A DNA stretch of 64,000 bases from NCBI RefSeq assembly GCF_000504305.1, contig NZ_KI632512.1, forward strand, positions 1,362,250 to 1,426,249. The letters run 5' to 3'. Numbering within the stretch: position 1 is the stretch's first letter; each line of letters opens with the position of its first letter. The DNA comes from Nitratidesulfovibrio termitidis HI1 (GTDB lineage Bacteria; Desulfobacterota; Desulfovibrionia; Desulfovibrionales; Desulfovibrionaceae). Positions 1 through 64,000 of the stretch are shown here, in pieces. A program made the translations under genes and the position numbers. The notes below the pieces were generated by a model. That model saw only the letters and a list, made by a program, of their open reading frames with translations. It did not search any database and had not been told where the DNA came from.

Positions 1-4
1 AGCC

Positions 5-33
5 CGAAACAAACATGCAACACACTTGTTTCG
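5..33. repeat. 8-bp inverted repeat at the window edge
   Basis: CGAAACAA at 5-12 pairs with TTGTTTCG at 26-33 across a 13-nt loop. The surrounding DNA is AT-rich compared with the rest of the window and lies about 160 bp upstream of the first gene. It could be an operator or the end of a gene lying before the window; nothing decides between these. Confidence 0.35.
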
Positions 34-195
34 TTAACCTTAATCTTCAAGAAACGGCAGGGGGATTTCGCCTGTTTCGCCCGCCTCTTGCCGGATGCCG
101 CGTGCGCAGGTAACACTGCCCACCTGACCGGACTGCATGACGCGCCTGCCGCTCCGTGCCCGGCACACACTTTCCTACATATGAATGGAGCATCC

Positions 196-843
196 ATGTC
201 GCAGACACACCGAGCGCAGGGCCGCCAGCACCAGGACGGCGACTACGTCCGCAAGTCCACCATGTACATGGCCGTGGCCGTGGCGCTGATCGTCGGCGCG
301 TTCCTTGGCGTACAGGTGGCGAGCATGTATTCGCCCGCGCCCGCGCAGGAAAAGCGCGCCGTGTCGGCCCCCAGCCAGCAGGCACAGGGCGGCGCGGCCA
401 GCCAGATATCCCCGGAAATCATGGGTCGCATCCTGGAAATGGAGCAGGCCGTTCTTAAAGACCCCAATGACGTGGCCGCATGGACCAAACTGGGGCATCT
501 GTACTTCGACACCGAACAGCCCAAGAAGGCCATCACCGCCTACGAAAAGTCGCTGGCGCTGAAGCCGGGCGACCCGGACGTGCTGACCGATCTTGGCGTG
601 ATGTACCGTGAAGACCACCAGCACGACCGCGCCCTGGCCACCTTCGAAAAGGCCATCGCCGCCAACCCCAAGCACCAGATCGCCCGCTTCAACAAGGGCA
701 TCGTGCTGTACTTCGATCTGGAGCGAAAGGACGACGCCATGAAGGCCTGGCGCGAACTGCTGGCCATCAACCCCGACGCCAAGGCCCCCAACGGCCAGCC
801 GCTGAAGGAAATGATGCAGTCGTTGCAGCAGCAGAACAAGTAG
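196..843 (+). CDS. Membrane-anchored TPR-repeat protein
   Basis: This is a 215-residue protein with a short polar N-terminus, one membrane segment at about residues 22-42 (MYMAVAVALIVGAFLGV), a low-complexity linker and at least three tetratricopeptide repeats from about residue 75 to 200. The repeats have the usual pattern of A/G, Y and P positions, as in AWTKLGHLYFDTEQPKKAI. TPR proteins scaffold protein-protein contacts, so this is probably an assembly or adaptor factor facing the periplasm. The start at 196 is chosen because GGAG sits 5 nt upstream; an in-frame ATG at 181 lacks a site. A strong terminator follows at 878. The partner is unknown. Confidence 0.85.
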   Translation: MSQTHRAQGRQHQDGDYVRKSTMYMAVAVALIVGAFLGVQVASMYSPAPAQEKRAVSAPSQQAQGGAASQISPEIMGRILEMEQAVLKDPNDVAAWTKLGHLYFDTEQPKKAITAYEKSLALKPGDPDVLTDLGVMYREDHQHDRALATFEKAIAANPKHQIARFNKGIVLYFDLERKDDAMKAWRELLAINPDAKAPNGQPLKEMMQSLQQQNK

Positions 844-1282
844 GACGGGCAACCGCCCTCCCCCACACCGTGCGGATGCGCGCGGCGGCCACGTGTCGCC
901 GCGCGCTTTTCGTTTGCGGATCGTTTCGATGCGACGGCAGTTGCCCGCCCTGCATGCCGCTGCCAACTCGGTATGGGACATGTTGCCCTGTCCCCTGTCA
1001 CGGCACTGCGGGATGGCATTCCGGGACGGTTTTCCGCCTGCCACGCGTGCCCTCCGCTGGCGCAACGGCCTTGATTTCCACTCGCCCCCCATGCCGAAGT
1101 GCGCTATGTTCCGACGGGGCGCGGCCCATGCGCCGCGCCGCGCACGGTCAACACGCAACCCGCGCGCCCCGCGCGCCCACGGAACCATGCCGCACGCCCC
1201 GATCATCGCTTCGGCCCACCGCTCGCCCCGCGTCCCCTCGCTTTACCCATATTCATCCCACCGCTGCGCCGTTTTGCGGAAA
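844..1282. other. Intergenic region, 439 bp
   Basis: Apart from the terminator at 878-910 I see no convincing feature. The frame of the downstream gene is open back to 893, and in-frame ATGs at 893 and 1187 are possible earlier starts, but this stretch reads as arginine- and proline-rich non-coding sequence. Confidence 0.4.
878..910 (+). terminator. Rho-independent terminator after the TPR gene
   Basis: A perfect 10-bp stem (878-887 with 897-906) with a 9-nt loop is followed by TTTTCGTTT. It lies 35 bp past the stop codon of the TPR gene. Confidence 0.8.
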
Positions 1283-4200
1283 ATGGCAGCCTGGCTGCTG
1301 CTGGCCTGTTGCCTTGCGGCATGGCCGCCCGACAGCGCGCATGCCGCCACGGCGGCTTCCGCCGCCAGCACCGCACGCCCCGCGGCCACCCCGCCAGCCG
1401 CCGCGCCCGCGCTTTCCAACGCCACCCACGCGCTGGATACGTCTGCACTGCTGGCAACCCAGCCGCTGGCCCCGTTCATCGAATTTCTGGTGGACCCCAC
1501 CGGCGCGCTGAGCGTGGACGAACTGCTCTCGCCCTCGCATCAGGCCGGGTTCACCCCGCTGGGCAACGGCCTGCCCCTGTTCCGCTCCGGCTCCACCTGG
1601 CTGCGCCTGACCCTGGCCCCCCGCCCCCAGGACAAACAGAACCCCCAGTTGCTGCTGGACCTTGGCCGCGACCTGCCCGGCAACGCCACGCTGTTTCTGG
1701 CCAGGCGCAACCAGCCCGGCGAGCCCAACGAATGGCAGGCGCAGGCTCCCGAGGGCGGCAACGTGTTCACCCTGCCCGACCCCGTGGGCAAGCCGCTGCC
1801 CGTCTACGTGAAACTGGACGGCGTGCCGGGACCGTGGTTCGCGCCCATGTTGCGCACCCCCCAGAACGCCGCATCGAACAGCGACGGACTGGCCCGACCG
1901 CTGGTGATCGGCGTGCTGGTGGCCGTGCTGGCCCTGTGCCTGCTGCGCGGCGTCTTCGAACGCGGGGAATGGCGACTGTGGACCAGCCTGTTCGTCGCCG
2001 CCGTGCTGGCCCAGGCCGTGGCGGGGCAGCCGCCCACGCCCGCCGGGTACGTATCGCTGCGCGGCCTGCCCGGGGTACTGGCCCCCGGCCTTGCCCTGAT
2101 GCTGCTGCCCCATGTGGGACGCCATCTGCTGCGCACCCGCGAGCACGCGGCTAACGCCGACATGCAGTTGCGGATTGTTTCGTTGGCCGGGGCCGTGCTG
2201 GCCCTGCTGCCGCTGGTGCCGGGCATGGCCTGGTCTTCTCGTCTGCTGGCGCTGTGGCCGCTGCTGCTGGTGCTGCTGCTGCCCACCGCCGTGGCCTGCA
2301 AATTCCGCAAGCTGCCGGGGTCGCGACGTTTCCTGACCGGATGCCTGGCCGCACTGACCGGGGCCGGGGCTGGCATCGCGGGGCTGGCGTCGCCGGCGCC
2401 CGCCGCGTGGATTTCCACGGCCCCGTTGTGGGGGCTGGCCCTGCTGGCCCTGCTGGTGGCGGGCACCAGCGCGCCGCGCCCGGCCATGGCCGAGGGTACC
2501 CTGACCGGCGGGCGCGGCTATCGCGTGCGCAAGAGCCCGGCGGCGGAACGCCCCGACCTGGATGACCCGCTGGCCGACGAACCCACCCTGCGCATGATCT
2601 CGCCCGAAGAACTGCGCGGCGGAATGGCCCCATCCCCGCGCACGCCCGTCACCACGCCCCCGGAAGATGCGCTGTTCCCTGACGACGCCACCCGCGAAGG
2701 CGGCAACGCCATCATCGACGGCGACATGACCGACGAGCCGCTGGAACTTTCCCTTGGCGACGTGCTGCCCGAACTGGACGGCACGCCCGCGCCACGCGGC
2801 TCGCGCCGCCTTGCCCGCGCGGCAGCCATGGCCGACAGGGACGATTACGCCACCGGCTTCGGCCCGACCGTTGCCGAAGGCGAGGACATGTCCCGTACCG
2901 GCCACGGGTTGTCGCCCGATGCCATGCCCCCTGCCGCGCCCACTGCACTGGACCCGCTGGCCCTGGCCCGCATGGAAGAAGCCCTGCTGGCCCCCATCGA
3001 CGCCATGCTGCAGGAACTGGACGGTCTGGAGAACTGCGCGCTGCCTCCCGCCGCCCGCAGTCACGCCGAGGCCGTAAGCGCCGCCGGACGCCAGTTGGCC
3101 TCCATCGCCGAGGATCTTGGCCGGGTGGCCGCGCCGCAGTGCACCGCCCCACGCCGGGCCGTGTTCGACCTGCAGCGCATGCTGCGCGACGCCCACGACG
3201 CCGTTGCCGACAGGGCGGAACGCAAGGGTCTGGCCATCTCGTGGTTCATGGCCCCCCATCTTTCGCAACTGTACGAAGGCGACGCGGGGCAACTGGGCGA
3301 ACTGCTGCGCCTGCTGGCCGAAAGCTCGGTGCGCTCCACGGACAAGGGCTCGGTGCACATGTCCGTGCGCCGCGTGCCCGACAGCACCGACCCCGGCCAC
3401 CTGCTGTTCACCGTCAGCGATTCCGGCGCGGGAGCGCCACCGCACAAGCGCAGCGTCAGCGCGCTGGCCCGGGCGTGGGAAATGGCCGACGCCGCCGGAG
3501 GCACCCTGACCGTGGAAAGCGGACGGGGCCAGGGCACCACCATTTCGTTCACCGCGCGACTGGTGGCCCTGTCGGGCGACGCCACCGCGCCGCGCCCCTT
3601 CGTGGGCGTGGACCTGACCGACGACCTGCGCGTGGCCCGGCCCACGCCTGACGCCATCACCGCGGCGGACCAGCTGCATCTGGGGCCGGTGGCCCCGCGC
3701 CGTCCGTTGCAGGTCATCGTGGCCGACGACGTGCCCAGCAACCGTCAGTTGCTGGCCTTTTTCCTGGAAGGGCTGCCCCATGCGCCGCTGGAAGCACGCG
3801 GCGCCACCGAGGCGGGCATCCTGTACCGGCGCGCGCCTTCGGGCCTGGTCATCATGGACGGCGACATGCCCGAGGACGACATCGTGGCGGCCCTGGCGTC
3901 CATCCGCGCCTTCGAGCAGGAGCACGGGCTGCCCCCGGTGGCGGTGCTGGCCCTTGTGGCGCACGAGGCGCAGGCCGAACGCATGCTGGCCGCCGGGTGC
4001 ACCGAAACGCTGGAAAAGCCCCTGACCCGCAGCGGCCTGCGTGCCGCCGTGCAGCGGCTGGCTCCGCCACACGCCGAGCCGGAGCCGCAGCCCGCGTACG
4101 CGGAGCATGCCGGATACGGGGATGGCGTTGCCGAAATGCCGTACGGCGAGGGGGACGACGATGCCCACGCCGCGCCGCCGGAATTCGCGGAACTGCCGGA

Positions 4201-6406
4201 CCTGTTCCTGTCCAATGCTGGAGACGACACCGATGCCGACCGTGATGGCCAGATTGGGCAGATCAGCCAAAACGGGCAAAACGGGCAAAACGGGCAGGTC
4301 GCGACGGACGAGCTTTCGCTGTCCGGCGATGCGGCCCAGGATTGGAATGCGACTCAGGAGTGGAATGCCGCCCCGGCATGGGATGCCCCCGCGACAACGC
4401 TGGACGCTGGCTATCCCTACGACGCGCTGCCAGAGTCACCGAATGGGGAATCCGTGCCTGCCCCTTCCGCGCTCAACGAAAGCGCTCCGTACGAAGAAGC
4501 CGCACCTGCCCAGTTCATGCCAGACGAGTCGGTGCCAGCCGAGCCAGCAACTGACGACCCCACGTCGTGGCACCCCTGGGACCGTCCCGCGACCGAATCA
4601 CCGGTGGCTGGCGCACCGGAACCGGTACCGCACATGGTGGAAAGCAACAGCGGCAATCCCCCTGCCGCGCCCGATGAGACCAATCCGGACGAAGCCGAGG
4701 AACTGCCCGAACTGTTCGAGGCGGACATCTTTGCCGTGGGGCACGCCGACCCCGCTGCCGGGCCGCAGCCTTCGACATCCGGTGCTGCCCCGGCGTCCGG
4801 CGTACCGCTCGAGGGTGCATCGCTGCCTGAAGGCGGATCGCTACTGGACCTCATCGTCACCGACGCCGAGGATCCCGAACCTGCCGACGACGCCCCGGCG
4901 GCATCGAGCCAGCCCCAGGCCACTCCTGCCTCGGCAGGCCTGATCCCGACGCTGGGTGCGCAGGAATCCGCCGCCCCTATCGCGACTGCGACGATATCTG
5001 CCCCTGTCGCGGAGGCGACGATACCAGCCAAGGTTGTCACCCCGGCCTGGGGTGACGATTTCGAGGAATCCGTGGGCGAACCCATGCCCGTCACGGCCAG
5101 CCCGACCCGGTCGTCTGTTGCGGGCACTGCCGTCACGGCCGGGCAGGAGCACGCATCTCCCCTTTCCGATGACGCGGCCACCGTGGTGCGCAAGCCCCCC
5201 GCCGACGGCGGGGAATGGGTGGGCGAACCCATGCCCATGGAGCCGCACCGGTCCACCGCCCATGCCGGGCCCAGCGCCTCGTCGTCCTACGGGGCTGCGG
5301 CGCGCCTGGAACGCTGGGAACGCGCCCAGCGGGCGCAACAGCAGGGGCAGCGCGCCGTGCCGCATCCGTCGCCGGAACAAAGGGGGCAGCAGACTGCGGA
5401 ACAGGCCCCGGCCCTGCCCCAACCGTCCGATAGCCGCCCCATCCGCGACCTGTCGGCAGAGGTACGCCCCGGCTACCGCCCCAAACAGCCACCACAGCCT
5501 GCCGGGCAGGCACAGCCCGGCCAAGTGACGCCCGAACAGGTAACCGCCGGGCAAGTGCGGCCCGGACAGATGCAGACCACCCCCGTCACCCCCATCCTGC
5601 CAGCCCCGCCCGCTGCCCCGAACGGCATGACGGCTCCGGCATGGCCCACCGGGCAGCAGACCGGCCAGCCCCTGCCGCCGCAGATGCAGTACACCAGGCC
5701 CCAGCCGGACCAGCAGACGGCCCCGACGCCTTACGCGCAGGCCAACCATCCACCCGTGCAGACTTCACCCAGACAAACCCCGCACGCTGCGGCGCACGCG
5801 CACGTGGCCACGCCGCCGCAGGCCGCCCCCGCCAAGAGCTTTGCCGAACGCATCGCGGAACGTATTGCCGCACACCTCGGCCGGGGCGCGGACCGTGCCC
5901 GGAATCCCGAAGGCGATACGGCGCGGCGGGCCCCGTCCCAATCCCTCCCTGCACAGCCCGCAAGGGGCGGCGCACCCGCCACCGAGCGTGACGAACGCGC
6001 GGCCCGGCCCGGCACGGCCCCGTCGCGCCCCGCTGCACCCGCTCCTTCCATCCCGCCCATCGCTACAGGCGGCCAGCGGGCAGAGCCGCACGGGCAGATG
6101 GGCGACGACATCGAACCGTTCATCCCCGGCCTGCTGGAAACCCTGGATGCCGCCCTGGACGACGCCCGGCGCGGTCGGGCCGACGGCAGCACCTTTGCCG
6201 TGCAGGAAGCGGCGGCGCGCATCGCGGGCAAGGCCGAAAGCTTCGGCCTGCGCGTGCTGGAACGCATCGCCCGCTGCGTGGAACGGGCCGCCACCGCAGA
6301 CGACATGGAAGCGGTGCGCGACCTGCTGCCCGAACTGGAGGCCGCCGTGGAACGCAACCGCATCGCCCTGGCCCCGCGCGCCGGGCAGGCCACCCGCCGA
6401 GGCTGA
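1283..6406 (+). CDS. 7TMR-DISM-type hybrid kinase-like protein with degenerate catalytic sites
   Basis: This is a 1707-residue protein. A signal peptide (about 1-21) precedes a periplasmic 7TMR-DISMED2-like domain (about 55-195), then a block of hydrophobic helices (about 200-395). A kinase-like region at about 590-760 keeps a D-box (VSDSGAGAP) and GRGQGTT. I see no H-box histidine, and the N-box asparagine position reads AESSVRST. A receiver domain (about 810-930) retains the acidic pair, the phospho-acceptor Asp in IMDGDMPED and the Lys in EKPL. About 670 residues of Pro/Gln/Ala-rich linker follow, with short internal repeats. The C-terminus (about 1606-1696) is HPt-like, but the usual AHxLKG reads AARIAG. 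It is therefore probably a phospho-signal receiver or scaffold rather than an active kinase. The start at 1283 is chosen for the signal peptide; its ribosome site is weak. Confidence 0.75.
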   Translation: MAAWLLLACCLAAWPPDSAHAATAASAASTARPAATPPAAAPALSNATHALDTSALLATQPLAPFIEFLVDPTGALSVDELLSPSHQAGFTPLGNGLPLFRSGSTWLRLTLAPRPQDKQNPQLLLDLGRDLPGNATLFLARRNQPGEPNEWQAQAPEGGNVFTLPDPVGKPLPVYVKLDGVPGPWFAPMLRTPQNAASNSDGLARPLVIGVLVAVLALCLLRGVFERGEWRLWTSLFVAAVLAQAVAGQPPTPAGYVSLRGLPGVLAPGLALMLLPHVGRHLLRTREHAANADMQLRIVSLAGAVLALLPLVPGMAWSSRLLALWPLLLVLLLPTAVACKFRKLPGSRRFLTGCLAALTGAGAGIAGLASPAPAAWISTAPLWGLALLALLVAGTSAPRPAMAEGTLTGGRGYRVRKSPAAERPDLDDPLADEPTLRMISPEELRGGMAPSPRTPVTTPPEDALFPDDATREGGNAIIDGDMTDEPLELSLGDVLPELDGTPAPRGSRRLARAAAMADRDDYATGFGPTVAEGEDMSRTGHGLSPDAMPPAAPTALDPLALARMEEALLAPIDAMLQELDGLENCALPPAARSHAEAVSAAGRQLASIAEDLGRVAAPQCTAPRRAVFDLQRMLRDAHDAVADRAERKGLAISWFMAPHLSQLYEGDAGQLGELLRLLAESSVRSTDKGSVHMSVRRVPDSTDPGHLLFTVSDSGAGAPPHKRSVSALARAWEMADAAGGTLTVESGRGQGTTISFTARLVALSGDATAPRPFVGVDLTDDLRVARPTPDAITAADQLHLGPVAPRRPLQVIVADDVPSNRQLLAFFLEGLPHAPLEARGATEAGILYRRAPSGLVIMDGDMPEDDIVAALASIRAFEQEHGLPPVAVLALVAHEAQAERMLAAGCTETLEKPLTRSGLRAAVQRLAPPHAEPEPQPAYAEHAGYGDGVAEMPYGEGDDDAHAAPPEFAELPDLFLSNAGDDTDADRDGQIGQISQNGQNGQNGQVATDELSLSGDAAQDWNATQEWNAAPAWDAPATTLDAGYPYDALPESPNGESVPAPSALNESAPYEEAAPAQFMPDESVPAEPATDDPTSWHPWDRPATESPVAGAPEPVPHMVESNSGNPPAAPDETNPDEAEELPELFEADIFAVGHADPAAGPQPSTSGAAPASGVPLEGASLPEGGSLLDLIVTDAEDPEPADDAPAASSQPQATPASAGLIPTLGAQESAAPIATATISAPVAEATIPAKVVTPAWGDDFEESVGEPMPVTASPTRSSVAGTAVTAGQEHASPLSDDAATVVRKPPADGGEWVGEPMPMEPHRSTAHAGPSASSSYGAAARLERWERAQRAQQQGQRAVPHPSPEQRGQQTAEQAPALPQPSDSRPIRDLSAEVRPGYRPKQPPQPAGQAQPGQVTPEQVTAGQVRPGQMQTTPVTPILPAPPAAPNGMTAPAWPTGQQTGQPLPPQMQYTRPQPDQQTAPTPYAQANHPPVQTSPRQTPHAAAHAHVATPPQAAPAKSFAERIAERIAAHLGRGADRARNPEGDTARRAPSQSLPAQPARGGAPATERDERAARPGTAPSRPAAPAPSIPPIATGGQRAEPHGQMGDDIEPFIPGLLETLDAALDDARRGRADGSTFAVQEAAARIAGKAESFGLRVLERIARCVERAATADDMEAVRDLLPELEAAVERNRIALAPRAGQATRRG

Positions 6407-6602
6407 ACCGCCTGACCGGGGCAACACGCACAGGTTCCCGGCCCCTATCCCCCAACCATTGCGGGCCAAGCCACTGCGGGCCGGGGCGCGGCGCATGCCC
6501 TGCGCGCCCTGTTTTTCAGGAATTGCGCAGCCCTCCGTCGGTGGAGCACACCGGCTGCGGGCACCCGTTTCACCCGGGTTGCGTGTGCGCCCAACACCAG
6601 CG

Positions 6603-6655
6603 TTGACACCGCTCATGAGTGGGGTTAGCCTTCTCTCGTTTGAGCGTTCACTCCT
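6603..6655 (+). promoter_or_regulatory. Promoter and candidate operator of the TetR gene
   Basis: TTGACA at 6603-6608 is followed after 17 nt by TAGCCT (6626-6631), a sigma-70-like pair with a good -35 and a weak -10. Just downstream, TGAGCGTTCA (6641-6650) is a near-palindrome of the kind many TetR proteins bind, and CTCATGAG (6612-6619) is a perfect palindrome inside the spacer. This fits autoregulation, which is inferred. Confidence 0.5.
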
Positions 6656-6696
6656 CGCTTCTGCCGTATCGCGGCAGACACTGAAAGGATTCCGAC

Positions 6697-7278
6697 ATGA
6701 AGCGCGACACCATCCTGCTTACCGCCGCCAAGCTGTTTGCCGAGCGCGGGTTCAACAACACCCCCACCAGCCTCCTTGCCAAGGAAGCAGGCGTGGCGGA
6801 AGGCACCATCTTCCGCCACTTCAAGACCAAGGACGACATCTTCCTCACCCTGATCCGCAACGTGAAGGATCAACTCATCAGCGACATCGAGAAGTATCTC
6901 GAAGTGCGCGCCCCCGAGACCAGCGTGGAGAAGGTGGTCTCCATCATCAAGTCGTTCTACGTGTTCGTGAAGAAGAACCGCATGGAGTTCTGCCTGATCT
7001 TCCGCGACGCGCCCACCCGCTACGGCGAACGGAACGACGACGTGTTCCTGGCCATCAAGGAAATCTACAGCTACCTCAACGATTACCTGCTGGTCGCCCT
7101 GCGCGACGGCCAGAAGGACGGCTCGGTGCGTACCGACATCAGCGTCGAGGACACCGCATGCATGATCGTGGGCATCATGGTGGGCATCGTGCGCACCATC
7201 CACTTCCAGTTCGTGGAACCCACCGACGACCTGCTGCGCAACGTCATCGACAACGTCAGCCGCTTCCTGAAGCCGTAG
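6697..7278 (+). CDS. TetR/AcrR-family transcriptional regulator
   Basis: This 193-residue protein has the usual TetR length. The N-terminal helix-turn-helix (about 5-52) is clear, with FAERGFNNTPTSLLAKEAGV followed by GTIFRHFKTKDDI. The C-terminal ligand and dimer domain is all-helical and ends in a hydrophobic segment (IVGIMVGIVRTIHF). An AAAGGA site lies just upstream of the ATG at 6697. No efflux pump or enzyme is adjacent, so the target is not obvious from context. The palindrome in its own leader suggests self-repression. The inducer is unknown. Confidence 0.9.
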   Translation: MKRDTILLTAAKLFAERGFNNTPTSLLAKEAGVAEGTIFRHFKTKDDIFLTLIRNVKDQLISDIEKYLEVRAPETSVEKVVSIIKSFYVFVKKNRMEFCLIFRDAPTRYGERNDDVFLAIKEIYSYLNDYLLVALRDGQKDGSVRTDISVEDTACMIVGIMVGIVRTIHFQFVEPTDDLLRNVIDNVSRFLKP

Positions 7279-7446
7279 CGGCGACACCCGCGCCGTTTTC
7301 CACGGGGCCGTTCCGCGCATACGGGGCGGCCCCTTGTCATTTGTCATGTGGCGACGCCCCGTTCTCGGGGGGCGTCCATGCCCTTCGCGCCACACCCCAC
7401 CGGGGGCGCCCCGCCAGTCTCCATGCCCGAGCCCACGGAGATGCCC

Positions 7447-7965
7447 ATGTCCGCATCCCTTTTTCCCCCCATCATTGCCATGCCCGCACTGTTGCTGCTG
7501 GCATTTCTGACGGCGTGCGCATTCCCCGCCCGGCCCGCGCATGGCGCGCAGCCGGACATGCCTGACCAGCCTGTCAGCGCCAATCAGCCTGCCGGACCCG
7601 TGCGCCTGCCCGCCTGCCCGGACCGCCCCAACTGCGTCATCACCCGGGCCGAAGGCGCCGTGCGCGACGGGCAGTACATCGATCCCTTGCCCTTCACCGG
7701 CGATGCGGCAACGGCCATGCGCCGTCTGGCCGTGGCACTGGGCGCCCTGCCCGGCTGCACCGTGACGGACATGGACGGCCTGACCGTTCGCGCCCAGTGC
7801 CGCAGCAAGGTCTTCGGCTTCATCGACGATGTGGTGTGCACGGCAGACCCGGCGGCATCCGTCGTACACCTGCGCGCCGCCGCCCGTTCCGGCTGGTGGG
7901 ATTTCGGCGTCAACCGCGACCGGGCGGAGCAGTTGCGGCGCAAGTTTCTGGGATTGTCGCGCTAG
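7447..7965 (+). CDS. DUF1499-family lipoprotein
   Basis: This is a 172-residue protein with a lipoprotein signal ending in LLAFLTAC (Cys at about residue 24). The mature part has the DUF1499 pattern: CPDRPNCVIT near the start, then FGFIDDVVC and an ending with RSGWWDFGVNRDRAEQLRRKF. The family is widespread and small; its biochemical role is not established. The start at 7447 is chosen because GGAG lies 6 nt upstream, while the in-frame ATG at 7441 directly abuts that site. It is separated from the TetR gene by about 170 bp and is probably transcribed alone. Confidence 0.8.
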   Translation: MSASLFPPIIAMPALLLLAFLTACAFPARPAHGAQPDMPDQPVSANQPAGPVRLPACPDRPNCVITRAEGAVRDGQYIDPLPFTGDAATAMRRLAVALGALPGCTVTDMDGLTVRAQCRSKVFGFIDDVVCTADPAASVVHLRAAARSGWWDFGVNRDRAEQLRRKFLGLSR

Positions 7966-8547
7966 CCCGCCAGACCACCCCAGTTCACAAGTCCCCGGGC
8001 CCCCAGCCCGCCGTCCGGCGCATTTCCAGTTGCCAAGCTGGCCCGGCGGGCGTAAAGCAGACCCCGCAACGTGCCGCAGCCGATACGTGGCACACCGGGC
8101 GGCTGCCACATGGCCCGCCCGCACCCCCAACAGGAGCACAGACGTGGATTCCGGCGACAGTAGTAGATGCCCCATCGCATCGCACCGTTTCGCAACGACG
8201 CACCAGCGCCGCTGCCGCCGTCACGTCCGGGCCTGATCCCTTCCCGGTCCGCCCGGCGGCGTTGCGCGCCCCCGGAGGTGGACCATGTTCCGCAGACCGC
8301 TTTCCCTGCTTTCCGCATCATCCCTGCTTTCCGACCGCTCCATCCGGCGCGCCCGCTGCCGGATGCATCGTCGCGTGCTCTCCGTGGCCCGTTCCGCGGA
8401 CCCGTACTCGTGACGCTCCGTTGCTTCCGCCGCCGCACCCTGCCCTGATCACCGCATCGGGCCTGCTGCGTGCGCGGCTGTTTCCGGCACGCGCGGCATG
8501 CGCCGCGCGCCAGACCGCACCCCGGAACGGACGCAAGGAGCCTTGCC
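7966..8547. other. Long leader/intergenic region upstream of the CorA-type gene
   Basis: This 582-bp stretch holds no domain-bearing gene. The one item with a proper translation signal is the 42-codon ORF at 8285-8413. No metal-sensing riboswitch fold was recognised by eye. Confidence 0.4.
8285..8413 (+). CDS. Possible 42-aa leader peptide upstream of the CorA-type gene
   Basis: A 42-codon ORF starts at ATG 8285 with an excellent GGAGGT (8274-8279) 5 nt upstream, and stops at 8413, 134 bp before the transporter start. The peptide is basic and Ser/Leu/Arg-rich (MFRRPLSLLSASSLLSDRS). It resembles no family I know. In enterobacteria, magnesium transporter genes can carry regulatory leader ORFs, so a similar role is conceivable. 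The evidence is only the ribosome site, the length and the position; it may not be translated. Confidence 0.3.
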   Translation: MFRRPLSLLSASSLLSDRSIRRARCRMHRRVLSVARSADPYS

Positions 8548-9480
8548 GTGTTCACCATTCACAAGACCATCGACGGCGTGCTGACGCCCGTTGACCACAT
8601 GGAACCCGACTGCTGGGTGAACCTTTCCAACCCGTCAGATGAAGAGCTGCGCCGTGCCTCGGTTCTGCTGGGCATTCCGCTGGACTACCTGACCGACCCC
8701 CTGGATGCCGACGAACGCGCCCGGCTGGAACACGAGGACGGCATATTGCTGCTGGTCATCCGCGTACCCATGGAAAACGAGGCCGACGCGCGCGTGCCCT
8801 ACCTGACGCTGCCCATCGGCATCGTGATCACCCGCTCCGCCGTGGTCACGGTGTGCCGGTCGCCGCGCGACATCGTCAGCGAACTGCTGAACGGGCGCGC
8901 CCGCACCATGGATACGGCCCGCCGCCTGTGTCTGGCCATCCACCTGCTGCAACGCACCGCCATCACCTACCTGAACGACCTGAAGGACATCAACCGGCGC
9001 ACCGCGTTCATCGAACAGCGGCTGCAACAGTCCATGCGCAATCAGGAACTCATAGAGCTGCTGAACATAGAAAAAAGCCTCGTATACTTCACTACGTCGC
9101 TCAAGGCCAATGACATCATCATGGAAAAGCTGCTGCGCACCCGCACCCTGCGCATCAGCGAAGAGGAAAGCGACCTGCTGGAAGACGCCATTACCGAGAA
9201 CCGCCAGGCCATCGGCATGACCAACATCTACAGCGACATCCTTTCCGGCACCATGGACGCGTTTGCCTCCATCATTTCCAACAACATGAATACGGTGATG
9301 AAGTTCCTGACCGGGTTCACCATCATCCTGATGATCCCCAACATCATCACCGGCATCTACGGCATGAACATAGACACCCCCTTGCACGATTCACCCTATG
9401 CTTTTGGTATCGTCTCCGGGGTGACCGTGGGACTGTGCCTGGCGGCCTGGCTGGTGTTCATCAAGAAACGCTGGCTGTAG
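8548..9480 (+). CDS. corA: CorA-family divalent metal (Mg/Co/Ni) transporter
   Basis: This is a 310-residue inner-membrane channel of normal family length. A cytoplasmic alpha/beta and long-helix domain fills residues 1-245. Two C-terminal membrane helices follow (about 248-268 and 282-302), with the signature YGMN in the loop between them and a basic tail (FIKKRWL). CorA proteins form pentamers that admit Mg2+ or other divalent ions down the membrane potential. The start is GTG at 8548, because AAGGAG ends 7 nt upstream; no ATG nearby has such a site. A hairpin terminator follows at 9505. Substrate preference cannot be read from the sequence. Confidence 0.9.
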   Translation: MFTIHKTIDGVLTPVDHMEPDCWVNLSNPSDEELRRASVLLGIPLDYLTDPLDADERARLEHEDGILLLVIRVPMENEADARVPYLTLPIGIVITRSAVVTVCRSPRDIVSELLNGRARTMDTARRLCLAIHLLQRTAITYLNDLKDINRRTAFIEQRLQQSMRNQELIELLNIEKSLVYFTTSLKANDIIMEKLLRTRTLRISEEESDLLEDAITENRQAIGMTNIYSDILSGTMDAFASIISNNMNTVMKFLTGFTIILMIPNIITGIYGMNIDTPLHDSPYAFGIVSGVTVGLCLAAWLVFIKKRWL

Positions 9481-9504
9481 CCGCGTCACGCGCGCTGTAA
9501 TGGA

Positions 9505-9535
9505 ACGCCCCGCATGGCCTGACTGTGCGGGGCGT
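9505..9535. terminator. Hairpin terminator after corA
   Basis: A perfect 10-bp stem (9505-9514 with 9526-9535, ACGCCCCGCA) and 11-nt loop lies 25 bp after the corA stop. There is no strong T-run on either strand, so it may only partly terminate. It separates corA from a convergent minus-strand gene. Confidence 0.6.
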
Positions 9536-9659
9536 CCTGCGTTCAGTGGGGGACCATGCAGCGAAGGCGCGAAACCGACGGCGCTGCACGGGAAAAGTTG
9601 AAGACCGGCCAAACGGTTTGCGGGGGCCGTGGCCCCGACAGGCAGTTACGGAAGCAATG

Positions 9660-10037
9660 CTAGCGCTTGCCGTCCTTGTGCCGGGTCTTGGCCTCGGTGC
9701 GTTCGGGGTTGCCCGCCAGATGCCGGTGGCGCTTCATGGCCATCCGGGCGAAGTCACCCGCGATGCGGGGCAGGTCGGAATCGCGCCAGACGTCCGCGAA
9801 TCCCGGCAGCGCGCGCACCGGTGGCGCCAGTACGAAATCTTCGGTCGCGTCCGGTGTCAGGGTCACGTCGTCATGGCGCACCGCCCCCGCCGCGCCCAGG
9901 GCGTCGGACAACAGCGTGGCCGTGGTTTCGGCGAAGAACCTGCGCACCTCCTCGGGCGATTCGGCGCGGTCCAGCCGTTCCCGAAAGCCGGGCAACTGCG
10001 CCTGCTCCAGCCGGGTGAACGAAACCTGTCGGGTCAT
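9660..10037 (-). CDS. Conserved-looking hypothetical protein, 125 aa
   Basis: This soluble protein has a charged N-terminal helical region (about 5-45, RLEQAQLPGFRERLDRAESP), a central segment and a strongly basic C-terminus (KRHRHLAGNPERTEAKTRHK). There is no membrane segment or Cys motif. The ATG at 10037 is preceded by GGAGGTG with 4-nt spacing, which argues that it is translated. It stands alone, convergent with corA and divergent from the chemoreceptor. I do not recognise a family; the basic tail would suit nucleic-acid binding, but that is a guess. Confidence 0.65.
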   Translation of the reverse strand: MTRQVSFTRLEQAQLPGFRERLDRAESPEEVRRFFAETTATLLSDALGAAGAVRHDDVTLTPDATEDFVLAPPVRALPGFADVWRDSDLPRIAGDFARMAMKRHRHLAGNPERTEAKTRHKDGKR

Positions 10038-10071
10038 GGGCACCTCCTTGCCGGGGCCGCCGTGACGAAGA

Positions 10072-10111
10072 AAGACGGCGGACGCGCGGCCCCCGAAGGG
10101 TCCGCCGTCTT
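10072..10111. repeat. 11-bp inverted repeat between divergent genes
   Basis: AAGACGGCGGA (10072-10082) pairs perfectly with TCCGCCGTCTT (10101-10111). Read on the minus strand the stem is followed by TCTTC. It looks like an intrinsic terminator pointing toward the 9660-10037 gene, about 35 bp before that gene's start, so an attenuator is possible. Confidence 0.55.
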
Positions 10112-10305
10112 GCCCCCAGCCTAGCAGAAATGCCCCCCTGCGCAAGCACGCCACGGGCGCCGCGCCTGCAACGCGGGCCGCGCCCCACACCCGTGCCGCC
10201 CCCCCGGCGCATTGTTATAATTCAGCCCCCATCGGCGGGCGGATACGCTTGTCCGGCTTGCGCCCCACTCTGCCCCGCGCACGCCACACCACAGCGGAGT
10301 ATCCC

Positions 10306-12198
10306 ATGTCCCATCCCGCCCCCGCCCCAGTCACGCCGCCCTCCATGTCCGCACCTGCCGCCCCCCGCTTCGAAGCGGGTGTCGCGTTGCGCATCATCGC
10401 CCTGGCCACGTTCATCGCCCTGTTGTTCATGATCGCCATCCTGGGCGGATTCCTGCCACAGGTTCGCGCAGACGCACTCCGGGCCAGGCAGGAAGAACTG
10501 CACCACCTGGTGCAGACGGCCATGAAGCTGGTGGAGGGGCTGGACGCAAAGGCCAGCCGGGGCGAACTGCCCCCTGACGAAGCCAGGCGGCGCGCCGCCG
10601 ATACCCTTCGCCAGATGCGCTACGGCAATGGCGATTACTTCTGGATCAACGACGACCGCACTCCCTACCCCACCATGGTCATGCACCCCACCGCCCCCGC
10701 GCTGGAGGGCCAGACGCTGGACAAGCCCGCCTACAACCGGGCCACCCACTGGCGGGCCGCCCCCGGAGCCCCGGCAACAGACTATCCCGGCGGCAACCGC
10801 AACCTGTTCCTGGCCTTCGTGGACGTGGCGCACCAGCGCGGCGAAGGGCTGGTGGCCTACGTGTGGCCCAAGCCGAAACAGGGCGGCGGCGTGACCGAGC
10901 AGACCTACCCCAAGGAATCGTACATCGCCTACTACAAGCCGTGGGGATGGATCATCGGCACCGGAGTATACGTGGATGATCTGGAGGCGGAAGCGGACGG
11001 CCTGCGCAACATGGTGCTGGCGGTTACCGCCGCCATTCTCGCCGTGGGTTGCGTGCTGACGCTGCTGGTCACAAGGTCCGTGCGCACACCGCTGCACGCA
11101 CTGGTGGCCTATGCCCGCGCCGTTGCGGCGGGAGATCTGGATGCCCAGCCACGCGGCACATTCCGCGCCGAGTTGCGCGGGCTGAAGCAATCCATCGCCA
11201 GCATGGTGGAATCGCTACGCATGCGCATCGAAGAGGCCCGTTCGCGCACCGACGAGGCTGCCGAGCATGCCAGGCGCGCGCAAGCCGCCACCGCCGAGGC
11301 CGAAGCGGCCCGGGTGCGGGCGGAGCAGGCCCGGCGCGACGGCATGCAGGAGGCAGCAGGCATGCTGGAAGGCATCGCCGCCGCCATCGTCGACGTGGCG
11401 GACACCGTGGGGCGCCAGGTCAGCCTTGCGGGCGGCGGAGCGGACGCCCAGAAGACGCGCGTTGCCGAAAGCTCGCACGCCATGGAACGCATGGACGCCG
11501 CCGTGGCGGGCATGGCTGGCGGGGCGGCGGACGCCGCCAACACAGCCGACGACGCCCAGGCCAAGGCGCGCGAGGGGGCCGAGGGCGTACAGCGGGTCAA
11601 GGAGGCCGTGGTCCGCGTGGAAAAAGGCGCGGCCAGCCTGCACGCGAGCATGGCCGACCTTTCGCGCAAGGCCGAAAGCATTGGCGGCATCATGGCCGTG
11701 ATCAGCGACATTGCCGACCAGACCAACCTTCTGGCGCTGAACGCGGCCATCGAGGCGGCCCGCGCCGGGGATGCCGGGCGTGGCTTTGCCGTGGTGGCCG
11801 ACGAGGTGCGCAAACTGGCGGAAAAGACCATGAACGCCACGCGCGAGGTGGGCGAAGCCATTCGGGCCATCCAGGAAGGCACGACGGCCAGCGCGCGCCA
11901 GGTGGACACCGCCGTGGAGGCGGTGACCCAGGCCAATGCCCAGGCGGATACCGCCGGAAGCTCATTGGACGAAATCGTGCGGCTGGCTTCCGGCGTGTCC
12001 GCCCAGGTGCGCGCCGTGGCCACGTCGGGCCAGGAACAGGCGGCGGTCAGCGCGGACATCGTGCGTTCGCTGGGCGACGTCACCACCATCAGCGAAGACA
12101 CCGCCCAGGCCATGCGCGACGCGGAACGTTCGCTGGACGACCTGAACACCGAGGCGCAACGCCTTGGCGACCTCGTCGCGCGGTTCAAGGAAGGGTAG
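10306..12198 (+). CDS. Methyl-accepting chemotaxis protein with periplasmic single-Cache sensor
   Basis: This is a 630-residue chemoreceptor. A membrane helix (about 24-48) leads into a periplasmic Cache domain of the sCache_2 type (about 50-230), recognisable from GDYFWINDD, a HP motif and [15 protein letters not shown] second membrane helix follows (about 236-257), then HAMP and a long coiled-coil signalling domain. Its tip, [20 protein letters not shown], is at about residue 466 and binds CheA/CheW. sCache_2 receptors often sense small organic acids, but the ligand here is unknown. The start at 10306 has CGGAG 6 nt upstream. It is a single-gene unit facing a convergent gene. Confidence 0.93.
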
Positions 12199-12330
12199 CA
12201 TCGGCGCAGGCCAGGCGGCCCTGGCCTGCAACATGCCCACGCCCCCGGAGGGTCCGTCGCCGTGCCCCGACGCAGCAGAAACGCCCCCAGGGGAGGGACG
12301 TGCACGCCGAACCGGAAAGGCCGCCCGGTG

Positions 12331-12442
12331 CGCCAGTACGCCAGTACGCCGGTACGCCAGTGCGCCGGTGCGCCAGTACGCCGGTACGCCAGTGCGCCAG
12401 TACGCCGGTGCGCCAGTACGCCAGTACGCCAGTACGCCAGTA
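12331..12442. repeat. 8-bp tandem repeat array, 14 units
   Basis: Fourteen uninterrupted copies of CGCC(A/G)GT(A/G) run head to tail between two convergent genes, 133 bp after the chemoreceptor stop and 26 bp before the stop of the minus-strand gene. Variation is confined to positions 5 and 8 of the unit. There are no spacers, so it is not CRISPR. Because 8 is not a multiple of 3, the array reads open in every frame as a pseudo-protein repeat. Confidence 0.95.
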
Positions 12443-12468
12443 CGGAGGTCGCGGCAGGCGCGGCAGCT

Positions 12469-13479
12469 TCAGCGTGTGCAGCGGTCGATCATGTCCCAGA
12501 ACTGGCGGGCGATGGCGTCCGGGCTGAAGACGGAACGCAGGGAAAGGATGCGTTCGAGTCCACAGGTCCACTCCTCCTTGCCGAAGGTGTCGCGCGCCTT
12601 GCGCATGTAGCGCAGCACCACGTCTTCGGAAATATCCTCGTGGATCAGGTAGGGGTAGTCCTCTCCCAGAAAATGCAGCGCGTCGCCGTCGTCCTTGTGG
12701 ACCAGCATGTTCACGCCGCAGGTGGCTGCGATGATGCCCTTCATGAACGGCTTGAACACGCGTTCACCCATCTGCGGGCGCACCGCGTAGTGGAAGTTGG
12801 CGTCGTTGAGGCGCCTGTACCAGTCGTGGTTGGGCACGTCGCGGGTATCGGTATACACGATGCCCAGCGTGTCCCTGATGGCGTCGAACAGCAGCAGGTT
12901 CTTGGGAGCGCCGAAGTAGTACGGCGCGAACCTGTCCGTGGGAGGCGACACCTGCCCGATGCGCGGGTCGGTGCAGTGGGCCACGAAATAAACCGGAACC
13001 TGCGGGCATTCCTGCGCATAGTATTCGTAAGCCTTCTGCGAACAGCAGATGATGCCGTCGTAGAATTCGGTGCGGCCCGGCTTGGGCCCGCCGTCGATGA
13101 TGTCCACCAGCAGGATGTTGCCGTTGCGCTTGAACTGCCGCAGCAACCGCTTGCGGTTGATGATGTTCTTGTGCGCGATGACGATGGAATTCCTGATGGT
13201 CTTGAGGTTGGTGCACCCGATGTCGTGCCCCTCGCCGCCGCGCCTGGACACCAGATCGGCATGCATGAAGGTGCGCATCAGCACGCTGGGCGAGCACTGG
13301 TCCACATGGCGCATCACGGCGGCGTCGGCCATGTCGAAACCATCGTACACGTCATGGTACAGCCGCGCGAAACCGCGCCACAGCAACGACCGCTGGCGAT
13401 GGATGTCACCCCGGATGTTGACGGTCACGCGGTTGCAGTGCGTCTTGACCTCTTTTTCGAACACGAAGACGATATTCAT
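12469..13479 (-). CDS. Glycosyltransferase-like protein (GT-B style), function uncertain
   Basis: This is a 336-residue soluble protein. The start MNIVFVFEKE, the middle segment ending in YYFGAPKNLLLFDAI, and a late KPFMKGIIAATCGVNMLV followed by LGEDYPYLI resemble the second half of GT-B glycosyltransferases that work on surface polysaccharide. The classical EX7E motif is not obvious, so the assignment rests on overall pattern. The start is uncertain: 13479 has GGTG about 7 nt upstream, while 13491 and 13501 are in-frame alternatives. It lies downstream of ettA on the same strand, about 180 bp away, with an inverted repeat between them. Confidence 0.55.
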   Translation of the reverse strand: MNIVFVFEKEVKTHCNRVTVNIRGDIHRQRSLLWRGFARLYHDVYDGFDMADAAVMRHVDQCSPSVLMRTFMHADLVSRRGGEGHDIGCTNLKTIRNSIVIAHKNIINRKRLLRQFKRNGNILLVDIIDGGPKPGRTEFYDGIICCSQKAYEYYAQECPQVPVYFVAHCTDPRIGQVSPPTDRFAPYYFGAPKNLLLFDAIRDTLGIVYTDTRDVPNHDWYRRLNDANFHYAVRPQMGERVFKPFMKGIIAATCGVNMLVHKDDGDALHFLGEDYPYLIHEDISEDVVLRYMRKARDTFGKEEWTCGLERILSLRSVFSPDAIARQFWDMIDRCTR

Positions 13480-13568
13480 GCTTTTCACCATGTTGACGCA
13501 TAACATCCGGGTCCGGCGTGCCGCACCGCCCGGAACGTTCCGGACGGCCCCCGCCGTTTCATCCGCAT

Positions 13569-13613
13569 GCAGCCGCCATTCCGGGCCGCCGTGGCGTCCG
13601 TAATGGCGGCTGC
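13569..13613 (-). terminator. 12-bp inverted repeat between ettA and the glycosyltransferase-like gene
   Basis: GCAGCCGCCATT (13569-13580) and AATGGCGGCTGC (13602-13613) pair perfectly over a 21-nt loop. It follows the ettA stop by 50 bp in the minus direction. No T-run follows, so it may be a Rho-assisted terminator or an mRNA-stabilising hairpin. Confidence 0.5.
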
Positions 13614-13662
13614 CACCAGACTTCTTCAAACCGCACGGGGCAGGTGAACCCAGTTTCGTCCT

Positions 13663-15345
13663 CTAGCGGGTCAGCTTGCGGAACTTGATCCGGTGCGGCG
13701 TGTCGGCGTCCTTGCCCAGACGCTTCTTGCGGTCTTCTTCGTATTCCGAATAGTTGCCGTCAAAGAACACCACGCTGGAATCCCCTTCGAAGGCCAGGAT
13801 GTGCGTGGCGATGCGGTCCAGGAACCAGCGGTCGTGGCTGATAACCAGCACGCAGCCCGCGAAGTTCTCTATGCCGTCTTCCAGCGCCCGCATGGTGTTC
13901 ACGTCGAGGTCGTTGGTGGGTTCGTCAAGCAGGATGACGTTGGCGTTGGACTTCAGCATGCGGGCCAGGTGCACCCGGTTGCGTTCGCCGCCGGACAGCA
14001 CGTCCACCTTCTTCTGCTGGTCCTGGCCCATCAGGTTGAAGCGCGAGCAGTAGGCGCGGGCGTTCACCTCGCGGGTGCCCAGCTTGACCGTCTCGTAGCC
14101 TTCGCTGATCACCTCGTACACGGTCTTGCCGGCTTCCAGCGAATCGCGGTTCTGGTCCACGAAGGCCACCTGCACGGTATCGCCCACCTTCAGTTCGCCC
14201 GCGTCGGGCGTTTCAACGCCCGCCAGCATCTTGAACAGGGTGGTCTTGCCCGCGCCGTTGGGGCCGATGATGCCCACGATGGCCCCGGCGGGGATGAGGA
14301 AGTCCACGCCTTCCATCAGCAGCCGGTCGCCCAGCGACTTGGCGAGCCCGGTGGCCTCGAAGACCACCTTGCCCAGCCGCGGTCCCGGCGGAATGTAGAT
14401 TTCCAGGTCCGGGGCGCGCTTTTCGCTTTCGTGGCTCAGCATGGCCTCGTAGGCGTTGATGCGCGCCTTGCCCTTGGCGTGGCGGCCCTTGGGCGACATG
14501 CGAATCCACTCCAGTTCGCGCTGGAGGGTCTTCTGGCGCTCCACCTCGGACTTTTCTTCCTGTTGCAGGCGCTTTTCCTTCTGCTCCAGCCACGAGGAAT
14601 AGTTGCCCTTCCACGGAATGCCGCGCCCGCGATCCAGTTCAAGAATCCAGCCCGCCACGTTGTCGAGGAAGTAACGGTCGTGGGTGACGGCGATGACCGT
14701 GCCGGGGAAGGTCTGGAGGAAGCGTTCCAGCCAGGCCACGGATTCGGCGTCCAGGTGGTTGGTGGGTTCGTCCAGCAGCAGGATGTCGGGGCTTTGCAGC
14801 AGCAGGCGGCACAGGGCCACACGGCGGCGTTCACCGCCCGAGATGACCGACACGGAGGTGTCGCCGGGGGGGCAGCGCAGGGCGTCCATGGCCATTTCAA
14901 GGCGGGCGTCCAGGTCCCAGGCGCCCTTGGCGTCCATCTGTTCCTGCACCTTGCCCTGGCGCTCGATGAGCGCGTCCATCTCGTCCGGCTCCATGGGCTC
15001 GGCGAACCTGGCGTTAATCTCTTCGAATTCCTTCACGAGATCCACGATCTCCTGCACGCCTTCTTCCACCACTTCGCGCACGGTGCGGGTTTCGTCCACC
15101 AGCGGCTCCTGCTCCAGGTAGCCGATGGTGAAGCCCGGCGCGAGCACGGTCTTGCCATCGAAGTTGGGGTCCACCCCGGCCAGGATCTTCAGCAGCGACG
15201 ACTTGCCCGAGCCGTTCAGGCCCAGCACGCCGATCTTGGCGCCGTAGAAGTAGGAGAGGGAAATGTCCTTCAGCACCTCGCGCTGGCCGTGGCGCTTGGT
15301 GACGCGGATCATCGAATAGATGATCTTGTCCGGTTCGTTGCTCAT
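13663..15345 (-). CDS. ettA: Energy-dependent translational throttle protein EttA (ABC-F ATPase)
   Basis: This is a 560-residue cytoplasmic ABC-F protein, matching EttA length. Two ABC domains have Walker A motifs GLNGSGKSS (about residue 42) and GPNGAGKTT. Their signatures are [15 protein letters not shown] and [15 protein letters not shown], and both have DEPTN Walker B regions ([16 protein letters not shown]). The charged linker between them carries the arm-type insertion. There are no membrane segments. EttA binds the ribosomal E site and gates the first elongation step according to ATP/ADP status. The start at 15345 has AAGGTGG upstream; the frame stays open further back but without a ribosome site. 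Confidence 0.93.
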
Positions 15346-15836
15346 TGGTCCACCTTTCGGGGTTGTTGTCTGGTCGGGATTGCGGGCCGGTATCCGCCCG
15401 CCGTATGCTGGCCGGGGCGCGCCGGGCACGGGGTGCGCCCATTTCAAGGGCACATGCGGTGCGGACGCCGCACGGGCGGCAAGGCGGAAACGGCCCTGCT
15501 CGCAGTGTTCGCGGTGTCGCCGTGTTCGGGGGTATGCCGACGAAGCGCGGCCCTTGTGCTTTTGCAGACCACAGGGATTTTGTCCAGTGCGCGGGCGCGC
15601 GCGGGGCGGGTCTGCCCCCCTGCCGTTCCGGAAACATTCATGGTACGCTGTCCGGCGTGACGCCCGTCACGGCGCAGGGCCGCACCCGGTTTTACCTTGG
15701 CGATACGGCTGGCCCTGACGGCACGCCCCTGAGAGCGCGACCGGCCCTGACGGCACGCCTGGCCCAACGTTTCCGGCCAGACGCCAGATGCCGCGCCGGG
15801 TACACGACACTCACACGAAACCCCACGGGAGGCCCC

Positions 15837-17432
15837 ATGCATCTCGCCCCGTCCACATCCATACATGATCTTGTCGCCGAGCACCCCTACATCATCGACG
15901 TGCTGGCTGACTTTGCCCCCGCCTTCGCCAAGCTGAAAAACCCGCTGCTGCGCAACACGCTGGGCCGGGTGGCCACCTTGCAGCAGGCGGCGGACATTGC
16001 CGGGCTGGAGGTCAACGGCCTGATGTTGCACATCGCGCGCGGGGTGCTGGACCATTCCAGCGAGGCGGTGACCATCATCCCCAAGGGCGCGCCCGGCACG
16101 ACCGCAAAGCCCGGTCCCAAACCCGCTGCCGAAACCGGGGCATCGCCCTGCGCCACCACCTGCGGCACGCCCTGCGATGCCGGACAGGCGCCCGCGTCCG
16201 GCTCGCCCCTTTCCGACGCCGCGCGCATGGACACCCTGAAGGACCTCATCCGCGAACTGCACGCCGGGGCGGACCCGGCGGCGCTGAAGGCCCGCTTTGC
16301 CGCCGCCGTGGGCGACATTTCCGGCGGGGACATTGCCCGGCTGGAACAGGCCATGGTGGCCGAGGGCCTGCCGGAGGCCGAGATAAAGCGTCTGTGTTCG
16401 CTGCACGTGGACCTGTTCAAGGGGGCGCTGGACGAGGCCCCGGCGGTTTCCGCGCCCGCCGGGCACCCGGTGCGCACCTACATGGACGAGAACGCCAAGG
16501 CCATGGAACTGGCCGACGAGATCATCTCGCAGGTGGACCGCATGCACCGCACCCCCGGCGACCGCACCTCGCCCATCGACGAGATGGCTTGGTCGTTCAG
16601 CAGCCGCTACGTAAAGGAACTGCTGGAAGACCTGGCCCGCATGGAGGTGCACTACACCCGCAAGGAAAACCAGCTGTTCCCCCTGCTGGAAGAAAACGGC
16701 ATAGAAGCCCCGCCCAAGGTCATGTGGGAAGTGCACGACGACATCCGCGGGCTGTTCAAGGCCGCCCGCACGGCCATGGAAAACCTGGCCGCCACGGCAG
16801 CCGCGCTGGCCGCGCGCGATGCGGCGGAAGCCGTGAAGGATATGGCGTACAAGGAAGAAAAGGTGCTCTTTCCCATGGCCCTTGATTCGCTGACGGAAGC
16901 CCAATGGGCGCGGGTGCGCCACGGCGAGGACGAAATAGGCTACGCGTGGGTGACGCCCGGCGACGAATGGACCCCCCAGGCGGCCAGTCACGCGGATGCC
17001 ACCGCCAGCCCGGCCCGCGGCACGCAACTGGTGCAACTGGATACCGGCGCGCTGGCCCCCAACGTGCTCAACCAGATGCTGCGCAGCCTGCCCGTGGACC
17101 TCAGCTTTGTGGATGCCGAGGACAGGGTGGCCTACTATTCCGACGTGCCGCACCGCATCTTTCCGCGTAGCGCGGCGGTTATCGGGCGCAACGTGCGCAA
17201 CTGCCACCCGCCGAAATCCGTGCACATGGTCGAGGACATCCTGGCCAAGTTCAAGGCGGGCGAACGGGACACGGCGGAATTCTGGATCGAGCTTGGCGGA
17301 CGCTTCCTGCATATCCGCTACTTTGCGGTGCGCGACACCGATGGAACCTACCTTGGTTGCCTGGAAGTGTCGCAGGACGTCACGGACATCCGCGCCCTGA
17401 CCGGCCAGCGCCGCCTGCTGGAATGGAGCTGA
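15837..17432 (+). CDS. DUF1858-DUF438-hemerythrin-PAS sensor protein
   Basis: This is a 531-residue cytoplasmic protein. In order it has a DUF1858-like N-terminal domain (about 1-75, SIHDLVAEHPYIIDVLADF), a linker with four Cys (ASPCATTCGTPCDAG), DUF438 (about 125-215), a hemerythrin-like four-helix domain (about 215-375) and a PAS domain (about 395-525). The hemerythrin domain shows HRTPGDRT, EVHYTRKENQLFP, EVHDDI and YKEEKVLFP, which supply His/Glu iron ligands. Such proteins are thought to sense or buffer O2, NO or redox state in anaerobes. The PAS domain has no output domain, so signalling is probably by protein contact. GGGAGG sits 4 nt before ATG 15837. A strong terminator follows. Confidence 0.88.
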   Translation: MHLAPSTSIHDLVAEHPYIIDVLADFAPAFAKLKNPLLRNTLGRVATLQQAADIAGLEVNGLMLHIARGVLDHSSEAVTIIPKGAPGTTAKPGPKPAAETGASPCATTCGTPCDAGQAPASGSPLSDAARMDTLKDLIRELHAGADPAALKARFAAAVGDISGGDIARLEQAMVAEGLPEAEIKRLCSLHVDLFKGALDEAPAVSAPAGHPVRTYMDENAKAMELADEIISQVDRMHRTPGDRTSPIDEMAWSFSSRYVKELLEDLARMEVHYTRKENQLFPLLEENGIEAPPKVMWEVHDDIRGLFKAARTAMENLAATAAALAARDAAEAVKDMAYKEEKVLFPMALDSLTEAQWARVRHGEDEIGYAWVTPGDEWTPQAASHADATASPARGTQLVQLDTGALAPNVLNQMLRSLPVDLSFVDAEDRVAYYSDVPHRIFPRSAAVIGRNVRNCHPPKSVHMVEDILAKFKAGERDTAEFWIELGGRFLHIRYFAVRDTDGTYLGCLEVSQDVTDIRALTGQRRLLEWS

Positions 17433-17496
17433 CGACAGTCAGTCTCAGAGGGTGGTGCCCACCCCCTGAAATCAGACGGGAACAACCGTAGTCACC

Positions 17497-17530
17497 AAAG
17501 GGTCCGGCGGGAAACCGCCGGGCCCTTTTC
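17497..17530 (+). terminator. Strong Rho-independent terminator
   Basis: A 14-bp stem (17497-17510 with 17515-17528, one G-U pair) closed by a GAAA tetraloop ends in CCCTTTTC. It ends the hemerythrin/PAS gene transcript. Confidence 0.9.
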
Positions 17531-17563
17531 GCGCCCCGCCGTGAAGAATCCTTGCGCATCGGC

Positions 17564-17590
17564 TAAAGTTGTGTCCTAGTCGACCGAAAA
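17564..17590 (+). promoter_or_regulatory. Sigma-28 (FliA)-type promoter of the PAS chemoreceptor
   Basis: TAAAGTTG (17564-17571), an 11-nt spacer and ACCGAAAA (17583-17590) match the flagellar consensus TAAAGTTT-N11-GCCGATAA at 7/8 and 6/8 positions. It is placed about 90 bp before the chemoreceptor start and downstream of a terminator, which is where the promoter should be. Confidence 0.7.
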
Positions 17591-17680
17591 AGTCCTGTAC
17601 GACCGTATGGTGCCCGCTTCCTGCCCTTGCCCGCAACGCACCGCCACAAACCTTTCTTCATCCCTGGGGGGGACCGTCTG

Positions 17681-19702
17681 ATGACCATACGCCAGAAACT
17701 TATCTATGGCCTCGGCACACTTACCCTGCTCAATCTGATCATGGGCGTGGCCATGGTGCTGGCTCTCGGCAACATCAATGATCTGGTGGACGAACTGATC
17801 TCCAAGCACGTGGAACTGGAAGAGACCGTGTACGCCATGCGTCACGATGTAAGCCAGCTGCGCCGCTACGAAAAGGACACCCTGCTCAACATCGCCAACG
17901 CCGAACGGCTGCGCGGCTACCTGCCCCGGCACGAAAAGGCCGCCACCGACCTTGCCGCGCACACCGATGCCGCCGAGCGCAAGCTGCGCACCATGCCGGA
18001 GCTGACCGACCTGCTGCGGCAGGTGTCCGCCATTCGCGCGCTGACCGGCCCGTATCTTTCCTCCTTCTCCACCCTGACGCGCGAAGCCCCCGCCGCCGGA
18101 CTTTCGGCCGAGCAGGCCAACATCCGCTTCGATGCCGGACGCGAACAGGCCCACAAGCTGGAACAATCCATCGACGAACTGACCAGGGCCACCATCGAGG
18201 CCACCCGCGAACATGCGGATGAAACCAACGCCACAGGCAACATGCTGCGCACCGGCGCCGCCGTGGCCTTTGCCGTGGCCGTGCTGCTGGGCGGCCTGCT
18301 GGCCGTGGGGCTGTACCGCACCATCCAGGCCCCGCTGGCGGCCCTGACCGACTTTGGCAGGCGCATCGCCGACGGCGACTTCGAGTACAAAAGCTCGTTC
18401 CGCTTCACGGCGGAAATGGGTCAGCTGCACGAAACCATCACCCACATGGTGGACGCCATCCGCGAACGGGTGGCCTACAACCGGGCCATCATCAACCGCG
18501 TGCCCGACCCCATCATCGTCACCGGCCCGCGCCGCAACATCCGCGCCCTGAACAGCGCGGCCTGCACCCTGCTGGGCCACGCCGAGGACGACCTGATCGG
18601 CAAGCCGCTGGGCAATTACCAGGGAGCAGACGTGTACGGCACGGAGCCTCCCATCGACCGTCTGGCCCGCACCGGCGAATCCGAAGCGCAACTGGACTTC
18701 ACCCGGCAACTGGGCGGCGAGACGCGCTACTTCCATTCCCGCGCGGCCACGGTGCGCAAGCCCGATGGCACGCTGGTGGGCTACATGGAAATCCGCCAGG
18801 ACATCACCGCCGTGAAACGCGGCGAAGCCGAGGCGCTGGAACGCAGCGAACGCATTGCCGGGGTGGCCCGTGACGCCGACGCCATAGCCACCACCGTGGC
18901 CGAAGCGGCCAGCCAGCTTTCCGACCGGGTGGGCGAGGCCGCGCGCGGGGCCGACAGGCAGTTGCAGCGCAGTTCCGAATCGGCCACGGCCATGGACGAA
19001 ATGGCCGCCACGGTGCGCGAGGTGGCCCGCAACGCCTCGGACACCAACCGCACCACGGCGGAAATGTCCGAACAGGCCCGGCAAGGCGCGGACATTGTGG
19101 AAAAGGTGGCCGCCGCCATCGAAGGGCTGGGCAGCCATTCGCGCGAACTGCGCAGCGAAATGGAAAAGCTGGGCACCCAGGCCAGCGACATCGGCAACGT
19201 GCTGGGGGTCATCAGCGACATTGCCGACCAGACCAACCTGCTGGCGCTGAACGCGGCCATCGAGGCGGCCCGCGCCGGGGACGCCGGGCGCGGCTTTGCC
19301 GTGGTGGCCGACGAGGTGCGCAAGCTGGCTGAAAAGACCATGAATGCCACCCGCGAGGTGGAGGCTGCCATCGGGGGCATCCAGCAGTCGGCCCGGCGCA
19401 GCGCCGAAGCCACCGACGTTGCCGTGCGCGGCGTGACCGACAGCCAGGCCCTGGCCAACGAGGCGGGCGGCATGTTGCAGGAAATAGTGCAGGCGGTGCA
19501 GCAGGCATCCGACCAGGTGAACTCCATCGCCACCGCCGCCGAACAACAGGCCGCCACCGGCGACGAGCTGAATCGCATCATCGCCGAGGTGAACGAAATC
19601 TCCGGCTCCACGGCCACGCGCATGTCCGAGGCGGAAGCCGCCATCGCCGAACTTTCGGCACAGGCTGCCGCCCTGCGGCGGCTGATGGATTCCATGAAGT
19701 GA
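17681..19702 (+). CDS. Methyl-accepting chemotaxis protein with cytoplasmic PAS domain
   Basis: This is a 673-residue chemoreceptor. A first membrane helix (about 8-28) is followed by a periplasmic four-helix-bundle-type sensor (about 30-188, charged and helical, no Cache motifs). Then come a second helix (about 190-212), HAMP, a PAS domain (about 265-385, [20 protein letters not shown]) and the signalling coiled coil with [20 protein letters not shown] at about 515. The PAS domain may add a redox or ligand input inside the cell. The start at 17681 has GGGGGGA upstream. Expression with the flagellar regulon is inferred from the sigma-28-like promoter. Confidence 0.93.
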
Positions 19703-19816
19703 TGAGAACGGTGTAATCAACGGGTGGAGGGGTGCGAAGGGCTGCCCGGCCCCGAAGACATCCGGTCAGTTCCGACGTCACAGCCCGGAAAGCGACGACA
19801 CCCACCAGTCGAACAC

Positions 19817-19843
19817 AAGGCCCCCGCATATGCCGGGGGCCTT
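19817..19843. terminator. Terminator at the end of the virion operon
   Basis: AAGGCCCCC (19817-19825) pairs with GGGGGCCTT (19835-19843), and the GCATATGC loop is itself partly paired. It sits 19 bp after the stop of the last minus-strand phage gene and 115 bp after the plus-strand chemoreceptor, so it may serve both. Confidence 0.75.
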
Positions 19844-19861
19844 GTCTCACGTTCCCCCCTG

Positions 19862-20179
19862 CTACAACCCCAGCACGTCCAGCATTGCCAGCCGCAAATC
19901 CTCCACGCTTTCGGCGCGGATGATGGCATCGGCCTGGGCATAGGTGATGGTGTTCAGGTCCAGCGGCTCCGGTTCGGGTGGCCGGGGCGCCGCCTCCTCT
20001 GCGGCCAGCGTCGCGTATTCCGCGTCCAGCGCCTCTTGCGTGGGCTGCGCCTCCCCCAGGCTCCAGGCCGCAATGGCCACGTCCCAATCCGTTTCCGGAC
20101 CACACGCCAGTTCCCACGCGCCCGCCGGGGCTTCGGGGTACAGGCGGCACAAGGCCTCGTGCATGCGTTCGTTGTGCAT
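19862..20179 (-). CDS. Small phage protein at the distal end of the virion operon (XkdW-like)
   Basis: This is a 105-residue acidic protein. A helical start (MHEALCRLYPEAPAGAWEL) is followed by a Pro/Glu-rich linker (PRPPEPEPLD) and a compact end with ITYAQADAIIRAESVEDLRL. The pattern recalls small XkdW-type proteins that phages encode next to the tail fibre. It starts 2 nt after the tail-fibre stop, with GAGGT upstream, so it is translationally coupled and probably helps fibre assembly. The family call is from memory of pattern only. Confidence 0.6.
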   Translation of the reverse strand: MHNERMHEALCRLYPEAPAGAWELACGPETDWDVAIAAWSLGEAQPTQEALDAEYATLAAEEAAPRPPEPEPLDLNTITYAQADAIIRAESVEDLRLAMLDVLGL

Positions 20180-20181
20180 TG

Positions 20182-21741
20182 TTACCTCATGCGCTTCAGG
20201 GTCAAGGTGGTCGTTCCGCTGGAACCACTCTGTGTCGTGGCTGTGGACTGCGTCACGATGCGCACGATGTCGCCCGCAACAAGCGTGCGCACCACACGAG
20301 TGTGCAAAGAGGTCCAGTATGTCGTGGGTCCGTATGCTATCGACGCGGAAAGGACATTGCCGTTCACCGAAATCCACGCCCACGCCGAACTGTTCGTCCC
20401 ACTGAGAAGGGTCAGTTTGGCTTCAAGCTCATATGTCCCTGCCTCGGGAACGACGATGGACAGCGAACCGTCACCCGCATCGGACCATGCTTCCCCCCCG
20501 AACAGCACGCGACCGCCAAGAGCGGCAACGACGGTGTTCACGTTGGCCGCAAATGTCTGCCCGCTGCTGGTCGCACCCACGGTGCAGAACTTGCCCACGT
20601 TGGGGCTGACAACCGCAGCCAGGGCATCAAGCCGGGCAAGCGCGTCCGTCAGGTCCACCGGGACGGCGCTCATGGGGGCATGGTAGGCCTTGATGCACGG
20701 CACCACGGCCACGTTGCGGGGACGCGTTTCGATGCCCCCCTCCGTGCTCATGGTGGTGGTCATTGCCCCAAGGTCGGATGATATACCAGCAAGATAGTCC
20801 GGCGCACGATTGGACCCCCCAGCGCCAGAATGCCACGTCTTGGTATGGGCATGCGCCTTGAACATGTCTTCCTGCGCGCTGCCCACCACGCGCCCGGCGT
20901 CCACGCCGCGCCCAAGGTCGGCCCCGCGCCGGAACTCGCCGCGCAGGTCGGGAAGGGTTGCGGAAAGGGCCACGGCGCCCCCGGTCAGGTAGGTGACCAG
21001 GTCCGGATACGCCTCGCGCGTCACCACCTGCCCGGCGCAGACCAGGAAGCCCGCTGGCACCGTATTCACCGGGAAGTCCAGGATAGCCCCGATGGGCACG
21101 AACGCGGCGGAGGCCAGCACGTCATCCCTCGCATCCGCCAAGGCCTGGGCAACCTCTCCGTGCAGTTGCTGCACGCCGGTCAGGGCGGCGTCTGCGCTGG
21201 TGGCGGCGGATTCCGCCCGTGCCGCGCTGGCCGTGGCGGAAACCGCGTGGTCCTGTGCATCCTGCGCCACCAGTTCCGCGCGGCCCACGTTGGCGGTGAT
21301 GCCCTCCAGCAGGGCGTCGGGCCGCGTGGACTGATCGGTCAGCGGCACCTTGACGCAGCGGCCCACTTCCTCGCGCAGTTGCTGGGCCATCAGGGTCAGT
21401 CGGTCAAAGCCGCGCTCCAGCATTTCCGCGTCCAGCACGCCGGTGTTGCGCAGGTCCATTTCCTGCGTGAAGGGCTGGTCCAGCCACAGGGTCAGGTGTT
21501 CGCCCGCGCCCACCATGCCGGGCGCGCCCGGTGCACCCGGCATGGTAATCACGCTGCCCCCGCCGCCCGGCAGCGCGGCGGCCACGTAGTCGGCGCCGTA
21601 GGCCAGCACCCTGTCGCCTCCCGTCCCGCTCACCACGGCCCGCACGTCCTCGGGCCGCAGGAACGGGAAGGCCACCGGCCACTCCGTCTGCGTGCCGTTG
21701 CCGGTGTACAGTTCGACGGTGTTCGTCGATACGATGGTCAT
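20182..21741 (-). CDS. Podovirus tail fibre / collar-domain protein
   Basis: This is a 519-residue protein. The N-terminus (VELYTGNGTQTEWPVAFPFL) matches the T7 tail-fibre-type attachment domain. The middle is a helical Ala-rich stalk (about 140-215) and is followed by a phage tail collar domain with IGAILDFPVNTVPAGFLVC and LPDLRGEFRRGADLGRGVDA. The C-terminal 150 residues are beta-rich and Ser/Thr-rich (LEAKLTLLSGTNSSAWAW), the likely receptor-binding tip. An AAAGGAG site precedes the ATG. It is shorter than a full lytic-phage fibre set, and there is no chaperone gene beyond the small downstream protein. Confidence 0.85.
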   Translation of the reverse strand: MTIVSTNTVELYTGNGTQTEWPVAFPFLRPEDVRAVVSGTGGDRVLAYGADYVAAALPGGGGSVITMPGAPGAPGMVGAGEHLTLWLDQPFTQEMDLRNTGVLDAEMLERGFDRLTLMAQQLREEVGRCVKVPLTDQSTRPDALLEGITANVGRAELVAQDAQDHAVSATASAARAESAATSADAALTGVQQLHGEVAQALADARDDVLASAAFVPIGAILDFPVNTVPAGFLVCAGQVVTREAYPDLVTYLTGGAVALSATLPDLRGEFRRGADLGRGVDAGRVVGSAQEDMFKAHAHTKTWHSGAGGSNRAPDYLAGISSDLGAMTTTMSTEGGIETRPRNVAVVPCIKAYHAPMSAVPVDLTDALARLDALAAVVSPNVGKFCTVGATSSGQTFAANVNTVVAALGGRVLFGGEAWSDAGDGSLSIVVPEAGTYELEAKLTLLSGTNSSAWAWISVNGNVLSASIAYGPTTYWTSLHTRVVRTLVAGDIVRIVTQSTATTQSGSSGTTTLTLKRMR

Positions 21742-21835
21742 TGTCCGCTCCTTTGCATTCTTGTCGGCATTGGCCCGGGGACCGTTTCCGAAGCCGGAAG
21801 CAGTTCCCGGCGGCTGGCTCCGGATCAGAATGGCC

Positions 21836-22345
21836 CTACATCAGAAGGGTACCCGCGCCCTGCACGGTGTTGCCGATGATCATGCCGCTGCGCCAGCCCT
21901 GGCGCACCCGCGACCACGGGTCGTTGGCCATGCCCATCAGCAGCGAGGCACTGCTGTCCGCGCCCGCGGCCTGGTATTCCAGGGCGCGCTGCCGGCGCTC
22001 CGACTGACGCCGCACATCCAGCACGTCGGCCTCTGCGGCCAGCGACTGGTCCTGCAACACGTCCAGCGCGCTGCCCGACCCGGCGTCCATGCCCGACGCC
22101 GCCAGCAGCGAACGCACCCCCGCCTGCTGCGAACGCGCCTGACGCTTCAAGGCCCGCTCGGTACGCTCGGCATCGCGCTGGGTCTCCTCGATCTGGTAGT
22201 TGGCCTGCAAGGCCGCATTGCGCTGGGTGACCGCCTGGTATTCCTGCTGCGCCCTGGCGGCGCTGGCGGTCCGGTTCGAATCCATCAGGGTGTAGCCGCC
22301 CTGCAGGACGGCCGCTGCCAACAAGGCCTGAGGCAATCCGCACAT
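21836..22345 (-). CDS. T7 gp14-like internal virion protein
   Basis: This is a 169-residue protein. A short hydrophobic N-terminus (ALLAAAVLQGGYTLM) precedes a long helical segment rich in Gln, Arg and Glu (about 20-115), with YQIEETQRDAERTERALKR and GMDAGSGSALDVLQDQS. The C-terminus has Gly-rich hydrophobic pieces. This is typical of gp14-type ejection proteins that form part of the internal core and cross the outer membrane during DNA delivery. GGGAGG lies 5 nt before ATG 22345. The large partners gp15 and gp16 are absent: the next gene downstream is the tail fibre. Confidence 0.65.
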   Translation of the reverse strand: MCGLPQALLAAAVLQGGYTLMDSNRTASAARAQQEYQAVTQRNAALQANYQIEETQRDAERTERALKRQARSQQAGVRSLLAASGMDAGSGSALDVLQDQSLAAEADVLDVRRQSERRQRALEYQAAGADSSASLLMGMANDPWSRVRQGWRSGMIIGNTVQGAGTLLM

Positions 22346-22346
22346 G

Positions 22347-23003
22347 TCATCCTCCCGTGTTGGTCGGTTGTTCCGGCGCGAAGCTGTCCGCAGGCACAGC
22401 GCCGGAGGTGAAGGGATGGAACGGCGCGCCGCCATGCCCCAGCGGCATGGGGTGCGCGGCCACGGCAAACCCGCACCGGGCCAGCCAGTGGGCCGTTGCC
22501 GGTTGCCGTGCCAGGGCCGGTGCGTGGATCATGTTCACCAGCCGGGGCCACGCGGCGCGCATGCGCGCGGCGAACAGCGGCCCCAGCCGGGCCAGCGCCC
22601 GGCCTTCCGCATCCAGCCCCGGCGTGCCGAACAGCCACGGCGCCGCCGTGTCCGGCATGCCGGGGAAGGGCCGCGCGCCGAACAGGGCCACGCACCGCCC
22701 GCCGCGCAATACCGCCCAGCGCAGGGGCGACAGGGCGAAGGCCCGCGCCGCCTCGGCCACGGCGCCGCGCGGGCCAAGGGCATCCAGTTCCGCCCGGTCA
22801 CGCGGGCGCAGGTCGGGCAGCACCTGGCGCAGGTGGTGGCGGCGCGCCGGGACCACATGCAATCTGGTACGGCCATCCGCACCGCGCCGGGCAAAACCCG
22901 TGCGCAAGCAAGGCGCAGAGGTCTGGCAGGCTGGCGATGCCAAAAACGCAGGGGGCGGAACCGTCGGAACATCCGACGCTGCCTGAAGATGACGCGCGCT
23001 CAT
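22347..23003 (-). CDS. T7 gp13-like (DUF2833/acetyltransferase-fold) phage protein
   Basis: This is a 218-residue protein. The central part (SPLRWAVLRGGRCVALFGA, then APWLFGTPGLDAEGRALA) and the later NMIHAPALARQPATAHWLAR with CGFAVAAHP resemble the GNAT-like DUF2833 family that includes T7 gp13, a protein needed for internal-core assembly. Its stop lies 1 nt before the gp14-like start, and its own start overlaps the nozzle gene by ATGA, so it is translationally coupled in the virion operon. The N-terminal 45 residues are Pro/Ala-rich and unlike the family. Confidence 0.65.
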   Translation of the reverse strand: MSARHLQAASDVPTVPPPAFLASPACQTSAPCLRTGFARRGADGRTRLHVVPARRHHLRQVLPDLRPRDRAELDALGPRGAVAEAARAFALSPLRWAVLRGGRCVALFGARPFPGMPDTAAPWLFGTPGLDAEGRALARLGPLFAARMRAAWPRLVNMIHAPALARQPATAHWLARCGFAVAAHPMPLGHGGAPFHPFTSGAVPADSFAPEQPTNTGG

Positions 23004-25105
23004 GCCTCGCCCACCTCCACCTCGCTGATCACCGCCAGCACCGTCAGCGGCAGCGGGTCGTCCTGCCGCACGTGCAGGCCGCCCTGCGTGCCCAGGCGCG
23101 CGTCCAGGGTCACCTCGCGGTCGCCGTCGAACAGCGGCAGGGCCTGCCCCGGCGGGTCCTGCGCGGTGCGGAACAGCACCTCGCGCAGGTGTTCCGCGTC
23201 CGGCCCGGCCTTGAACCCCGACGAGCGGTACAGCCGCACCCGCGCCCGGCCCACCCGGCGCACCCGGCCCTGGGTGGGGCCGTCGCCCGCCACGAATTCC
23301 TGCGTCACCGGCGCAAGGTCGCTGGCATAGCCCAGCCCGGCGTGGATCACCGAGGCCGGGCGGTCCAGTTCGATGCGCCCGCCCGCCACGGTGCGCGGCG
23401 GATGCACCCATCCGTCGGCCAGGATGGACACCTCGCACCCTTCCAGGTGTTCCAGCCCGCCCAGCGCGGCCACGGGCGCCCCCTGATACGACAGGCCGGA
23501 ATCCACGAAGAACGCCGGGGCCGGGGTGTCCGACTCGAAGGCCGGGTCCAGCCGCTCGATGTACCGCCGCTGCGCACCGTCCGCATCGCGGCGCACCACC
23601 AGCCACAGTTCGTCACCTCCGGCGGGGTCGGACGGCGAACCGGGCACCACGCACAGCGCCTCCACCGCGCCGCCGGTCTCGTGGCGGTGCCAGCCCGCCA
23701 CCTGATGCTCGGCGATGAGGGTAAGCCCGGCCATGGAGCCGTCGTCCATGGCGCACCACACCACCGAATGGGGCGACTGCTGATAGGCCCAGTCCACGAT
23801 GGTGCGGCCACGCAGCATGTGCTCGGCCAGAATGGTCTGGTCCGCGCCGGAATAGCCGTCCACGTCCAGGCTGTAGCGAAAGTCGCGCACCGCCCGGCCC
23901 CCACGCTGCACGGCCAGCACCCCGTCGCCCACGGCCAGGGGCGGCAGTTCCGCCGAACCGCGCGCCGACTGGAATTCCAGCAGGCACGACAGGGGCGAGA
24001 ACGGTTCGCTGCCCTGCCCGGAAAGGGTCCATTCGCCCCCGCCGGTGCCCACCAGCAGCTTGCGGGCGGGCATCATCCAGCGCACGGCGCTGACCGTTTC
24101 CGAGGCGATGGTGACGGTAACCGCGTCGTCGGTCTGGAGCGGGCGCGAGACGTCCATGTTCTCGTAGCAGCCGGTGCGGCTGGCCCAGATGGTCTGCGGG
24201 TGGCTGCGCGACCCGGCGAAGCACAGCCGCTGCTGCCAGAATTGCACCGACGAAGGATAGTCGTCCGCCCCTTCGAAGGGATTGCGGTGCTCGGGCGGGC
24301 CTTCGGCAAAGTCCGGCGTGCGGCCCGTATCGGCATAGGTTTCGCCTGTGGCGGCGGTGCCCAGCAGGCCGTAGACGGACGCCCCGCCGCCCGCCTTGTA
24401 CACCCGGTATTCGCTGGCCCCCTCCACGGCGTCCCAGACCAGGTTCACGGCGCTCCCTTCCGCGGGCGTGCCCGCCGTCACGGCCAGTTCCGCCGTGGGC
24501 AGGCTTTCCTCGCCCGTGTCCACGGACACGGCGGTGATCACGTAGCGGTGCAGGCGCGAGTTCTCCGGCGTGCCGCCCGACGCATCACCTGGCGGCGCGC
24601 TCGTGGCGTGCAGCCCCGTGGGCGTGGCCACGCGCGGGCCGAAGTCCACCTCCACCAGCCGCCAGTCGGCATGGCCGTGGCGTTCCAGTTTGCGCGGGGC
24701 GGCATGGGGGGTGACCAGATAGAGCACGTCGGCAGACTGGCACCAGCGCAGCGTGAGCAGGTGTTCCGCCGCGTAAGGGGTGTGCACCTCCAGCGGCGCG
24801 CCCTCGTCCCCCAGCACCAGCCCGCCGCGCCACCACACCCGCAGCCGTTCCGGCGCGAATTCCAGCACGTAGGCCTGTTCCTCGTTGAACACGAAGGGCA
24901 CCAGCCGGGGCGGCACGGTTTCATCGGCGCACGGCCCCATGAAGCGCAGTCCGGGCCGCCGGAAGGCCGGACCGTGCGGATGCAGCAGCATGTTGCGCAG
25001 TACGCGGCAGCCGCTGGCGTACCGGGCCTGGTCGCCCCGCGCGGCCATGAGGGGCGACAGTTCGCCCGCGTTGAAGCTGTTCTGGATCAGGGTGGTGCGC
25101 GCCAT
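23000..25105 (-). CDS. Tail nozzle / tail tubular protein B (T7 gp12-like)
   Basis: This is a 701-residue protein. It begins with the characteristic NSFNAGELSPLMAARGDQ and ASGCRVLRNMLLHPHGPAFR of podovirus nozzle proteins, and continues as repeated beta-rich modules, including a fibronectin-like stretch at about 215-260 (VNLVWDAVEGASEYRVYKAG). PSSVQFWQQRLCFAGSRSHP and QTIWASRTG are also typical. It would form the six-fold tube below the adaptor ring. GAGGT precedes ATG 25105. Length is close to that of related phage proteins and no frameshift is visible. Confidence 0.88.
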   Translation of the reverse strand: MARTTLIQNSFNAGELSPLMAARGDQARYASGCRVLRNMLLHPHGPAFRRPGLRFMGPCADETVPPRLVPFVFNEEQAYVLEFAPERLRVWWRGGLVLGDEGAPLEVHTPYAAEHLLTLRWCQSADVLYLVTPHAAPRKLERHGHADWRLVEVDFGPRVATPTGLHATSAPPGDASGGTPENSRLHRYVITAVSVDTGEESLPTAELAVTAGTPAEGSAVNLVWDAVEGASEYRVYKAGGGASVYGLLGTAATGETYADTGRTPDFAEGPPEHRNPFEGADDYPSSVQFWQQRLCFAGSRSHPQTIWASRTGCYENMDVSRPLQTDDAVTVTIASETVSAVRWMMPARKLLVGTGGGEWTLSGQGSEPFSPLSCLLEFQSARGSAELPPLAVGDGVLAVQRGGRAVRDFRYSLDVDGYSGADQTILAEHMLRGRTIVDWAYQQSPHSVVWCAMDDGSMAGLTLIAEHQVAGWHRHETGGAVEALCVVPGSPSDPAGGDELWLVVRRDADGAQRRYIERLDPAFESDTPAPAFFVDSGLSYQGAPVAALGGLEHLEGCEVSILADGWVHPPRTVAGGRIELDRPASVIHAGLGYASDLAPVTQEFVAGDGPTQGRVRRVGRARVRLYRSSGFKAGPDAEHLREVLFRTAQDPPGQALPLFDGDREVTLDARLGTQGGLHVRQDDPLPLTVLAVISEVEVGEA

Positions 25106-25108
25106 GGG

Positions 25109-25702
25109 TTACCTCGCCAGAAGCCAGGGGTTGATCTCCACGGGGTCGGACGCGCCCTCGGCGGCGTCGGCCACGCGGGCGGCCTCCAGGGCATCCCCGA
25201 ACCGCTGGAGCATGGCCTGCTCGGTGCGCGAACTGTTCATGAGCGGCACGGCCAGCGCGGCGGCCAGACGGCGGGCCAGCGCCTCGACGAACAGCGCCGG
25301 GAAGCGGGCCGGGTCGGTGACGCGCACGGTCAGCACCGCTTCTGCCGGGGCCGCGTCGGTGTACAGGGTGCGGGCCTCCACCACCTCGAAGGGCGGCTCG
25401 CCGCGCAGGCGGCGCACCCGCAGGCAGTCGCCGGGCAAACGGTAGGCGCAGGCAAAGCCGAAGGGCGGCACCGCCGCCAGCGGGGCCAGCGAGGTGTAGC
25501 GGGTGGCGAAGTTCCAGTGGTGGTGTTCCAGCAGTTCGTCGCGGGCTTCCGCGTAGTAGCGGGCGCACAGGTCCGCCTCGCGCGAGGGCTGGTCCAGGGC
25601 CACGATTTCCGGCGCGCCCAGGTAGCGCAGGGCCTTGTTGCAGATGGACACCTCGCTGGTCTGGACCGTGCTGCCGGAAGTGAAACCGGGGACGGCGCTC
25701 AT
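25109..25702 (-). CDS. Head-tail adaptor / tail tubular protein A (T7 gp11-like)
   Basis: This is a 197-residue protein with the standard start of this family: VSICNKALRYLGAPEIVALD, followed by ARYYAEARDELLEHHHWNFA. A late helical region contains FPALFVEALARRLAAALAVP. Twelve copies would form the ring between portal and nozzle. The start overlaps the upstream gene by ATGA (25699-25702), and the stop lies 3 nt before the nozzle start. Confidence 0.88.
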   Translation of the reverse strand: MSAVPGFTSGSTVQTSEVSICNKALRYLGAPEIVALDQPSREADLCARYYAEARDELLEHHHWNFATRYTSLAPLAAVPPFGFACAYRLPGDCLRVRRLRGEPPFEVVEARTLYTDAAPAEAVLTVRVTDPARFPALFVEALARRLAAALAVPLMNSSRTEQAMLQRFGDALEAARVADAAEGASDPVEINPWLLAR

Positions 25703-26295
25703 GACCGCCCCCTGCCGCGCGGGCGGCCACCGGTTCCCTTGGCGCCCCCGGCGCTTCCGGTAACGCCGATATCCGCCGCCGCCACGCGCTGCCGTTCGCG
25801 CAGATGGCGGGCCGTGTCCCGACGCATGGCGGCGCTGGGCGGCAGGTCGGACTCCGTTGCCGGGACGGCATCGGCGGCAGAGACAGTCGGATCGGGCGTG
25901 TCGCCATCGCCCGCCGTACCCGTTGCGCCAGCGACACCGGGCGTACCCGTCGCGCCCATCACGGGAGCCCCGCCCCCCTGCCCCTCCGCGGCGCGCAGCA
26001 TGCGCCTCAGGGTGGCCTCGTCGGTGGACGGGTCGAAGGCCACCCCCAGCAGGGCCAGCCGGGCGCGCAGGGTCGCCAGGCGGAAGCGTCGCACGTCCTC
26101 GCGGGTGGGCGGCCCGGTTGATTCGGACGTTTCCGCCATGTCGGCAGAAGCGGACGAGACGGGCGAAGTGCGCAGGAGGGGCGAAGCAGGGGCCGCCGCC
26201 GCACCGGGGGCGCACGCCGCCGGTTCCTCGTGTACCGCCGGGGCCTGGCCCGGTACTCCATCCTTGGTCATGTCATCGGTCACGTCATTGATCAT
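25699..26295 (-). CDS. Phage protein with a HeH/LEM-like helix pair, between cement and adaptor genes
   Basis: This 198-residue protein is largely low-complexity (Ala, Pro, Gly, Thr), with one ordered segment at about 70-100: RLATLRARLALLGVAFDPST and EATLRRMLRAAEG. This looks like the small HeH/LEM fold seen in phage head-tail region proteins. A Gly/Thr collagen-like piece (GATGTPGVAGATGTAGDG) and an Arg-rich tail (GRPRGRGRS) follow. The start is ATG 26295 with GGAGG 8 nt upstream. A role in head completion is inferred from position only. Confidence 0.6.
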   Translation of the reverse strand: MINDVTDDMTKDGVPGQAPAVHEEPAACAPGAAAAPASPLLRTSPVSSASADMAETSESTGPPTREDVRRFRLATLRARLALLGVAFDPSTDEATLRRMLRAAEGQGGGAPVMGATGTPGVAGATGTAGDGDTPDPTVSAADAVPATESDLPPSAAMRRDTARHLRERQRVAAADIGVTGSAGGAKGTGGRPRGRGRS

Positions 26296-26372
26296 GTGGG
26301 GCACCTCCGTGCCGTGTTCCCCGCCCGCCCCGTTACGGATGGGGCGGGCGGGGGTTGCGATCCGTGGCCGCG

Positions 26373-26771
26373 CTAGCGCGGCAGGTAGTCGAAGACGACG
26401 TCCACGGTGCCGGAGGCCCCGGCGTCGTCGGTGCCGATCACCACGCGCACGTGGCGGCGGCAGTCGGAAGGCAGGGGCAGGCGGCCCAGCACCTCGCCGT
26501 CGGCCCAGGTGCGCCCGCCCGGGGCGGAGCGCCGGAACGACACCGGCAGCGCGGCAAAGGCCGTGCCGTCGTCGCTGTCTTCCAGCATCAAGGTAAGGCT
26601 CTTGCCGTCGCCCAGGGTGACCGGCGTGGCGGCCACGGCGGCCACCTCTGCCGCGCCCATCATCGAACCCGCGCGCTGCGGGCCGCCGTTGCCCACGGCC
26701 TGGGCGTTTTTGGGCAGTTCCTGCCCCTTGGCCAGATGTTCGCCATGCACACGCAGCATGTGTCCGTACAT
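26373..26771 (-). CDS. Capsid cement/decoration protein (Bbp16-like)
   Basis: This is a 132-residue protein. The body, with SLTLMLEDSDDGTAFAALPV, LGRLPLPSDCRRHVRVVIGT and a final GTVDVVFDYLPR, has the beta-rich pattern of Bbp16-type capsid cement proteins of BPP-1-like podoviruses. It follows the major capsid gene by 75 bp, the usual place. Start 26771 is preferred (GGAG 6 nt upstream) over an in-frame ATG at 26795. Confidence 0.7.
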   Translation of the reverse strand: MYGHMLRVHGEHLAKGQELPKNAQAVGNGGPQRAGSMMGAAEVAAVAATPVTLGDGKSLTLMLEDSDDGTAFAALPVSFRRSAPGGRTWADGEVLGRLPLPSDCRRHVRVVIGTDDAGASGTVDVVFDYLPR

Positions 26772-26846
26772 GCGTTTCTCCTTGTTCATCGGCACCGCCG
26801 GGCGGTTGCCGTCATGGTGTTGCGGAAGGGACGCGGCGCGGGGCCG

Positions 26847-27761
26847 CTACAGGGCAAGCACCTGTTCGGTGCCGTCCTTGAAGTTGTAGGAAGTGACGAT
26901 CTCGATGCCGTTCCAGTGGGTGATCTGGCGGTCCATGTCCTTGCCGCCGGGCACGATCTGCAGGGCGCCGGCCTTGTAGCGGTACAGCAGGTTGCGGGCG
27001 CGCTCGTGCATGAACAGGTAGGTGGAGCCGGAGGTGGCGCGCACCTGGGCCAGCATGTCGTCGATCATGGCCTCGGTGGGCACATGGTCGCGGCTGACGT
27101 TGACGATGGCCGCCACGCTGTGGGGGTTGGCGATCTGGATGCCCAGGTACGACTTCAGCCGCAGGCCGAACACCAGCACGCCCTGGTACTGGCCGCTGGT
27201 GGCCTTGTAGAGTTCGCCGCCGTTGATGGACTGCACGTCCAGCACGGTGCCCTGCTTGAAGCATTCCGGACTGTACAGGCCGCAGGTTTCGCCTTCGACG
27301 AAGCGCACGGCCAGCATGGAGTAGCAGCCGCCCGCCGTGGCCCCGGCGTCGGTGACCGCGCCGTGGTCCAGGGCGAAGGCGCGGAAGTTGTCGTAGATGA
27401 TGCGCTGTTCCGCCGACATGCCCGAACGGCGCAGCACCTTGGGCATCTTCTTGGAGAAGTACTTTTCCTTGCCGCCGAACATGCGGGCGGTGTCTTCGGG
27501 CACCTCGATCTCGCCGCCCAGGATGGACAGGTCCACCTTGCGCAGGTTGCTGGTCACCTCCACCGAGGGCAGGGGGGCGTTCATGTCCACCCAGCCCGCG
27601 CCCTGCACCTCTTCCACGTCCTCGTACATGTTCCACAGGCCGTGGCTGGCCTCTTCGAAGGGAACGATGCCCAGGATGGGGGCCTCCTCGGTCAGCCCGT
27701 CCACCTGCTGCGGCTGCGTGGATGCCTGCTCGTTGCTCAGATCCTTCAGCGTCTTGCCCAT
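26847..27761 (-). CDS. Major capsid protein (BPP-1-like podovirus type)
   Basis: This is a 304-residue protein. Recognisable features are an acidic N-arm, WVDMNAPLPSVEVTSNLRKV, a conserved FGGKEKYFSKKMPKVLRRSG, and a C-terminal part with TYLFMHERARNLLYRYK and MDRQITHWNGIEI. Gene order and pattern match the BPP-1 group, whose capsid protein has a rearranged HK97-like fold. GGAGG lies 9 nt before ATG 27761. The frame is intact and full length, which argues against decay. Confidence 0.85.
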   Translation of the reverse strand: MGKTLKDLSNEQASTQPQQVDGLTEEAPILGIVPFEEASHGLWNMYEDVEEVQGAGWVDMNAPLPSVEVTSNLRKVDLSILGGEIEVPEDTARMFGGKEKYFSKKMPKVLRRSGMSAEQRIIYDNFRAFALDHGAVTDAGATAGGCYSMLAVRFVEGETCGLYSPECFKQGTVLDVQSINGGELYKATSGQYQGVLVFGLRLKSYLGIQIANPHSVAAIVNVSRDHVPTEAMIDDMLAQVRATSGSTYLFMHERARNLLYRYKAGALQIVPGGKDMDRQITHWNGIEIVTSYNFKDGTEQVLAL

Positions 27762-27780
27762 GCCGGATGCCTCCTGGCGG

Positions 27781-28452
27781 TTAACGTTTGGCGAACACGA
27801 CGGTCCGCAGGAAATCCTCGGTGCTCATGGCCTCGCCGCGCGCGCCCGCCGGGCCGCTGCCCGCGCCCAGCGTGTCCTCGCCCATGCGCTCGCCCACCAG
27901 GGCCATCAACTCGGCGAAGGCGGGATGGTTGCCGAGCCCGGCGCGCACCAGCGGGGCCAGCCGCCCCTCCATGCGGGTGTCCAGGCTGCGCACGGCGCGG
28001 CGGGCGGTATCGATACGTTCGTCGTAGCGGCCCTTCCACAGGGTGCGCAGGCCCGCCTCGCAGCCGTCGGCGGCAAAGCCGCCCGCCGTCTCGTGCTCGG
28101 CCACGTAGAAGTCCACGGCGGCGCGGGCCTGTTCCGGGGTCAGCCCCTGGGCGGCGCACAACGCGCGGAAGCGGTCCGCCGCCGCCGTGTCCACGCTGAG
28201 GTGGTCCGGCAGGTCGAAGGCGTAGTCGGCGGCGTTGCGCGCGGCGCCGGAAGCGCCGGGCGCATCGGGCAGGCCGGGGGCGGATTCTGCGGGGCTGACC
28301 GCGCTGCCGGGGGCCGCCGACGCGGTGTCGGGGTTCGCCGGAGCCGCCGGACCGGAGGGTACGGGCGCGCCCCCCATTCCGGATGTCCCGGATGTTCCGG
28401 ATGCGCCGCTCGCCGTGCCGGATGAAGGTGCCGGGGCCAGTGTCTGTTCCAT
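27781..28452 (-). CDS. Capsid scaffolding protein
   Basis: This is a 223-residue protein just upstream of the capsid gene. The N-terminal 75 residues are Ala/Pro/Gly/Ser-rich and disordered. The C-terminal part is helical, with LTPEQARAAVDFYVAEHETA, LWKGRYDERIDTARRAVRSL and a basic end (FLRTVVFAKR), as in scaffolds that bind capsid through a C-terminal helix. ACGGAGG precedes ATG 28452. The identity rests on position and composition; scaffolds diverge fast. Confidence 0.75.
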   Translation of the reverse strand: MEQTLAPAPSSGTASGASGTSGTSGMGGAPVPSGPAAPANPDTASAAPGSAVSPAESAPGLPDAPGASGAARNAADYAFDLPDHLSVDTAAADRFRALCAAQGLTPEQARAAVDFYVAEHETAGGFAADGCEAGLRTLWKGRYDERIDTARRAVRSLDTRMEGRLAPLVRAGLGNHPAFAELMALVGERMGEDTLGAGSGPAGARGEAMSTEDFLRTVVFAKR

Positions 28453-28544
28453 GGTGTCCTCCGTTGCAGGGTTGAACGCGTGAACGTTGAGGGTGTCTGT
28501 TGAAGACCCGCCTGTTGCAGGCGTGGTCATCCGGCGCGGACGGA

Positions 28545-29081
28545 TCAGTCCCGTCGCTCGCCGGGGTTCAGTTGTTCACCGGCCCAGCGCCGCGCCCCCT
28601 CCAACTGAATGCGCAGCAGGCTGGCCGGGTCGGCCATGGCGATTTCCGCCGTGCGGTCGCGGGCGTAGTCGTACAGGGCCGCGGCCCCGTGGATGGCGGG
28701 CTCGGGCCGGGACAGGCGGTCGTTGGCGCAGGCGGCGTCCAGCCAGTGGCGCAGCACGCGCACCCCGGCCCCGCCCTGCGTGCGCAGCACCGCAGCCAGA
28801 TCGTCGAGATAGGCGGCAAGCCGGGTGGTTTCCTCGCGCCGGGCATGGCGGGCTTCTTCCACCTCCGGCCCCAGCAGGTCGGTCAGCAGGCCGTCCGCAC
28901 CATTCAGGCCATCAGGGTCTGCGGCGTCCGCCACGGCGGTACGGGCCAGCAGGTCGGCCAGAACCACATCGGACTGCGGCACGTGGCCGGACTGCGGTGC
29001 GGAATCGGCCCGCTGCACGGAATCAGGGTGACGCCCACCGCCCGCCGTACGGGAAGGGATGGGAGAGGAATGACGGCTCAT
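28545..29081 (-). CDS. Phage protein of unknown role between portal and scaffold genes
   Basis: This is a 178-residue, mainly helical protein with a disordered first 35 residues. The C-terminal half contains LRHWLDAACANDRLSRPEPA and AALYDYARDRTAEIAMADPA. The start overlaps the portal stop by ATGA (29078-29081), and GGAGG lies upstream. Podoviruses often keep a small protein here; I do not recognise its function. Confidence 0.65.
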   Translation of the reverse strand: MSRHSSPIPSRTAGGGRHPDSVQRADSAPQSGHVPQSDVVLADLLARTAVADAADPDGLNGADGLLTDLLGPEVEEARHARREETTRLAAYLDDLAAVLRTQGGAGVRVLRHWLDAACANDRLSRPEPAIHGAAALYDYARDRTAEIAMADPASLLRIQLEGARRWAGEQLNPGERRD

Positions 29082-30901
29082 GCGCGCGCCTCCGTGGCCC
29101 GGCCCACCGGAGTGGGCGGGGCAGCCGGGGCAGGCGATGCAGGGGGCCGGGATGCCGCGGATGCCACGGACGGTGTGGCCGATGCGGCGGTGCCAGACGG
29201 GCCACTACCGCCGCTGCCGCCATTCCCGCTCGAAGCGCCGTCCCCTCCGTCCACGCCCAGCACCCTGGCCAGCGCGCTGGCGGCGCCCGCCGCCCCGCGC
29301 GCCACGGCAACGCCCTGCGCTGCCAGCCCGGCCTCGCGCTCCGCGCGCAGCCGCAGCACCTCGGCATCGGAGCGCACCACCCGTGCGGGCACCCCGCCGA
29401 TGGAGGCCAGTTCGTCCACGGCCTGCTCGAAGTCGATCTTGTCCAGCACGCCGGGCGCGGTGGCCGACAGGGCCGTGACCTCCGCCGCGAACTGGCGGAT
29501 GGACTGCGCCGCGCCCAGCCGCTGGGCCTGGGCCAGGGCCGAAACGTATTCCACGCGCATTTCCAGCCCTTCCAGTTCCGGCGGATTGGGCGGCAGCGCC
29601 CCGGCCCGGCGCAGGATGCCGTAGGTGCGCGTCAGCAGCGGATCGAGCAGTTCCGTCTGATGCCGCTCGATGACCGGGCCGAGCATGAGCAGCTTTTCCT
29701 GCCCGCGTTCGGCCACCTCTGCCGCCGTGACGTTGGAGCGCCCGTCAGCCGTGAACATCAGGAAGAGATCATTGAAGAACCCTTCGCGCACGGCCTTGCG
29801 CACGTCGTCGATCTTGCGCGTCACCGCCGCGATGTCCGGGTTGATCTGGTAGAGCGGGGCAACGGCCTCGGGCTGGCCCGGCGCCACGTAGTTCTGCGCG
29901 CCGGGAATCAGGTTGAGCCGCTGCTTGAAGCCGGTGGGCACGCGCATGGGCGGGTTGACCACCTTGTGGATGGCCAGCAGCTGGCTGCGGGCCATTTCCT
30001 GCAACATCTTGACGTCGGGCAGCACGTCCATGCCGGGCGAGCGGCCATACACGTCGCCGCCGGTGACGTCCCAGCGCGCGGCCAGATGCGGGAATTCCTC
30101 AAAGCCGCCCTCGTGCAGCAGATCCCCGGCAGCGCCGTCCGCCTCGAACACCAGCGACTCGAAAGGCATGTGCAGGTTGCCGCCGTGGCCGGGGGTACGC
30201 ATGGCGCGGGGCCGCACCAGGTGCACCACCTCCACGTGACGGTTGGGTTCCTTGCGCAGCATGCGCCGCGTGCCGCTGGACAGACGCGACTCGCCATAGC
30301 GTTCCGCCAGTTGGCGGGCGGTCATCAGCATGCGCCGCGCCACGGTGTCCACGCGGCCCGCCGCATCGCAGGCCCAGGAGAATTCGCCGCAGGTCAACGC
30401 GGCGAAGCGGGTCAGCCGTTCGGGGTCCACTTCCTGATACAGGTCGGCGGAACCGAAGGCGGCCAGTTCGGTGTAGAGCGCGTGCGAGGCCTGGTAGAAG
30501 TTGCTGCGGGCCAGCGCCCAGTACAGCCGCTGTTCCACCGCATCCAGCCAGCGGCGGGCCGGGCCCGATTCCGCGTCGGCCCCGTCGGCCAGGCGCAGGC
30601 GGAACCAGGGCCGCGCGGGCGAGGTAAGCCCGCCCTGCATGCCCGCCGCCAGGATGCGCACGGCGCGGGTGGCCGTGGCGTCGATGACGCGCCCGCCGCG
30701 CGTGTCGGAAGTTCCGGGCACGCTGGACGGGCCACCCCCCGAAGCGGACGCGGGGGCGCCCAGCGGATCGCGCCCGTGCATGCGTCCGCGCCGGGGCAGG
30801 ACGTAGGCGGCGATGTCGCGCCACGCCTCTTCCCACGGCGAACGCTGCCGCTCCAGAAAGTCCACCGCCTCGCGGGCGTCGCGCAGTCGTTGGCTGGTCA
30901 T
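29078..30901 (-). CDS. Portal / head-tail connector protein (T7 gp8-like)
   Basis: This is a 607-residue protein of normal podovirus portal length. It has the expected start (WEEAWRDIAAYVLPRRGRMH), then RAVRILAAGMQGGLTSPARP and WFRL, SEFSWACDAAGRVD-like wing residues, YGRSPGMDVLPDVKMLQEMA, and MTARQLAERYGE. The last 90 residues are Ala/Gly-rich and variable. The dodecameric portal is the DNA entry channel. It is the second gene of the operon, 10 bp after a small Pro-rich protein; no large terminase gene precedes it, which is unusual. Confidence 0.92.
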   Translation of the reverse strand: MTSQRLRDAREAVDFLERQRSPWEEAWRDIAAYVLPRRGRMHGRDPLGAPASASGGGPSSVPGTSDTRGGRVIDATATRAVRILAAGMQGGLTSPARPWFRLRLADGADAESGPARRWLDAVEQRLYWALARSNFYQASHALYTELAAFGSADLYQEVDPERLTRFAALTCGEFSWACDAAGRVDTVARRMLMTARQLAERYGESRLSSGTRRMLRKEPNRHVEVVHLVRPRAMRTPGHGGNLHMPFESLVFEADGAAGDLLHEGGFEEFPHLAARWDVTGGDVYGRSPGMDVLPDVKMLQEMARSQLLAIHKVVNPPMRVPTGFKQRLNLIPGAQNYVAPGQPEAVAPLYQINPDIAAVTRKIDDVRKAVREGFFNDLFLMFTADGRSNVTAAEVAERGQEKLLMLGPVIERHQTELLDPLLTRTYGILRRAGALPPNPPELEGLEMRVEYVSALAQAQRLGAAQSIRQFAAEVTALSATAPGVLDKIDFEQAVDELASIGGVPARVVRSDAEVLRLRAEREAGLAAQGVAVARGAAGAASALARVLGVDGGDGASSGNGGSGGSGPSGTAASATPSVASAASRPPASPAPAAPPTPVGRATEARA

Positions 30902-30911
30902 GCCCGGATCC

Positions 30912-31139
30912 TCACAGTCCCAGCAGCGTCTTGCGCTGGGTGTCGGGGGTGCCGGGCACGCCCAGCGCCCCGGTCAGGATGGTGCCCTGCCTGCCCCGCG
31001 CGCGCAGTGCGGCGCGGCGGGCGTCCTCGCGCGCGTCCTCCACGGCCTTGGCCTCCTGCTCGGCCACCTCGTCGGCGGCCGGGGGCGCGGGAGGAGCCGG
31101 GGGCTCCGGGGCCTTGTACGATTTGCCGCCACCACCCAT
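30912..31139 (-). CDS. Small Pro-rich phage protein, first gene of the virion operon
   Basis: This is a 75-residue protein. A Gly/Lys start (MGGGGKSYK) is followed by a run of Pro-Ala (APEPPAPPAPPAADEVAEQE), a charged helix (AVEDAREDARRAALRARGRQ) and a terminal GTILTGALGVPG and QRKTLLGL. The end resembles the GxxILTG motif of short podovirus proteins found just before the portal gene. GGAGG is upstream of ATG 31139. Its role is unknown. Confidence 0.65.
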   Translation of the reverse strand: MGGGGKSYKAPEPPAPPAPPAADEVAEQEAKAVEDAREDARRAALRARGRQGTILTGALGVPGTPDTQRKTLLGL

Positions 31140-31290
31140 GGCATTGCCTCCTTGCTTCGGTGCGCGGACGTCTCGCGGGGCCGGACCACCCGGCCACCAC
31201 GGCCGCGCCGCGTGAGCAGGTGGTACACCCCGCTTTTCGGGCGGATGCGGCCGGAAGGGGGTTGGAAGGGGGGCGCGGGGGTGTACGAGA

Positions 31291-31304
31291 CATGCGCGCG
31301 CATG
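31291..31304. promoter_or_regulatory. Perfect 14-bp palindrome in the virion operon leader
   Basis: CATGCGCGCGCATG is self-complementary over 14 bp. It lies about 150 bp before the first virion gene and directly past the T-run of the minus-strand terminator. It is a candidate operator; alternating GC also makes a chance palindrome more likely than usual. Confidence 0.4.
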
Positions 31305-31308
31305 ACGC

Positions 31309-31359
31309 AAAAAAACGTGCAGCCCGCCCGAAACGGGAAAACCGGAATCGGGCGGGCTG
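31309..31359 (-). terminator. Intrinsic terminator reading toward the virion operon
   Basis: CAGCCCGCCCGA (31320-31331) pairs perfectly with TCGGGCGGGCTG (31348-31359). On the minus strand the stem is followed by CACG and seven T residues (complement of 31309-31315). It would stop transcripts coming from 31.4-31.8 kb about 170 bp before the first virion gene. No gene lies upstream of it on that strand, so it acts as an attenuator or insulator. Confidence 0.75.
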
Positions 31360-31816
31360 GAACGGCGGGATCAAGGGAGGTGGAAAGGACGACGGGTGGG
31401 GTATGGGGTATGAGGGCAGGGACAGACAATATCGCGCTTCACCGGGTGGGGACGACCGCGCGGAAGCACAAGGCGGCACATGTGGGGCGAAATGCTTCCG
31501 GCGGGTTAAGGAGAACCGCAACCCTACCGATACGTATGCATGGCCCGTCGGTTCCGCTTATGCGCTGTTTCCGCCCTGCGCGAACCCTGCCTTGCGCCGT
31601 TCCGGGCGCCCCGGCGGACCAGAGCGCAGCGGAACCGGTGCACGGACCAAACCGGGCACAAGCGAATGCCGCCGTCATGCGGGTCAACGCCGTCGACAAG
31701 CACGCACCATGCGGGGGGCCGCACCCAAGTGGGGGGCTTTCCCGCCTTGGCCGCGCATGCAGACTTCGTTAACCATATTTGTTTTCCGTAGACATCCGCG
31801 CACTTCAGAGGCTGGA

Positions 31817-32806
31817 ATGCCCATCCGCCACGCGGTTCTGGCCGCGCTTTTCGTCATTTTCGTCCTGCCTGCGCCTTCCGCCCCGGCCACCGGAGCCGGA
31901 ACGCGCTACGAACAGGTGGGCGAGCACTACGACGTTTCCATAAGCTATCCCGTGCTGCGCCACCCCGCCGTGGACGCCGACATTGCGCGCATCGTCTGGA
32001 AACTTACCGATGCCTTTCGCCGCGTGGCCGGACATGGGCTGGCCCCGCAGTCCGCGGCGGGGCCCCGTCCCGAACCGGCTGAAAAGGCCACCGGGACCGA
32101 CAGGCCAGCCGGGATTGGCACCACCGGCAGGACCAACCCGGCCCGGGTCGCCACGCCCCATGCCGCAACGCAGTCCCCCCCCTGGGCGAGCGCGGACGTC
32201 TACGCCCCGGCCCGGCGCGACTGGCTGACCGCCACACATCGCATGTCCCGGCCATCGGCCAACGCCGTGTCGGTCATCTTCGAGGTGCAGACCGGCCTGT
32301 GGGGACAGGACGGCGTTGCCGTCAGCCACGACCTGCTGGCCGTGAGCTACGATCTGGCCGCCGGGCGGCGCATCGAACTCGACGACCTGTTCGGCGACGA
32401 CGACTGCGCCGATGCCGTGCTGACCGCCCACCTGCGGCGGCGCAACGGCGGTGACGCGAGCAATGGTGCTGGGCAGCCCATCGCGCCTTCAGCCACGCCT
32501 GGGCGCGGACGCGGGCCATTGATCCCATCGGGCGCGTCAGCACCCGCCGCATTCGAGATGATCGGAACAGAGTCTGGCAATGCCGAAACCCCGGTAACCT
32601 TCTGGCTCACCCCCCGGGGCCTTACGCTGCTACCCGGCGCGTGCTGCTGGCAGACCGTTTCTGCCGGTGGTTCATCCAGCGTGCCCGGCAATTTCCCCGT
32701 GGACGCCCGCAAGACACCGACGGACCCGTCTCCCGAGGTGGAGGTGCCCATAGAGCCGCTGTTGCAATGCGCGCCACACCTCTCCTACTGGGGCAGGGTG
32801 CGCTGA
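31817..32806 (+). CDS. Exported DUF3298/DUF4163-like protein
   Basis: This is a 329-residue protein with a signal peptide (about 1-25, ending APSAPATGA). Early VSISYPVLRHPAVDADIARI and later HDLLAVSYDLAAGRRIELDD and FWLTPRGLTLLPG correspond to the two halves of the DUF4163/DUF3298 module found in RsiV-like and PdaC-like extracytoplasmic proteins. It ends with PIEPLLQC. Two long Pro/Thr/Ala-rich insertions (about 75-115 and 215-250) interrupt it. It probably acts in the periplasm; ligand unknown. The start ATG 31817 has only weak GG upstream. Confidence 0.65.
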   Translation: MPIRHAVLAALFVIFVLPAPSAPATGAGTRYEQVGEHYDVSISYPVLRHPAVDADIARIVWKLTDAFRRVAGHGLAPQSAAGPRPEPAEKATGTDRPAGIGTTGRTNPARVATPHAATQSPPWASADVYAPARRDWLTATHRMSRPSANAVSVIFEVQTGLWGQDGVAVSHDLLAVSYDLAAGRRIELDDLFGDDDCADAVLTAHLRRRNGGDASNGAGQPIAPSATPGRGRGPLIPSGASAPAAFEMIGTESGNAETPVTFWLTPRGLTLLPGACCWQTVSAGGSSSVPGNFPVDARKTPTDPSPEVEVPIEPLLQCAPHLSYWGRVR

Positions 32807-33002
32807 CGCTGCGAGCGCCGAGCCCAGCTTCGCCCGCTTCCGCCCAGTTCTGCCCAGTTCCGCCCAGTTCCGTTCTACCGATCTGCTACGTCCTGTACCC
32901 CCCAGTTCCCCCCGGATACACCCCGTTACACTCTGTTGCATGAGGCCTTGCCGGGTGGGGGCGCATGCGGTATCTCGCACGTGGACATACCGGAGGTTTC
33001 CC

Positions 33003-34412
33003 ATGCCGCGCGGCCACGCGCCCCGTCCCCCGTTCCACGCCCGTCCCCATGCGCCCGGCACCGCCCGGCGCCTGTCGCGCACCCTGCTGGCCGCATCGCT
33101 GGCAGCCGCCCTGCTGCTGCCCGTCGGCATGCCGCACAACGTGCCCCGAAACCTTCCGGCAGGCATTCTCGCCTCATTTCCGCCCACGCTGAAGGAAGCC
33201 CGCGCGGACGGGCCCGCCTCGTACCAGCCCGGCTTCCGCACCATGGGCATCTGGATTCCCGAAACCGGCGAACGGCTCGACGTGGCCGTGTGGTACCCTT
33301 CCGTCCGCACTCCCTCCGAGATCCACCTCGGCGACTGGACGCTGGACGTGGCGCGCGGCGGCAAGGAAGTGCCCGGCCGCTTCCCGCTGCTGGTCATCTC
33401 GCACTGCACCGCCGGTTCGCGCCTGGCCCACCACGACACGGCGGAAGCCCTGGCCCGCGCGGGCTTCGTGGTGGCCGCCCCCACCCATCCCGGCGACAAC
33501 AGCAACGACACCTCTCTGCTGTTCCTGCCCGAACAGCTCACGGCCCGGCCCCGACATGTCAGCACCACCATCAGCAGGTTGCTGCGTGCCCCGGAAACCG
33601 CCCCCATGATCGACCCTGCCCGCATCGGGGTCATCGGCTTCGGCACCGGCGGGGCCACCGCCCTGCTGCTGGCGGGGGCCCGTCCCGACGGGACCCGTTA
33701 TGCGAACTACTGCGGGCGCACCACCCCCGGCGACCCCTACTGCACCAAGTGGGCTTCCGAACGGCTGTCCCGCCTGCCGGACACCCTGCGCCCCTTGCAA
33801 CCTGGCGCAGCCGACGTGGAATCCGGCCCCGCTGGCCCCACTGGCCTCCCGGCCTCGCACGGCGCACAGGGCTTACCGGCTTCCCAGCCCCCCCAGGCCA
33901 CCATGGCGGACGCCCGGGTGCGCGCCGTGGCGCTGGTGGCGCCCGGCTACGGCATGCTCTTTCCCCGTGCCTCGCTGTCCAGGGTCACCGTGCCCGTGGC
34001 CATCATGAAAGCCGACGACGACGAGGTGAACCGGGCCCCCCTGCATGCCGACGCCCTGCGCGCCGCCCTGCCCCGTCCACCGGAGTTCACCGTGCTGGCC
34101 GGTGCGGACCATTACGCGCTCATGGCCTCCTGCCCGCCCACCCTGCAACGCGACCTGCCGGAACTGTGCGGCGGGGTGGACGAAGACACCCGCCAGTCCA
34201 TCCATCAAATCCTGAACGCCCGGCTGGTACGTTTTTTCCTGTCCACCCTGGGCGAGGCCGGGCCGCCCCTGCCCGCTCCGCCCCCGGAGCCGGAACCTCA
34301 GATACAGCAGGCCCCTGCCCCGGCGGTCAACGCCACTGCGCCCAAAAGCAAGGGCAAGGGCGACAGGGACGAAAAGCGGAAAAAAGACGGCAAGCCGCGC
34401 AAGCAGGGCTAA
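33003..34412 (+). CDS. Exported alpha/beta hydrolase (dienelactone hydrolase-like) with altered nucleophile elbow
   Basis: This is a 469-residue protein. The N-terminal signal or anchor is at about 22-42 (LSRTLLAASLAAALLLPVG). The alpha/beta hydrolase core begins at about 75 (GFRTMGIWIPETGERLDVAV). The family elbow GFSxGG reads GFGTGG (about residue 220), so the catalytic Ser position is Gly. The late His is present (GADHYALMASCPP), and an Asp is in the right region (MKADDDE). The C-terminal 60 residues are Pro- then Lys-rich. It may be inactive, or may use another residue. GGAGG lies 7 nt before ATG 33003, and the frame is intact, so it is expressed or recently was. Confidence 0.75.
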   Translation: MPRGHAPRPPFHARPHAPGTARRLSRTLLAASLAAALLLPVGMPHNVPRNLPAGILASFPPTLKEARADGPASYQPGFRTMGIWIPETGERLDVAVWYPSVRTPSEIHLGDWTLDVARGGKEVPGRFPLLVISHCTAGSRLAHHDTAEALARAGFVVAAPTHPGDNSNDTSLLFLPEQLTARPRHVSTTISRLLRAPETAPMIDPARIGVIGFGTGGATALLLAGARPDGTRYANYCGRTTPGDPYCTKWASERLSRLPDTLRPLQPGAADVESGPAGPTGLPASHGAQGLPASQPPQATMADARVRAVALVAPGYGMLFPRASLSRVTVPVAIMKADDDEVNRAPLHADALRAALPRPPEFTVLAGADHYALMASCPPTLQRDLPELCGGVDEDTRQSIHQILNARLVRFFLSTLGEAGPPLPAPPPEPEPQIQQAPAPAVNATAPKSKGKGDRDEKRKKDGKPRKQG

Positions 34413-34833
34413 TCCGCCCCGCGCCGACCTGCCGCCGCCCCTCTTGGGGTACCCCTGCCGGAGAACATCCGGCCAGCGGGCTTCCGTCCACGGCCCCCTC
34501 GCCCGTATCAGCCAGACGAGCCTGGCGGAACCGACAGGCTTGGCGGGCCTGGCGAGGCCGATTCTCTAGAGTTCCCATCACGAATCAACACGCTGGAAAT
34601 ATTTACATTTTGTAACAATTGCGCAAAACCTGGGCACTGGTCGCGCCACGGGGGGCCGCACGCAGGCGACGCACCCTCACACACATTTTGCAACACATTG
34701 AAATATCAGTGTTAAAAAAATACTTCTGTGTACCATTCCGCACCCTTGACAGGGGCCGTCCGAATCAATAAAGCCTGCACACGTGGCGATACGCCATACA
34801 ACACCATCCGAAGGACTCACGGTAAACACCATC
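34413..34833. other. AT-rich intergenic region, 421 bp
   Basis: The first half is GC-rich and has a GGGGTACCCC palindrome near 34446. From about 34570 to 34830 the DNA is clearly AT-richer than anywhere else in the window, with runs such as GTTAAAAAAATAC. It contains the promoter described at 34746. No small ORF with a ribosome site was seen. Confidence 0.5.
34746..34774 (+). promoter_or_regulatory. Sigma-70-type promoter
   Basis: TTGACA (34746-34751) is a perfect -35. The -10 is TAAAGC at 34769-34774 after 17 nt, or ATAAAG after 16. It lies about 60-85 bp upstream of the 34834 gene. Confidence 0.55.
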
Positions 34834-35793
34834 ATGCGCGGCGACAACGTTCGGCGTGTACCCTGCCTCCCCATATATTTCCGCAATGTAACCACATCCC
34901 GGCTGCTGGCCTCGTTGTTGGCGCTGCTCGTGTTTGCCGTTCCCACCGTCACCGAGGCGGAACGCGGCGACATGCCCAACACCCTGTCCGGCCATGGCCG
35001 GGCGGCGGTGAACGGCGCTGGCGACGCCCGTCGCGTGGCCCTGCACTCTTCGGAACCGCAGACCCAGGCGGACGAAGACGGCTGGATCGATATGCCCGGC
35101 GGCTCGCGCCCGGCCTACATCGGCATCCACGGCGGCACCGTGCCGGTCAGTCTGCTGGCCACGCGCGGCGGCAACACCATGGTGGCCATGGTGGGCGAAA
35201 CCGGCAGCGACTTCCTGTACCTGCTGCGTGGCGGGCGCAATCAGTCGGCCGCCAACGCCAGCGACCAGACCGAGGCCGCCTCCGAACTGCTGGCCGCCGC
35301 CAAGGCATCCGATGGCGCCCGCGCCGCCACCGTGGCGCTGGATGCCTCGCGCCCGGACAACATCCCCGGCGCCCGCACCGCCGCCATGCCCGAACCCGGC
35401 GCCAACGGCACCGTGCTGTTCGCCTCCACTCCTGAAGGCAGCGTGCCGGTGATCTACGCTTCGGGCCGCTCGTTCGAATCGCTGGACATCGCCCTGGCCG
35501 ACTGGACGCCCTTCGGCCTGACCGAAGACCACGCGACCACTGATGGCAAGGGCAAGATCGTGGCGTCCAAGAAGGCCGCCAAGAAGGCCAAGGCCAAGCA
35601 GGTGGCCCGTTCGGCCAAGCCCGACCAGCCCGATCGGATGGACAAGACGGCCAAGGCCCGCGCGGGCAAGACCAAGTCCGGCAAGGCCGACGCGGCGGAG
35701 ACGGGCAAGTCCGACAGGGCTCCGCGCCTGCCCCGCAACGAAAAGGGGCCCGTGAGCATTCAGGACGCCTCCGACAGCCTCATCGCCGCCTAG
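34834..35793 (+). CDS. Exported hypothetical protein with Lys-rich C-terminus
   Basis: This is a 319-residue protein. A signal peptide lies at about 22-42 (SRLLASLLALLVFAVPTVTE). A compact part follows (about 75-235) with GWIDMPGGSRPAYIGIHGGT and ATVALDASRPDNIPGA. The last 75 residues are Lys/Ala-rich, resembling histone-tail or polyanion-binding sequence. No family is recognised. The start is uncertain: ATG 34834 has no ribosome site at the usual distance (AAGGA is 18 nt away), and a GTG at 34783 is in frame. A strong terminator follows at 35819. Confidence 0.6.
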   Translation: MRGDNVRRVPCLPIYFRNVTTSRLLASLLALLVFAVPTVTEAERGDMPNTLSGHGRAAVNGAGDARRVALHSSEPQTQADEDGWIDMPGGSRPAYIGIHGGTVPVSLLATRGGNTMVAMVGETGSDFLYLLRGGRNQSAANASDQTEAASELLAAAKASDGARAATVALDASRPDNIPGARTAAMPEPGANGTVLFASTPEGSVPVIYASGRSFESLDIALADWTPFGLTEDHATTDGKGKIVASKKAAKKAKAKQVARSAKPDQPDRMDKTAKARAGKTKSGKADAAETGKSDRAPRLPRNEKGPVSIQDASDSLIAA

Positions 35794-35818
35794 TCACGGA
35801 CAGTGGCACTGCACTTCC

Positions 35819-35851
35819 GACGCCCCCGCCCAGCGGGGGCGTCTTTGTTTT
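35819..35851 (+). terminator. Strong Rho-independent terminator
   Basis: A perfect 10-bp stem (35819-35828 with 35834-35843, GACGCCCCCG) and 5-nt loop is followed by TTTGTTTT. It insulates the downstream holin operon. Confidence 0.9.
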
Positions 35852-35951
35852 GCGCGCCCGTCGCCTCCCTCCCCGCCCAATATCCTGTCCTGTGCCAGCG
35901 GCTTCACCCACCGCCCATCACTCCCGTTCTGACGCACGACCAGCACGGCCG

Positions 35952-35982
35952 ACATGGCCGCGCACCCTCGGGACGGCCATGT
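35952..35982. promoter_or_regulatory. 9-bp inverted repeat upstream of the holin operon
   Basis: ACATGGCCG (35952-35960) is the exact reverse complement of CGGCCATGT (35974-35982), with 13 nt between. It is about 120 bp before the holin start, within the 35852-36101 leader, where nothing else stands out. A dimeric regulator could bind here. Confidence 0.4.
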
Positions 35983-36101
35983 GGCCCCTTGGCCACCCTG
36001 CTGTGGCCCGCGTCGCCCCGCAAGACGGGTGTATGCACGTCCTCTCGCGCATGGCGGGCCGGGCATGCCGCCCGGCGGGCCCAGCGCGGAAGGAGCATGG
36101 C

Positions 36102-36638
36102 ATGGACTGGAATGGCATAGGCGCCACGGTGGCCCGGGTGGCCCCGCTGTTGGGCGCGGCGCTGGGAGGCCCCGTGGGCGCGGTGGCGGGCGCGGCGGGG
36201 GCGTTGCTGGGTTCGGCCCTGGGTGTCGCCCCGGAACCGGCCAGCGTGGCGGCGGCCCTGGGCGACCCGCAGGCCCTGACCACCCTGCGCGAGCTGGAAG
36301 TGCGCGAACGGGCACGGTTGCTGGACTGGCAGGCTGAACAGCTGCGGGCCGAACTGGACAACACCCGCGACGCCCGCGCGCGGGAGGTGGCCCTGGCACG
36401 TGCCGGACACGGAGGGGCATGGGTGACCGGTCTGGTGGCCCTGGTGGTGGTGGCCGGATTCTTCGGCATGCTGCGGGTGGTGCTGGAACAACCCTCGGTA
36501 AACGAACCGGCCCTGCTGTTGCTCGGCTCGCTGGGCACGGCCTTCGGCGCGGTGGTCAACTACTACCTGGGCTCGTCGCTGGGGTCGTTCCGCAAGGACG
36601 AACTGCGTTCCCGTGCCGGAGAGGGCGCCCCCCGATGA
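36102..36638 (+). CDS. Holin of the 3-TM, gene-transfer-agent type
   Basis: This is a 178-residue protein. The N-terminal hydrophobic Gly/Ala-rich segment (about 8-45) is followed by a charged helical part with LRELEVRERARLLDWQAEQL and ARAREVALARAGHGG. Two C-terminal membrane segments are WVTGLVALVVVAGFFGMLRV and the stretch with LLGSLGTAFGAVVNYYLG, ending SSLGSFRKDEL. This matches, from memory, the family named for gene-transfer-agent release (GTA_holin_3TM), also found in phages. Holins open the inner membrane at lysis. A GGAAGGAG site precedes ATG 36102. It is the first gene of a coupled three-gene operon. Confidence 0.85.
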   Translation: MDWNGIGATVARVAPLLGAALGGPVGAVAGAAGALLGSALGVAPEPASVAAALGDPQALTTLRELEVRERARLLDWQAEQLRAELDNTRDARAREVALARAGHGGAWVTGLVALVVVAGFFGMLRVVLEQPSVNEPALLLLGSLGTAFGAVVNYYLGSSLGSFRKDELRSRAGEGAPR

Positions 36639-36991
36639 CCGCTCCGAATGGACCCGTGAACGACGCCGGGGCACGCGACGGAGAACGCCGCGCCGAAGGG
36701 TGGCGGCTGGACCGCCGGGTGGGTGTGCAGGCACTGGCGGCGGCGGCCACGGCCTTTGCGGGGGCGGTGATGCTGGCGGCCACGGTGCAGGCCCGGCTGG
36801 ACGCCATGGAAGCTCGCGCCGCCGTCCTGGACGGGGATGTGCGGGCCACGCGCGAAACCGCCGTGTGCGTTGCCCGCATGGACGAACGGCTGGCCGCCGT
36901 GCAGCGCGCGCTGGAAGAAATGCGCACCGATCTGCGCCATCTGCGCGCCGAGGCCCGCGTGCCTGACGCCACGGGAAAGGAGGCCCGATGA
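36635..36991 (+). CDS. Membrane-anchored coiled-coil phage protein (lysis accessory)
   Basis: This is a 118-residue protein. A charged N-terminus (about 1-30) precedes one membrane helix (about 33-53, GVQALAAAATAFAGAVMLAA) and a coiled coil to the end (MDERLAAVQRALEEMRTDLR). The architecture resembles inner-membrane spanin subunits or holin partners, and the position between holin and small terminase agrees. Its ATG overlaps the holin stop (ATGA, 36635-36638), and its own stop overlaps the terminase start in the same way. Confidence 0.65.
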   Translation: MTAPNGPVNDAGARDGERRAEGWRLDRRVGVQALAAAATAFAGAVMLAATVQARLDAMEARAAVLDGDVRATRETAVCVARMDERLAAVQRALEEMRTDLRHLRAEARVPDATGKEAR

Positions 36992-37860
36992 GCACTACGG
37001 AAAACGGCGGGAGGGACACCAGGCCCCGCGCCGACGAAAGCGCCCACGGCGCCGAAACTTCCCGGCGTCCGGCTGGCCCGCAATGCGAAGGAGGCGGACA
37101 TCCTCCCCGGTTGGGGGTACGCCAACGCCGCTTCGTGGAGGAATTCCTGGTGGACATGTCGCCTGTGCGGGCCGCCGAACGGGCGGGGTACGCGCCGATG
37201 CGCGCGGCGCGCACCGCATCCAGGCTGCTGGGCATGCCCGCCGTGCAGCAGGCGGTGGAGCAGGCCATGGCCCACCGCACCACCCGCACCGGGGTGACCC
37301 AGGACCGGGTGGTGCGCGAACTGGCCGCCGTGGGATTCGCGGTAATGACCGACCTGTGCCACTGGTCCGACGAGGGCGTGCGGCTGCGTGACTCCACGGA
37401 GCTGACCCGCGCGCAGGCCGCCGCCGTGGCCGAAGTGCGCGAGGCATCCACTGCGCGTGCCCCACGTGGCCCGCGCGCCGCGCGCCCGGCACGCGGGCAG
37501 ACACACGGCCCTGACGAAGAACAGCCCGAAGCCCCGGTGCGCGGCGGTGTGCAGGTGAAACTGCATTCCAAGCTCAAGGCCCTGGAAATGCTGGCCCGCC
37601 ATCTCGGCATGTTCGGAAACGTCGCGGGCGCCGATGGCGATGCGCCACCGGGCGGCGACACACCTCCCGAACTGCCGGTGGAACTGCGCGCCCGCATCGA
37701 TGCGCTGTACCCGCACCATGGGGCGGATGCCGTCCGAAACCATGGCGGAGACTGCCGTGAAGACGGAGATGGCGCGGAGGATGACGGCGAAGGGGACTGG
37801 GAGGACAGCGAGGACAGGGACCACAACGGCTTCGACAGGGACGGCTGGGGGCCTGTCTAG
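36988..37860 (+). CDS. Phage terminase small subunit
   Basis: This is a 290-residue protein of the Terminase_2 type. RQRRFVEEFLVDMSPVRAAE, RAGYAPMRAARTASRLLGMP and the final core motif VKLHSKLKALEMLARHLGMF are diagnostic. It recognises DNA and regulates packaging by the large subunit. A long acidic extension (about 215-290) ending GWGPV is unusual. The large-subunit gene should follow but does not. In the same frame directly after the stop the sequence reads ERQLAEWRRRPSRWPQRVV, which looks like the beginning of a large terminase, then degenerates. Confidence 0.88.
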   Translation: MSTTENGGRDTRPRADESAHGAETSRRPAGPQCEGGGHPPRLGVRQRRFVEEFLVDMSPVRAAERAGYAPMRAARTASRLLGMPAVQQAVEQAMAHRTTRTGVTQDRVVRELAAVGFAVMTDLCHWSDEGVRLRDSTELTRAQAAAVAEVREASTARAPRGPRAARPARGQTHGPDEEQPEAPVRGGVQVKLHSKLKALEMLARHLGMFGNVAGADGDAPPGGDTPPELPVELRARIDALYPHHGADAVRNHGGDCREDGDGAEDDGEGDWEDSEDRDHNGFDRDGWGPV

Positions 37861-38263
37861 GCAGGCTGGCATGGGCGGCGGAAGGCAGGACCATGGGAAG
37901 GTACGGAACGCCAGCTGGCCGAATGGCGCCGCCGCCCAAGCCGCTGGCCGCAGCGGGTCGTTCCCGGTTGCCCCCGAATCGCTCCCCCAGTCGCCCCCCA
38001 GTCGCCCCTGCCACTTCCCGGCCCCCCCCGCCGATACCCAGCGACAGCCCGCCGGTATGGACCATGCCCGTGGCGGAAATTTTTCCGCCACGGGCAACCC
38101 GGCGTCACCATGCACACCTTTCGGCAGGGTCCGGCGGCACGGTGCAAGCGCCCCGGAAAAATAATGGAGGGTTGGCGACGGCAGCCGTACCAAAAGTATA
38201 GTCGGTCATGCGTCACCGGCGTTCCGCTGGGTGAACGCCGGGCGCAACCGCAAGGAGCGATCC
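37861..38263. other. Region after the small terminase; possible large-terminase remnant
   Basis: The first about 90 bp, read in the terminase frame past its stop, resemble the start of a large terminase (see the terS entry). The rest is C-rich and non-coding. A 14-bp perfect hairpin lies at 38066-38095. TATAGT at 38197 and an 8-bp stem at 38216-38241 lie before the next gene. Confidence 0.4.
38066..38095. terminator. 14-bp perfect hairpin after the holin/terminase operon
   Basis: GCCCGTGGCGGAAA (38066-38079) pairs with TTTCCGCCACGGGC (38082-38095). The A/T-rich top would open into a loop. No T-run follows, so it is terminator-like but not proven. Confidence 0.6.
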
Positions 38264-38467
38264 ATGAAGGAACCCATGCCCGGCCTGGTGACCTGTACCT
38301 TCTGCGGACGCAGCTTCGATGCGTCACCGGAGCAACATCAACGCGAACTGCGCCCCCTGCATGACGAACACTTCTGCCTCGACTGCGCCTGCCACGCCGA
38401 CCCTGCCATCCTGGCCGTGATCGGTGAAGACCGCCTGCTGGACATCATCGAAAACTGGTACGGATAG
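38264..38467 (+). CDS. Small zinc-ribbon-like protein, 67 aa
   Basis: This is a 67-residue acidic protein with two Cys pairs: CTFCGRSF near residue 10 and CLDCAC near residue 42, enough for one zinc site. A conserved-looking helix follows (AILAVIGEDRLLDIIENWYG). AAGGAG sits 7 nt before ATG 38264, and an 8-bp stem-loop (38216-38241) lies just ahead of the site, which could affect translation. Such tiny ribbons are common in Desulfovibrio genomes; function unknown. Confidence 0.7.
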   Translation: MKEPMPGLVTCTFCGRSFDASPEQHQRELRPLHDEHFCLDCACHADPAILAVIGEDRLLDIIENWYG

Positions 38468-38645
38468 CGGGACCATCCGCCTGCCGGGTTCCACCGGTCA
38501 ACCGTCCGGCCCTTGCATCGGGGACGGGCGGGGTCTTGGGGCACGTCCGCAAGACGCGTGCGGCGAAGCTCCCGGTACGTCCGGCGTGGTCGGCGTGGTC
38601 GGCTACCGGTTCAGCTCCGGCATCGGCGGCGGATTCGGGCAGGGT

Positions 38646-38993
38646 TCAGCGCCGGGGCTCCAGGCGCAGCCCCACGGGTTCGCCCACGCTGGCCAGCAGG
38701 CAGGTTATCCGCACGGGCCGGGGCACCCCGTCCGGGGGGGTCAACACGCCGTCCATGCGCAGGATGGTGGACACGTAATGTCCGTCCACTACGCCGTCAT
38801 GGCGCTCCATGGTGGCGCGCCCGTCATTGATGAAGGACAGGCTGGAAGGCGAGCCATACTGGCTGGCCAGTTCGATCTGGGCGTAGGCCAGGCAGACGTC
38901 CAGATCCTGGTCGGAAACTTCCGCGCGGGCGGCGGGCGCCACCGCGCCGGCAAGCGCCCCGGCCAGCACAAGAGTGCACAACAAGCGGGTCAT
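38646..38993 (-). CDS. Small exported hypothetical protein
   Basis: This is a 115-residue protein with a clear signal peptide (LLCTLVLAGALAGAVAPAAR ending ARA). The mature part is about 90 residues, with two Cys (LDVCLAYAQIELASQYGSPS, later RITCLLASVG) that could pair in the periplasm. The pattern around Cys recalls small periplasmic proteins with a DUF-type fold, but I cannot name it. Start 38993 is preferred for the signal peptide; an in-frame ATG at 39098 with GAGG upstream would add a second hydrophobic segment. Confidence 0.6.
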   Translation of the reverse strand: MTRLLCTLVLAGALAGAVAPAARAEVSDQDLDVCLAYAQIELASQYGSPSSLSFINDGRATMERHDGVVDGHYVSTILRMDGVLTPPDGVPRPVRITCLLASVGEPVGLRLEPRR

Positions 38994-39404
38994 GGCCTCT
39001 CGCGCCGCACCAGGCGCGCGGCGCGTACGCCCCCACAAGGCGGCCTTGCCGCTCGCCGCCGTGAAAGCGGTCAACAGTATTGCAGTGGCGTTTCGCATGG
39101 CAGCCTCGCAACGGGGAGATGGCACGCGTGACCGGCGCTTCCGGTCGGGCCCCCGTTGGCCACGGACCGGACCTGACGTCCAGGCATGATGCCGCGCCTG
39201 ATGCCCCCTGATACAGGGCCCGATGCCAATCCTGATGCAGGGCACCGCCGGGTCACTCACCATGCATGGGTACGGAACCATGCCCGTACCGGCTGCATAT
39301 CCAGATGATGGGGCGCGGCGGCATCCCGGTCAACCCGCATTCCGGGCCGGAGTTGCCCGCCATTTCAGGTCGGGGGCCCGCCTTTCTGGAATGCCGGGCC
39401 GACG
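38994..39404. other. Intergenic region, 411 bp
   Basis: Both flanking genes are on the minus strand. Only a few short CTGATGC repeats near 39195-39235 are visible. If the 38646-38993 gene starts at 39098, the first 105 bp are coding. I see no other feature. Confidence 0.35.
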
Positions 39405-40046
39405 CTACTTGCAGATGCCTTCCCGCCTGGCGGATTCCATGCCCGTGCAGTCGCCGTTGGAACAGCCCTTGTCGAAATCCGCGCAGGCGGCGGCGATATC
39501 GTCCTCCGCCAGTTCCACCGCCGCCCGGTAGTTCCAGGCCCGGTGCTGTGCGGAATCCAGTTCCAGAGACCGTGTCAGATCCTTGCGGGCGCCCATTCCG
39601 TTGCCCATGCGGAAGGCCACCAGGCCGCGCCAGGCATAGTTTTCCGCCGAGGGATGCGCCCGCACGGCACGGGTCAGGTCGTCGAACGCCTCGTCCCACA
39701 GGCTCATTTCGCTGTAGGCAAGCCCGCGCCGGGCATAGGCCTGCCAGTAATCAGGCTGAAGTTCGATGGCCTTGTTCAGGTAGGCCACGGCCTTTTCCGG
39801 CTCGGTGCAGGTTTCGCCGCCCTTCCACAGCACATGGGCCATGGCGAAGAACTTCTCCGCCTCCGGGTTGACCTTTCCGGAAACCCCCATGGGGTTGTAT
39901 GGTTTCAGCGGCTCCTGCGAGGCGCAACCCCACAGGGAGAACGCCAGGAGCAACAGCACCCCGAAAAACAGCATCCTGACCGGGGCCGGGGTACGCGCGT
40001 CGAAAGAACCTGCGCTGGTGGCCGTGCGGAACAACGTGAACGGCAT
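39405..40046 (-). CDS. TPR-repeat lipoprotein
   Basis: This is a 213-residue protein. A hydrophobic segment ends in a lipobox (LLLLAFSLWGC, Cys at about residue 42). Tetratricopeptide repeats follow from about 65 to 190, including AVAYLNKAIELQPDYWQAYA and GLAYSEMSLWDEAFDDLTRA. The C-terminal CADFDKGCSNGDC suggests a disulfide or Sel1-like turn. It is probably an outer-membrane-anchored assembly factor. Start 40046 has GGAG 5 nt upstream, giving a long pre-lipobox segment; a later ATG near 39976 is an alternative. Confidence 0.75.
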   Translation of the reverse strand: MPFTLFRTATSAGSFDARTPAPVRMLFFGVLLLLAFSLWGCASQEPLKPYNPMGVSGKVNPEAEKFFAMAHVLWKGGETCTEPEKAVAYLNKAIELQPDYWQAYARRGLAYSEMSLWDEAFDDLTRAVRAHPSAENYAWRGLVAFRMGNGMGARKDLTRSLELDSAQHRAWNYRAAVELAEDDIAAACADFDKGCSNGDCTGMESARREGICK

Positions 40047-40480
40047 GTCCGTCTCCTGTATGAGGGCGAGCCGTATGGCCCGTTGGTGATGAAGGGAAGG
40101 TGATGGCCGAGATGAACGCGCGTCATGCGCGGTTTGCAGCGCTGGCCGGTGGCCGGGCATGGCCGCCTGCGTCGTGCGCGGGCAGACTGCTGCTGGCCGG
40201 TGGCCCCATCCAGTCCATGTGGCCTGCCCGACCCGCCCGATCTGGCAAACCGGCCCGACCTGACAAACCTGCCCGATCTGGCAAACCTGCCCGACCTGAC
40301 AAACCGGCCCGATCTGGCAAACCTGCCCGGACTGGGGGCTGGCGGCCTGAGGGGCGACTGTCTGGCTGGCCGCGCCCGCCGTTATCGCCGCAGATACGCG
40401 CCCATCCCCCAAAGTGCAATCGGGGCGGGCCATCGGCCCGCCCCGCGTGAAAGGACAATGGCTGCGGCCGGACCGCGCGC
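40047..40480. other. Intergenic region with an 18-bp repeat array
   Basis: This 434-bp gap between two minus-strand genes contains the array at 40236-40325. A short GC-rich inverted pair near 40410-40445 (GGGCGGGCC with GGCCCGCCC) lies after the motB stop and may end the motor operon. Confidence 0.5.
40236..40325. repeat. 18-bp tandem repeat, 5 units plus a partial
   Basis: The unit is CCCGA(T/C)CTG(G/A)CAAACC(T/G)G, repeated at 40236, 40254, 40272, 40290 and 40308 with a decayed sixth copy at 40326. Odd and even copies alternate (TCTGG versus CCTGA), so the array probably grew in 36-bp steps. Confidence 0.9.
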
Positions 40481-41206
40481 CTAATACACCACGTTGTACG
40501 ACATGACCTCCGGCCGGTGGAAGTGGAATTCCACACGCCGGTTCTTGCTGCGGCTTTCGGGGGTGGTGTTGGGTTCCAGGGGGCGCGTATCGGCATAGGC
40601 GATGCCGCGCAACCGGGTGGGCTTGATGCCCCCGTGCTCGATGATGTAGCGCACGGCAGCAGCAGCCCGGGCGCCGGAAAGTTCCCAGTTCGAGGGATAC
40701 GGACTGCCTGCGGCCACTTCGCCGCTGTCGCTGTGGCCGCGCACCATCAGGTACAGATTGTACTCGCGCAATATCTTGATGACCTCGTCCAGCACCTTGC
40801 TGCCTTCCGGCACCAGTTCCGCCGAACCGGCCTTGAACATCACGTCGCTGTTCACCCGCAGCAGCACCCCCACGTCGTCGGCGCTGATACCGCTGGCGTT
40901 CTGCGGAATGGCGTCGGCCATCAGCATCTGCTTCAGCTTCTGGGCGATGGCGTAGTGCGACTTTTCGGTTTCCGACACCTTGAAGTCGCGCGTGTCCAAC
41001 TTGTCCACCCCCTGCACGAAGGGGTTGTTGGCCACCGGCGAAACGTTGCTCGAATCGAACAGCGACCGCTCGGTGGAGAAGTAGCCCGCCAGCGCCTGCT
41101 TGGTCTCCGGCGGAGTCATGTTCAGAATCCACATCAACAGAAAGAAGGCCATCATCGCCGTCACGAAGTCGGCGTAGGCAACTTTCCATGATCCACCGCC
41201 AGCCAT
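40481..41206 (-). CDS. motB: Flagellar motor stator protein MotB (OmpA-type peptidoglycan binding)
   Basis: This is a 241-residue stator subunit. A single membrane helix at about 9-30 carries the proton-path Asp in YADFVTAMMAFFLLMWIL. A plug region follows, then an OmpA-like domain (about 110-235) with LYLMVRGHSDSGE, NWELSGARAAAAVRYI and SKNRRVEFHF. It anchors the stator to peptidoglycan. GAGGAACGCC precedes ATG 41206. It lies 67 bp after motA on the same strand. Confidence 0.93.
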   Translation of the reverse strand: MAGGGSWKVAYADFVTAMMAFFLLMWILNMTPPETKQALAGYFSTERSLFDSSNVSPVANNPFVQGVDKLDTRDFKVSETEKSHYAIAQKLKQMLMADAIPQNASGISADDVGVLLRVNSDVMFKAGSAELVPEGSKVLDEVIKILREYNLYLMVRGHSDSGEVAAGSPYPSNWELSGARAAAAVRYIIEHGGIKPTRLRGIAYADTRPLEPNTTPESRSKNRRVEFHFHRPEVMSYNVVY

Positions 41207-41273
41207 GGCGTTCCTCCCCGTATGGCGCGGCCCGGACGGGAGGCATCCCTTCCGCCGCCGGGCGCGCGGTGCG

Positions 41274-42119
41274 TCAGCTCTTCAGCTTTTCTTCCATCTC
41301 GGCGAACGTGGGCCGGAAGGTATGCGGGATGGCACGACGCCCGTATTCCACGGCAATGATCGGCGTGGACCCGCGAATGGCGGCGGCCACCGCCTCCTTG
41401 ATCACTGCAAAATACATGTGGTGCTCGTGGTTGGTCTGCTCGATCTTGGCCCCCATGGGGCCGAACACGCCGTAACAGAACAGGATACCGATGAAGGTAC
41501 CCACCAGTGCCGCACCAATGTGGTGCCCGAGCACCTCGGGCGGTTCGCTGATCTTGCCCATGGTCAGCACGACGCCGAGCACCGCCGCAACGATCCCCAT
41601 GCCGGGCATGGATTCGGCCATGCGACCGATGGCGTGCGGGGCGATGGATTCCTCTTCGTGCATGGACTTCATGTCCACTTCCATCAGGCTGTCGATTTCG
41701 TTGGGGTCGCCGGTGGTCAGGTACACCCGCAGCGTGTCGCCGATGAAGTGCACGGTGTGCTTGTCCTTGGCGATGGCGGGGTACTTGTTGAAGATGGAAC
41801 TGCCTTCCGGCTTTTCGATGTCCTGTTCGATGCTGATCACCCCTTCACGGTGCATCTTCACGAACAGCGAATTGAGCAGGCCCAGCACTTCAAGGTACTT
41901 GGCCTTGCTCATGCCGGGGTCGCCCATGATCACCTTCATGTTCTTCATCACCAGACCGAGCGAGTACTTGGTGTTGGAGATGATGAACGCACCGAACGCC
42001 GCCCCGAGGATGATGATCATTTCCGCAGGCTGGAACAGCACGTGCAGAACGCCGTGCGACATCAGGTAGCCGCCGATGATCGAGCCGAAGACGACAACGA
42101 AACCGATTATGACGAACAT
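41274..42119 (-). CDS. motA: Flagellar motor stator protein MotA
   Basis: This is a 281-residue protein, the usual length. Four membrane segments are visible: two near the N-terminus (FVIIGFVVVFGSIIGGYLM, then EMIIILGAAFGAFIIS) and two near residues 170-220 (GIVAAVLGVVLTMG and ALVGTFIGILFCYGVFGPMG). The cytoplasmic loop has the charged residues that contact FliG (LLNSLFVKMHREGVISIEQD). MotA and MotB form the ion-driven stator. It starts 9 bp after the PilZ gene stop, so the three genes form one operon. Confidence 0.95.
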   Translation of the reverse strand: MFVIIGFVVVFGSIIGGYLMSHGVLHVLFQPAEMIIILGAAFGAFIISNTKYSLGLVMKNMKVIMGDPGMSKAKYLEVLGLLNSLFVKMHREGVISIEQDIEKPEGSSIFNKYPAIAKDKHTVHFIGDTLRVYLTTGDPNEIDSLMEVDMKSMHEEESIAPHAIGRMAESMPGMGIVAAVLGVVLTMGKISEPPEVLGHHIGAALVGTFIGILFCYGVFGPMGAKIEQTNHEHHMYFAVIKEAVAAAIRGSTPIIAVEYGRRAIPHTFRPTFAEMEEKLKS

Positions 42120-42128
42120 GGCGTGGTG

Positions 42129-42752
42129 TCAGTTCCTGTTGGCCTGCATGGCGCCGCACGCACGCGCGGCGTCGATTTCCGCAAGCAGATGCTCAAGGTC
42201 AAGGCCGGGCGAGGGTGCGGGTTGCAGGCCCCGGCCCATGCGGGCCACCTCGTCGCACCAGCGGGTCAGTTCCTTTACGCCGTAACGCTCCGCGTCGAAC
42301 ATGCGGAAAGCCTTTTCGGCCTTTTCCGGCACGCCGCGCGACGTGATGTGCAGCCCCAGCAAGACCGCGTCGGGCACATGATCGACATGCGTCACGCGCG
42401 TTCCCAGAAAAAGCGTATAATTTCGAACGACTGCCCCAACAACGGGTGACAGCAGCTTGAGGTACACGTGCAGCCCGTCTACGGCCACCGGGGCATCCGC
42501 CGGATTCCTTGCCGACGCCAGGCCCAGGCATTGTGCGGCCTCCATCGCAAGGCGCATGCGCACTCCCCGCGTGCTCACGTCCGTAAGGGCAATGCCGCCC
42601 GTCCCCGAAAACCCCGTCGCGGCGGGAGTTCCCAGGTCTTCCAGCGTCAGACGGCCATCGGAAACCGTACGCCCGGGCCACAGGGCCACTTCGCGCAGAA
42701 AGCCCGGTGGGGCTTTCACCCTGTAGTTGTGCCTGCGCTCTGCATCGTCCAT
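42129..42752 (-). CDS. PilZ-domain protein co-transcribed with the flagellar stator
   Basis: This is a 207-residue protein. The c-di-GMP motif RxxxR is seen as RHNYR at residues 7-11 and the second motif as DVSTRG at about 58, followed by beta-strand sequence (VRMRLAMEAAQCLGL, LHVYLKLLSPVVGAVVRNYT). The C-terminal helix (HLLAEIDAARACGA) may contact the motor. Position ahead of motA and motB suggests a brake or tuner of stator function in response to c-di-GMP, as YcgR does elsewhere. The start is uncertain: 42752 or, inside the repeat array, 42773, both without a strong ribosome site. Confidence 0.82.
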   Translation of the reverse strand: MDDAERRHNYRVKAPPGFLREVALWPGRTVSDGRLTLEDLGTPAATGFSGTGGIALTDVSTRGVRMRLAMEAAQCLGLASARNPADAPVAVDGLHVYLKLLSPVVGAVVRNYTLFLGTRVTHVDHVPDAVLLGLHITSRGVPEKAEKAFRMFDAERYGVKELTRWCDEVARMGRGLQPAPSPGLDLEHLLAEIDAARACGAMQANRN

Positions 42753-42757
42753 TTCAG

Positions 42758-42827
42758 ATGTCCCGGTTCGCATGTCCCGGTTCGCACGTCCGGGCTGCCG
42801 CGTCCGGGCTGCCGCGTCCGGGCCCAG
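42758..42827. repeat. 14-bp tandem repeat, 5 units, at the PilZ gene start
   Basis: Two copies of ATGTCCCGGTTCGC (42758, 42772) are followed by three diverged copies of (A/G)CGTCCGGGCTGCC (42786, 42800, 42814). The array begins 6 bp upstream of the PilZ start codon on the minus strand and contains an in-frame ATG there (42773). Confidence 0.8.
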
Positions 42828-43030
42828 CCGATGTCGACCGGTTTTCGGCCGGGGCGCAGCCATGCACCATGCGGCCATGCACATCCTGACATGTTCTGCA
42901 TGCTCTGCCAGACACGCCCGGCCTGGGCCTGCTCCCTACGCTCTCCATCCCATGTCACCGCGCCCGGCGCCATGCGGCACGAACCCGATGCAGGTGACTG
43001 GAGCCGGGCCGCACCCTGTGCATTTACGCG

Positions 43031-43059
43031 ATTGTAGCCGAGAACGCGGTACATGGAAA
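43031..43059 (-). promoter_or_regulatory. Sigma-70-type promoter of the PilZ-motA-motB operon
   Basis: On the minus strand TTTCCA (43059-43054), a 17-nt spacer and TACAAT (43036-43031) match -35 at 4/6 and -10 at 5/6. It lies about 280 bp before the PilZ start, giving a long leader. Confidence 0.5.
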
Positions 43060-43146
43060 GTGGGGGAGGCCCCAATGCCATCATACTCCGCGCACGGACA
43101 TCGCGCATCGCGCACGCTGAATGAACCGCAGGAGCGACAGGCGTGC

Positions 43147-43163
43147 CCGGCGCGACATTTGCT
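43147..43163 (+). promoter_or_regulatory. Sigma-54-like promoter element
   Basis: CCGGCGCG-ACAT-TTGCT has the invariant GG (43149-43150) and GC (43161-43162) with exactly 10 nt between, and a full TTGCT. The -24 half matches the consensus at 6 of 8 positions. It lies 38 bp before the 43201 start. Confidence 0.45.
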
Positions 43164-43200
43164 GTTGCATCAATATATATAAAAAGCTATAACGCATCAC

Positions 43201-43806
43201 ATGAACATACCCCCCGCCCCTTCCTTCGTGCGGCTCCGCGACGCCATGCTGGCCTTGGCGGCGTGGCTGAACACCCCACCCAGCAAGCCTGGGCAGGCAA
43301 CCTCGGCGACCACGGAAACCGGGGCAACGGGAACGCCTGGCACATCTGGCTCGGCCGGGCCAATCGGCCCCCATCTCCTGCGCCCGCTGTGCGCCGCCGG
43401 GCTGCGCTGCCTTGCGGCCAACGCCGAGCAGTACGACCGGCTCATCGTCCGGCCCAACGCCTTTGCCGCGCATTTCACCGCCACGGTGGCCATGCTGGCG
43501 CCCACGGCAGCCCTTGCGAACCCACCGGCCACGCCCGCGGACGGCCAGCTTGACGACGCCGCCTTCATGCTGGTGGAGGACATGGCTGCCCTGTTCCGCG
43601 AACGCAGCCTGCGCGCGCCGGAAGATCGCCCGAACGAAGCCGAGCAGGCCCTGCTGGACCACTTCGAACGCTGCGGCGAATGGCTGCCCGCCGATGGCAC
43701 CACCATCACCGACTGGTACTACGTCCGCCTGCCTGCACTGGTGCTTGCGCAACTGCTGCGCCGGGCAGAGGCCGCCGCCCGTGCGGATTGCCCCCCCGGC
43801 AGCTAG
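43201..43806 (+). CDS. Hypothetical protein, 201 aa
   Basis: This is a soluble, mostly helical protein with a Thr/Gly/Pro-rich insert at about 30-58 (collagen-like GATGTPGTSGSAGPIG). The ordered part contains LRCLAANAEQYDRLIVRPNA, AAFMLVEDMAALFRERSLRA and a final ITDWYYVRLPALVLAQLLRR. No Cys or metal motif and no membrane segment. The ATG at 43201 lacks a ribosome site, so the start may be wrong. It precedes the two sensor kinases by about 370 bp. I do not recognise it. Confidence 0.5.
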   Translation: MNIPPAPSFVRLRDAMLALAAWLNTPPSKPGQATSATTETGATGTPGTSGSAGPIGPHLLRPLCAAGLRCLAANAEQYDRLIVRPNAFAAHFTATVAMLAPTAALANPPATPADGQLDDAAFMLVEDMAALFRERSLRAPEDRPNEAEQALLDHFERCGEWLPADGTTITDWYYVRLPALVLAQLLRRAEAAARADCPPGS

Positions 43807-44180
43807 AGAACCACCGCCCGCCCCTGCCCCGCGGGGCCGCATGCCGTCCACACCATCCGTCGGCGCCATCAGCTGGCGCCATTCCCGGCGCATCCTCTTG
43901 CGCCATTCCGCACCGTCACGCCCAGTCCACCGCCCCCCCCCCGGAACATGCCCCCGCCAGCCCTCGCGGTCCTGCCCTTTGCGGCGTTACCCGTTGCGTT
44001 CACGCTCGCGTTCTGCCAATACTGGGTGAAGTTCCACGTTCACCACATGCAGCACGAGTGCACTTCATGCCCGCTTCGCGCCATGCTCAGCCCGGGCGTT
44101 CCCGGGCCACCGAATCCGCCACCGGCAACGATGCCTCGCCGGGCTGCGAGGGTGACCACGACCCGGCCTTGACCAGTGCA
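43807..44180. other. Intergenic region before the tandem kinases, 374 bp
   Basis: This region is C-rich with no clear hairpin or promoter. The kinase frame is open through here, and an in-frame ATG at 44067 is a possible earlier start. Confidence 0.35.
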
Positions 44181-46559
44181 ATGCCAGGCGCGATGTCGGG
44201 CGCGGCGCCCGGTTCGCCATCGGGAACGGCCCGCATCGCGCCACGCACATTCCGCCCCGGCGCGTTGCGCTGGCTGCTCCCCACCCTGTTGCTGGGCGTT
44301 TGCGCGCTGCTGGCCGCCATCACCTTCGCCGATCCCTATGCCTTGCCCGCCACCCCTCCGGTGCAGGCCCTGCTCATCAACTCCTACGACCAGCGCATGC
44401 ACTGGGTGCGCGACCTTACCGACGCAGTGGAGACCAACCTGGCTCCACCGGTCGGCAACGTGCTGCTGCGGATGGAGAACATGGACACCAAGGCGGTGCA
44501 CGACGATGCCTACTTCGCCGCCTATGCCGCCATGCTGCGCGCCAAGTACGCCACGGTGCGCCCCGCCCTGCTGCTGTGCTCCGACGACCATGCCCTGAAC
44601 TTCCTGCGCCGCTACCGCGACACGCTCTTTCCCGGCGTACCCGTGGTCTTCGGGGGCGCCAACAACTTCACGCAGGCGCGCGTGCAGGGCATGTCCGGGG
44701 TCACCGGCGTGACCGAGGAGCACTACCCCTACGAGACGGCGCAATTCCTGCTGCGTGCCCACCCCGGCGTGGAAGAAATCTTCGTCATCAACGACTACAC
44801 CGAAAGCGGCCGGTCCACCGCGGCGGAACTGGCCGAGGCGCTGCGCCCACTGGAAGGGCGCATACGGCTGCGCTGGAATTCCGACGTGCCCATGGACGAT
44901 CTGCTGCGCCAGGTGGCCGCGCTGGGGCCGGAAACCGCCGTACTGCTCGGCGTGTACTATTCCGACGCATCCGAACGCACCGTGACGTACGAAGAGGCGG
45001 GCCTGCGCATCGCCGCCGCGGCCAGGGTGCCGGTCTACTGCATCATGGGCTTCAATCTCGGCGGCAGCATGGTGGGCGGCAAGCTGATCACCGGCGACTC
45101 GCAGGGGCGCATCATGGCCGAACTGGGGCGGCGCATCCTGGCGGGCGAAGACCCGGCGTCCATCCCCGTGCGGCGCGGGCCGGGAGAATTCCTGTTCGAC
45201 TATGCCCAATTGCGGCGCTGGCGCATCAGCGAAGCATCCCTGCCTCCCGGCAGCCAGGTGGTGGAGCGGCCTTTCTCCGTCTATCGCGCCTATTCCCGCG
45301 AAATTCACGTGATCATCGCCTTCGTGGTCGCCATGCTCGCCACCATCGCCGCCCTGGCGGTGGTCATGCGGCGCAGGGCACGGACCGAGACGGAACTGCG
45401 CAAGCTGCGCAACCTGCTCGCCAACATCCTCGATTCCATGCCGTCGGTGGTGGTGGGGGTCTCGCCCGAAGGGCGCATCATCCAGTGGAACCGCCAGGCG
45501 GCACGGATGTCCGGCGTGGAACCCGCAGCAGCCATGGGCCGCAGCCTTCAGGAGGTCTTTCCGCGCCTTGCCCCGCAACTGCCCCGCGTGCGCGAGGCCC
45601 TGGACAGGCAGACCCCCGTGCGCGGCGAGCGGATGACCCACACCGACAACGGCGTGCCCTGCTACGAGGACGTCACCGTGTTCCCCCTGGCCGCCAACGG
45701 CATGGAGGGGGCGGTGATCCGCCTGGACGACGTGACCGAGCGCGAGCGGGTGCGCGAAATGATGATCCAGACCGAGCGCATGCTGTCGGTGGGCGGGCTG
45801 GCGGCGGGCATGGCGCACGAGATCAACAACCCCCTCGGGGGCATCCTGCAGGCGGTGCAGAACGTCCTGCGCCGCATAGAACCGGGGCGCGCCGCCAACG
45901 ACGAGGCCGCCCGCGCCATGGGCTGCACCGTGGAACAGGTGCGCGACTATCTGGAACGGCGCGGCGTGCTGCGCATGGCCGCCGGGGTGCGCGAGGCCGG
46001 GCTGCGGGCTGCCCGCATCGTTTCCAACATGCTCAACTTCAGCCGCCGCAGCACCTCGTCGCACATGGAATGCGACATCGACGCGATGGTGGCCTCTGCC
46101 GTGGACCTTGCCGCCAACGACTACAGTTTTCGCAAGAACCACGACTTCCGCAGGCTGCGGGTGGACGTGCGGATTCCCCCCGACCTGCCCAGGCCCTCCT
46201 GCCTGGCCACAGAGGTGGAGCAGGTGCTGCTGAACCTGCTGCGCAACGCCGCGCAGGCCCTGGCCGGATTCATCCCGCCGGACGGCGCCCCGCCCACCAT
46301 CACCGTACGGGCCGAGCACAACCCGGCGGGGGTGGCCGTGACCGTCTCGGACAACGGCCCCGGCATGCCGCCAGAGGTGCGCGCCAGGGTCTTCGACCCG
46401 TTCTACACCACCCGCCCGCCCGGAGAGGGCACCGGGCTCGGGTTGTCCGTGGCGTTCTTCATCGTCACCCAGAACCACAAGGGCACGTTCACCGTGGTTT
46501 CCGAGCCCGGACAGGGCGCCGCCTTCACCTTTACCCTGCCGCTGGGGGGCACGCCATGA
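44181..46559 (+). CDS. Sensor histidine kinase with periplasmic ABC-substrate-binding-like domain (copy 1)
   Basis: This is a 792-residue protein. A membrane helix at about 34-54 (LRWLLPTLLLGVCALLAAIT) leads to a periplasmic two-lobed domain of the ABC sub-bind type (about 60-370), with ALLINSYDQRMHWVRDLTDA and FPGVPVVFGGANNF. A second membrane helix (about 375-395), a PAS domain (about 412-525), an H-box GMAHEINNPLGG (His at about 543) and an HATPase domain with NAAQAL, DNGPGMP and GEGTGLGLS follow. It should sense a small ligand outside and autophosphorylate inside. No response regulator is adjacent. The start is uncertain, since no ATG here has a good ribosome site. Confidence 0.87.
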   Translation: MPGAMSGAAPGSPSGTARIAPRTFRPGALRWLLPTLLLGVCALLAAITFADPYALPATPPVQALLINSYDQRMHWVRDLTDAVETNLAPPVGNVLLRMENMDTKAVHDDAYFAAYAAMLRAKYATVRPALLLCSDDHALNFLRRYRDTLFPGVPVVFGGANNFTQARVQGMSGVTGVTEEHYPYETAQFLLRAHPGVEEIFVINDYTESGRSTAAELAEALRPLEGRIRLRWNSDVPMDDLLRQVAALGPETAVLLGVYYSDASERTVTYEEAGLRIAAAARVPVYCIMGFNLGGSMVGGKLITGDSQGRIMAELGRRILAGEDPASIPVRRGPGEFLFDYAQLRRWRISEASLPPGSQVVERPFSVYRAYSREIHVIIAFVVAMLATIAALAVVMRRRARTETELRKLRNLLANILDSMPSVVVGVSPEGRIIQWNRQAARMSGVEPAAAMGRSLQEVFPRLAPQLPRVREALDRQTPVRGERMTHTDNGVPCYEDVTVFPLAANGMEGAVIRLDDVTERERVREMMIQTERMLSVGGLAAGMAHEINNPLGGILQAVQNVLRRIEPGRAANDEAARAMGCTVEQVRDYLERRGVLRMAAGVREAGLRAARIVSNMLNFSRRSTSSHMECDIDAMVASAVDLAANDYSFRKNHDFRRLRVDVRIPPDLPRPSCLATEVEQVLLNLLRNAAQALAGFIPPDGAPPTITVRAEHNPAGVAVTVSDNGPGMPPEVRARVFDPFYTTRPPGEGTGLGLSVAFFIVTQNHKGTFTVVSEPGQGAAFTFTLPLGGTP

Positions 46560-49057
46560 ACGCCGCCCCTCTCCGTGTCCGGAAGACTGGCCGCCCGGCC
46601 GCATGCCTGTTCATGCTCCTGTCCGGATGCCTGCTTGCCTGCCTGCTTGTGATCCCGGGGGCACCCGTTGCCCATGCCATCGGCACCGAGGCGGAACCGA
46701 CGCCCCATCACGCCCGGCCCATACCCCTGATGACCGCGCAGGCAGGAGCACAGGGCACGGCCAACGTCACGCCATATCCCACGGCCCGTTCCGAGGCCGA
46801 TTCCGTGGTCCAGGCCCTGGCCGACGCCATCGCCACGCGCGGCATGCAGAACGACCGCCATCTCGTGTTGCTGTTGCATTCCTACGAGCAGGGCATGGGC
46901 CGGGTGCGTGAAATCACCGACACGGTGGAGCGCATGCTGGCCCCCACGGACAACCATATCGCCCTGCGCGTGGAAAACATGGATTCCAAGCGCGTGCACA
47001 CCCCGGAATACCTTGAAGCCTTTGCCGCCGTGCTGGCCCTGAAATACGCCGGGCGCACCCCCACCCTCATCCTGACCAGTGACGACGACGCCCTCGACTT
47101 TCTGGAAACACACCACGCCACGCTGTTTCCCGGCGTGCCCGTACTGTTCTGCGGGGTGAACCATTTCCACGCCAGCCTGGTGACGGCCATCCCCCGGCTT
47201 TCGGGCGTGCTGAGCACCTTTTCCGCCCGCGAAACCGCGCTGGCCATGCTGGAAATGCACCCCGGCACGCGGCACATCTACCTCGTCAACGACCACACCG
47301 AAACCGGACGGGCCGTGGCGCGCGACATCCGGGGGCAACTGGCGGATCTGCCCGGTGGCGTGCAGGTGCACGAATTCCCCCCCCTGCCCTTCGACGACCT
47401 GCTGTCCCGGCTGGCCACCCTGCCGCCCGGCGCGGCCGTGCTGCTGGGCGTGTATTTTGCCGACAGCGAGGGCTACGCCACCACCTTCGAGGACATGGGC
47501 GCGCGCATCGCCGCCGCCGCACAGGTGCCCGTGCACTGCCTTGTCGATTTCAACCTGCACGGCGCCACGGTGGGCGGCAAGGTGTCCGGGGCGGCCTTTC
47601 AGGCCGAGGCACTGGGGCGCATGGCCTTGCGGGTCATTTCCGGCACGCGCGTCGAAGACGTTCCCGTGCAGGTCGAAGGCGTAAACCGCTTCGTGTACCG
47701 CGCCCCCGCGCTGGAGAGATGGGGCATCTCCGAAAGCCGCCTGCCCTCGGGCAGCACCGTGATCGACCGCCCCTTCTCGCTTTACCGGGCCTACCGCATC
47801 CAGATCAACGTGCTGGTCCTGTTCGTGGTTTCGCTGGTGTCCACCATTGCCGCGCTGGCGTACATGATGCGCCGCAGGGCCGCCTCGGAACGGCAGTTGC
47901 GGCGGCTGCGCAACCTGCTGGCCAACACCCTGGACTCCATGCCCTCGGTCATCGTCGGGGTGTCGCCGGAGGGGCTGGTCACCCACTGGAACCGCCACGC
48001 GGCGGACGCCACCGGCCAGGAAGCCCGTGAAGCCGTGGGCCGCCCCCTGGACGAGGTGTTCCCCCGGCTGGAAAAGCTGAAGCCGCTGGTGTTCGAGGCG
48101 CTGGAAGACGGCCAGGTGCGTGACGGGCAGCGCCTGCTGCGCCCTGACGGCGACATGGTGCGCTACGAAGACGTGACGGTCTTCCCCCTGGTGGCCAACG
48201 GCACGCAGGGAGCCGTCATCCGCGTGGACGACGTGACCGAACGCGAGCGCATCCGCGAAATGATGGTCCAGACGGAAAAGATGCTGACCGTGGGCGGCCT
48301 TGCGGCGGGCATGGCGCACGAGATCAACAACCCCCTCGGCGGCATCCTGCAGGCGGTGCAGAACATGCGCCGCCGGGTGGAGACGGAGCGGCCCGACAAC
48401 GAAACCGCCGCCCGCGAGGCCGGACTGACCATGGACCAGGTGCGCGGCTACCTGGAGCGCCGCGAGATACTGCGCATGCTGGACGACATCGCCGCCTCGG
48501 GCGCACGGGCCGCGCACATCGTGGCCAACATGCTCGACTTCAGCCGCCGCACGGACGGTGCGTTCGTGACGCAGGACCTGCACCGGCTCATCGAGAACAC
48601 CCTGGAACTGGCCGCCAACGATTACGACCTGAAAAAGCTCTACGACTTCCGCACGCTGCGCATCGTGCGCCACTATTCCCCCATGCTGCCGCCGGTGCCC
48701 TGCCTGCCCACCGAGGTGGAGCAGGTGCTGCTGAACCTGTTCAAGAACGCCGCCCAGGCCATGGGCGCCATGCCGCCGCCCGATGACGCGCCGCCCACCC
48801 TGACCATCCGCACCGAACGGCACCACGACCTGGTGGCGGTGACCGTCAGCGACAACGGGCCAGGCATGACGCCCGAGGTACGCGCCCGCGTCTTCGACCC
48901 GTTCTACACCACCAAGCCCCCCGGCGAAGGCACCGGACTGGGCTTGTCGGTGTCGTACTTCCTGATCACCCACAATCATGGCGGCAGCTTTGCCCTGCAC
49001 TCCGAACCGGGCAAGGGGGCGCATTTCACGTTCACCCTGCCCCTGCGGCAACGGTAG
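46556..49057 (+). CDS. Sensor histidine kinase with periplasmic ABC-substrate-binding-like domain (copy 2)
   Basis: This 833-residue paralogue of the preceding kinase has the same layout. Signal or membrane helix (about 18-42), an extra 50-residue linker, periplasmic domain (about 98-410, LVLLLHSYEQGMGRVREITD and FPGVPVLFCGVNHF), second membrane helix (about 415-438), PAS, H-box GMAHEINNPLGG (about 587) and HATPase with NAAQAM, DNGPGMT and GEGTGLGLS. The kinase halves are very alike and the sensor halves more diverged. Its ATG overlaps the stop of copy 1 (ATGA, 46556-46559), so the two are translated in a coupled way and could form heterodimers. Confidence 0.92.
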   Translation: MNAAPLRVRKTGRPAACLFMLLSGCLLACLLVIPGAPVAHAIGTEAEPTPHHARPIPLMTAQAGAQGTANVTPYPTARSEADSVVQALADAIATRGMQNDRHLVLLLHSYEQGMGRVREITDTVERMLAPTDNHIALRVENMDSKRVHTPEYLEAFAAVLALKYAGRTPTLILTSDDDALDFLETHHATLFPGVPVLFCGVNHFHASLVTAIPRLSGVLSTFSARETALAMLEMHPGTRHIYLVNDHTETGRAVARDIRGQLADLPGGVQVHEFPPLPFDDLLSRLATLPPGAAVLLGVYFADSEGYATTFEDMGARIAAAAQVPVHCLVDFNLHGATVGGKVSGAAFQAEALGRMALRVISGTRVEDVPVQVEGVNRFVYRAPALERWGISESRLPSGSTVIDRPFSLYRAYRIQINVLVLFVVSLVSTIAALAYMMRRRAASERQLRRLRNLLANTLDSMPSVIVGVSPEGLVTHWNRHAADATGQEAREAVGRPLDEVFPRLEKLKPLVFEALEDGQVRDGQRLLRPDGDMVRYEDVTVFPLVANGTQGAVIRVDDVTERERIREMMVQTEKMLTVGGLAAGMAHEINNPLGGILQAVQNMRRRVETERPDNETAAREAGLTMDQVRGYLERREILRMLDDIAASGARAAHIVANMLDFSRRTDGAFVTQDLHRLIENTLELAANDYDLKKLYDFRTLRIVRHYSPMLPPVPCLPTEVEQVLLNLFKNAAQAMGAMPPPDDAPPTLTIRTERHHDLVAVTVSDNGPGMTPEVRARVFDPFYTTKPPGEGTGLGLSVSYFLITHNHGGSFALHSEPGKGAHFTFTLPLRQR

Positions 49058-49616
49058 GACGCTTTCGACGGACGGTGCCGCGGGGCTTGGCGGGCAGGGC
49101 CGGGAACGCGGAAGACACTGCGCGGCAGGCGGCGCGGCGTGCCGCTGTTTCGATCCCGCATTCGAGGCGTGCGTGAATGCCCTCCATGCCCTCCATGCTC
49201 TCCATTCCCAGCCCCCGCATGCCCCGCATGACCATGCCCACAGATGTGACGCGCCGCCATCTCGCGCCGCGTCCGTGTTGTGCCCCGTCAGTGCCACATC
49301 CTGTCTGGGCCACATCCTGTCTGGGCCACATCCTGTCTGGGCCGCATCCCGTCCTGGTCACTTCCCCTACGGGCCGCATCCACTCCGGGCCGCCCCCCTG
49401 TCGGGCCGCCCGCTGGCGGACAGCGGCACACCATGGACAGCCGCCCCACGCATGCGCATATTCTGAACAGCACGGCCCACACACTGCCGACGCATCCGTG
49501 ATGCCGCGCAAACGAGGAACGCCCCGACCATCGACACATGGCGGGCCTGAGCCCACACGCAGAGGCACCCCAGGCCTGCGCACCGGCACCATCTGCCGCA
49601 TGGCAAAGGACATCCC
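49058..49616. other. Intergenic region, 559 bp, with short repeats
   Basis: Besides the 16-bp array at 49304 it has a run of ATGCCCTCC/ATGCTCTCC units near 49180-49205. No gene with a ribosome site was found. The DNA is C-rich and the promoter of the 49617 lipoprotein is not obvious. Confidence 0.4.
49304..49367. repeat. 16-bp tandem repeat, 3 perfect units and a decayed fourth
   Basis: CCACATCCTGTCTGGG is repeated exactly at 49304, 49320 and 49336; 49352-49367 is a diverged copy. There are no spacers. Confidence 0.9.
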
Positions 49617-50612
49617 ATGACCGCCCGCATCGCACATTCCGACCACCCGGGCATCCCGCGCCTGACGGCCAGCCTGCTCGCCTGCCTGCTCGTTCTGGGC
49701 GTGCTGCTGGCCACGGGCTGCGCACCACGCATGAAGGCCGATGTGCAGGCCGTGTCGGCCCCCGGCTTCCGCAAGGCCGGGCAAAGCTACGTGCTTGTGC
49801 CCGGCAATGCGCTCTCGACGATGAGCGCCATCAACGCCGACATGTTCCGCCAGTCCACCCAGCGGCTGCGCGCCGTGCTCACCGGGCACGGCTACCGCGA
49901 GGCCGCCGGGCCGGAGGCGGCGGACATGGCCGTGGTGGTGGAATGGAAGGTCGACGGTCCGCACGAGGTGCCGGACACGTCGTACTCCTCGCGCCCGTCC
50001 GTGGGCGTCGGCATCGGATATGGTTCATGGCCTTGGTACGGCGGGGCGTACGGCAGCCGGTACGGAGGTTGGGGCTACGGCGGGTATAGAGGCTTCGGCA
50101 CCGGCTACGGCTATCCGCCCCCCATGACGGTGGTGCATACCCGCACCCTGTCCATAGAGGCGCGCGACCTGCGCACCGGTCGCGCCACCGCCCCGGAAAC
50201 GCCATCTCCGGACCAGGCCGGACAGGAGACGCCGGGGCAGGGAATGGCAGGGGGCATGACGGAATCGGGCGGCCAGAAGGCGCCGGGCACGGCGACATCC
50301 GGCCCGCAGGCCGCGCCATCGGCCGCACCCGCCGCAAACGAGCCCGCCCCGAACACTTCTGCCGCAAACGTGCCCGAATATGCCAGACCACCCTACGGCA
50401 CCCCGATCGGCACTGTGGAGGGGCTGCCTTCCGCCGGCGAACTGACCGGGCCCGTACTGTGGAAGGTGGTGGTGTCCAGCACCGGCACTTCGCGCGACAT
50501 CCAGGGCGCCCTGCCCGCGCTCACCGTGGCGGCCTCGCGCTGGATCGGCGTCACCGCCAACGTCAAGGTGGCCGTGGACGACGAATTCAACGTGACCATT
50601 CAGGGGCAATAG
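49617..50612 (+). CDS. DUF4136-family lipoprotein
   Basis: This is a 331-residue protein. Its lipoprotein signal ends LVLGVLLATGC (Cys at about residue 35). A DUF4136-like domain follows, with the start (AVSAPGFRKAGQSYVLVPGN) and the strand with ADMAVVVEWKVD. A Gly/Tyr-rich loop (about 130-160, WGYGGYRGFGTGYGY) interrupts it, as is typical of the family, and a Pro/Ala-rich insert at about 190-250 separates the final part, PVLWKVVVSSTGTSRDIQGA. AAAGGA precedes ATG 49617. Probably outer-membrane attached; role unknown. Confidence 0.82.
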   Translation: MTARIAHSDHPGIPRLTASLLACLLVLGVLLATGCAPRMKADVQAVSAPGFRKAGQSYVLVPGNALSTMSAINADMFRQSTQRLRAVLTGHGYREAAGPEAADMAVVVEWKVDGPHEVPDTSYSSRPSVGVGIGYGSWPWYGGAYGSRYGGWGYGGYRGFGTGYGYPPPMTVVHTRTLSIEARDLRTGRATAPETPSPDQAGQETPGQGMAGGMTESGGQKAPGTATSGPQAAPSAAPAANEPAPNTSAANVPEYARPPYGTPIGTVEGLPSAGELTGPVLWKVVVSSTGTSRDIQGALPALTVAASRWIGVTANVKVAVDDEFNVTIQGQ

Positions 50613-50656
50613 GGCGCGGCCTCCTCCCCTTACCCCGAAAACGAACGCCCAACGCA

Positions 50657-50690
50657 GCGAGGCCGGACGGCATCCGCCGCCCGGCCTCGC
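50657..50690. terminator. Bidirectional hairpin terminator
   Basis: GCGAGGCCGG (50657-50666) pairs with CCGGCCTCGC (50681-50690), with further pairing inside. It lies between convergent genes, 45 bp after the DUF4136 stop and 37 bp after the HTH gene stop. Confidence 0.75.
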
Positions 50691-50726
50691 ATGTTGCGGA
50701 ATTTCGTGCCCCCCACCGGGTTCCGG

Positions 50727-51017
50727 TTAATGCCCGCGCGCGGGCCCGGCCCCCCGTTCGTAACGGGCACCGCCGTCCGGAGTCGTCCCGGCAGGATGCC
50801 CGGTGGGCAACGCCCCGCGCGGGGTGGCTTCGTGCCCTCCCCAAAACCACCGCCGCACCGCGTCGGGATCGGCCCGGTAGGTCCCGTCCGAGCATCTGCG
50901 GGCGGGAAATCCATCCTCGCGAATCCAGCGCTTCACCGCCCCCTGGCCCGCGCCCACGGCGCGACCTATGGCGTCCAGCCCGACCAATACAAAGGGCACA
51001 CACGACGGATCGTGCAT
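50727..51017 (-). CDS. Small helix-turn-helix (excisionase/MerR-like) protein
   Basis: This is a 96-residue protein. The N-terminal 55 residues form a winged helix of the excisionase/HTH_17 kind: LVGLDAIGRAVGAGQGAVKR, WIREDGFPARR and YRADPDAVRRWF. The remaining part is disordered (Pro/Gly/Arg-rich). GGAGG stands 3 nt before ATG 51017. It is the last gene of the leftward unit that starts at the repressor control region, so a regulatory or DNA-packaging recognition role is possible. Confidence 0.7.
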   Translation of the reverse strand: MHDPSCVPFVLVGLDAIGRAVGAGQGAVKRWIREDGFPARRCSDGTYRADPDAVRRWFWGGHEATPRGALPTGHPAGTTPDGGARYERGAGPARGH

Positions 51018-51335
51018 CCCCCTCCGTACCGGCCCCGGGGCAAAATCGAGATCCGCCTCCCGGCCCGTGGCCGCAGGATACGCCCCGGCCCGCCCCCCCC
51101 CAGGACCGGGAACCCTCCTGGCGAGCCCCCATGGACCAAGGCCCGCCGCACCCGCAGACACCAGGGGGCATCCGCGCCACCTCCGGAACATGATCGTGCA
51201 CAAGCCGTTGCTGTGGTTGCTGCGCGCCGTGCATGCGGCCTTCCTCCCTGTTGCGCGGCACCTTGCGCCGCGGCTGACGTTGCATCACGAACGATCCGTG
51301 CCGGTCGTCTCCCCCACGCAGATGCTGCGCGAGCC
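51018..51335. other. Gap of 318 bp within the leftward operon
   Basis: No gene with a ribosome site was found on the minus strand. A GCGCGGC/GCCGCGG pair near 51253-51275 could form a hairpin between the SSB-like and HTH genes. Confidence 0.35.
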
Positions 51336-51878
51336 TCAGTGCATGCGCCCCGACGGCATGCCCGGCACCCCTCCGGCCATATCCGGAGCCTGCGGCCACG
51401 GCAGCGGCCACGCCCCGGCATCGTCCCCGGCAGGGGCATCGGGCCCCCGACCAGGGATATCCACCCCGGCGCACCGGACACCGGCCAGGGATGCCTCGAC
51501 GCGCGCGGCGGGAATCGCGGCGGGGCGCACTGGCGCATGTGCGGGCGCATGCATGGGCGCATGCGCTGGTGGCCCGGAGCGACGGTCGTCCTCCACGACC
51601 TGAACCAGCCATGCAGCCACCACGGCGCAGGCTTCTCCCCCCTGCGCGCAGGCCAGCAATTCTCCTTCCACGTGCACCAGCATGCCGCGCCGCAACCGCG
51701 CAAGGCACCATGCAGCCTGGTCACCGGTGACGCGCACCCGGTGCCGCTGGCCCGCGTCGTCCTGTCCGGCGCCCTCGGTGCTGACGGAAAACAGCACGCA
51801 ATGGCCTGGCGTACCGGTTCCGGGCCGGGGCGCGGACATCACGCGCCCGAGCAGCATCACTCTGTTCACAGCCGCCAT
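51336..51878 (-). CDS. Single-stranded DNA-binding protein-like (phage type)
   Basis: This is a 180-residue protein. The first 90 residues have the OB-fold pattern of SSB: NRVMLLGRVMSAPR at the start, then CVLFSVSTEG, HRVRVTGDQAAWCLARLRRG and VHVEGELLA. The C-terminal half is Ala/Pro/His-rich and does not end in the acidic DDIPF-type tip, so it may not recruit the host SSB interactome. A GAGGA site lies 7 nt before ATG 51878. It sits in a phage-like leftward operon opposite the repressor. Confidence 0.75.
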   Translation of the reverse strand: MAAVNRVMLLGRVMSAPRPGTGTPGHCVLFSVSTEGAGQDDAGQRHRVRVTGDQAAWCLARLRRGMLVHVEGELLACAQGGEACAVVAAWLVQVVEDDRRSGPPAHAPMHAPAHAPVRPAAIPAARVEASLAGVRCAGVDIPGRGPDAPAGDDAGAWPLPWPQAPDMAGGVPGMPSGRMH

Positions 51879-52046
51879 GCGGCATCCTCCTCTGCGACGG
51901 TCCACGTCGCACCAGCCGCGTCGCGTTGCTCACGCGGATCGGCATATCCCGTACCGGCACGGGGCGCGCCGGACGGCGTCCTCGCCGTGTGGCGGCTTAC
52001 CGGCCGAGCCCCTCGCCGGTACCAGCCGTTCGCCCTTCGGCGGGCC

Positions 52047-52478
52047 TCAGAATCCAAGCACCATATCCGGCATGCGAAACAGGTCGCGACCGTAGCAATC
52101 CGGCGGAATGTCGCCCGAAGCCCACGGGTCCTCGAACAATCCGTGGTCCATGCCGTGTGCCGCCGCCTCGCAGCCGGGACCGCAAAACCTGTCCCGCAGC
52201 GTGGCGGGGGTAAACCTTCGCCCGCACACGGCGCAATCGCGCGGCTGCGGCCTGGCCTGCCCGGCAGCGGCCAGCGAGACGCATTCCCGCGAGCAGTAAC
52301 GACGATGGGCGCGCCCCGGCGGCATGGGGCCGCCGCACAACTGGCAGCGTTCGGGCCGCTCCAGGGTTCGCGCGGCAGCATGGCAGGACCGGCTGCAGTA
52401 CCGCCCCCGGCCATGCAGCAGCCGGGCGGGGTTGACGGAAAACGGCGTGCCGCAATGCAGGCAGGTCACTATCGGCAT
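52047..52478 (-). CDS. Triple zinc-finger protein
   Basis: This is a 143-residue protein with three tandem copies of a CxxC...(Y/F)C(S/G)xxC unit: CLHCG with YCSRSC, CQLCG with YCSREC, and CAVCG with FCGPGC. Each should bind one zinc. The last 40 residues are acidic and aromatic (MDHGLFEDPWASGDIPPD). Such fingers appear in phage homing endonucleases and DNA-binding accessory proteins, but no nuclease motif is present. An AAGGAGG site precedes ATG 52478. It overlaps the previous gene by 10 nt, indicating translational coupling. Confidence 0.75.
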   Translation of the reverse strand: MPIVTCLHCGTPFSVNPARLLHGRGRYCSRSCHAAARTLERPERCQLCGGPMPPGRAHRRYCSRECVSLAAAGQARPQPRDCAVCGRRFTPATLRDRFCGPGCEAAAHGMDHGLFEDPWASGDIPPDCYGRDLFRMPDMVLGF

Positions 52479-52765
52479 GATGTACCTCCTTCAAAAAAGC
52501 GGTTGCACGCCTCCAGCGCGCGCAACCGGTTGCGCACCGTTTCGGGCGTGGGGTGGCGGGCCTCGTCGTGGCTTGCGTGGTACAGGCCAAGCAGTCGCCG
52601 GTGCTCGTCAACCTCTATGAACATCATGGGCAGCCGCCGGTCGTGCAGGCTGCACCCCTCGGCACAGGCCGGACACAACACCACCCTGGCCAGAACCTCG
52701 GCATCTTCCAGGCCGAAAGAACTTCCGCATACGGCGCACCTGGCGTCGCGTGACATCGCGTGCAT
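52469..52765 (-). CDS. Small zinc-binding protein, first gene of the leftward operon
   Basis: This is a 98-residue protein. CAVCGSSF and CPACAEGC give one zinc-ribbon site in the first 40 residues. Later it has RRLPMMFIEVDEHRRLLGLY, then HPTPETVRNRLRALEACNRF. The start is chosen at 52765 with GAGAGG about 7 nt upstream; 52771 and 52756 are in-frame alternatives. It is the gene closest to the repressor operators, so it is the likely first product after derepression. No family recognised. Confidence 0.65.
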   Translation of the reverse strand: MHAMSRDARCAVCGSSFGLEDAEVLARVVLCPACAEGCSLHDRRLPMMFIEVDEHRRLLGLYHASHDEARHPTPETVRNRLRALEACNRFFEGGTSCR

Positions 52766-52913
52766 TCCCATCCCTCTCGCTGCGTAGAAACCGGAACGGT
52801 CCGAGGAAGTTCTTCCGGCCCGAACCATCCCGAATCGGTTATCCTATACAAACGCCGTTTCCACCGGAACCGGCCCGATTGCCATCCACTCCGGCTGGCA
52901 GGCCACGCAGCGC

Positions 52914-52974
52914 GTCGCACATGGACATCAGGGCAGCGTCATTGCGTGCGCACAGATATTTCACACTTCGCACA
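52914..52974 (-). promoter_or_regulatory. Cluster of repressor half-sites for the leftward operon
   Basis: Three copies of the repressor half-site sequence are found: GTCGCACA (52914-52921), TGCGCACA (52947-52954) and TTCGCACA (52967-52974). They lie 150-210 bp before the leftward operon and next to the full operator at 53021. The leftward promoter is probably here; no clear -35/-10 pair was identified. Confidence 0.45.
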
Positions 52975-53014
52975 CAAACGTCAAGAGTATCGGTGCGCCG
53001 ATGGCAATTTTTCA

Positions 53015-53042
53015 TGGACATTCGCACAGAATGTGCTAACAT
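53015..53042 (+). promoter_or_regulatory. Repressor promoter with operator in the spacer
   Basis: TGGACA (53015-53020) and TAACAT (53037-53042) are 16 nt apart. The spacer is filled by TTCGCACA-GAA-TGTGCTAA (53021-53039), an inverted repeat with one mismatch per 8-bp arm. A repressor bound here would block RNA polymerase at its own promoter, 8 bp before the ATG. Confidence 0.7.
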
Positions 53043-53049
53043 CACATGC

Positions 53050-53799
53050 ATGAACGAGTACGATTCCACGGGTACCGACTGGGACGAACTTCGCGAGTAC
53101 GTCATCGACGCGCTGCACAGCGTGGGCGGCGTGAAGCGCCTTGCGGAAATCGCGGGGGTCAGCGAGCGCACCGTCTACGCCTGGAAGAACGGCGAACGTT
53201 TTCCCAGCCGCACCAACCTTGCGCGGCTCACCGAACACCTGGACCGCATTCCCGTCACCGGCGGGCCCCAGCCGCATCGGCGCGGCCTGCACGAACGCGT
53301 GCTGCGCCCCTACGGTGAATCCGCACGCGCGTCCGCCGGGCAACCGGAGGCGCCGGAAGAAGCCCGGCGTCTGGCCGAGGAGTTCGTCCTGGTGGACAGG
53401 GCGGAGGCGCGGCCCAGCGCGGGCGGAGGCTCCCTGCAGACCGACGGTCGCCCGCAGGAGCAGCACGCCTTCCGGCTGGACTGGGTGCTGGGCCGGGCAA
53501 GGTCCACCACCGGGCTGTGCCTTATGGAGGTCATGGGCCGCTCCATGGAGCGCACCCTGCACGACGGCGACCTGGTGCTGGTGAACCAGCACGACCATGC
53601 GCTGGCGGAAGACCGTATCTACGTGTTGCGAGTGCAGGACGAAATCTACATCAAGCGCTTTTCCCGCACGCCGGGGCGCTACCATTTCCGAGGGGACAAC
53701 CCGGAATTCGCCTACCAGGACATCGAGATCGACCCTCGCGACGACACCCTGCAATGGGAGGTCATCGGCCGGGTCATCTGGGCGGGCAAGGAGCTGTAG
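53050..53799 (+). CDS. CI/LexA-type phage repressor with S24 peptidase domain
   Basis: This is a 249-residue protein. The N-terminal helix-turn-helix (about 22-62) includes GGVKRLAEIAGVSERTVYAW and KNGERFPSRTNLARL. A linker (about 75-130) precedes a C-terminal S24/LexA-like domain with the Ser in MGRSMERTLHDGDLVLVNQH and the Lys in YVLRVQDEIYIKRFS. Such repressors cleave themselves when RecA is activated by DNA damage, releasing their regulon. The start at 53050 is chosen over an overlapping out-of-frame ATG at 53046; the leader is very short. It is divergent from the zinc-finger/SSB operon, the usual immunity-region layout. Confidence 0.9.
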   Translation: MNEYDSTGTDWDELREYVIDALHSVGGVKRLAEIAGVSERTVYAWKNGERFPSRTNLARLTEHLDRIPVTGGPQPHRRGLHERVLRPYGESARASAGQPEAPEEARRLAEEFVLVDRAEARPSAGGGSLQTDGRPQEQHAFRLDWVLGRARSTTGLCLMEVMGRSMERTLHDGDLVLVNQHDHALAEDRIYVLRVQDEIYIKRFSRTPGRYHFRGDNPEFAYQDIEIDPRDDTLQWEVIGRVIWAGKEL

Positions 53800-54000
53800 C
53801 CCGGCGCACGCCTTGCCACCCGCCTGCTCGGCGTGTCCCGCCCAGACCGGTCGCCCCTCTCCCCATCCGCCATCATCCGGCCTCATCCGGCCAAGTTTGA
53901 CCGGGCATGGCATGGCCGACCCTGCCTTGCCCGGTTGTCCTATTCTGCCCTGCCCCTCCCCCCTGACGCCCCATCCCTTGCAACGCGCCCAGATGGACGC

Positions 54001-54019
54001 TTCGCACATTTTGTGCGAC
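54001..54019. promoter_or_regulatory. Second full repressor operator
   Basis: TTCGCACA-TTT-TGTGCGAC has perfect 7-bp arms (TCGCACA/TGTGCGA) with the same 3-nt spacing as the operator at 53021, and is preceded by the same TGGAC. It lies about 30 bp before the ribosome site of the 54051 gene. Confidence 0.7.
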
Positions 54020-54050
54020 CACGTTTTCCACATCGGAACACGGAGGTCCC

Positions 54051-54437
54051 ATGCACGTCACACCGGCCCTTACCGCGCCGCACGCCCCCATCCCCCAGTC
54101 GCTTTCCATCCCTGCTTCTCCACGCCAGGGGCACCAACCCGCCACCGCTGCCCAGCCCGGCGCCAGCACGGAATCTTCCGCGCGTGCCAGCGACTGGCAG
54201 TCCGCACCGCCACCACGCCACCGTCGCCCCGATGCCAGTGGCCGCCCCGTGTGGTCCGAGGGGCGCGGTCCCGAGCCCGCGCCGCCCTTCCTGATCCGCT
54301 GGCACCCCGTGGATGGAGCCCCGCGCCATGACCAGGCCGCCACCCCTGCCGAAGCCCTGGCCCTGGCCCGTGACGCACGCGATGCCACGTCGGCGGACGT
54401 TGCGGTGTACCGCCTGTGGAGCGTCCTGCCCGACTGA
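54051..54437 (+). CDS. Hypothetical protein with a repressor operator in its promoter region
   Basis: This is a 128-residue protein. The first 75 residues are Pro/Ala/Ser-rich and disordered. The last 50 form a compact small domain with PPFLIRWHPVDGAPRHDQAA, then TPAEALALARDARDATSADV and AVYRLWSVLPD. A GGAGG site is 5 nt before ATG 54051. It is 250 bp downstream of the repressor on the same strand but has its own operator copy at 54001, so it should be induced along with the leftward operon. Function unknown; a regulator or activator of the virion genes is conceivable. Confidence 0.65.
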   Translation: MHVTPALTAPHAPIPQSLSIPASPRQGHQPATAAQPGASTESSARASDWQSAPPPRHRRPDASGRPVWSEGRGPEPAPPFLIRWHPVDGAPRHDQAATPAEALALARDARDATSADVAVYRLWSVLPD

Positions 54438-54856
54438 CCCAAGGCTGCACCGCCCGGCATGTTCGCCTCTTTTGACTGGCCCGATTGGCCCGGCTGGCCT
54501 GATTGATTCGATTGATCCGGTTGGCCCGGCATATCCGGTTGGCCCGGCTGGCCTGATTGATCCGATTGGCACGCTTGGCACGCCCGGCACGCCCACCCGG
54601 TTGTCCCGCCCACGCGGCGTCCCTCACCGGCCCTGTGCCCGGTTTCTTTCGTGACGCGCCACTTCCGTGCCTTTTCCTGGCATCGCCGGGCCTTCCCGGT
54701 CACATCGGGCGCCTCGCATCCCCCGGGTCTTCCCCACGGCATCCCCCTTTCGGTATTTCCCACCTTCTGGACAATATTCCCCGCACTCGCCTATACTGCG
54801 TCATGCATCCCCGCCCGGCCCCCGCGGGCATCCCCATGGCCGGAAGGAGCCCCGCC
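54438..54856. other. Intergenic region, 419 bp, with 9-bp repeats
   Basis: It is occupied at 54477-54593 by a degenerate 9-bp array. The region 54750-54800 is the AT-richest part (GGTATTTCCCACC to CTATACTGCG) and probably holds the promoter of the hybrid kinase, with TATACT at 54791-54797 as a possible -10. Confidence 0.45.
54477..54593. repeat. Degenerate 9-bp tandem array, about 13 units
   Basis: Units are variants of TGGCCCGGC, TGGCCTGAT and TGATCCGAT. The order TGGCCCGGC-TGGCCTGAT recurs at 54486 and 54540, showing higher-order 54-bp duplication. Confidence 0.85.
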
Positions 54857-57800
54857 ATGCCCACCCCCCCGGGCCCCATACTGTTCCGCCATCTTTCCGT
54901 CTTCCAGCGGCTGCTCGTCGGCACGCTGCTCATCGTCGCCTTCAGCATCATCCTCGGTTACAGCACCCTGAGCCTGATGCGCGACATGGCCGAAGACGCC
55001 AACACCGTCTACCGGCACACCTTCATCGCCACCAGCAGCCTGCAACAGGCCAAGGAAAGCGTGGAGCGCATGCGCGCGGCCATGCGCGAGCAGATCATCG
55101 AGGTGGACGAAGCCATCAAGGCCGAGCAGGTGGCCACCCTGCGGCGCGAGGAACGCCTGTTCCACGACTGCATGGAGGCCGTACGCGCCAATTTCCGGGG
55201 CGACCCGGCCCTCATCGACGCCCTGGTGAGCCGCTACGACGATTTCCTGTCCATGCGCGACAGTGCCATGGCCCTGGCCGAAAACCGCGAAATACAGGAA
55301 GCGTGGCGGCTCACGGAATCCTCGCCCCAGAACCCGGCCGACCTGCTGCTGCACGCCATCGATGAACTGATGCACGCGGCCCGCTCCACGGCGGAACACT
55401 TCTTCCAGTCCTCGGTGGCGGAAAACCGGACCACGCTGTTCAAGGCCATTGCCGCGTACGGGCTGTTCTGCGCCATGGTCGTGGCCATCACCTATCTTGT
55501 CAGCTGGAGCATCCGGCGGCGCCTGCTGGCCCTGACAGGCTGCGTCAAGGCGCTGGCCGACGGCGACCTGGACGTGCAGGTGCCCTACGGCGAGGAACGC
55601 AACGAAATGGGGGCCATGGCCCGCTCGCTGGAAGTGCTGCGGGGCGTTTCGCGCCAGATGGAACAGCAGCGCTGGATCAAGGCCCAGATGTCCGAGACGG
55701 CCACCGCCCTGCAGCAGGCGGGCGACCTGGATTCCTTCGGCCAGCGCCTGGCCGCCGTGGCCGCGCAGGTATCCGGCGCTCCTTACGCGGCGCTGTACGT
55801 GCCCAATGACGACGGCGTGCACCTCGACCTGGTGGCCTCGCTGGGCGGCATTGCCGGCGGCCCGCCCCCCAGCATACCCAAGAACGGCGGGCTGGTGGGC
55901 CGTTGCGCCACCACGCGTGCACCCGTGGAACTCACGCCGCCGCAAGGGGAAACCCTGCGCTTCGCCACCGGGCTCGGCGACGTGCACCCCGCCTCGTTGC
56001 GGGCCTATCCGCTGCTGCTGGGCGAACGGCTGCTGGGCGTGCTGGAACTGGCCGCCCTGGGGCCGCTGCCTCCGCGCGCCGCCACCCTGCTCGAGGACAT
56101 GCTGCCCATGGCCGCCCTGTCGCAGGAAGTGCTGGAGCGCAACCTGCACACCCGCAGCCTGCTGGAGCAGACCCGCACCCAGGCAACGGAACTGGAGGAA
56201 AGCCGCGAACTCCTGCGCCGCAGCGAGGCCTTTTTTCGCGCCGTGTTCGAAACGGCGGGCATCGGCATCGTCAGCGAGCGCAGGGGGCTTGGCATCGACC
56301 GGTCCAACCCTGCCTTCAGCGACTTCATCGGCATCAGCGAATCGGAACTGCGCGGGCGGAATCTGGAGGATTTCTTTCACCCCGACGACCGCGAGGCGCT
56401 GGACGCCCTGCTGGGCCGCCTGGACCCCGACAGGCTGGAATATGCCCACCCGCACATCGGCAATCCGGAACATGACGGGCAGGACTCCGGCAGTCCGGAC
56501 CCGGCCCGCTCCACCATCACGGTGCGGGCAGAGCATCGCTACCTGCGGCCCGACGGCGAGGTGCGCTGGGCCGACGTGCGCTGCGCGCTCATCGGCGACA
56601 GGGACGTCACCCCCCGCCGGGTCACCCTGATCAGCGACATCACCGAACTCAAGGAACAGCAGACGGAACTGAAGGATACCGAGGCCTGGTACCGGGGCAT
56701 CGTGCACTCGGCCCCGGACGCCATGGTGGTGGTGGACGGCGAAGGAAGCATCGTGCTGTGCAACCCGCAACTGGAACGGCTGCTGGGTTACGAGACGGGC
56801 GAGCTTACCGGCCACATGGTGGAGGAATTCCTGCCCGAAGAGGTGCGCGAACGTCACGTGCGACTGCGCAGCCACTTCCTGGCCTCGCCGCTCCAGGTCA
56901 TCGGCCACGAGCGCGAGGTGGTGGGCGTGCGCAAGGACGGCACCCGTCTGCCGCTGGAAATCAGCCTCAGCAAGCTGCCCCCGTCCGACCGGCATCCCAT
57001 GAGCGCCTGCGCCGCCCTGCGCGACATCTCCATCCGCAAGCGCACCGAGGCGGAACTGCGCCGGGCCAAGGAAATGGCCGAAGAAGCCACCCGGCTCAAA
57101 AGCGACTTCCTGGCCAACATGAGCCACGAAATCCGCACCCCCATGAACGCCATCATCGGCATGGCCCACCTGGCCCTGAAGACGGAACTGGACCCGCGCC
57201 AGGCCGACTACGTGCGCAAGATACGCGCCTCGGGCCAGCACCTTCTGGGCATCCTCAACGACATCCTCGACTTCTCCAAGATCGAGGCGGGCAAGCTGAC
57301 GGTGGAGAACACCGAGTTCGAACTGGAGACCGTGCTCGACACCGTGGCCAACCTGGTCTCGGAAAAGGCGGCCAGCAAGGGCCTGGAATTCGTGCTCGAC
57401 GTGGCCGCAGACGTCCCCCCCATGCTGCTGGGCGACCCGCTGCGCCTGGGGCAGATTCTCATCAACTACGCCAACAACGCGGTGAAGTTCACCGAACACG
57501 GCGAAATCGTGGTCCGCGTGGAAACGCTGGAAACGGGCGATGCCGACGTGCTGCTGCGTTTTGCGGTGCGCGACACGGGCATCGGCCTCACCGACGAACA
57601 GAAGGCCCGGCTGTTCGTCTCGTTCCAGCAGGCGGACACCTCCACCACCCGCAAGTACGGCGGCACCGGCCTTGGCCTTGCCATCGCCAGGAAGCTGGCG
57701 GACCTGATGGGCGGCGACGTTGGCGTGGACAGCACCCCCGGCGGGGGCAGCACCTTCTGGTTCACGGCCCGGCTGGGCCTGGGCGCGGGACGGCGGGCGC

Positions 57801-59443
57801 TGCTGCCGCGCATCGACCTGCGCGGGCTGCGGGTGCTGGTGGTGGACGACAACCCCCAGGCCCGCATGGTGCTGGCCCACATGCTGGAAGGCATGACCTT
57901 CCGTCCGGTCATGGCGGACGGCGGCGAGTCCGCGCTGCGCCTGCTGCGCGAGGCCCGGGACTCGGACACCCCCTTCGGCATGGTCTTCCTGGACTGGCAG
58001 ATGCCCGGCATGGACGGGCTGGAGACGGCCCGCAACATCCATGCCCTGGCCCCGGACCTGCCCGTGGCCATCGTCACCGCCCACGGGCGTGAAGAAATTT
58101 TCGCCGCATCCGAAGGGGTGGGGGTGGCCGCCGTGCTGGTGAAGCCGGTGCAGCCATCCCTGCTGTTCGACACGGTCATGCGCCTGCTGGGCGCGGTGCA
58201 CCCGGCACCGCGCGCCGCCGTGCCGCCGCCGGACACCCGGCCTGCCATGCTCGACGGCGTGCGGGGGGCGCGCGTGCTGCTGGTGGAGGACAACGAACTG
58301 AACCGCGAGGTGGCCCTGGGCCTGCTGGCAGAGGCGGGGCTTGCCCCCGATGCGGCGGAGGACGGAGCGCAGGCGGTGCGCATGGTCAGCGAGGGCGCCT
58401 ACGACCTCGTGCTGATGGACGTGCAGATGCCCGTCATGGACGGCTACGAGGCCACCCGGACCATCCGTCGCACCCTGGGGGCCGACAGTCTGCCCATAGT
58501 GGCCATGACCGCCAACGCCATGCAGGGCGACCGCGAGGCGTGCCTTGCGGCGGGCATGAACGACCATGTGGCCAAGCCCATCGACCCGGACGAGTTGTTC
58601 GCGGCGCTGATCCGCTGGCTGCCCCGGCGGGGCGGGGCGGAAGCGCGGGGCGAAACGGAGCGGAATGGCACGGCGGACACGCCGCCCATCCCCCACCCGC
58701 CCATCCCCCGCCCGCTCGACACGGGCGACGCCCGGAGCGTTCTCGACCCGGAGGCGGGGCTGCGCCGGGTACTGGGCAAGCAGGCCACCTATCACACCCT
58801 GTTGCGCCGCTTCGTTTCCCAGCACGCCGACGCGGCAACGCGCATCGCCGCGCTCATCCAATCCGGCGACACGGCGTCGGCCACCCGCGAGGCGCATACC
58901 CTGAAAGGCGTGGCAGGCACCCTGGGCGCGCGCACGGTGCAGGCCCAGGCCGCCGACCTGGAAACGGCGTTGCGGCACGAGGCCCCGGCAGCACGCGCGG
59001 AGGCGGTGCTGGCGCTGCTGCGCATCTCGCTGGAGGAGGCGGTGCGGGCCATGCATGGCCTGCTGGATGACGTGCGGCCCGGTCCGGGCGACACGGATGC
59101 CCCGGAGGTCCCGCACGGTGCGGACGGCAATGCGCCCGCCGGACCGGATGGCGGCCTGGCTGGCGCGGACATGGCGAGCGTTGGTGTGGCGGGCGTTGAT
59201 GTGGCGGGCGGCGTGCCGCACGCGCTGCCCGACGGGCTCTCCGAGGCGCTTCTTGACCGGCTGGAGACGCTCATCGAGGAAGACGACAGCGAAGCCGTGG
59301 ACATTTTCAACACCCACGCGGAAACCCTGCGCGTCGCCCTTGGGCAGGCCACGGTGGCCGACATGGGCAAGGCGTTGCGCGGCTTCGAGTTCGAAGCCGC
59401 CCTGGAGATGCTGCGCTCGGCCCGGCCTGCGCGCGACGGTTGA
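54857..59443 (+). CDS. Hybrid sensor histidine kinase with GAF, two PAS, two receivers and HPt
   Basis: This is a 1528-residue membrane kinase. Two membrane helices (about 16-38 and 196-217) flank a helical periplasmic sensor. Then come HAMP (about 218-270), GAF (about 288-440), PAS (about 458-600), PAS (about 612-735), HisKA with [15 protein letters not shown] (His at about 757) and HATPase with NAVKF, DTGIGL and GTGLGLA. Two receivers follow (phospho-Asp in [12 protein letters not shown] and [13 protein letters not shown]) and an HPt with [13 protein letters not shown] (His at about 1346). A final 65-residue segment resembles a second, His-free helical bundle. Start 54857 has GGAAGGAG 7 nt upstream; 54836 and 54803 are weaker. 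The HD-GYP regulator 110 bp downstream is a probable partner. Confidence 0.95.
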
Positions 59444-59553
59444 CCGGGCGCCCCGCCGTTGCACCGGAAACGGAGCCGCCGCAACGGCCCGCCCCCTTCC
59501 CGTTCCGCGCTCCCTGCCCCGCATCACTGTCACCCCAGCCACGAGAGGCAGTC

Positions 59554-60738
59554 ATGACCGATACCCCCCTTCCCCCCCTTCACGCTGACGACACGCGGCG
59601 CACCGTGCTGGTGGTGGACGACACCGCCGACAACCTGACCCTGCTCAGCGACCTGCTGAAGGACGCCTACCGGGTCAGGGTGGCCAACAGCGGAGAAAAG
59701 GCCCTGCGCATCCTGTCCTCCGGCAATCCGCCGGACCTCGTGCTGCTGGACATCATGATGCCCGGCATGGACGGCTACACGGTGCTGCGCAAACTGAAGG
59801 AACTGCCCGGCACGGCGGACGTGCCGGTAATCTTCCTCACCGCGCTGTCGGAAGAGGACGACGAGCGCATCGGCCTGGAACTGGGCGCCGTGGACTACAT
59901 CACCAAGCCCATCAGCCCGTCCATCATGCTGGCCCGCGTGCGCACCCACCTGCAGGCGAAGGCCGCGCGCGACTTCCTGAAGGACAAGAACGAATTCCTC
60001 GAGGACGAGGTGGCCCGCCGCATGCGCGAACTGGCCGCCGTACAGGACGTGACCATCATGGCCATGGCCTCGCTGGCCGAAACGCGCGACAACGAAACCG
60101 GCAACCACATCCGACGCACCCAGCACTACGTGCGCGTCCTGGCTCAACACCTGGCGAATCATCCACGCTTTTCCGCCGTGCTCACACCGGAAGACATCCC
60201 CCTGCTGTTCAAGTCCGCCCCGCTGCACGACATAGGCAAGGTGGGCATTGCAGACCGCATCCTGCTGAAGCCGGGCAAGCTCACGCCCGAGGAATTCGAG
60301 GACATGAAGCGCCATCCCGCGCTGGGGCGCGATGCCATCATGGCGGCGGAAAAGCAGCTGGATACGCCGGTATCGTTCCTGCGCCACGCGCGCGAGATCG
60401 CCTACTGCCACCATGAAAAGTGGGACGGAAGCGGCTACCCGCAGGGGCTTTCCGGCGACGGGATTCCCGTTTCGGCCCGGCTCATGGCCCTGGCCGACGT
60501 GTTCGATGCGCTGATCAGCCGCCGGGTGTACAAGCCGCCGTTCGACATGGAGAAGTCCGTGGAGATCATCCGCCAGGGGCGCGGGTCGCACTTCGACCCG
60601 GACGTGGTGGACGCCTTCCTGGACAACCTGCAAACCTTCCGTGACATTGCCGACCGCTACGCCGACTCGGAGGAAACGCTGGAAGAAACCCGCTCGCGCA
60701 CCGAAAAGGACTACCCGCCCACGGGCGCACGGGGCTGA
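59554..60738 (+). CDS. HD-GYP response regulator (c-di-GMP phosphodiesterase)
   Basis: This is a 394-residue cytoplasmic protein. The N-terminal receiver (about 15-135) has phospho-Asp in VLLDIMMPGMDG and Lys in YITKPISP. A coiled-coil linker (about 140-175) leads to an HD-GYP domain (about 180-375), with HDIGKVGIADRILLKPGKLT and the GYP motif in HHEKWDGSGYPQGL. The HD pair and the GYP are intact, so it should hydrolyse c-di-GMP when phosphorylated. The hybrid kinase immediately upstream ends in an HPt domain, making a direct phosphorelay likely. GAGAGG is 5 nt before ATG 59554. Confidence 0.93.
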   Translation: MTDTPLPPLHADDTRRTVLVVDDTADNLTLLSDLLKDAYRVRVANSGEKALRILSSGNPPDLVLLDIMMPGMDGYTVLRKLKELPGTADVPVIFLTALSEEDDERIGLELGAVDYITKPISPSIMLARVRTHLQAKAARDFLKDKNEFLEDEVARRMRELAAVQDVTIMAMASLAETRDNETGNHIRRTQHYVRVLAQHLANHPRFSAVLTPEDIPLLFKSAPLHDIGKVGIADRILLKPGKLTPEEFEDMKRHPALGRDAIMAAEKQLDTPVSFLRHAREIAYCHHEKWDGSGYPQGLSGDGIPVSARLMALADVFDALISRRVYKPPFDMEKSVEIIRQGRGSHFDPDVVDAFLDNLQTFRDIADRYADSEETLEETRSRTEKDYPPTGARG

Positions 60739-61056
60739 GGCGGCGCCCCGCGGCCCTGGCCGACCTGCCCCCCCACCGGCGAATAGGCGAAAGGGCCCGG
60801 AACGAACGGAAGAGGCGGGACGGCGGACAGAACCCGAAGGATACGGCGGGACAGGCGAAACCGGCGAAACCGGCGGCACAGGCGGACCAAGCGGGCCGGA
60901 AGGGCAGCATGAAGCTGGCTGCGCCGGGCCATGGCGAGCGAACCCGCCCGTTCCATGCCAGCCTTGCACCGTGCGTAGCCGTTTGCTAGACCAAACGGGC
61001 GTTCGGGCGTTTCGCCCCACTTCCGCGCCCCGGCGCACACCCCCACCCCTCCAGCC
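60739..61056. other. Intergenic region, 318 bp
   Basis: Short GGCGAAACC/GGCGGCACA 9-bp repeats occur at about 60850-60890. An AAACGGGCG/CGTTTCG-type inverted pair lies near 60993-61015. No gene was seen. Confidence 0.4.
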
Positions 61057-62403
61057 ATGCCAGACACGCCCACCGCGCCCACGCCCCACGACACCCGATC
61101 CGCAACCGCCCGGCAGGATGCCCCCCCGCATGGGGCTTCCCATCCCGCGCCCCCCCATCCCGAATCCGTCCCGCCAGAGGTCGCCCCGCCAGAGGTCGCC
61201 CTATTCATCCGCACCTACTCGCGTTACGGCGGCGTGGAACATTTCTGCTACCGCTTCCATGAATACCTGCGCGCCCACGGCGTGCCCGTGCGCGTGCTGT
61301 GCGGCGAAATGGCCCCCGACGTGCCCGGGGCCAAGGCCCCTGCCCTGCGCCAGCACGGCGACGGCCCGCAGGCCGATCCCGACGCCGCGCCGCTGGCCGT
61401 GGACATCCGGGTGCTGGGGCTGTGGCGTCCGGGCCGGTTCATGAAGAACCTGGGCCTGCACCTTGCCGCCACCCGCGCCCTGCGCGAACTGCCCCCGGCC
61501 ACCATCAGCGTCAGCTTCGGCAACATGGCGGGCTGCCACATCCACCGCTCGGGCGGGCCGCACCGCGACTTCATGCACAACAGCCTGGCGGCCCAGCGCT
61601 CGCCGTGGCGGCGGTTCACCAAGGCGCTCTCGCGCCTGCTGAATCCCAACAACCTGCTGATGACCGTGCTGGACCGCAAGATCTACAACCACCCGGCCAC
61701 CCGGCGCATCATCGCCATCTCGCAGAATGTCCGGACCGCCGTGGCGCGCCAGTTTCCCCGTTCCCCGGCCACGGTGGTGGTCATCCCCAACGGGGTGGAC
61801 ACCCGGCGCTTCAACGTCCGGCGCTTCACCGACCTGCGCGGCGAATCCCGGCGGATCGTGGGCCTGCGCGAAAAGCACCGGGCCATCGGGTTCTGTTCCA
61901 GCAACTTCGAGCTCAAGGGGCTGGACCGGCTCATCGCCGCGCTGGGTCACCTGCCCGAAGAATACGTGCTGGTGGTGGCCGGTGGGCGGCGCAGCCGCAA
62001 GTACGCCGACTATGCCAAGGCGCTGGGCGTGGAGAAACGGGTGGTGTTCCTCGGCAAGGTCAAGGCCGCAGACATGCCGCGCTTCTACGCCGGGCTGGAC
62101 GTGCTCTGCCACCCCTCGTTCTACGACACCTTCGGCAACGTGGTGGCAGAGGCGCAGGCCATGGGCGTGCCCACGGTGACCACCCGCGCCACGGGCGCCT
62201 GCGACCTCATCGACGACGGCCGCACGGGCCGGGTGCTGGACCAGCCGGAACCATGGGCGCTGGCCAACGCCATCTTCGACCTGCGCGAGGTGGAGGCCGG
62301 TACCGATTTCGGCTGCGTGGAGGACGACGAGCAGGTCTTTGCCCGGTACCTGGACGTCATCGAAGCCGTGCGCGCCGAACTGACCGCCAACACCACGGGC
62401 TGA
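61057..62403 (+). CDS. Glycosyltransferase family 4
   Basis: This is a 448-residue protein. A Pro-rich N-terminus of about 50 residues precedes a GT-B fold, starting at VALFIRTYSRYGGVEHFCYR. The acceptor-side motif is SVSFGNMAGCHIHRSGGPHR. The donor-side half begins at VVVIPNGVDTRRF and has GFCSSNFELKGLDRLIAAL and HPSFYDTFGNVVAEAQAMGV, which contains the EX7E-type motif. It probably adds a sugar to lipopolysaccharide core or another surface glycan (WaaG-like). The start is uncertain because ATG 61057 has only a weak site. Two hairpins follow the stop. Confidence 0.88.
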   Translation: MPDTPTAPTPHDTRSATARQDAPPHGASHPAPPHPESVPPEVAPPEVALFIRTYSRYGGVEHFCYRFHEYLRAHGVPVRVLCGEMAPDVPGAKAPALRQHGDGPQADPDAAPLAVDIRVLGLWRPGRFMKNLGLHLAATRALRELPPATISVSFGNMAGCHIHRSGGPHRDFMHNSLAAQRSPWRRFTKALSRLLNPNNLLMTVLDRKIYNHPATRRIIAISQNVRTAVARQFPRSPATVVVIPNGVDTRRFNVRRFTDLRGESRRIVGLREKHRAIGFCSSNFELKGLDRLIAALGHLPEEYVLVVAGGRRSRKYADYAKALGVEKRVVFLGKVKAADMPRFYAGLDVLCHPSFYDTFGNVVAEAQAMGVPTVTTRATGACDLIDDGRTGRVLDQPEPWALANAIFDLREVEAGTDFGCVEDDEQVFARYLDVIEAVRAELTANTTG

Positions 62404-62429
62404 TACCGAACACGTATCCACGTTCGGTA
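62404..62429 (+). repeat. Inverted repeat right after the GT4 stop
   Basis: TACCGAAC (62404-62411) pairs with GTTCGGTA (62422-62429) around a 10-nt loop. It may help the stronger terminator 20 bp downstream. Confidence 0.5.
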
Positions 62430-62449
62430 CGCCACACGTCATGCATGCA

Positions 62450-62484
62450 GAATGGCCGCCGCTCTCGGAGAGCGGCGGCCATTC
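62450..62484. terminator. Bidirectional terminator between convergent genes
   Basis: A perfect 16-bp stem (62450-62465 with 62469-62484) with a 3-nt loop is followed by CTTCAT. It lies between the GT4 gene and the convergent MFS exporter. Confidence 0.9.
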
Positions 62485-62533
62485 CTTCATCGATATCCGG
62501 CAACACCGGCGGGCAGAGAACACCGCCTGTCGC

Positions 62534-64000
62534 CTATTCCACGAAACCCTCATGCTTGCCGCGCGGCGGCCTGCGCATGAACCATACGCAGAAGAACAGC
62601 AGCAGGAAGATCATCCCCTGCGAAAAGAAGGCGTCGTTGAAGGCCAGGGCGGATGCCTCGCGCTGAAGCAACTGGTAGATCATCACGCGGGTGCGTTCCG
62701 CAAGGTCGGCCACATCCCCAAGCTGCATGGCCAGCCCGTTGCGGATCTGCTCGAAGCTCAGCTGGTAGGCGGGCGAAAGGGGCGTCATGTCCTCGGCCAG
62801 CACGCTGTGGTGGTACTGGGTGCGCCGGGCCAGCAGCGTGGTGACGAAGGCCACCCCGAACGAGCCACCCAGGTTGCGCAGCAGGTTGTACAGGGGCGAT
62901 GCGGTGTTCATGGCCTCACGCGGCACATAGGCGAAGGTGACCACCGACAGCGACACGAAGAAGAACGGCATGGCGATGCCTTGCAGCACCCGGGCGAAGG
63001 CCGCCGTACCGAAGTCGATGTACAGGTTGAACCCGGCCATGATGTGCAGCGAATACGCGCACACCAGCATGCCGAAGGCCAGCATCCAGCGGGCGTCGAT
63101 GCGCTCGGTCAGCTTGCCCGCCACGGGCATGAACACCAGGGCCAGCATGCCCCCCGGCCCCAGCACCAGCCCGGCAAGGTAGGCGGTGTAGCCCATCAGC
63201 CCCTGCAGGAACAGCGGCAGCAGCACTATGGACCCGAAAAAGGCAAAAAACCCGAAGAACATCACCCCGTTGCCGATGGCAAAGCTGCGGTTCTTCAGGA
63301 TACGGAAGTCCAGTACCGGCCGTGGGTGGCGCAGTTCCCAGAATACCAGCCCGACAAGCGACACCGCCGAAACCACGGCCAGGGTGGTGATGAACGGCGA
63401 GCTGAACCAGTCGTCCTGCTGGCCCTTGTCCAGCACGATCTGCAACGCGCCGATGCCCGTGGTCAGCAGGGCCAGGCCCAGGTAGTCCACCACCTCGCCG
63501 CGCTGGCGGCGCTCCATGTACGGCGGGTCGAACAGGAAGGCCCCGGCCAGGTACAGCGCCAGCAGCCCCACCGGCAGGTTGATGTAGAATATCCATCGCC
63601 AGGTGAAGTTGTCCGTCAGGTAGCCGCCCATCAGCGGTCCCAGGATGGGCCCCAGCACCACCCCCACGCCGAAGATGCCCATGGCCATGCCGCGCTGGTG
63701 GGGCGGAAAGGTTTCCATCAGGATGGCCTGCGACATGGGTTGCAGCCCGCCGCCGCCAAGCCCCTGAAAAATGCGGAACAGGATGATCTGGGCCAGGGTG
63801 GTGGCCGCCCCGCACAACAGCGAACTGGCGGTGAACACGGCAATGGACAGCATCAGGAAGCGCTTGCGCCCCATGAGCCGCGCCAGCCACCCGCTCATGG
63901 GAATGACGATGGCGTTGGCCACCAGGTACGAGGTGAGCACCCAGGTCACCTCTTCCTCGCCCGCGGCCAGACTGCCCTGAATATGCTTCAGGGCCACGTT
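62534..64000 (-). CDS. DHA2-family (EmrB-type) MFS exporter, 5' end outside the window
   Basis: At least 488 residues of a 14-TM drug:proton antiporter are present. The N-terminal first helix is missing: the visible part begins inside the first loop (NVALKHIQGSLAAG). The motif A region GWLARLMGRKRFLMLSIAVF, the motif C-like GVGVVLGPILGPLMGGYLTD and FTWRWIFYINLPVGLLALYL are diagnostic. The C-terminus (FFSQGMIFLLLFFCVWFMRR) is complete. It pumps toxic compounds or metabolites; partner HlyD-type and TolC-type genes would be expected outside the window. A terminator shared with the convergent gene follows. Confidence 0.92.
   Translation of the reverse strand, partial: NVALKHIQGSLAAGEEEVTWVLTSYLVANAIVIPMSGWLARLMGRKRFLMLSIAVFTASSLLCGAATTLAQIILFRIFQGLGGGGLQPMSQAILMETFPPHQRGMAMGIFGVGVVLGPILGPLMGGYLTDNFTWRWIFYINLPVGLLALYLAGAFLFDPPYMERRQRGEVVDYLGLALLTTGIGALQIVLDKGQQDDWFSSPFITTLAVVSAVSLVGLVFWELRHPRPVLDFRILKNRSFAIGNGVMFFGFFAFFGSIVLLPLFLQGLMGYTAYLAGLVLGPGGMLALVFMPVAGKLTERIDARWMLAFGMLVCAYSLHIMAGFNLYIDFGTAAFARVLQGIAMPFFFVSLSVVTFAYVPREAMNTASPLYNLLRNLGGSFGVAFVTTLLARRTQYHHSVLAEDMTPLSPAYQLSFEQIRNGLAMQLGDVADLAERTRVMIYQLLQREASALAFNDAFFSQGMIFLLLFFCVWFMRRPPRGKHEGFVE

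Follow-up and report, generated by a model that had tools for sequence, protein, structure and literature searches.

A 19-bp palindrome around a CI/LexA-type repressor gene of Nitratidesulfovibrio is the predicted operator of a compact regulon that may switch a gene-transfer-agent-like particle locus

The window, by which we mean the whole 64-kb stretch of DNA of Nitratidesulfovibrio termitidis HI1 analysed here, carries a repressor gene followed by a small gene on the same strand and preceded by a divergent, leftward operon. The genes and sites of this cassette are as follows.

53050..53799, + strand: S24-family repressor, 249 aa, with an N-terminal HTH and a C-terminal Peptidase_S24 domain (Pfam, PHROG and alignment)
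54051..54437, + strand: small putative target gene, 128 aa, with a GGAGGT ribosome site; its C-terminal domain is conserved and was modelled as beta-beta-alpha-beta
52469..52828, - strand: Zn119, small CxxC protein leading the leftward operon
52047..52478, - strand: Zn143, carrying multiple CxxC pairs that resemble zinc fingers; identity 90-99% to the 5 other genus copies that are full-length
51336..51905, - strand: SSB-like protein (Pfam SSB 28.3 bits, cut-off 26)
50727..51203, - strand: winged-helix HTH protein, candidate intermediate activator, start codon uncertain
53021..53039, + strand: predicted operator O1, TTCGCACA-N3-TGTGCTAA, inside the repressor's own promoter (motif and conservation)
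54001..54019, + strand: predicted operator O2, TTCGCACA-N3-TGTGCGAC (motif search and conservation)
53015..53042, + strand: repressor promoter, -35 TGGACA (53015-53020), 16 nt, -10 TAACAT (53037-53042) (consensus and conservation)
52956..52984, - strand: leftward promoter, -35 TTGACG (52984-52979), 17 nt, weak -10 AAATAT (52961-52956)
52988..53003, + strand: terminator-like inverted repeat ATCGG-N4-CCGAT with a T-run, between the divergent promoters, conserved
52916..52921, + strand: half-site h1, CGCACA, kept in 8/8 genus genomes
52949..52954, + strand: half-site h2, CGCACA, just past the predicted leftward -10, GCGCACAG in 8/8 genus genomes
52969..52974, + strand: half-site h3, CGCACA, within the spacer of the leftward promoter, TTCGCACA in 8/8 genus genomes

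The repressor matches Pfam Peptidase_S24 with 68.1 bits (cut-off 23.3) and HTH_3 with 21.7 bits, just below the cut-off of 23, and its best PHROG is PHROG 4 (repressor) at 7e-26. Its N-terminal HTH, its C-terminal Peptidase_S24 domain and an operator in its own promoter, recognised by motif and conservation, together place it in the CI/LexA type. By alignment, the Ser-Lys dyad lies in GRSME and IYIKR and the Ala-Gly pair in PSAGGGS, which we take, from what is known of the family, to be the catalytic and cleavage residues. Ser, Lys and Ala-Gly were kept in 18 of 18 proteins, namely those of all eight genus genomes, of G028 and of nine other genomes of a second genus (g22), and induction of the repressor by DNA damage is therefore the simple expectation from its sequence. 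In two more distant genomes the residues were altered when read by eye, Lys to Arg in G024 and both Ser to Cys and Lys to Arg in G026. The repressor is 84-97% identical in the seven other genus genomes; the named records in which it is found are those of Nitratidesulfovibrio liaohensis XJ01, N. oxamicus NCIMB 9442, Desulfovibrio sp. A2 and two MAGs. Its phage relatives are distant, all 165 records being below 60% identity. The 54051 gene is without a Pfam or NCBIfam match, and a fold search of its family returned nothing at E <=0.001.

An earlier note on this DNA had placed one 19-bp site inside the repressor promoter and another ahead of the 54051 gene, and both are present, as TTCGCACAGAATGTGCTAA (O1) and TTCGCACATTTTGTGCGAC (O2). 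O1 sits in and over the spacer of TGGACA-16-TAACAT, and O2 begins 201 bp past the repressor stop. The second site had been called more perfect; this holds for its uninterrupted arms (7 bp versus 5), although each site is one mismatch away from a perfect palindrome. TGGAC does precede both sites, as had been pointed out, but the gap is unequal, 1 nt to O1 and 2 nt to O2, and its conservation ahead of O2 covers TGGA in 8/8 genus genomes and TGGAC in just 4/8. Ahead of the repressor, TGGAC is the first five bases of the -35 hexamer TGGACA.

When TTCGCACA-N3-TGTGCGAA was searched in the window with up to three mismatches, O1 and O2 were the sole two matches (mean of window shuffles 0.20; 2 of 100 shuffles reached two). 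The genome-wide scan that had been proposed was then the wider measure (4,257,954 bases, one contig): at one mismatch or fewer only O1 and O2 were found, and six two-mismatch sites lay elsewhere. The same pattern read backwards served as control and gave 0 sites versus 8 for the operator pattern at up to two mismatches, and 5 versus 28 at up to three. Random occurrence across the genome, which the earlier note had named as a refuting result, is thus not what the scan returned, near-perfect copies being confined to this locus.

The three CGCACA half-sites reported ahead of the leftward operon were also located, at 52916, 52949 and 52969. With the one at 53023 they make four of the 43 CGCACA copies in the window (both strands), whereas about 0.07 would be expected in 110 bp. 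Alignment of the eight genus genomes showed that the 300 bp 5' of the repressor have diverged except for an island of about 110 bp and the short h1. The island holds h2 and h3 in a near-invariant 45-bp stretch, then the inverted repeat and then O1. At the inverted repeat, G005 changes both arms yet keeps the pairing, and G002 breaks it. The intergenic region ahead of the 54051 gene is likewise poorly conserved apart from O2, which was kept in 8/8 genus genomes.

A consensus scan of 52850-54080 called one sigma-70-like promoter, the TGGACA-16-TAACAT of the repressor (shuffle mean 0.3), and made no call at the leftward promoter. The leftward TTGACG is kept in 18/18 cassette genomes of two genera, and the spacer behind it contains TGTGC or TGTTC in 17 of the 18 (AGTTC in G210). 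The -10 of the repressor promoter ends 7 nt ahead of the ATG, and none of GGAG, AGGA and GAGG occurs in the last 20 nt before this ATG in 8/8 genus genomes. Because of this spacing and the lack of a Shine-Dalgarno-like tetramer, the repressor mRNA is predicted to be leaderless, and probably is. The lambda cI message from PRM is likewise leaderless.

Conservation was followed in 18 cassette-bearing genomes, eight of the genus and ten of g22, by searching GCACA-N3-TGTGC with at most one mismatch in the 600 bp after or the 260 bp before the repressor, with shuffles as control. A site was found after the repressor in all 18 genomes (15 exact; shuffles 0.64/18) and before it in 16 (10 exact; shuffles 0.26/18); the upstream sites of G028 and G210 appear only at two mismatches. 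Five g22 upstream hits at -233 to -235 were discounted as operators, since by position they lie inside the Zn119 gene, and these genomes are still counted through a site at -57. A sixth hit of this kind, in G213, has two mismatches. Outside the two genera the cassette was found in G024 and G026. The G026 repressor is only 29% identical, and at the matching places we read by eye AGAACA-AAA-TGTTCT on its upstream side and GAACTTTTTGTTC ahead of the next gene; an unchanged geometry with an altered half-site is as expected if repressor and operator have co-evolved. In six g22 genomes no homologue of the 54051 gene was found within the 8 kb fetched (an apparent match in G209 turned out to be the repressor itself), and these six keep O2 at a distance of 8-16 nt, counted from where the repressor stop codon begins. 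The role of O2 is therefore not limited to the 54051 gene, and looping with O1 is a possibility for the rest.

The short core is not specific on its own, because exact GCACA-N3-TGTGC occurs 7, 5 and 6 times in G000 (this genome), G004 and G006, two copies being at the locus in each, and its backward control occurs 4, 6 and 0 times. The exact sites outside the locus number 12 in the three genomes; nine were read and seven of these lie in coding frames, one of them at the same place in all three genomes, in what is presumably, from its sequence, the isoleucyl-tRNA synthetase gene. Two are possibly intergenic (L172 in G000 and L180 in G006), each in a single genome, and G000:C1:3636277, G000:C1:3917377 and G006:C13:19473 were left unread. 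The six two-mismatch sites of the operator pattern were also considered as regulon members and set aside: L004 and L007 are in strongly coding frames and L008 is probably coding, L003, L005 and L006 are not clearly coding, and none of the six sequences turns up again in the seven other genus genomes when their sites are listed at up to two mismatches. Since the core sites read outside the locus are mostly coding or confined to a single genome, the direct regulon is most simply predicted to consist of three promoters at one locus.

The claim of a CI-type regulon therefore survives in a narrower form: the operator is common to the S24 repressor gene and its neighbours and is conserved in 18 genomes, but it appears to serve one locus with three promoters and not the genome at large. 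Taken with the motif counts, this conservation strongly supports the prediction that the CI/LexA-type (S24) repressor encoded next to the 19-bp palindrome uses it as its operator, and we consider it highly probable that the operator and its local regulon are real.

The window also contains two groups of phage-type genes on opposite strands.

19862..31310, - strand: virion operon of podovirus type (portal, scaffold-like, capsid, tail tubular A and B, internal virion protein, tail fibre)
29078-30901, - strand: portal (Head-tail_con, 585 bits)
27781-28530, - strand: scaffold-like protein, by position
26847-27761, - strand: epsilon15-type major capsid (NCBIfam epsilon15 gp7 model 144.9 bits, cut-off 75)
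35850..38467, + strand: holin/terminase operon (holin-like, small terminase, small Zn protein)
35850-36638, + strand: holin-like protein, possible membrane helices by eye, PHROG 1544 (unknown function) at 1.9e-19, no match in a Pfam search
36988-37860, + strand: small terminase, 290 aa (Terminase_2, 95.8 bits), on the strand opposite the portal
38231-38467, + strand: small Zn protein
31278-31286 (minus) and 31223-31231 (plus): inverted pair GTACACCCC ahead of the virion operon, a possible activator site noticed post hoc

The distance from the cassette is 12 kb to the holin/terminase operon and 19 kb to the virion operon, with motAB, sensor-kinase-like genes (by eye) and others in between. A search with PF03237 found no large terminase in the genome, the same model matching in 6 of 14 control genomes; a prophage large terminase used as query gave only a 25% match, elsewhere in the genome, and none was recognised near the portal. 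A particle without DNA is thus possible.

No full operator was found ahead of the virion and holin operons at up to three mismatches within the window, in agreement with what had been seen by eye before. In G001, G004, G005 and G006 no site with up to two mismatches lies at the virion block. No exact copy of the core G[CA]ACA-N3-TGT[GT]C preceded this operon in six g22 genomes that were read, in G026 or in G024, where a run of N starts about 1 kb upstream of the virion genes. Control of the particle genes by the repressor, if any, would therefore be indirect, through a product of the leftward operon, and an intermediate activator, as had been suggested, is plausible. The best candidate for an activator of the virion genes is the winged-helix HTH protein. 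Its core has 42 residues identical in the six genus copies aligned and 19 columns invariant over 18 sequences, and it was modelled with modest confidence (pLDDT 68) as helix-helix-strand-strand-helix. A fold search against the PDB gave nothing at E <=0.001, the best being MerR-like wings (RacA at E 0.28, BldC at 0.9). The zinc-finger proteins of the operon are alternative candidates; phage P2 Ogr is a zinc-finger activator. As for where an activator might act, the inverted pair GTACACCCC is kept in the five genus genomes aligned, with both copies exact in G000 and one mismatch in the first copy in G005 and G006, and GTCYACCCC occurs ahead of the virion operon in 6/6 g22 genomes read and not in G024 or G026. 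Both were found after looking and so are only a lead. GTATCGGT was rejected as a promoter motif shared by virion operon and cassette: it occurs at both, but an 8-mer is not significant.

The cassette is syntenic in 8/8 genus genomes as far as the contigs reach, those of G003 and G007 ending inside Zn143. In G004, G005 and G006 the virion block occupies the same position, its capsid being 96-99% and its portal 92-96% identical over the aligned part; in G001 it is on another contig, and G003 and G007, assemblies of more than 800 contigs, gave no capsid match. G005 has in addition a prophage on contig 15 with an S24 gene, a Zn143 relative and portal/capsid genes. The ratio dN/dS was computed by NG86 for this genome against G004, G005 and G006. 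The capsid gave 0.07-0.15, the portal 0.08-0.14, tail tubular B 0.11-0.16 and a 140-aa protein 0.17-0.24; the holin-like gene gave 0.13-0.27, the repressor 0.05-0.15 and Zn143 0.01-0.11, and the host genes motA/motB gave 0.01-0.11. By tblastn at E 1e-5 none of 50,697 phage records matched the capsid; Zn143 was found in 9 of them, at no more than 40% identity. In IMG/VR the capsid occurs in contigs of 12.9-19 kb (4/8 loci, 96-100% identity).

Switch and particle genes were compared across 288 genomes of the family. A strong match to the HTH protein (E <=1e-25; the next best is 2.4e-13) was found in 20 of them: the eight of the genus, G024, G026 and ten of g22. The capsid matched in 50 of the 288, and the 17 with at least 67% identity, a cut chosen once the list had been seen, where identities drop from 67% to 65%, all fall within the 20 (6/8 of the genus, G024, G026 and nine of those ten g22 genomes). 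None of the 20 is among the 33 genomes that have weaker capsid matches only, and no capsid of at least 67% was found in the other 268. As the 20 genomes represent four genera only, the number of independent co-inheritance events is small. A distance of about 23-24 kb separates the HTH and capsid genes in G000, G004, G005 and G006; among g22 genomes, six have both on one contig and there it is 44-95 kb. Among 13 genomes, trees of the repressor correlated with those of the portal (Mantel r 0.80, 5/10 bipartitions common), the capsid (0.68, 5/10) and tail tubular B (0.66, 6/10), and the portal and Zn143 trees correlated with r 0.94 (7/10); 0 of 999 permutations reached r in each pair.

The operator, its conservation, its near-confinement to this locus, the layout of the promoters and the co-occurrence with virion genes can be read from the sequence. 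From these data we infer repressor binding, cleavage, an activation step and a particle function, which would fit together as follows. A repressor dimer on O1 would cover the spacer of its own leaderless promoter and give negative autoregulation, on h2/h3 it would shut the divergent promoter of the Zn119-Zn143-SSB-HTH operon, and on O2 it would shut the 54051 gene, with a loop to O1 as a possibility. By cleaving itself at the conserved Ala-Gly, the repressor would free all three promoters. The operon would then supply an activator, most likely the winged-helix HTH protein, that would turn on the scattered, domesticated epsilon15-like podovirus particle locus, which resembles a gene transfer agent. 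A vertically inherited switch that turns on a domesticated particle locus via an activator is our best explanation as a whole, with a probability of roughly 0.6. That switch and operator belong to an adopted, gene-transfer-agent-like element is the reading that best suits the context, and we place it slightly below even. In the fullest version, Nitratidesulfovibrio and its relatives would have an undescribed gene transfer agent of podovirus origin, and the cleavage-competent, leaderless, operator-flanked repressor would be its master switch, holding down one operon whose winged-helix product would activate the scattered virion, holin and terminase genes; this version is tentative and, to our minds, rather doubtful.

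The cassette could instead be a stand-alone DNA-damage switch, in which a small SSB/zinc-finger operon serves the host and has nothing to do with the virion genes. The nearly complete genome of G028 has the cassette and its downstream operator and no capsid match, no operator was found at the virion or holin operons, and the repressor retains its Ser-Lys dyad and Ala-Gly, as LexA-type repressors do, all of which would suit such a switch. It is nevertheless unlikely, given that the related capsid accompanies 17 of the 20 cassette genomes and 0 of the 268 others, that the portal and repressor trees correlate, and that the operon encodes phage-type proteins, the G028 copy including a gene with a sub-threshold Peptidase_M15_3 (endolysin-like) match.

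An ordinary cryptic prophage remnant or immunity region, with a CI protein at its operator and nothing domesticated, would account for the phage-like domain content (the PHROG 4 repressor), and the contig-15 prophage of G005 combines similar genes. The earlier note's picture of a CI-type regulon suggests such a setting, but this is not the usual prophage immunity region, a discrete, mobile and strain-variable prophage: synteny holds in all eight genus genomes as far as contigs reach, and host genes separate the cassette from the virion genes. The same pair of loci lies 44-95 kb apart in another genus, dN/dS is 0.01-0.27 over the seven phage-type genes measured, and the capsid has no counterpart in the phage records at the threshold used, which together make this reading quite improbable. 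That the palindrome belongs to another regulator, such as the genome's LexA or another Xre/S24 protein among its eight S24-domain matches, is very improbable indeed, because the only two near-perfect sites in the genome both flank the repressor gene and the diverged repressor of G026 comes with changed half-sites (by eye) of the same geometry.

The preferred reading, of a switch for domesticated particle genes, can be set beside what is required of gene transfer agents. In the excerpted account of PMC9662315, the criteria include endogenised genes, vertical inheritance seen as congruent phylogenies and delivery of random host DNA. Full endogenisation, often at several loci, is matched here by the synteny of the virion block and the separate, co-occurring loci. 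The repressor and operators appear to be kept by selection across the genus and beyond, together with particle genes that look host-adopted, and may control a gene-transfer-agent-like particle as its switch. It is difficult to distinguish a gene transfer agent from a dead prophage; here the conserved operator points to a switch. If only the operator part is right, what remains is still a well-supported, compact CI-type regulon outside any mobile prophage.

The closest parallel in regulation is RogA of Caulobacter, as far as the available part of PMC9632790 describes it. RogA is an HTH and S24-type protein without catalytic residues that represses gafYZ; enrichment of RogA was seen at just two promoters, and when it is lost the gene transfer agent is switched on (PMC9632790, in part). 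By that description, the present system is like RogA-GafYZ in having an HTH plus S24 repressor with very few direct sites, here predicted ones, none of them found at the particle genes, which lie at several loci; RogA acts through repressed activators, and the same is proposed here (PMC9632790, in part). The operator here, GCACA-N3-TGTGC, differs from the GGAA-N4-TTCC given there for the RogA system. Unlike RogA, the present repressor has the Ser-Lys dyad and Ala-Gly, and so lacks the absence of catalytic residues that marks the RogA type. The virion genes here are podovirus-type, and there is a single winged-helix candidate activator, in contrast to RogA-GafYZ.

Lambda CI is an autoregulated S24 repressor with a divergent early promoter, a leaderless mRNA and looping between distant operators. 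The present repressor resembles it in the S24 domain and the divergent promoter, and also in the predicted autoregulation, the predicted leaderless mRNA and possible looping. Unlike lambda CI, it does not reside in a mobile prophage, its three predicted targets lie within 1.1 kb on both sides of the gene, and no operator was found at the late genes.

Dd1 of Desulfovibrio desulfuricans was reportedly described by Rapp and Wall in 1987. It is a gene transfer agent, a phage-derived particle, according to the parts of PMC6854486 and PMC11841831 that deal with it. The present system shares with Dd1 the family Desulfovibrionaceae and phage-derived particle genes. The predicted small terminase of Dd1, Ddes_0720, has 125 aa and lies immediately upstream of the large terminase (PMC6854486, in part). 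By that description Dd1 appears to be organised otherwise, the Terminase_2 ORF here having 290 aa and no large terminase being recognised beside it. Among open-licence papers we found none naming both Nitratidesulfovibrio and gene transfer agent and, by title or start of abstract among the matches listed, none on this locus. Only a few gene transfer agents have been studied in detail, as the available part of PMC12946183 puts it. That report, in the same part, describes FpGTA, a gene-transfer-agent-like element of Faecalibacterium with podovirus-like morphology. FpGTA belongs to another phylum and, like the present locus, has podovirus-like structural genes in two separate operons (PMC12946183, in part).

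Features beyond the operators themselves are as follows, in window coordinates unless another stretch is named:
31223-31286, inverted pair of GTACACCCC upstream of the virion operon
38231-38467, gene for a 78-aa zinc-finger-like protein, downstream of the small terminase gene
52988-53003, conserved inverted repeat ATCGG-N4-CCGAT with a T-run, between the two divergent promoters
L061:9452-9943 (genome G028, second genus), extra operon gene between the SSB-like and HTH genes

The inverted GTACACCCC pair is conserved in the five genomes of the genus that were aligned, with one mismatch in the first copy in G005 and G006, and GTCYACCCC was found upstream of the virion operon in the six genomes read from the second genus (g22). 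The zinc-finger-like protein, which shows 87-92% identity in four other genomes of the genus, is an additional candidate regulator.

At the inverted repeat between the divergent promoters, both arms are changed jointly in G005, and the repeat is broken in G002. Inspection by eye revealed GGCCCGGCTGGCCTGATTGATCCGATT-type imperfect repeats at 54480-54600, 3′ of gene 54051.

The extra operon gene of G028 matched the endolysin-like family Peptidase_M15_3 weakly, at 19.1 bits, below the cut-off of 23.2.

A second, related prophage is located in the same genome as the window (G000:C1:1905001-1945000; L105, L106). It has an S24 gene, and its portal relative contains one stop within the matched stretch. 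Another related prophage, in G005 (C15:8001-48000; L103, L104), carries its own S24 gene, a Zn143 relative and a capsid gene, as well as a large-terminase-like gene recognized by reading the translation by eye.
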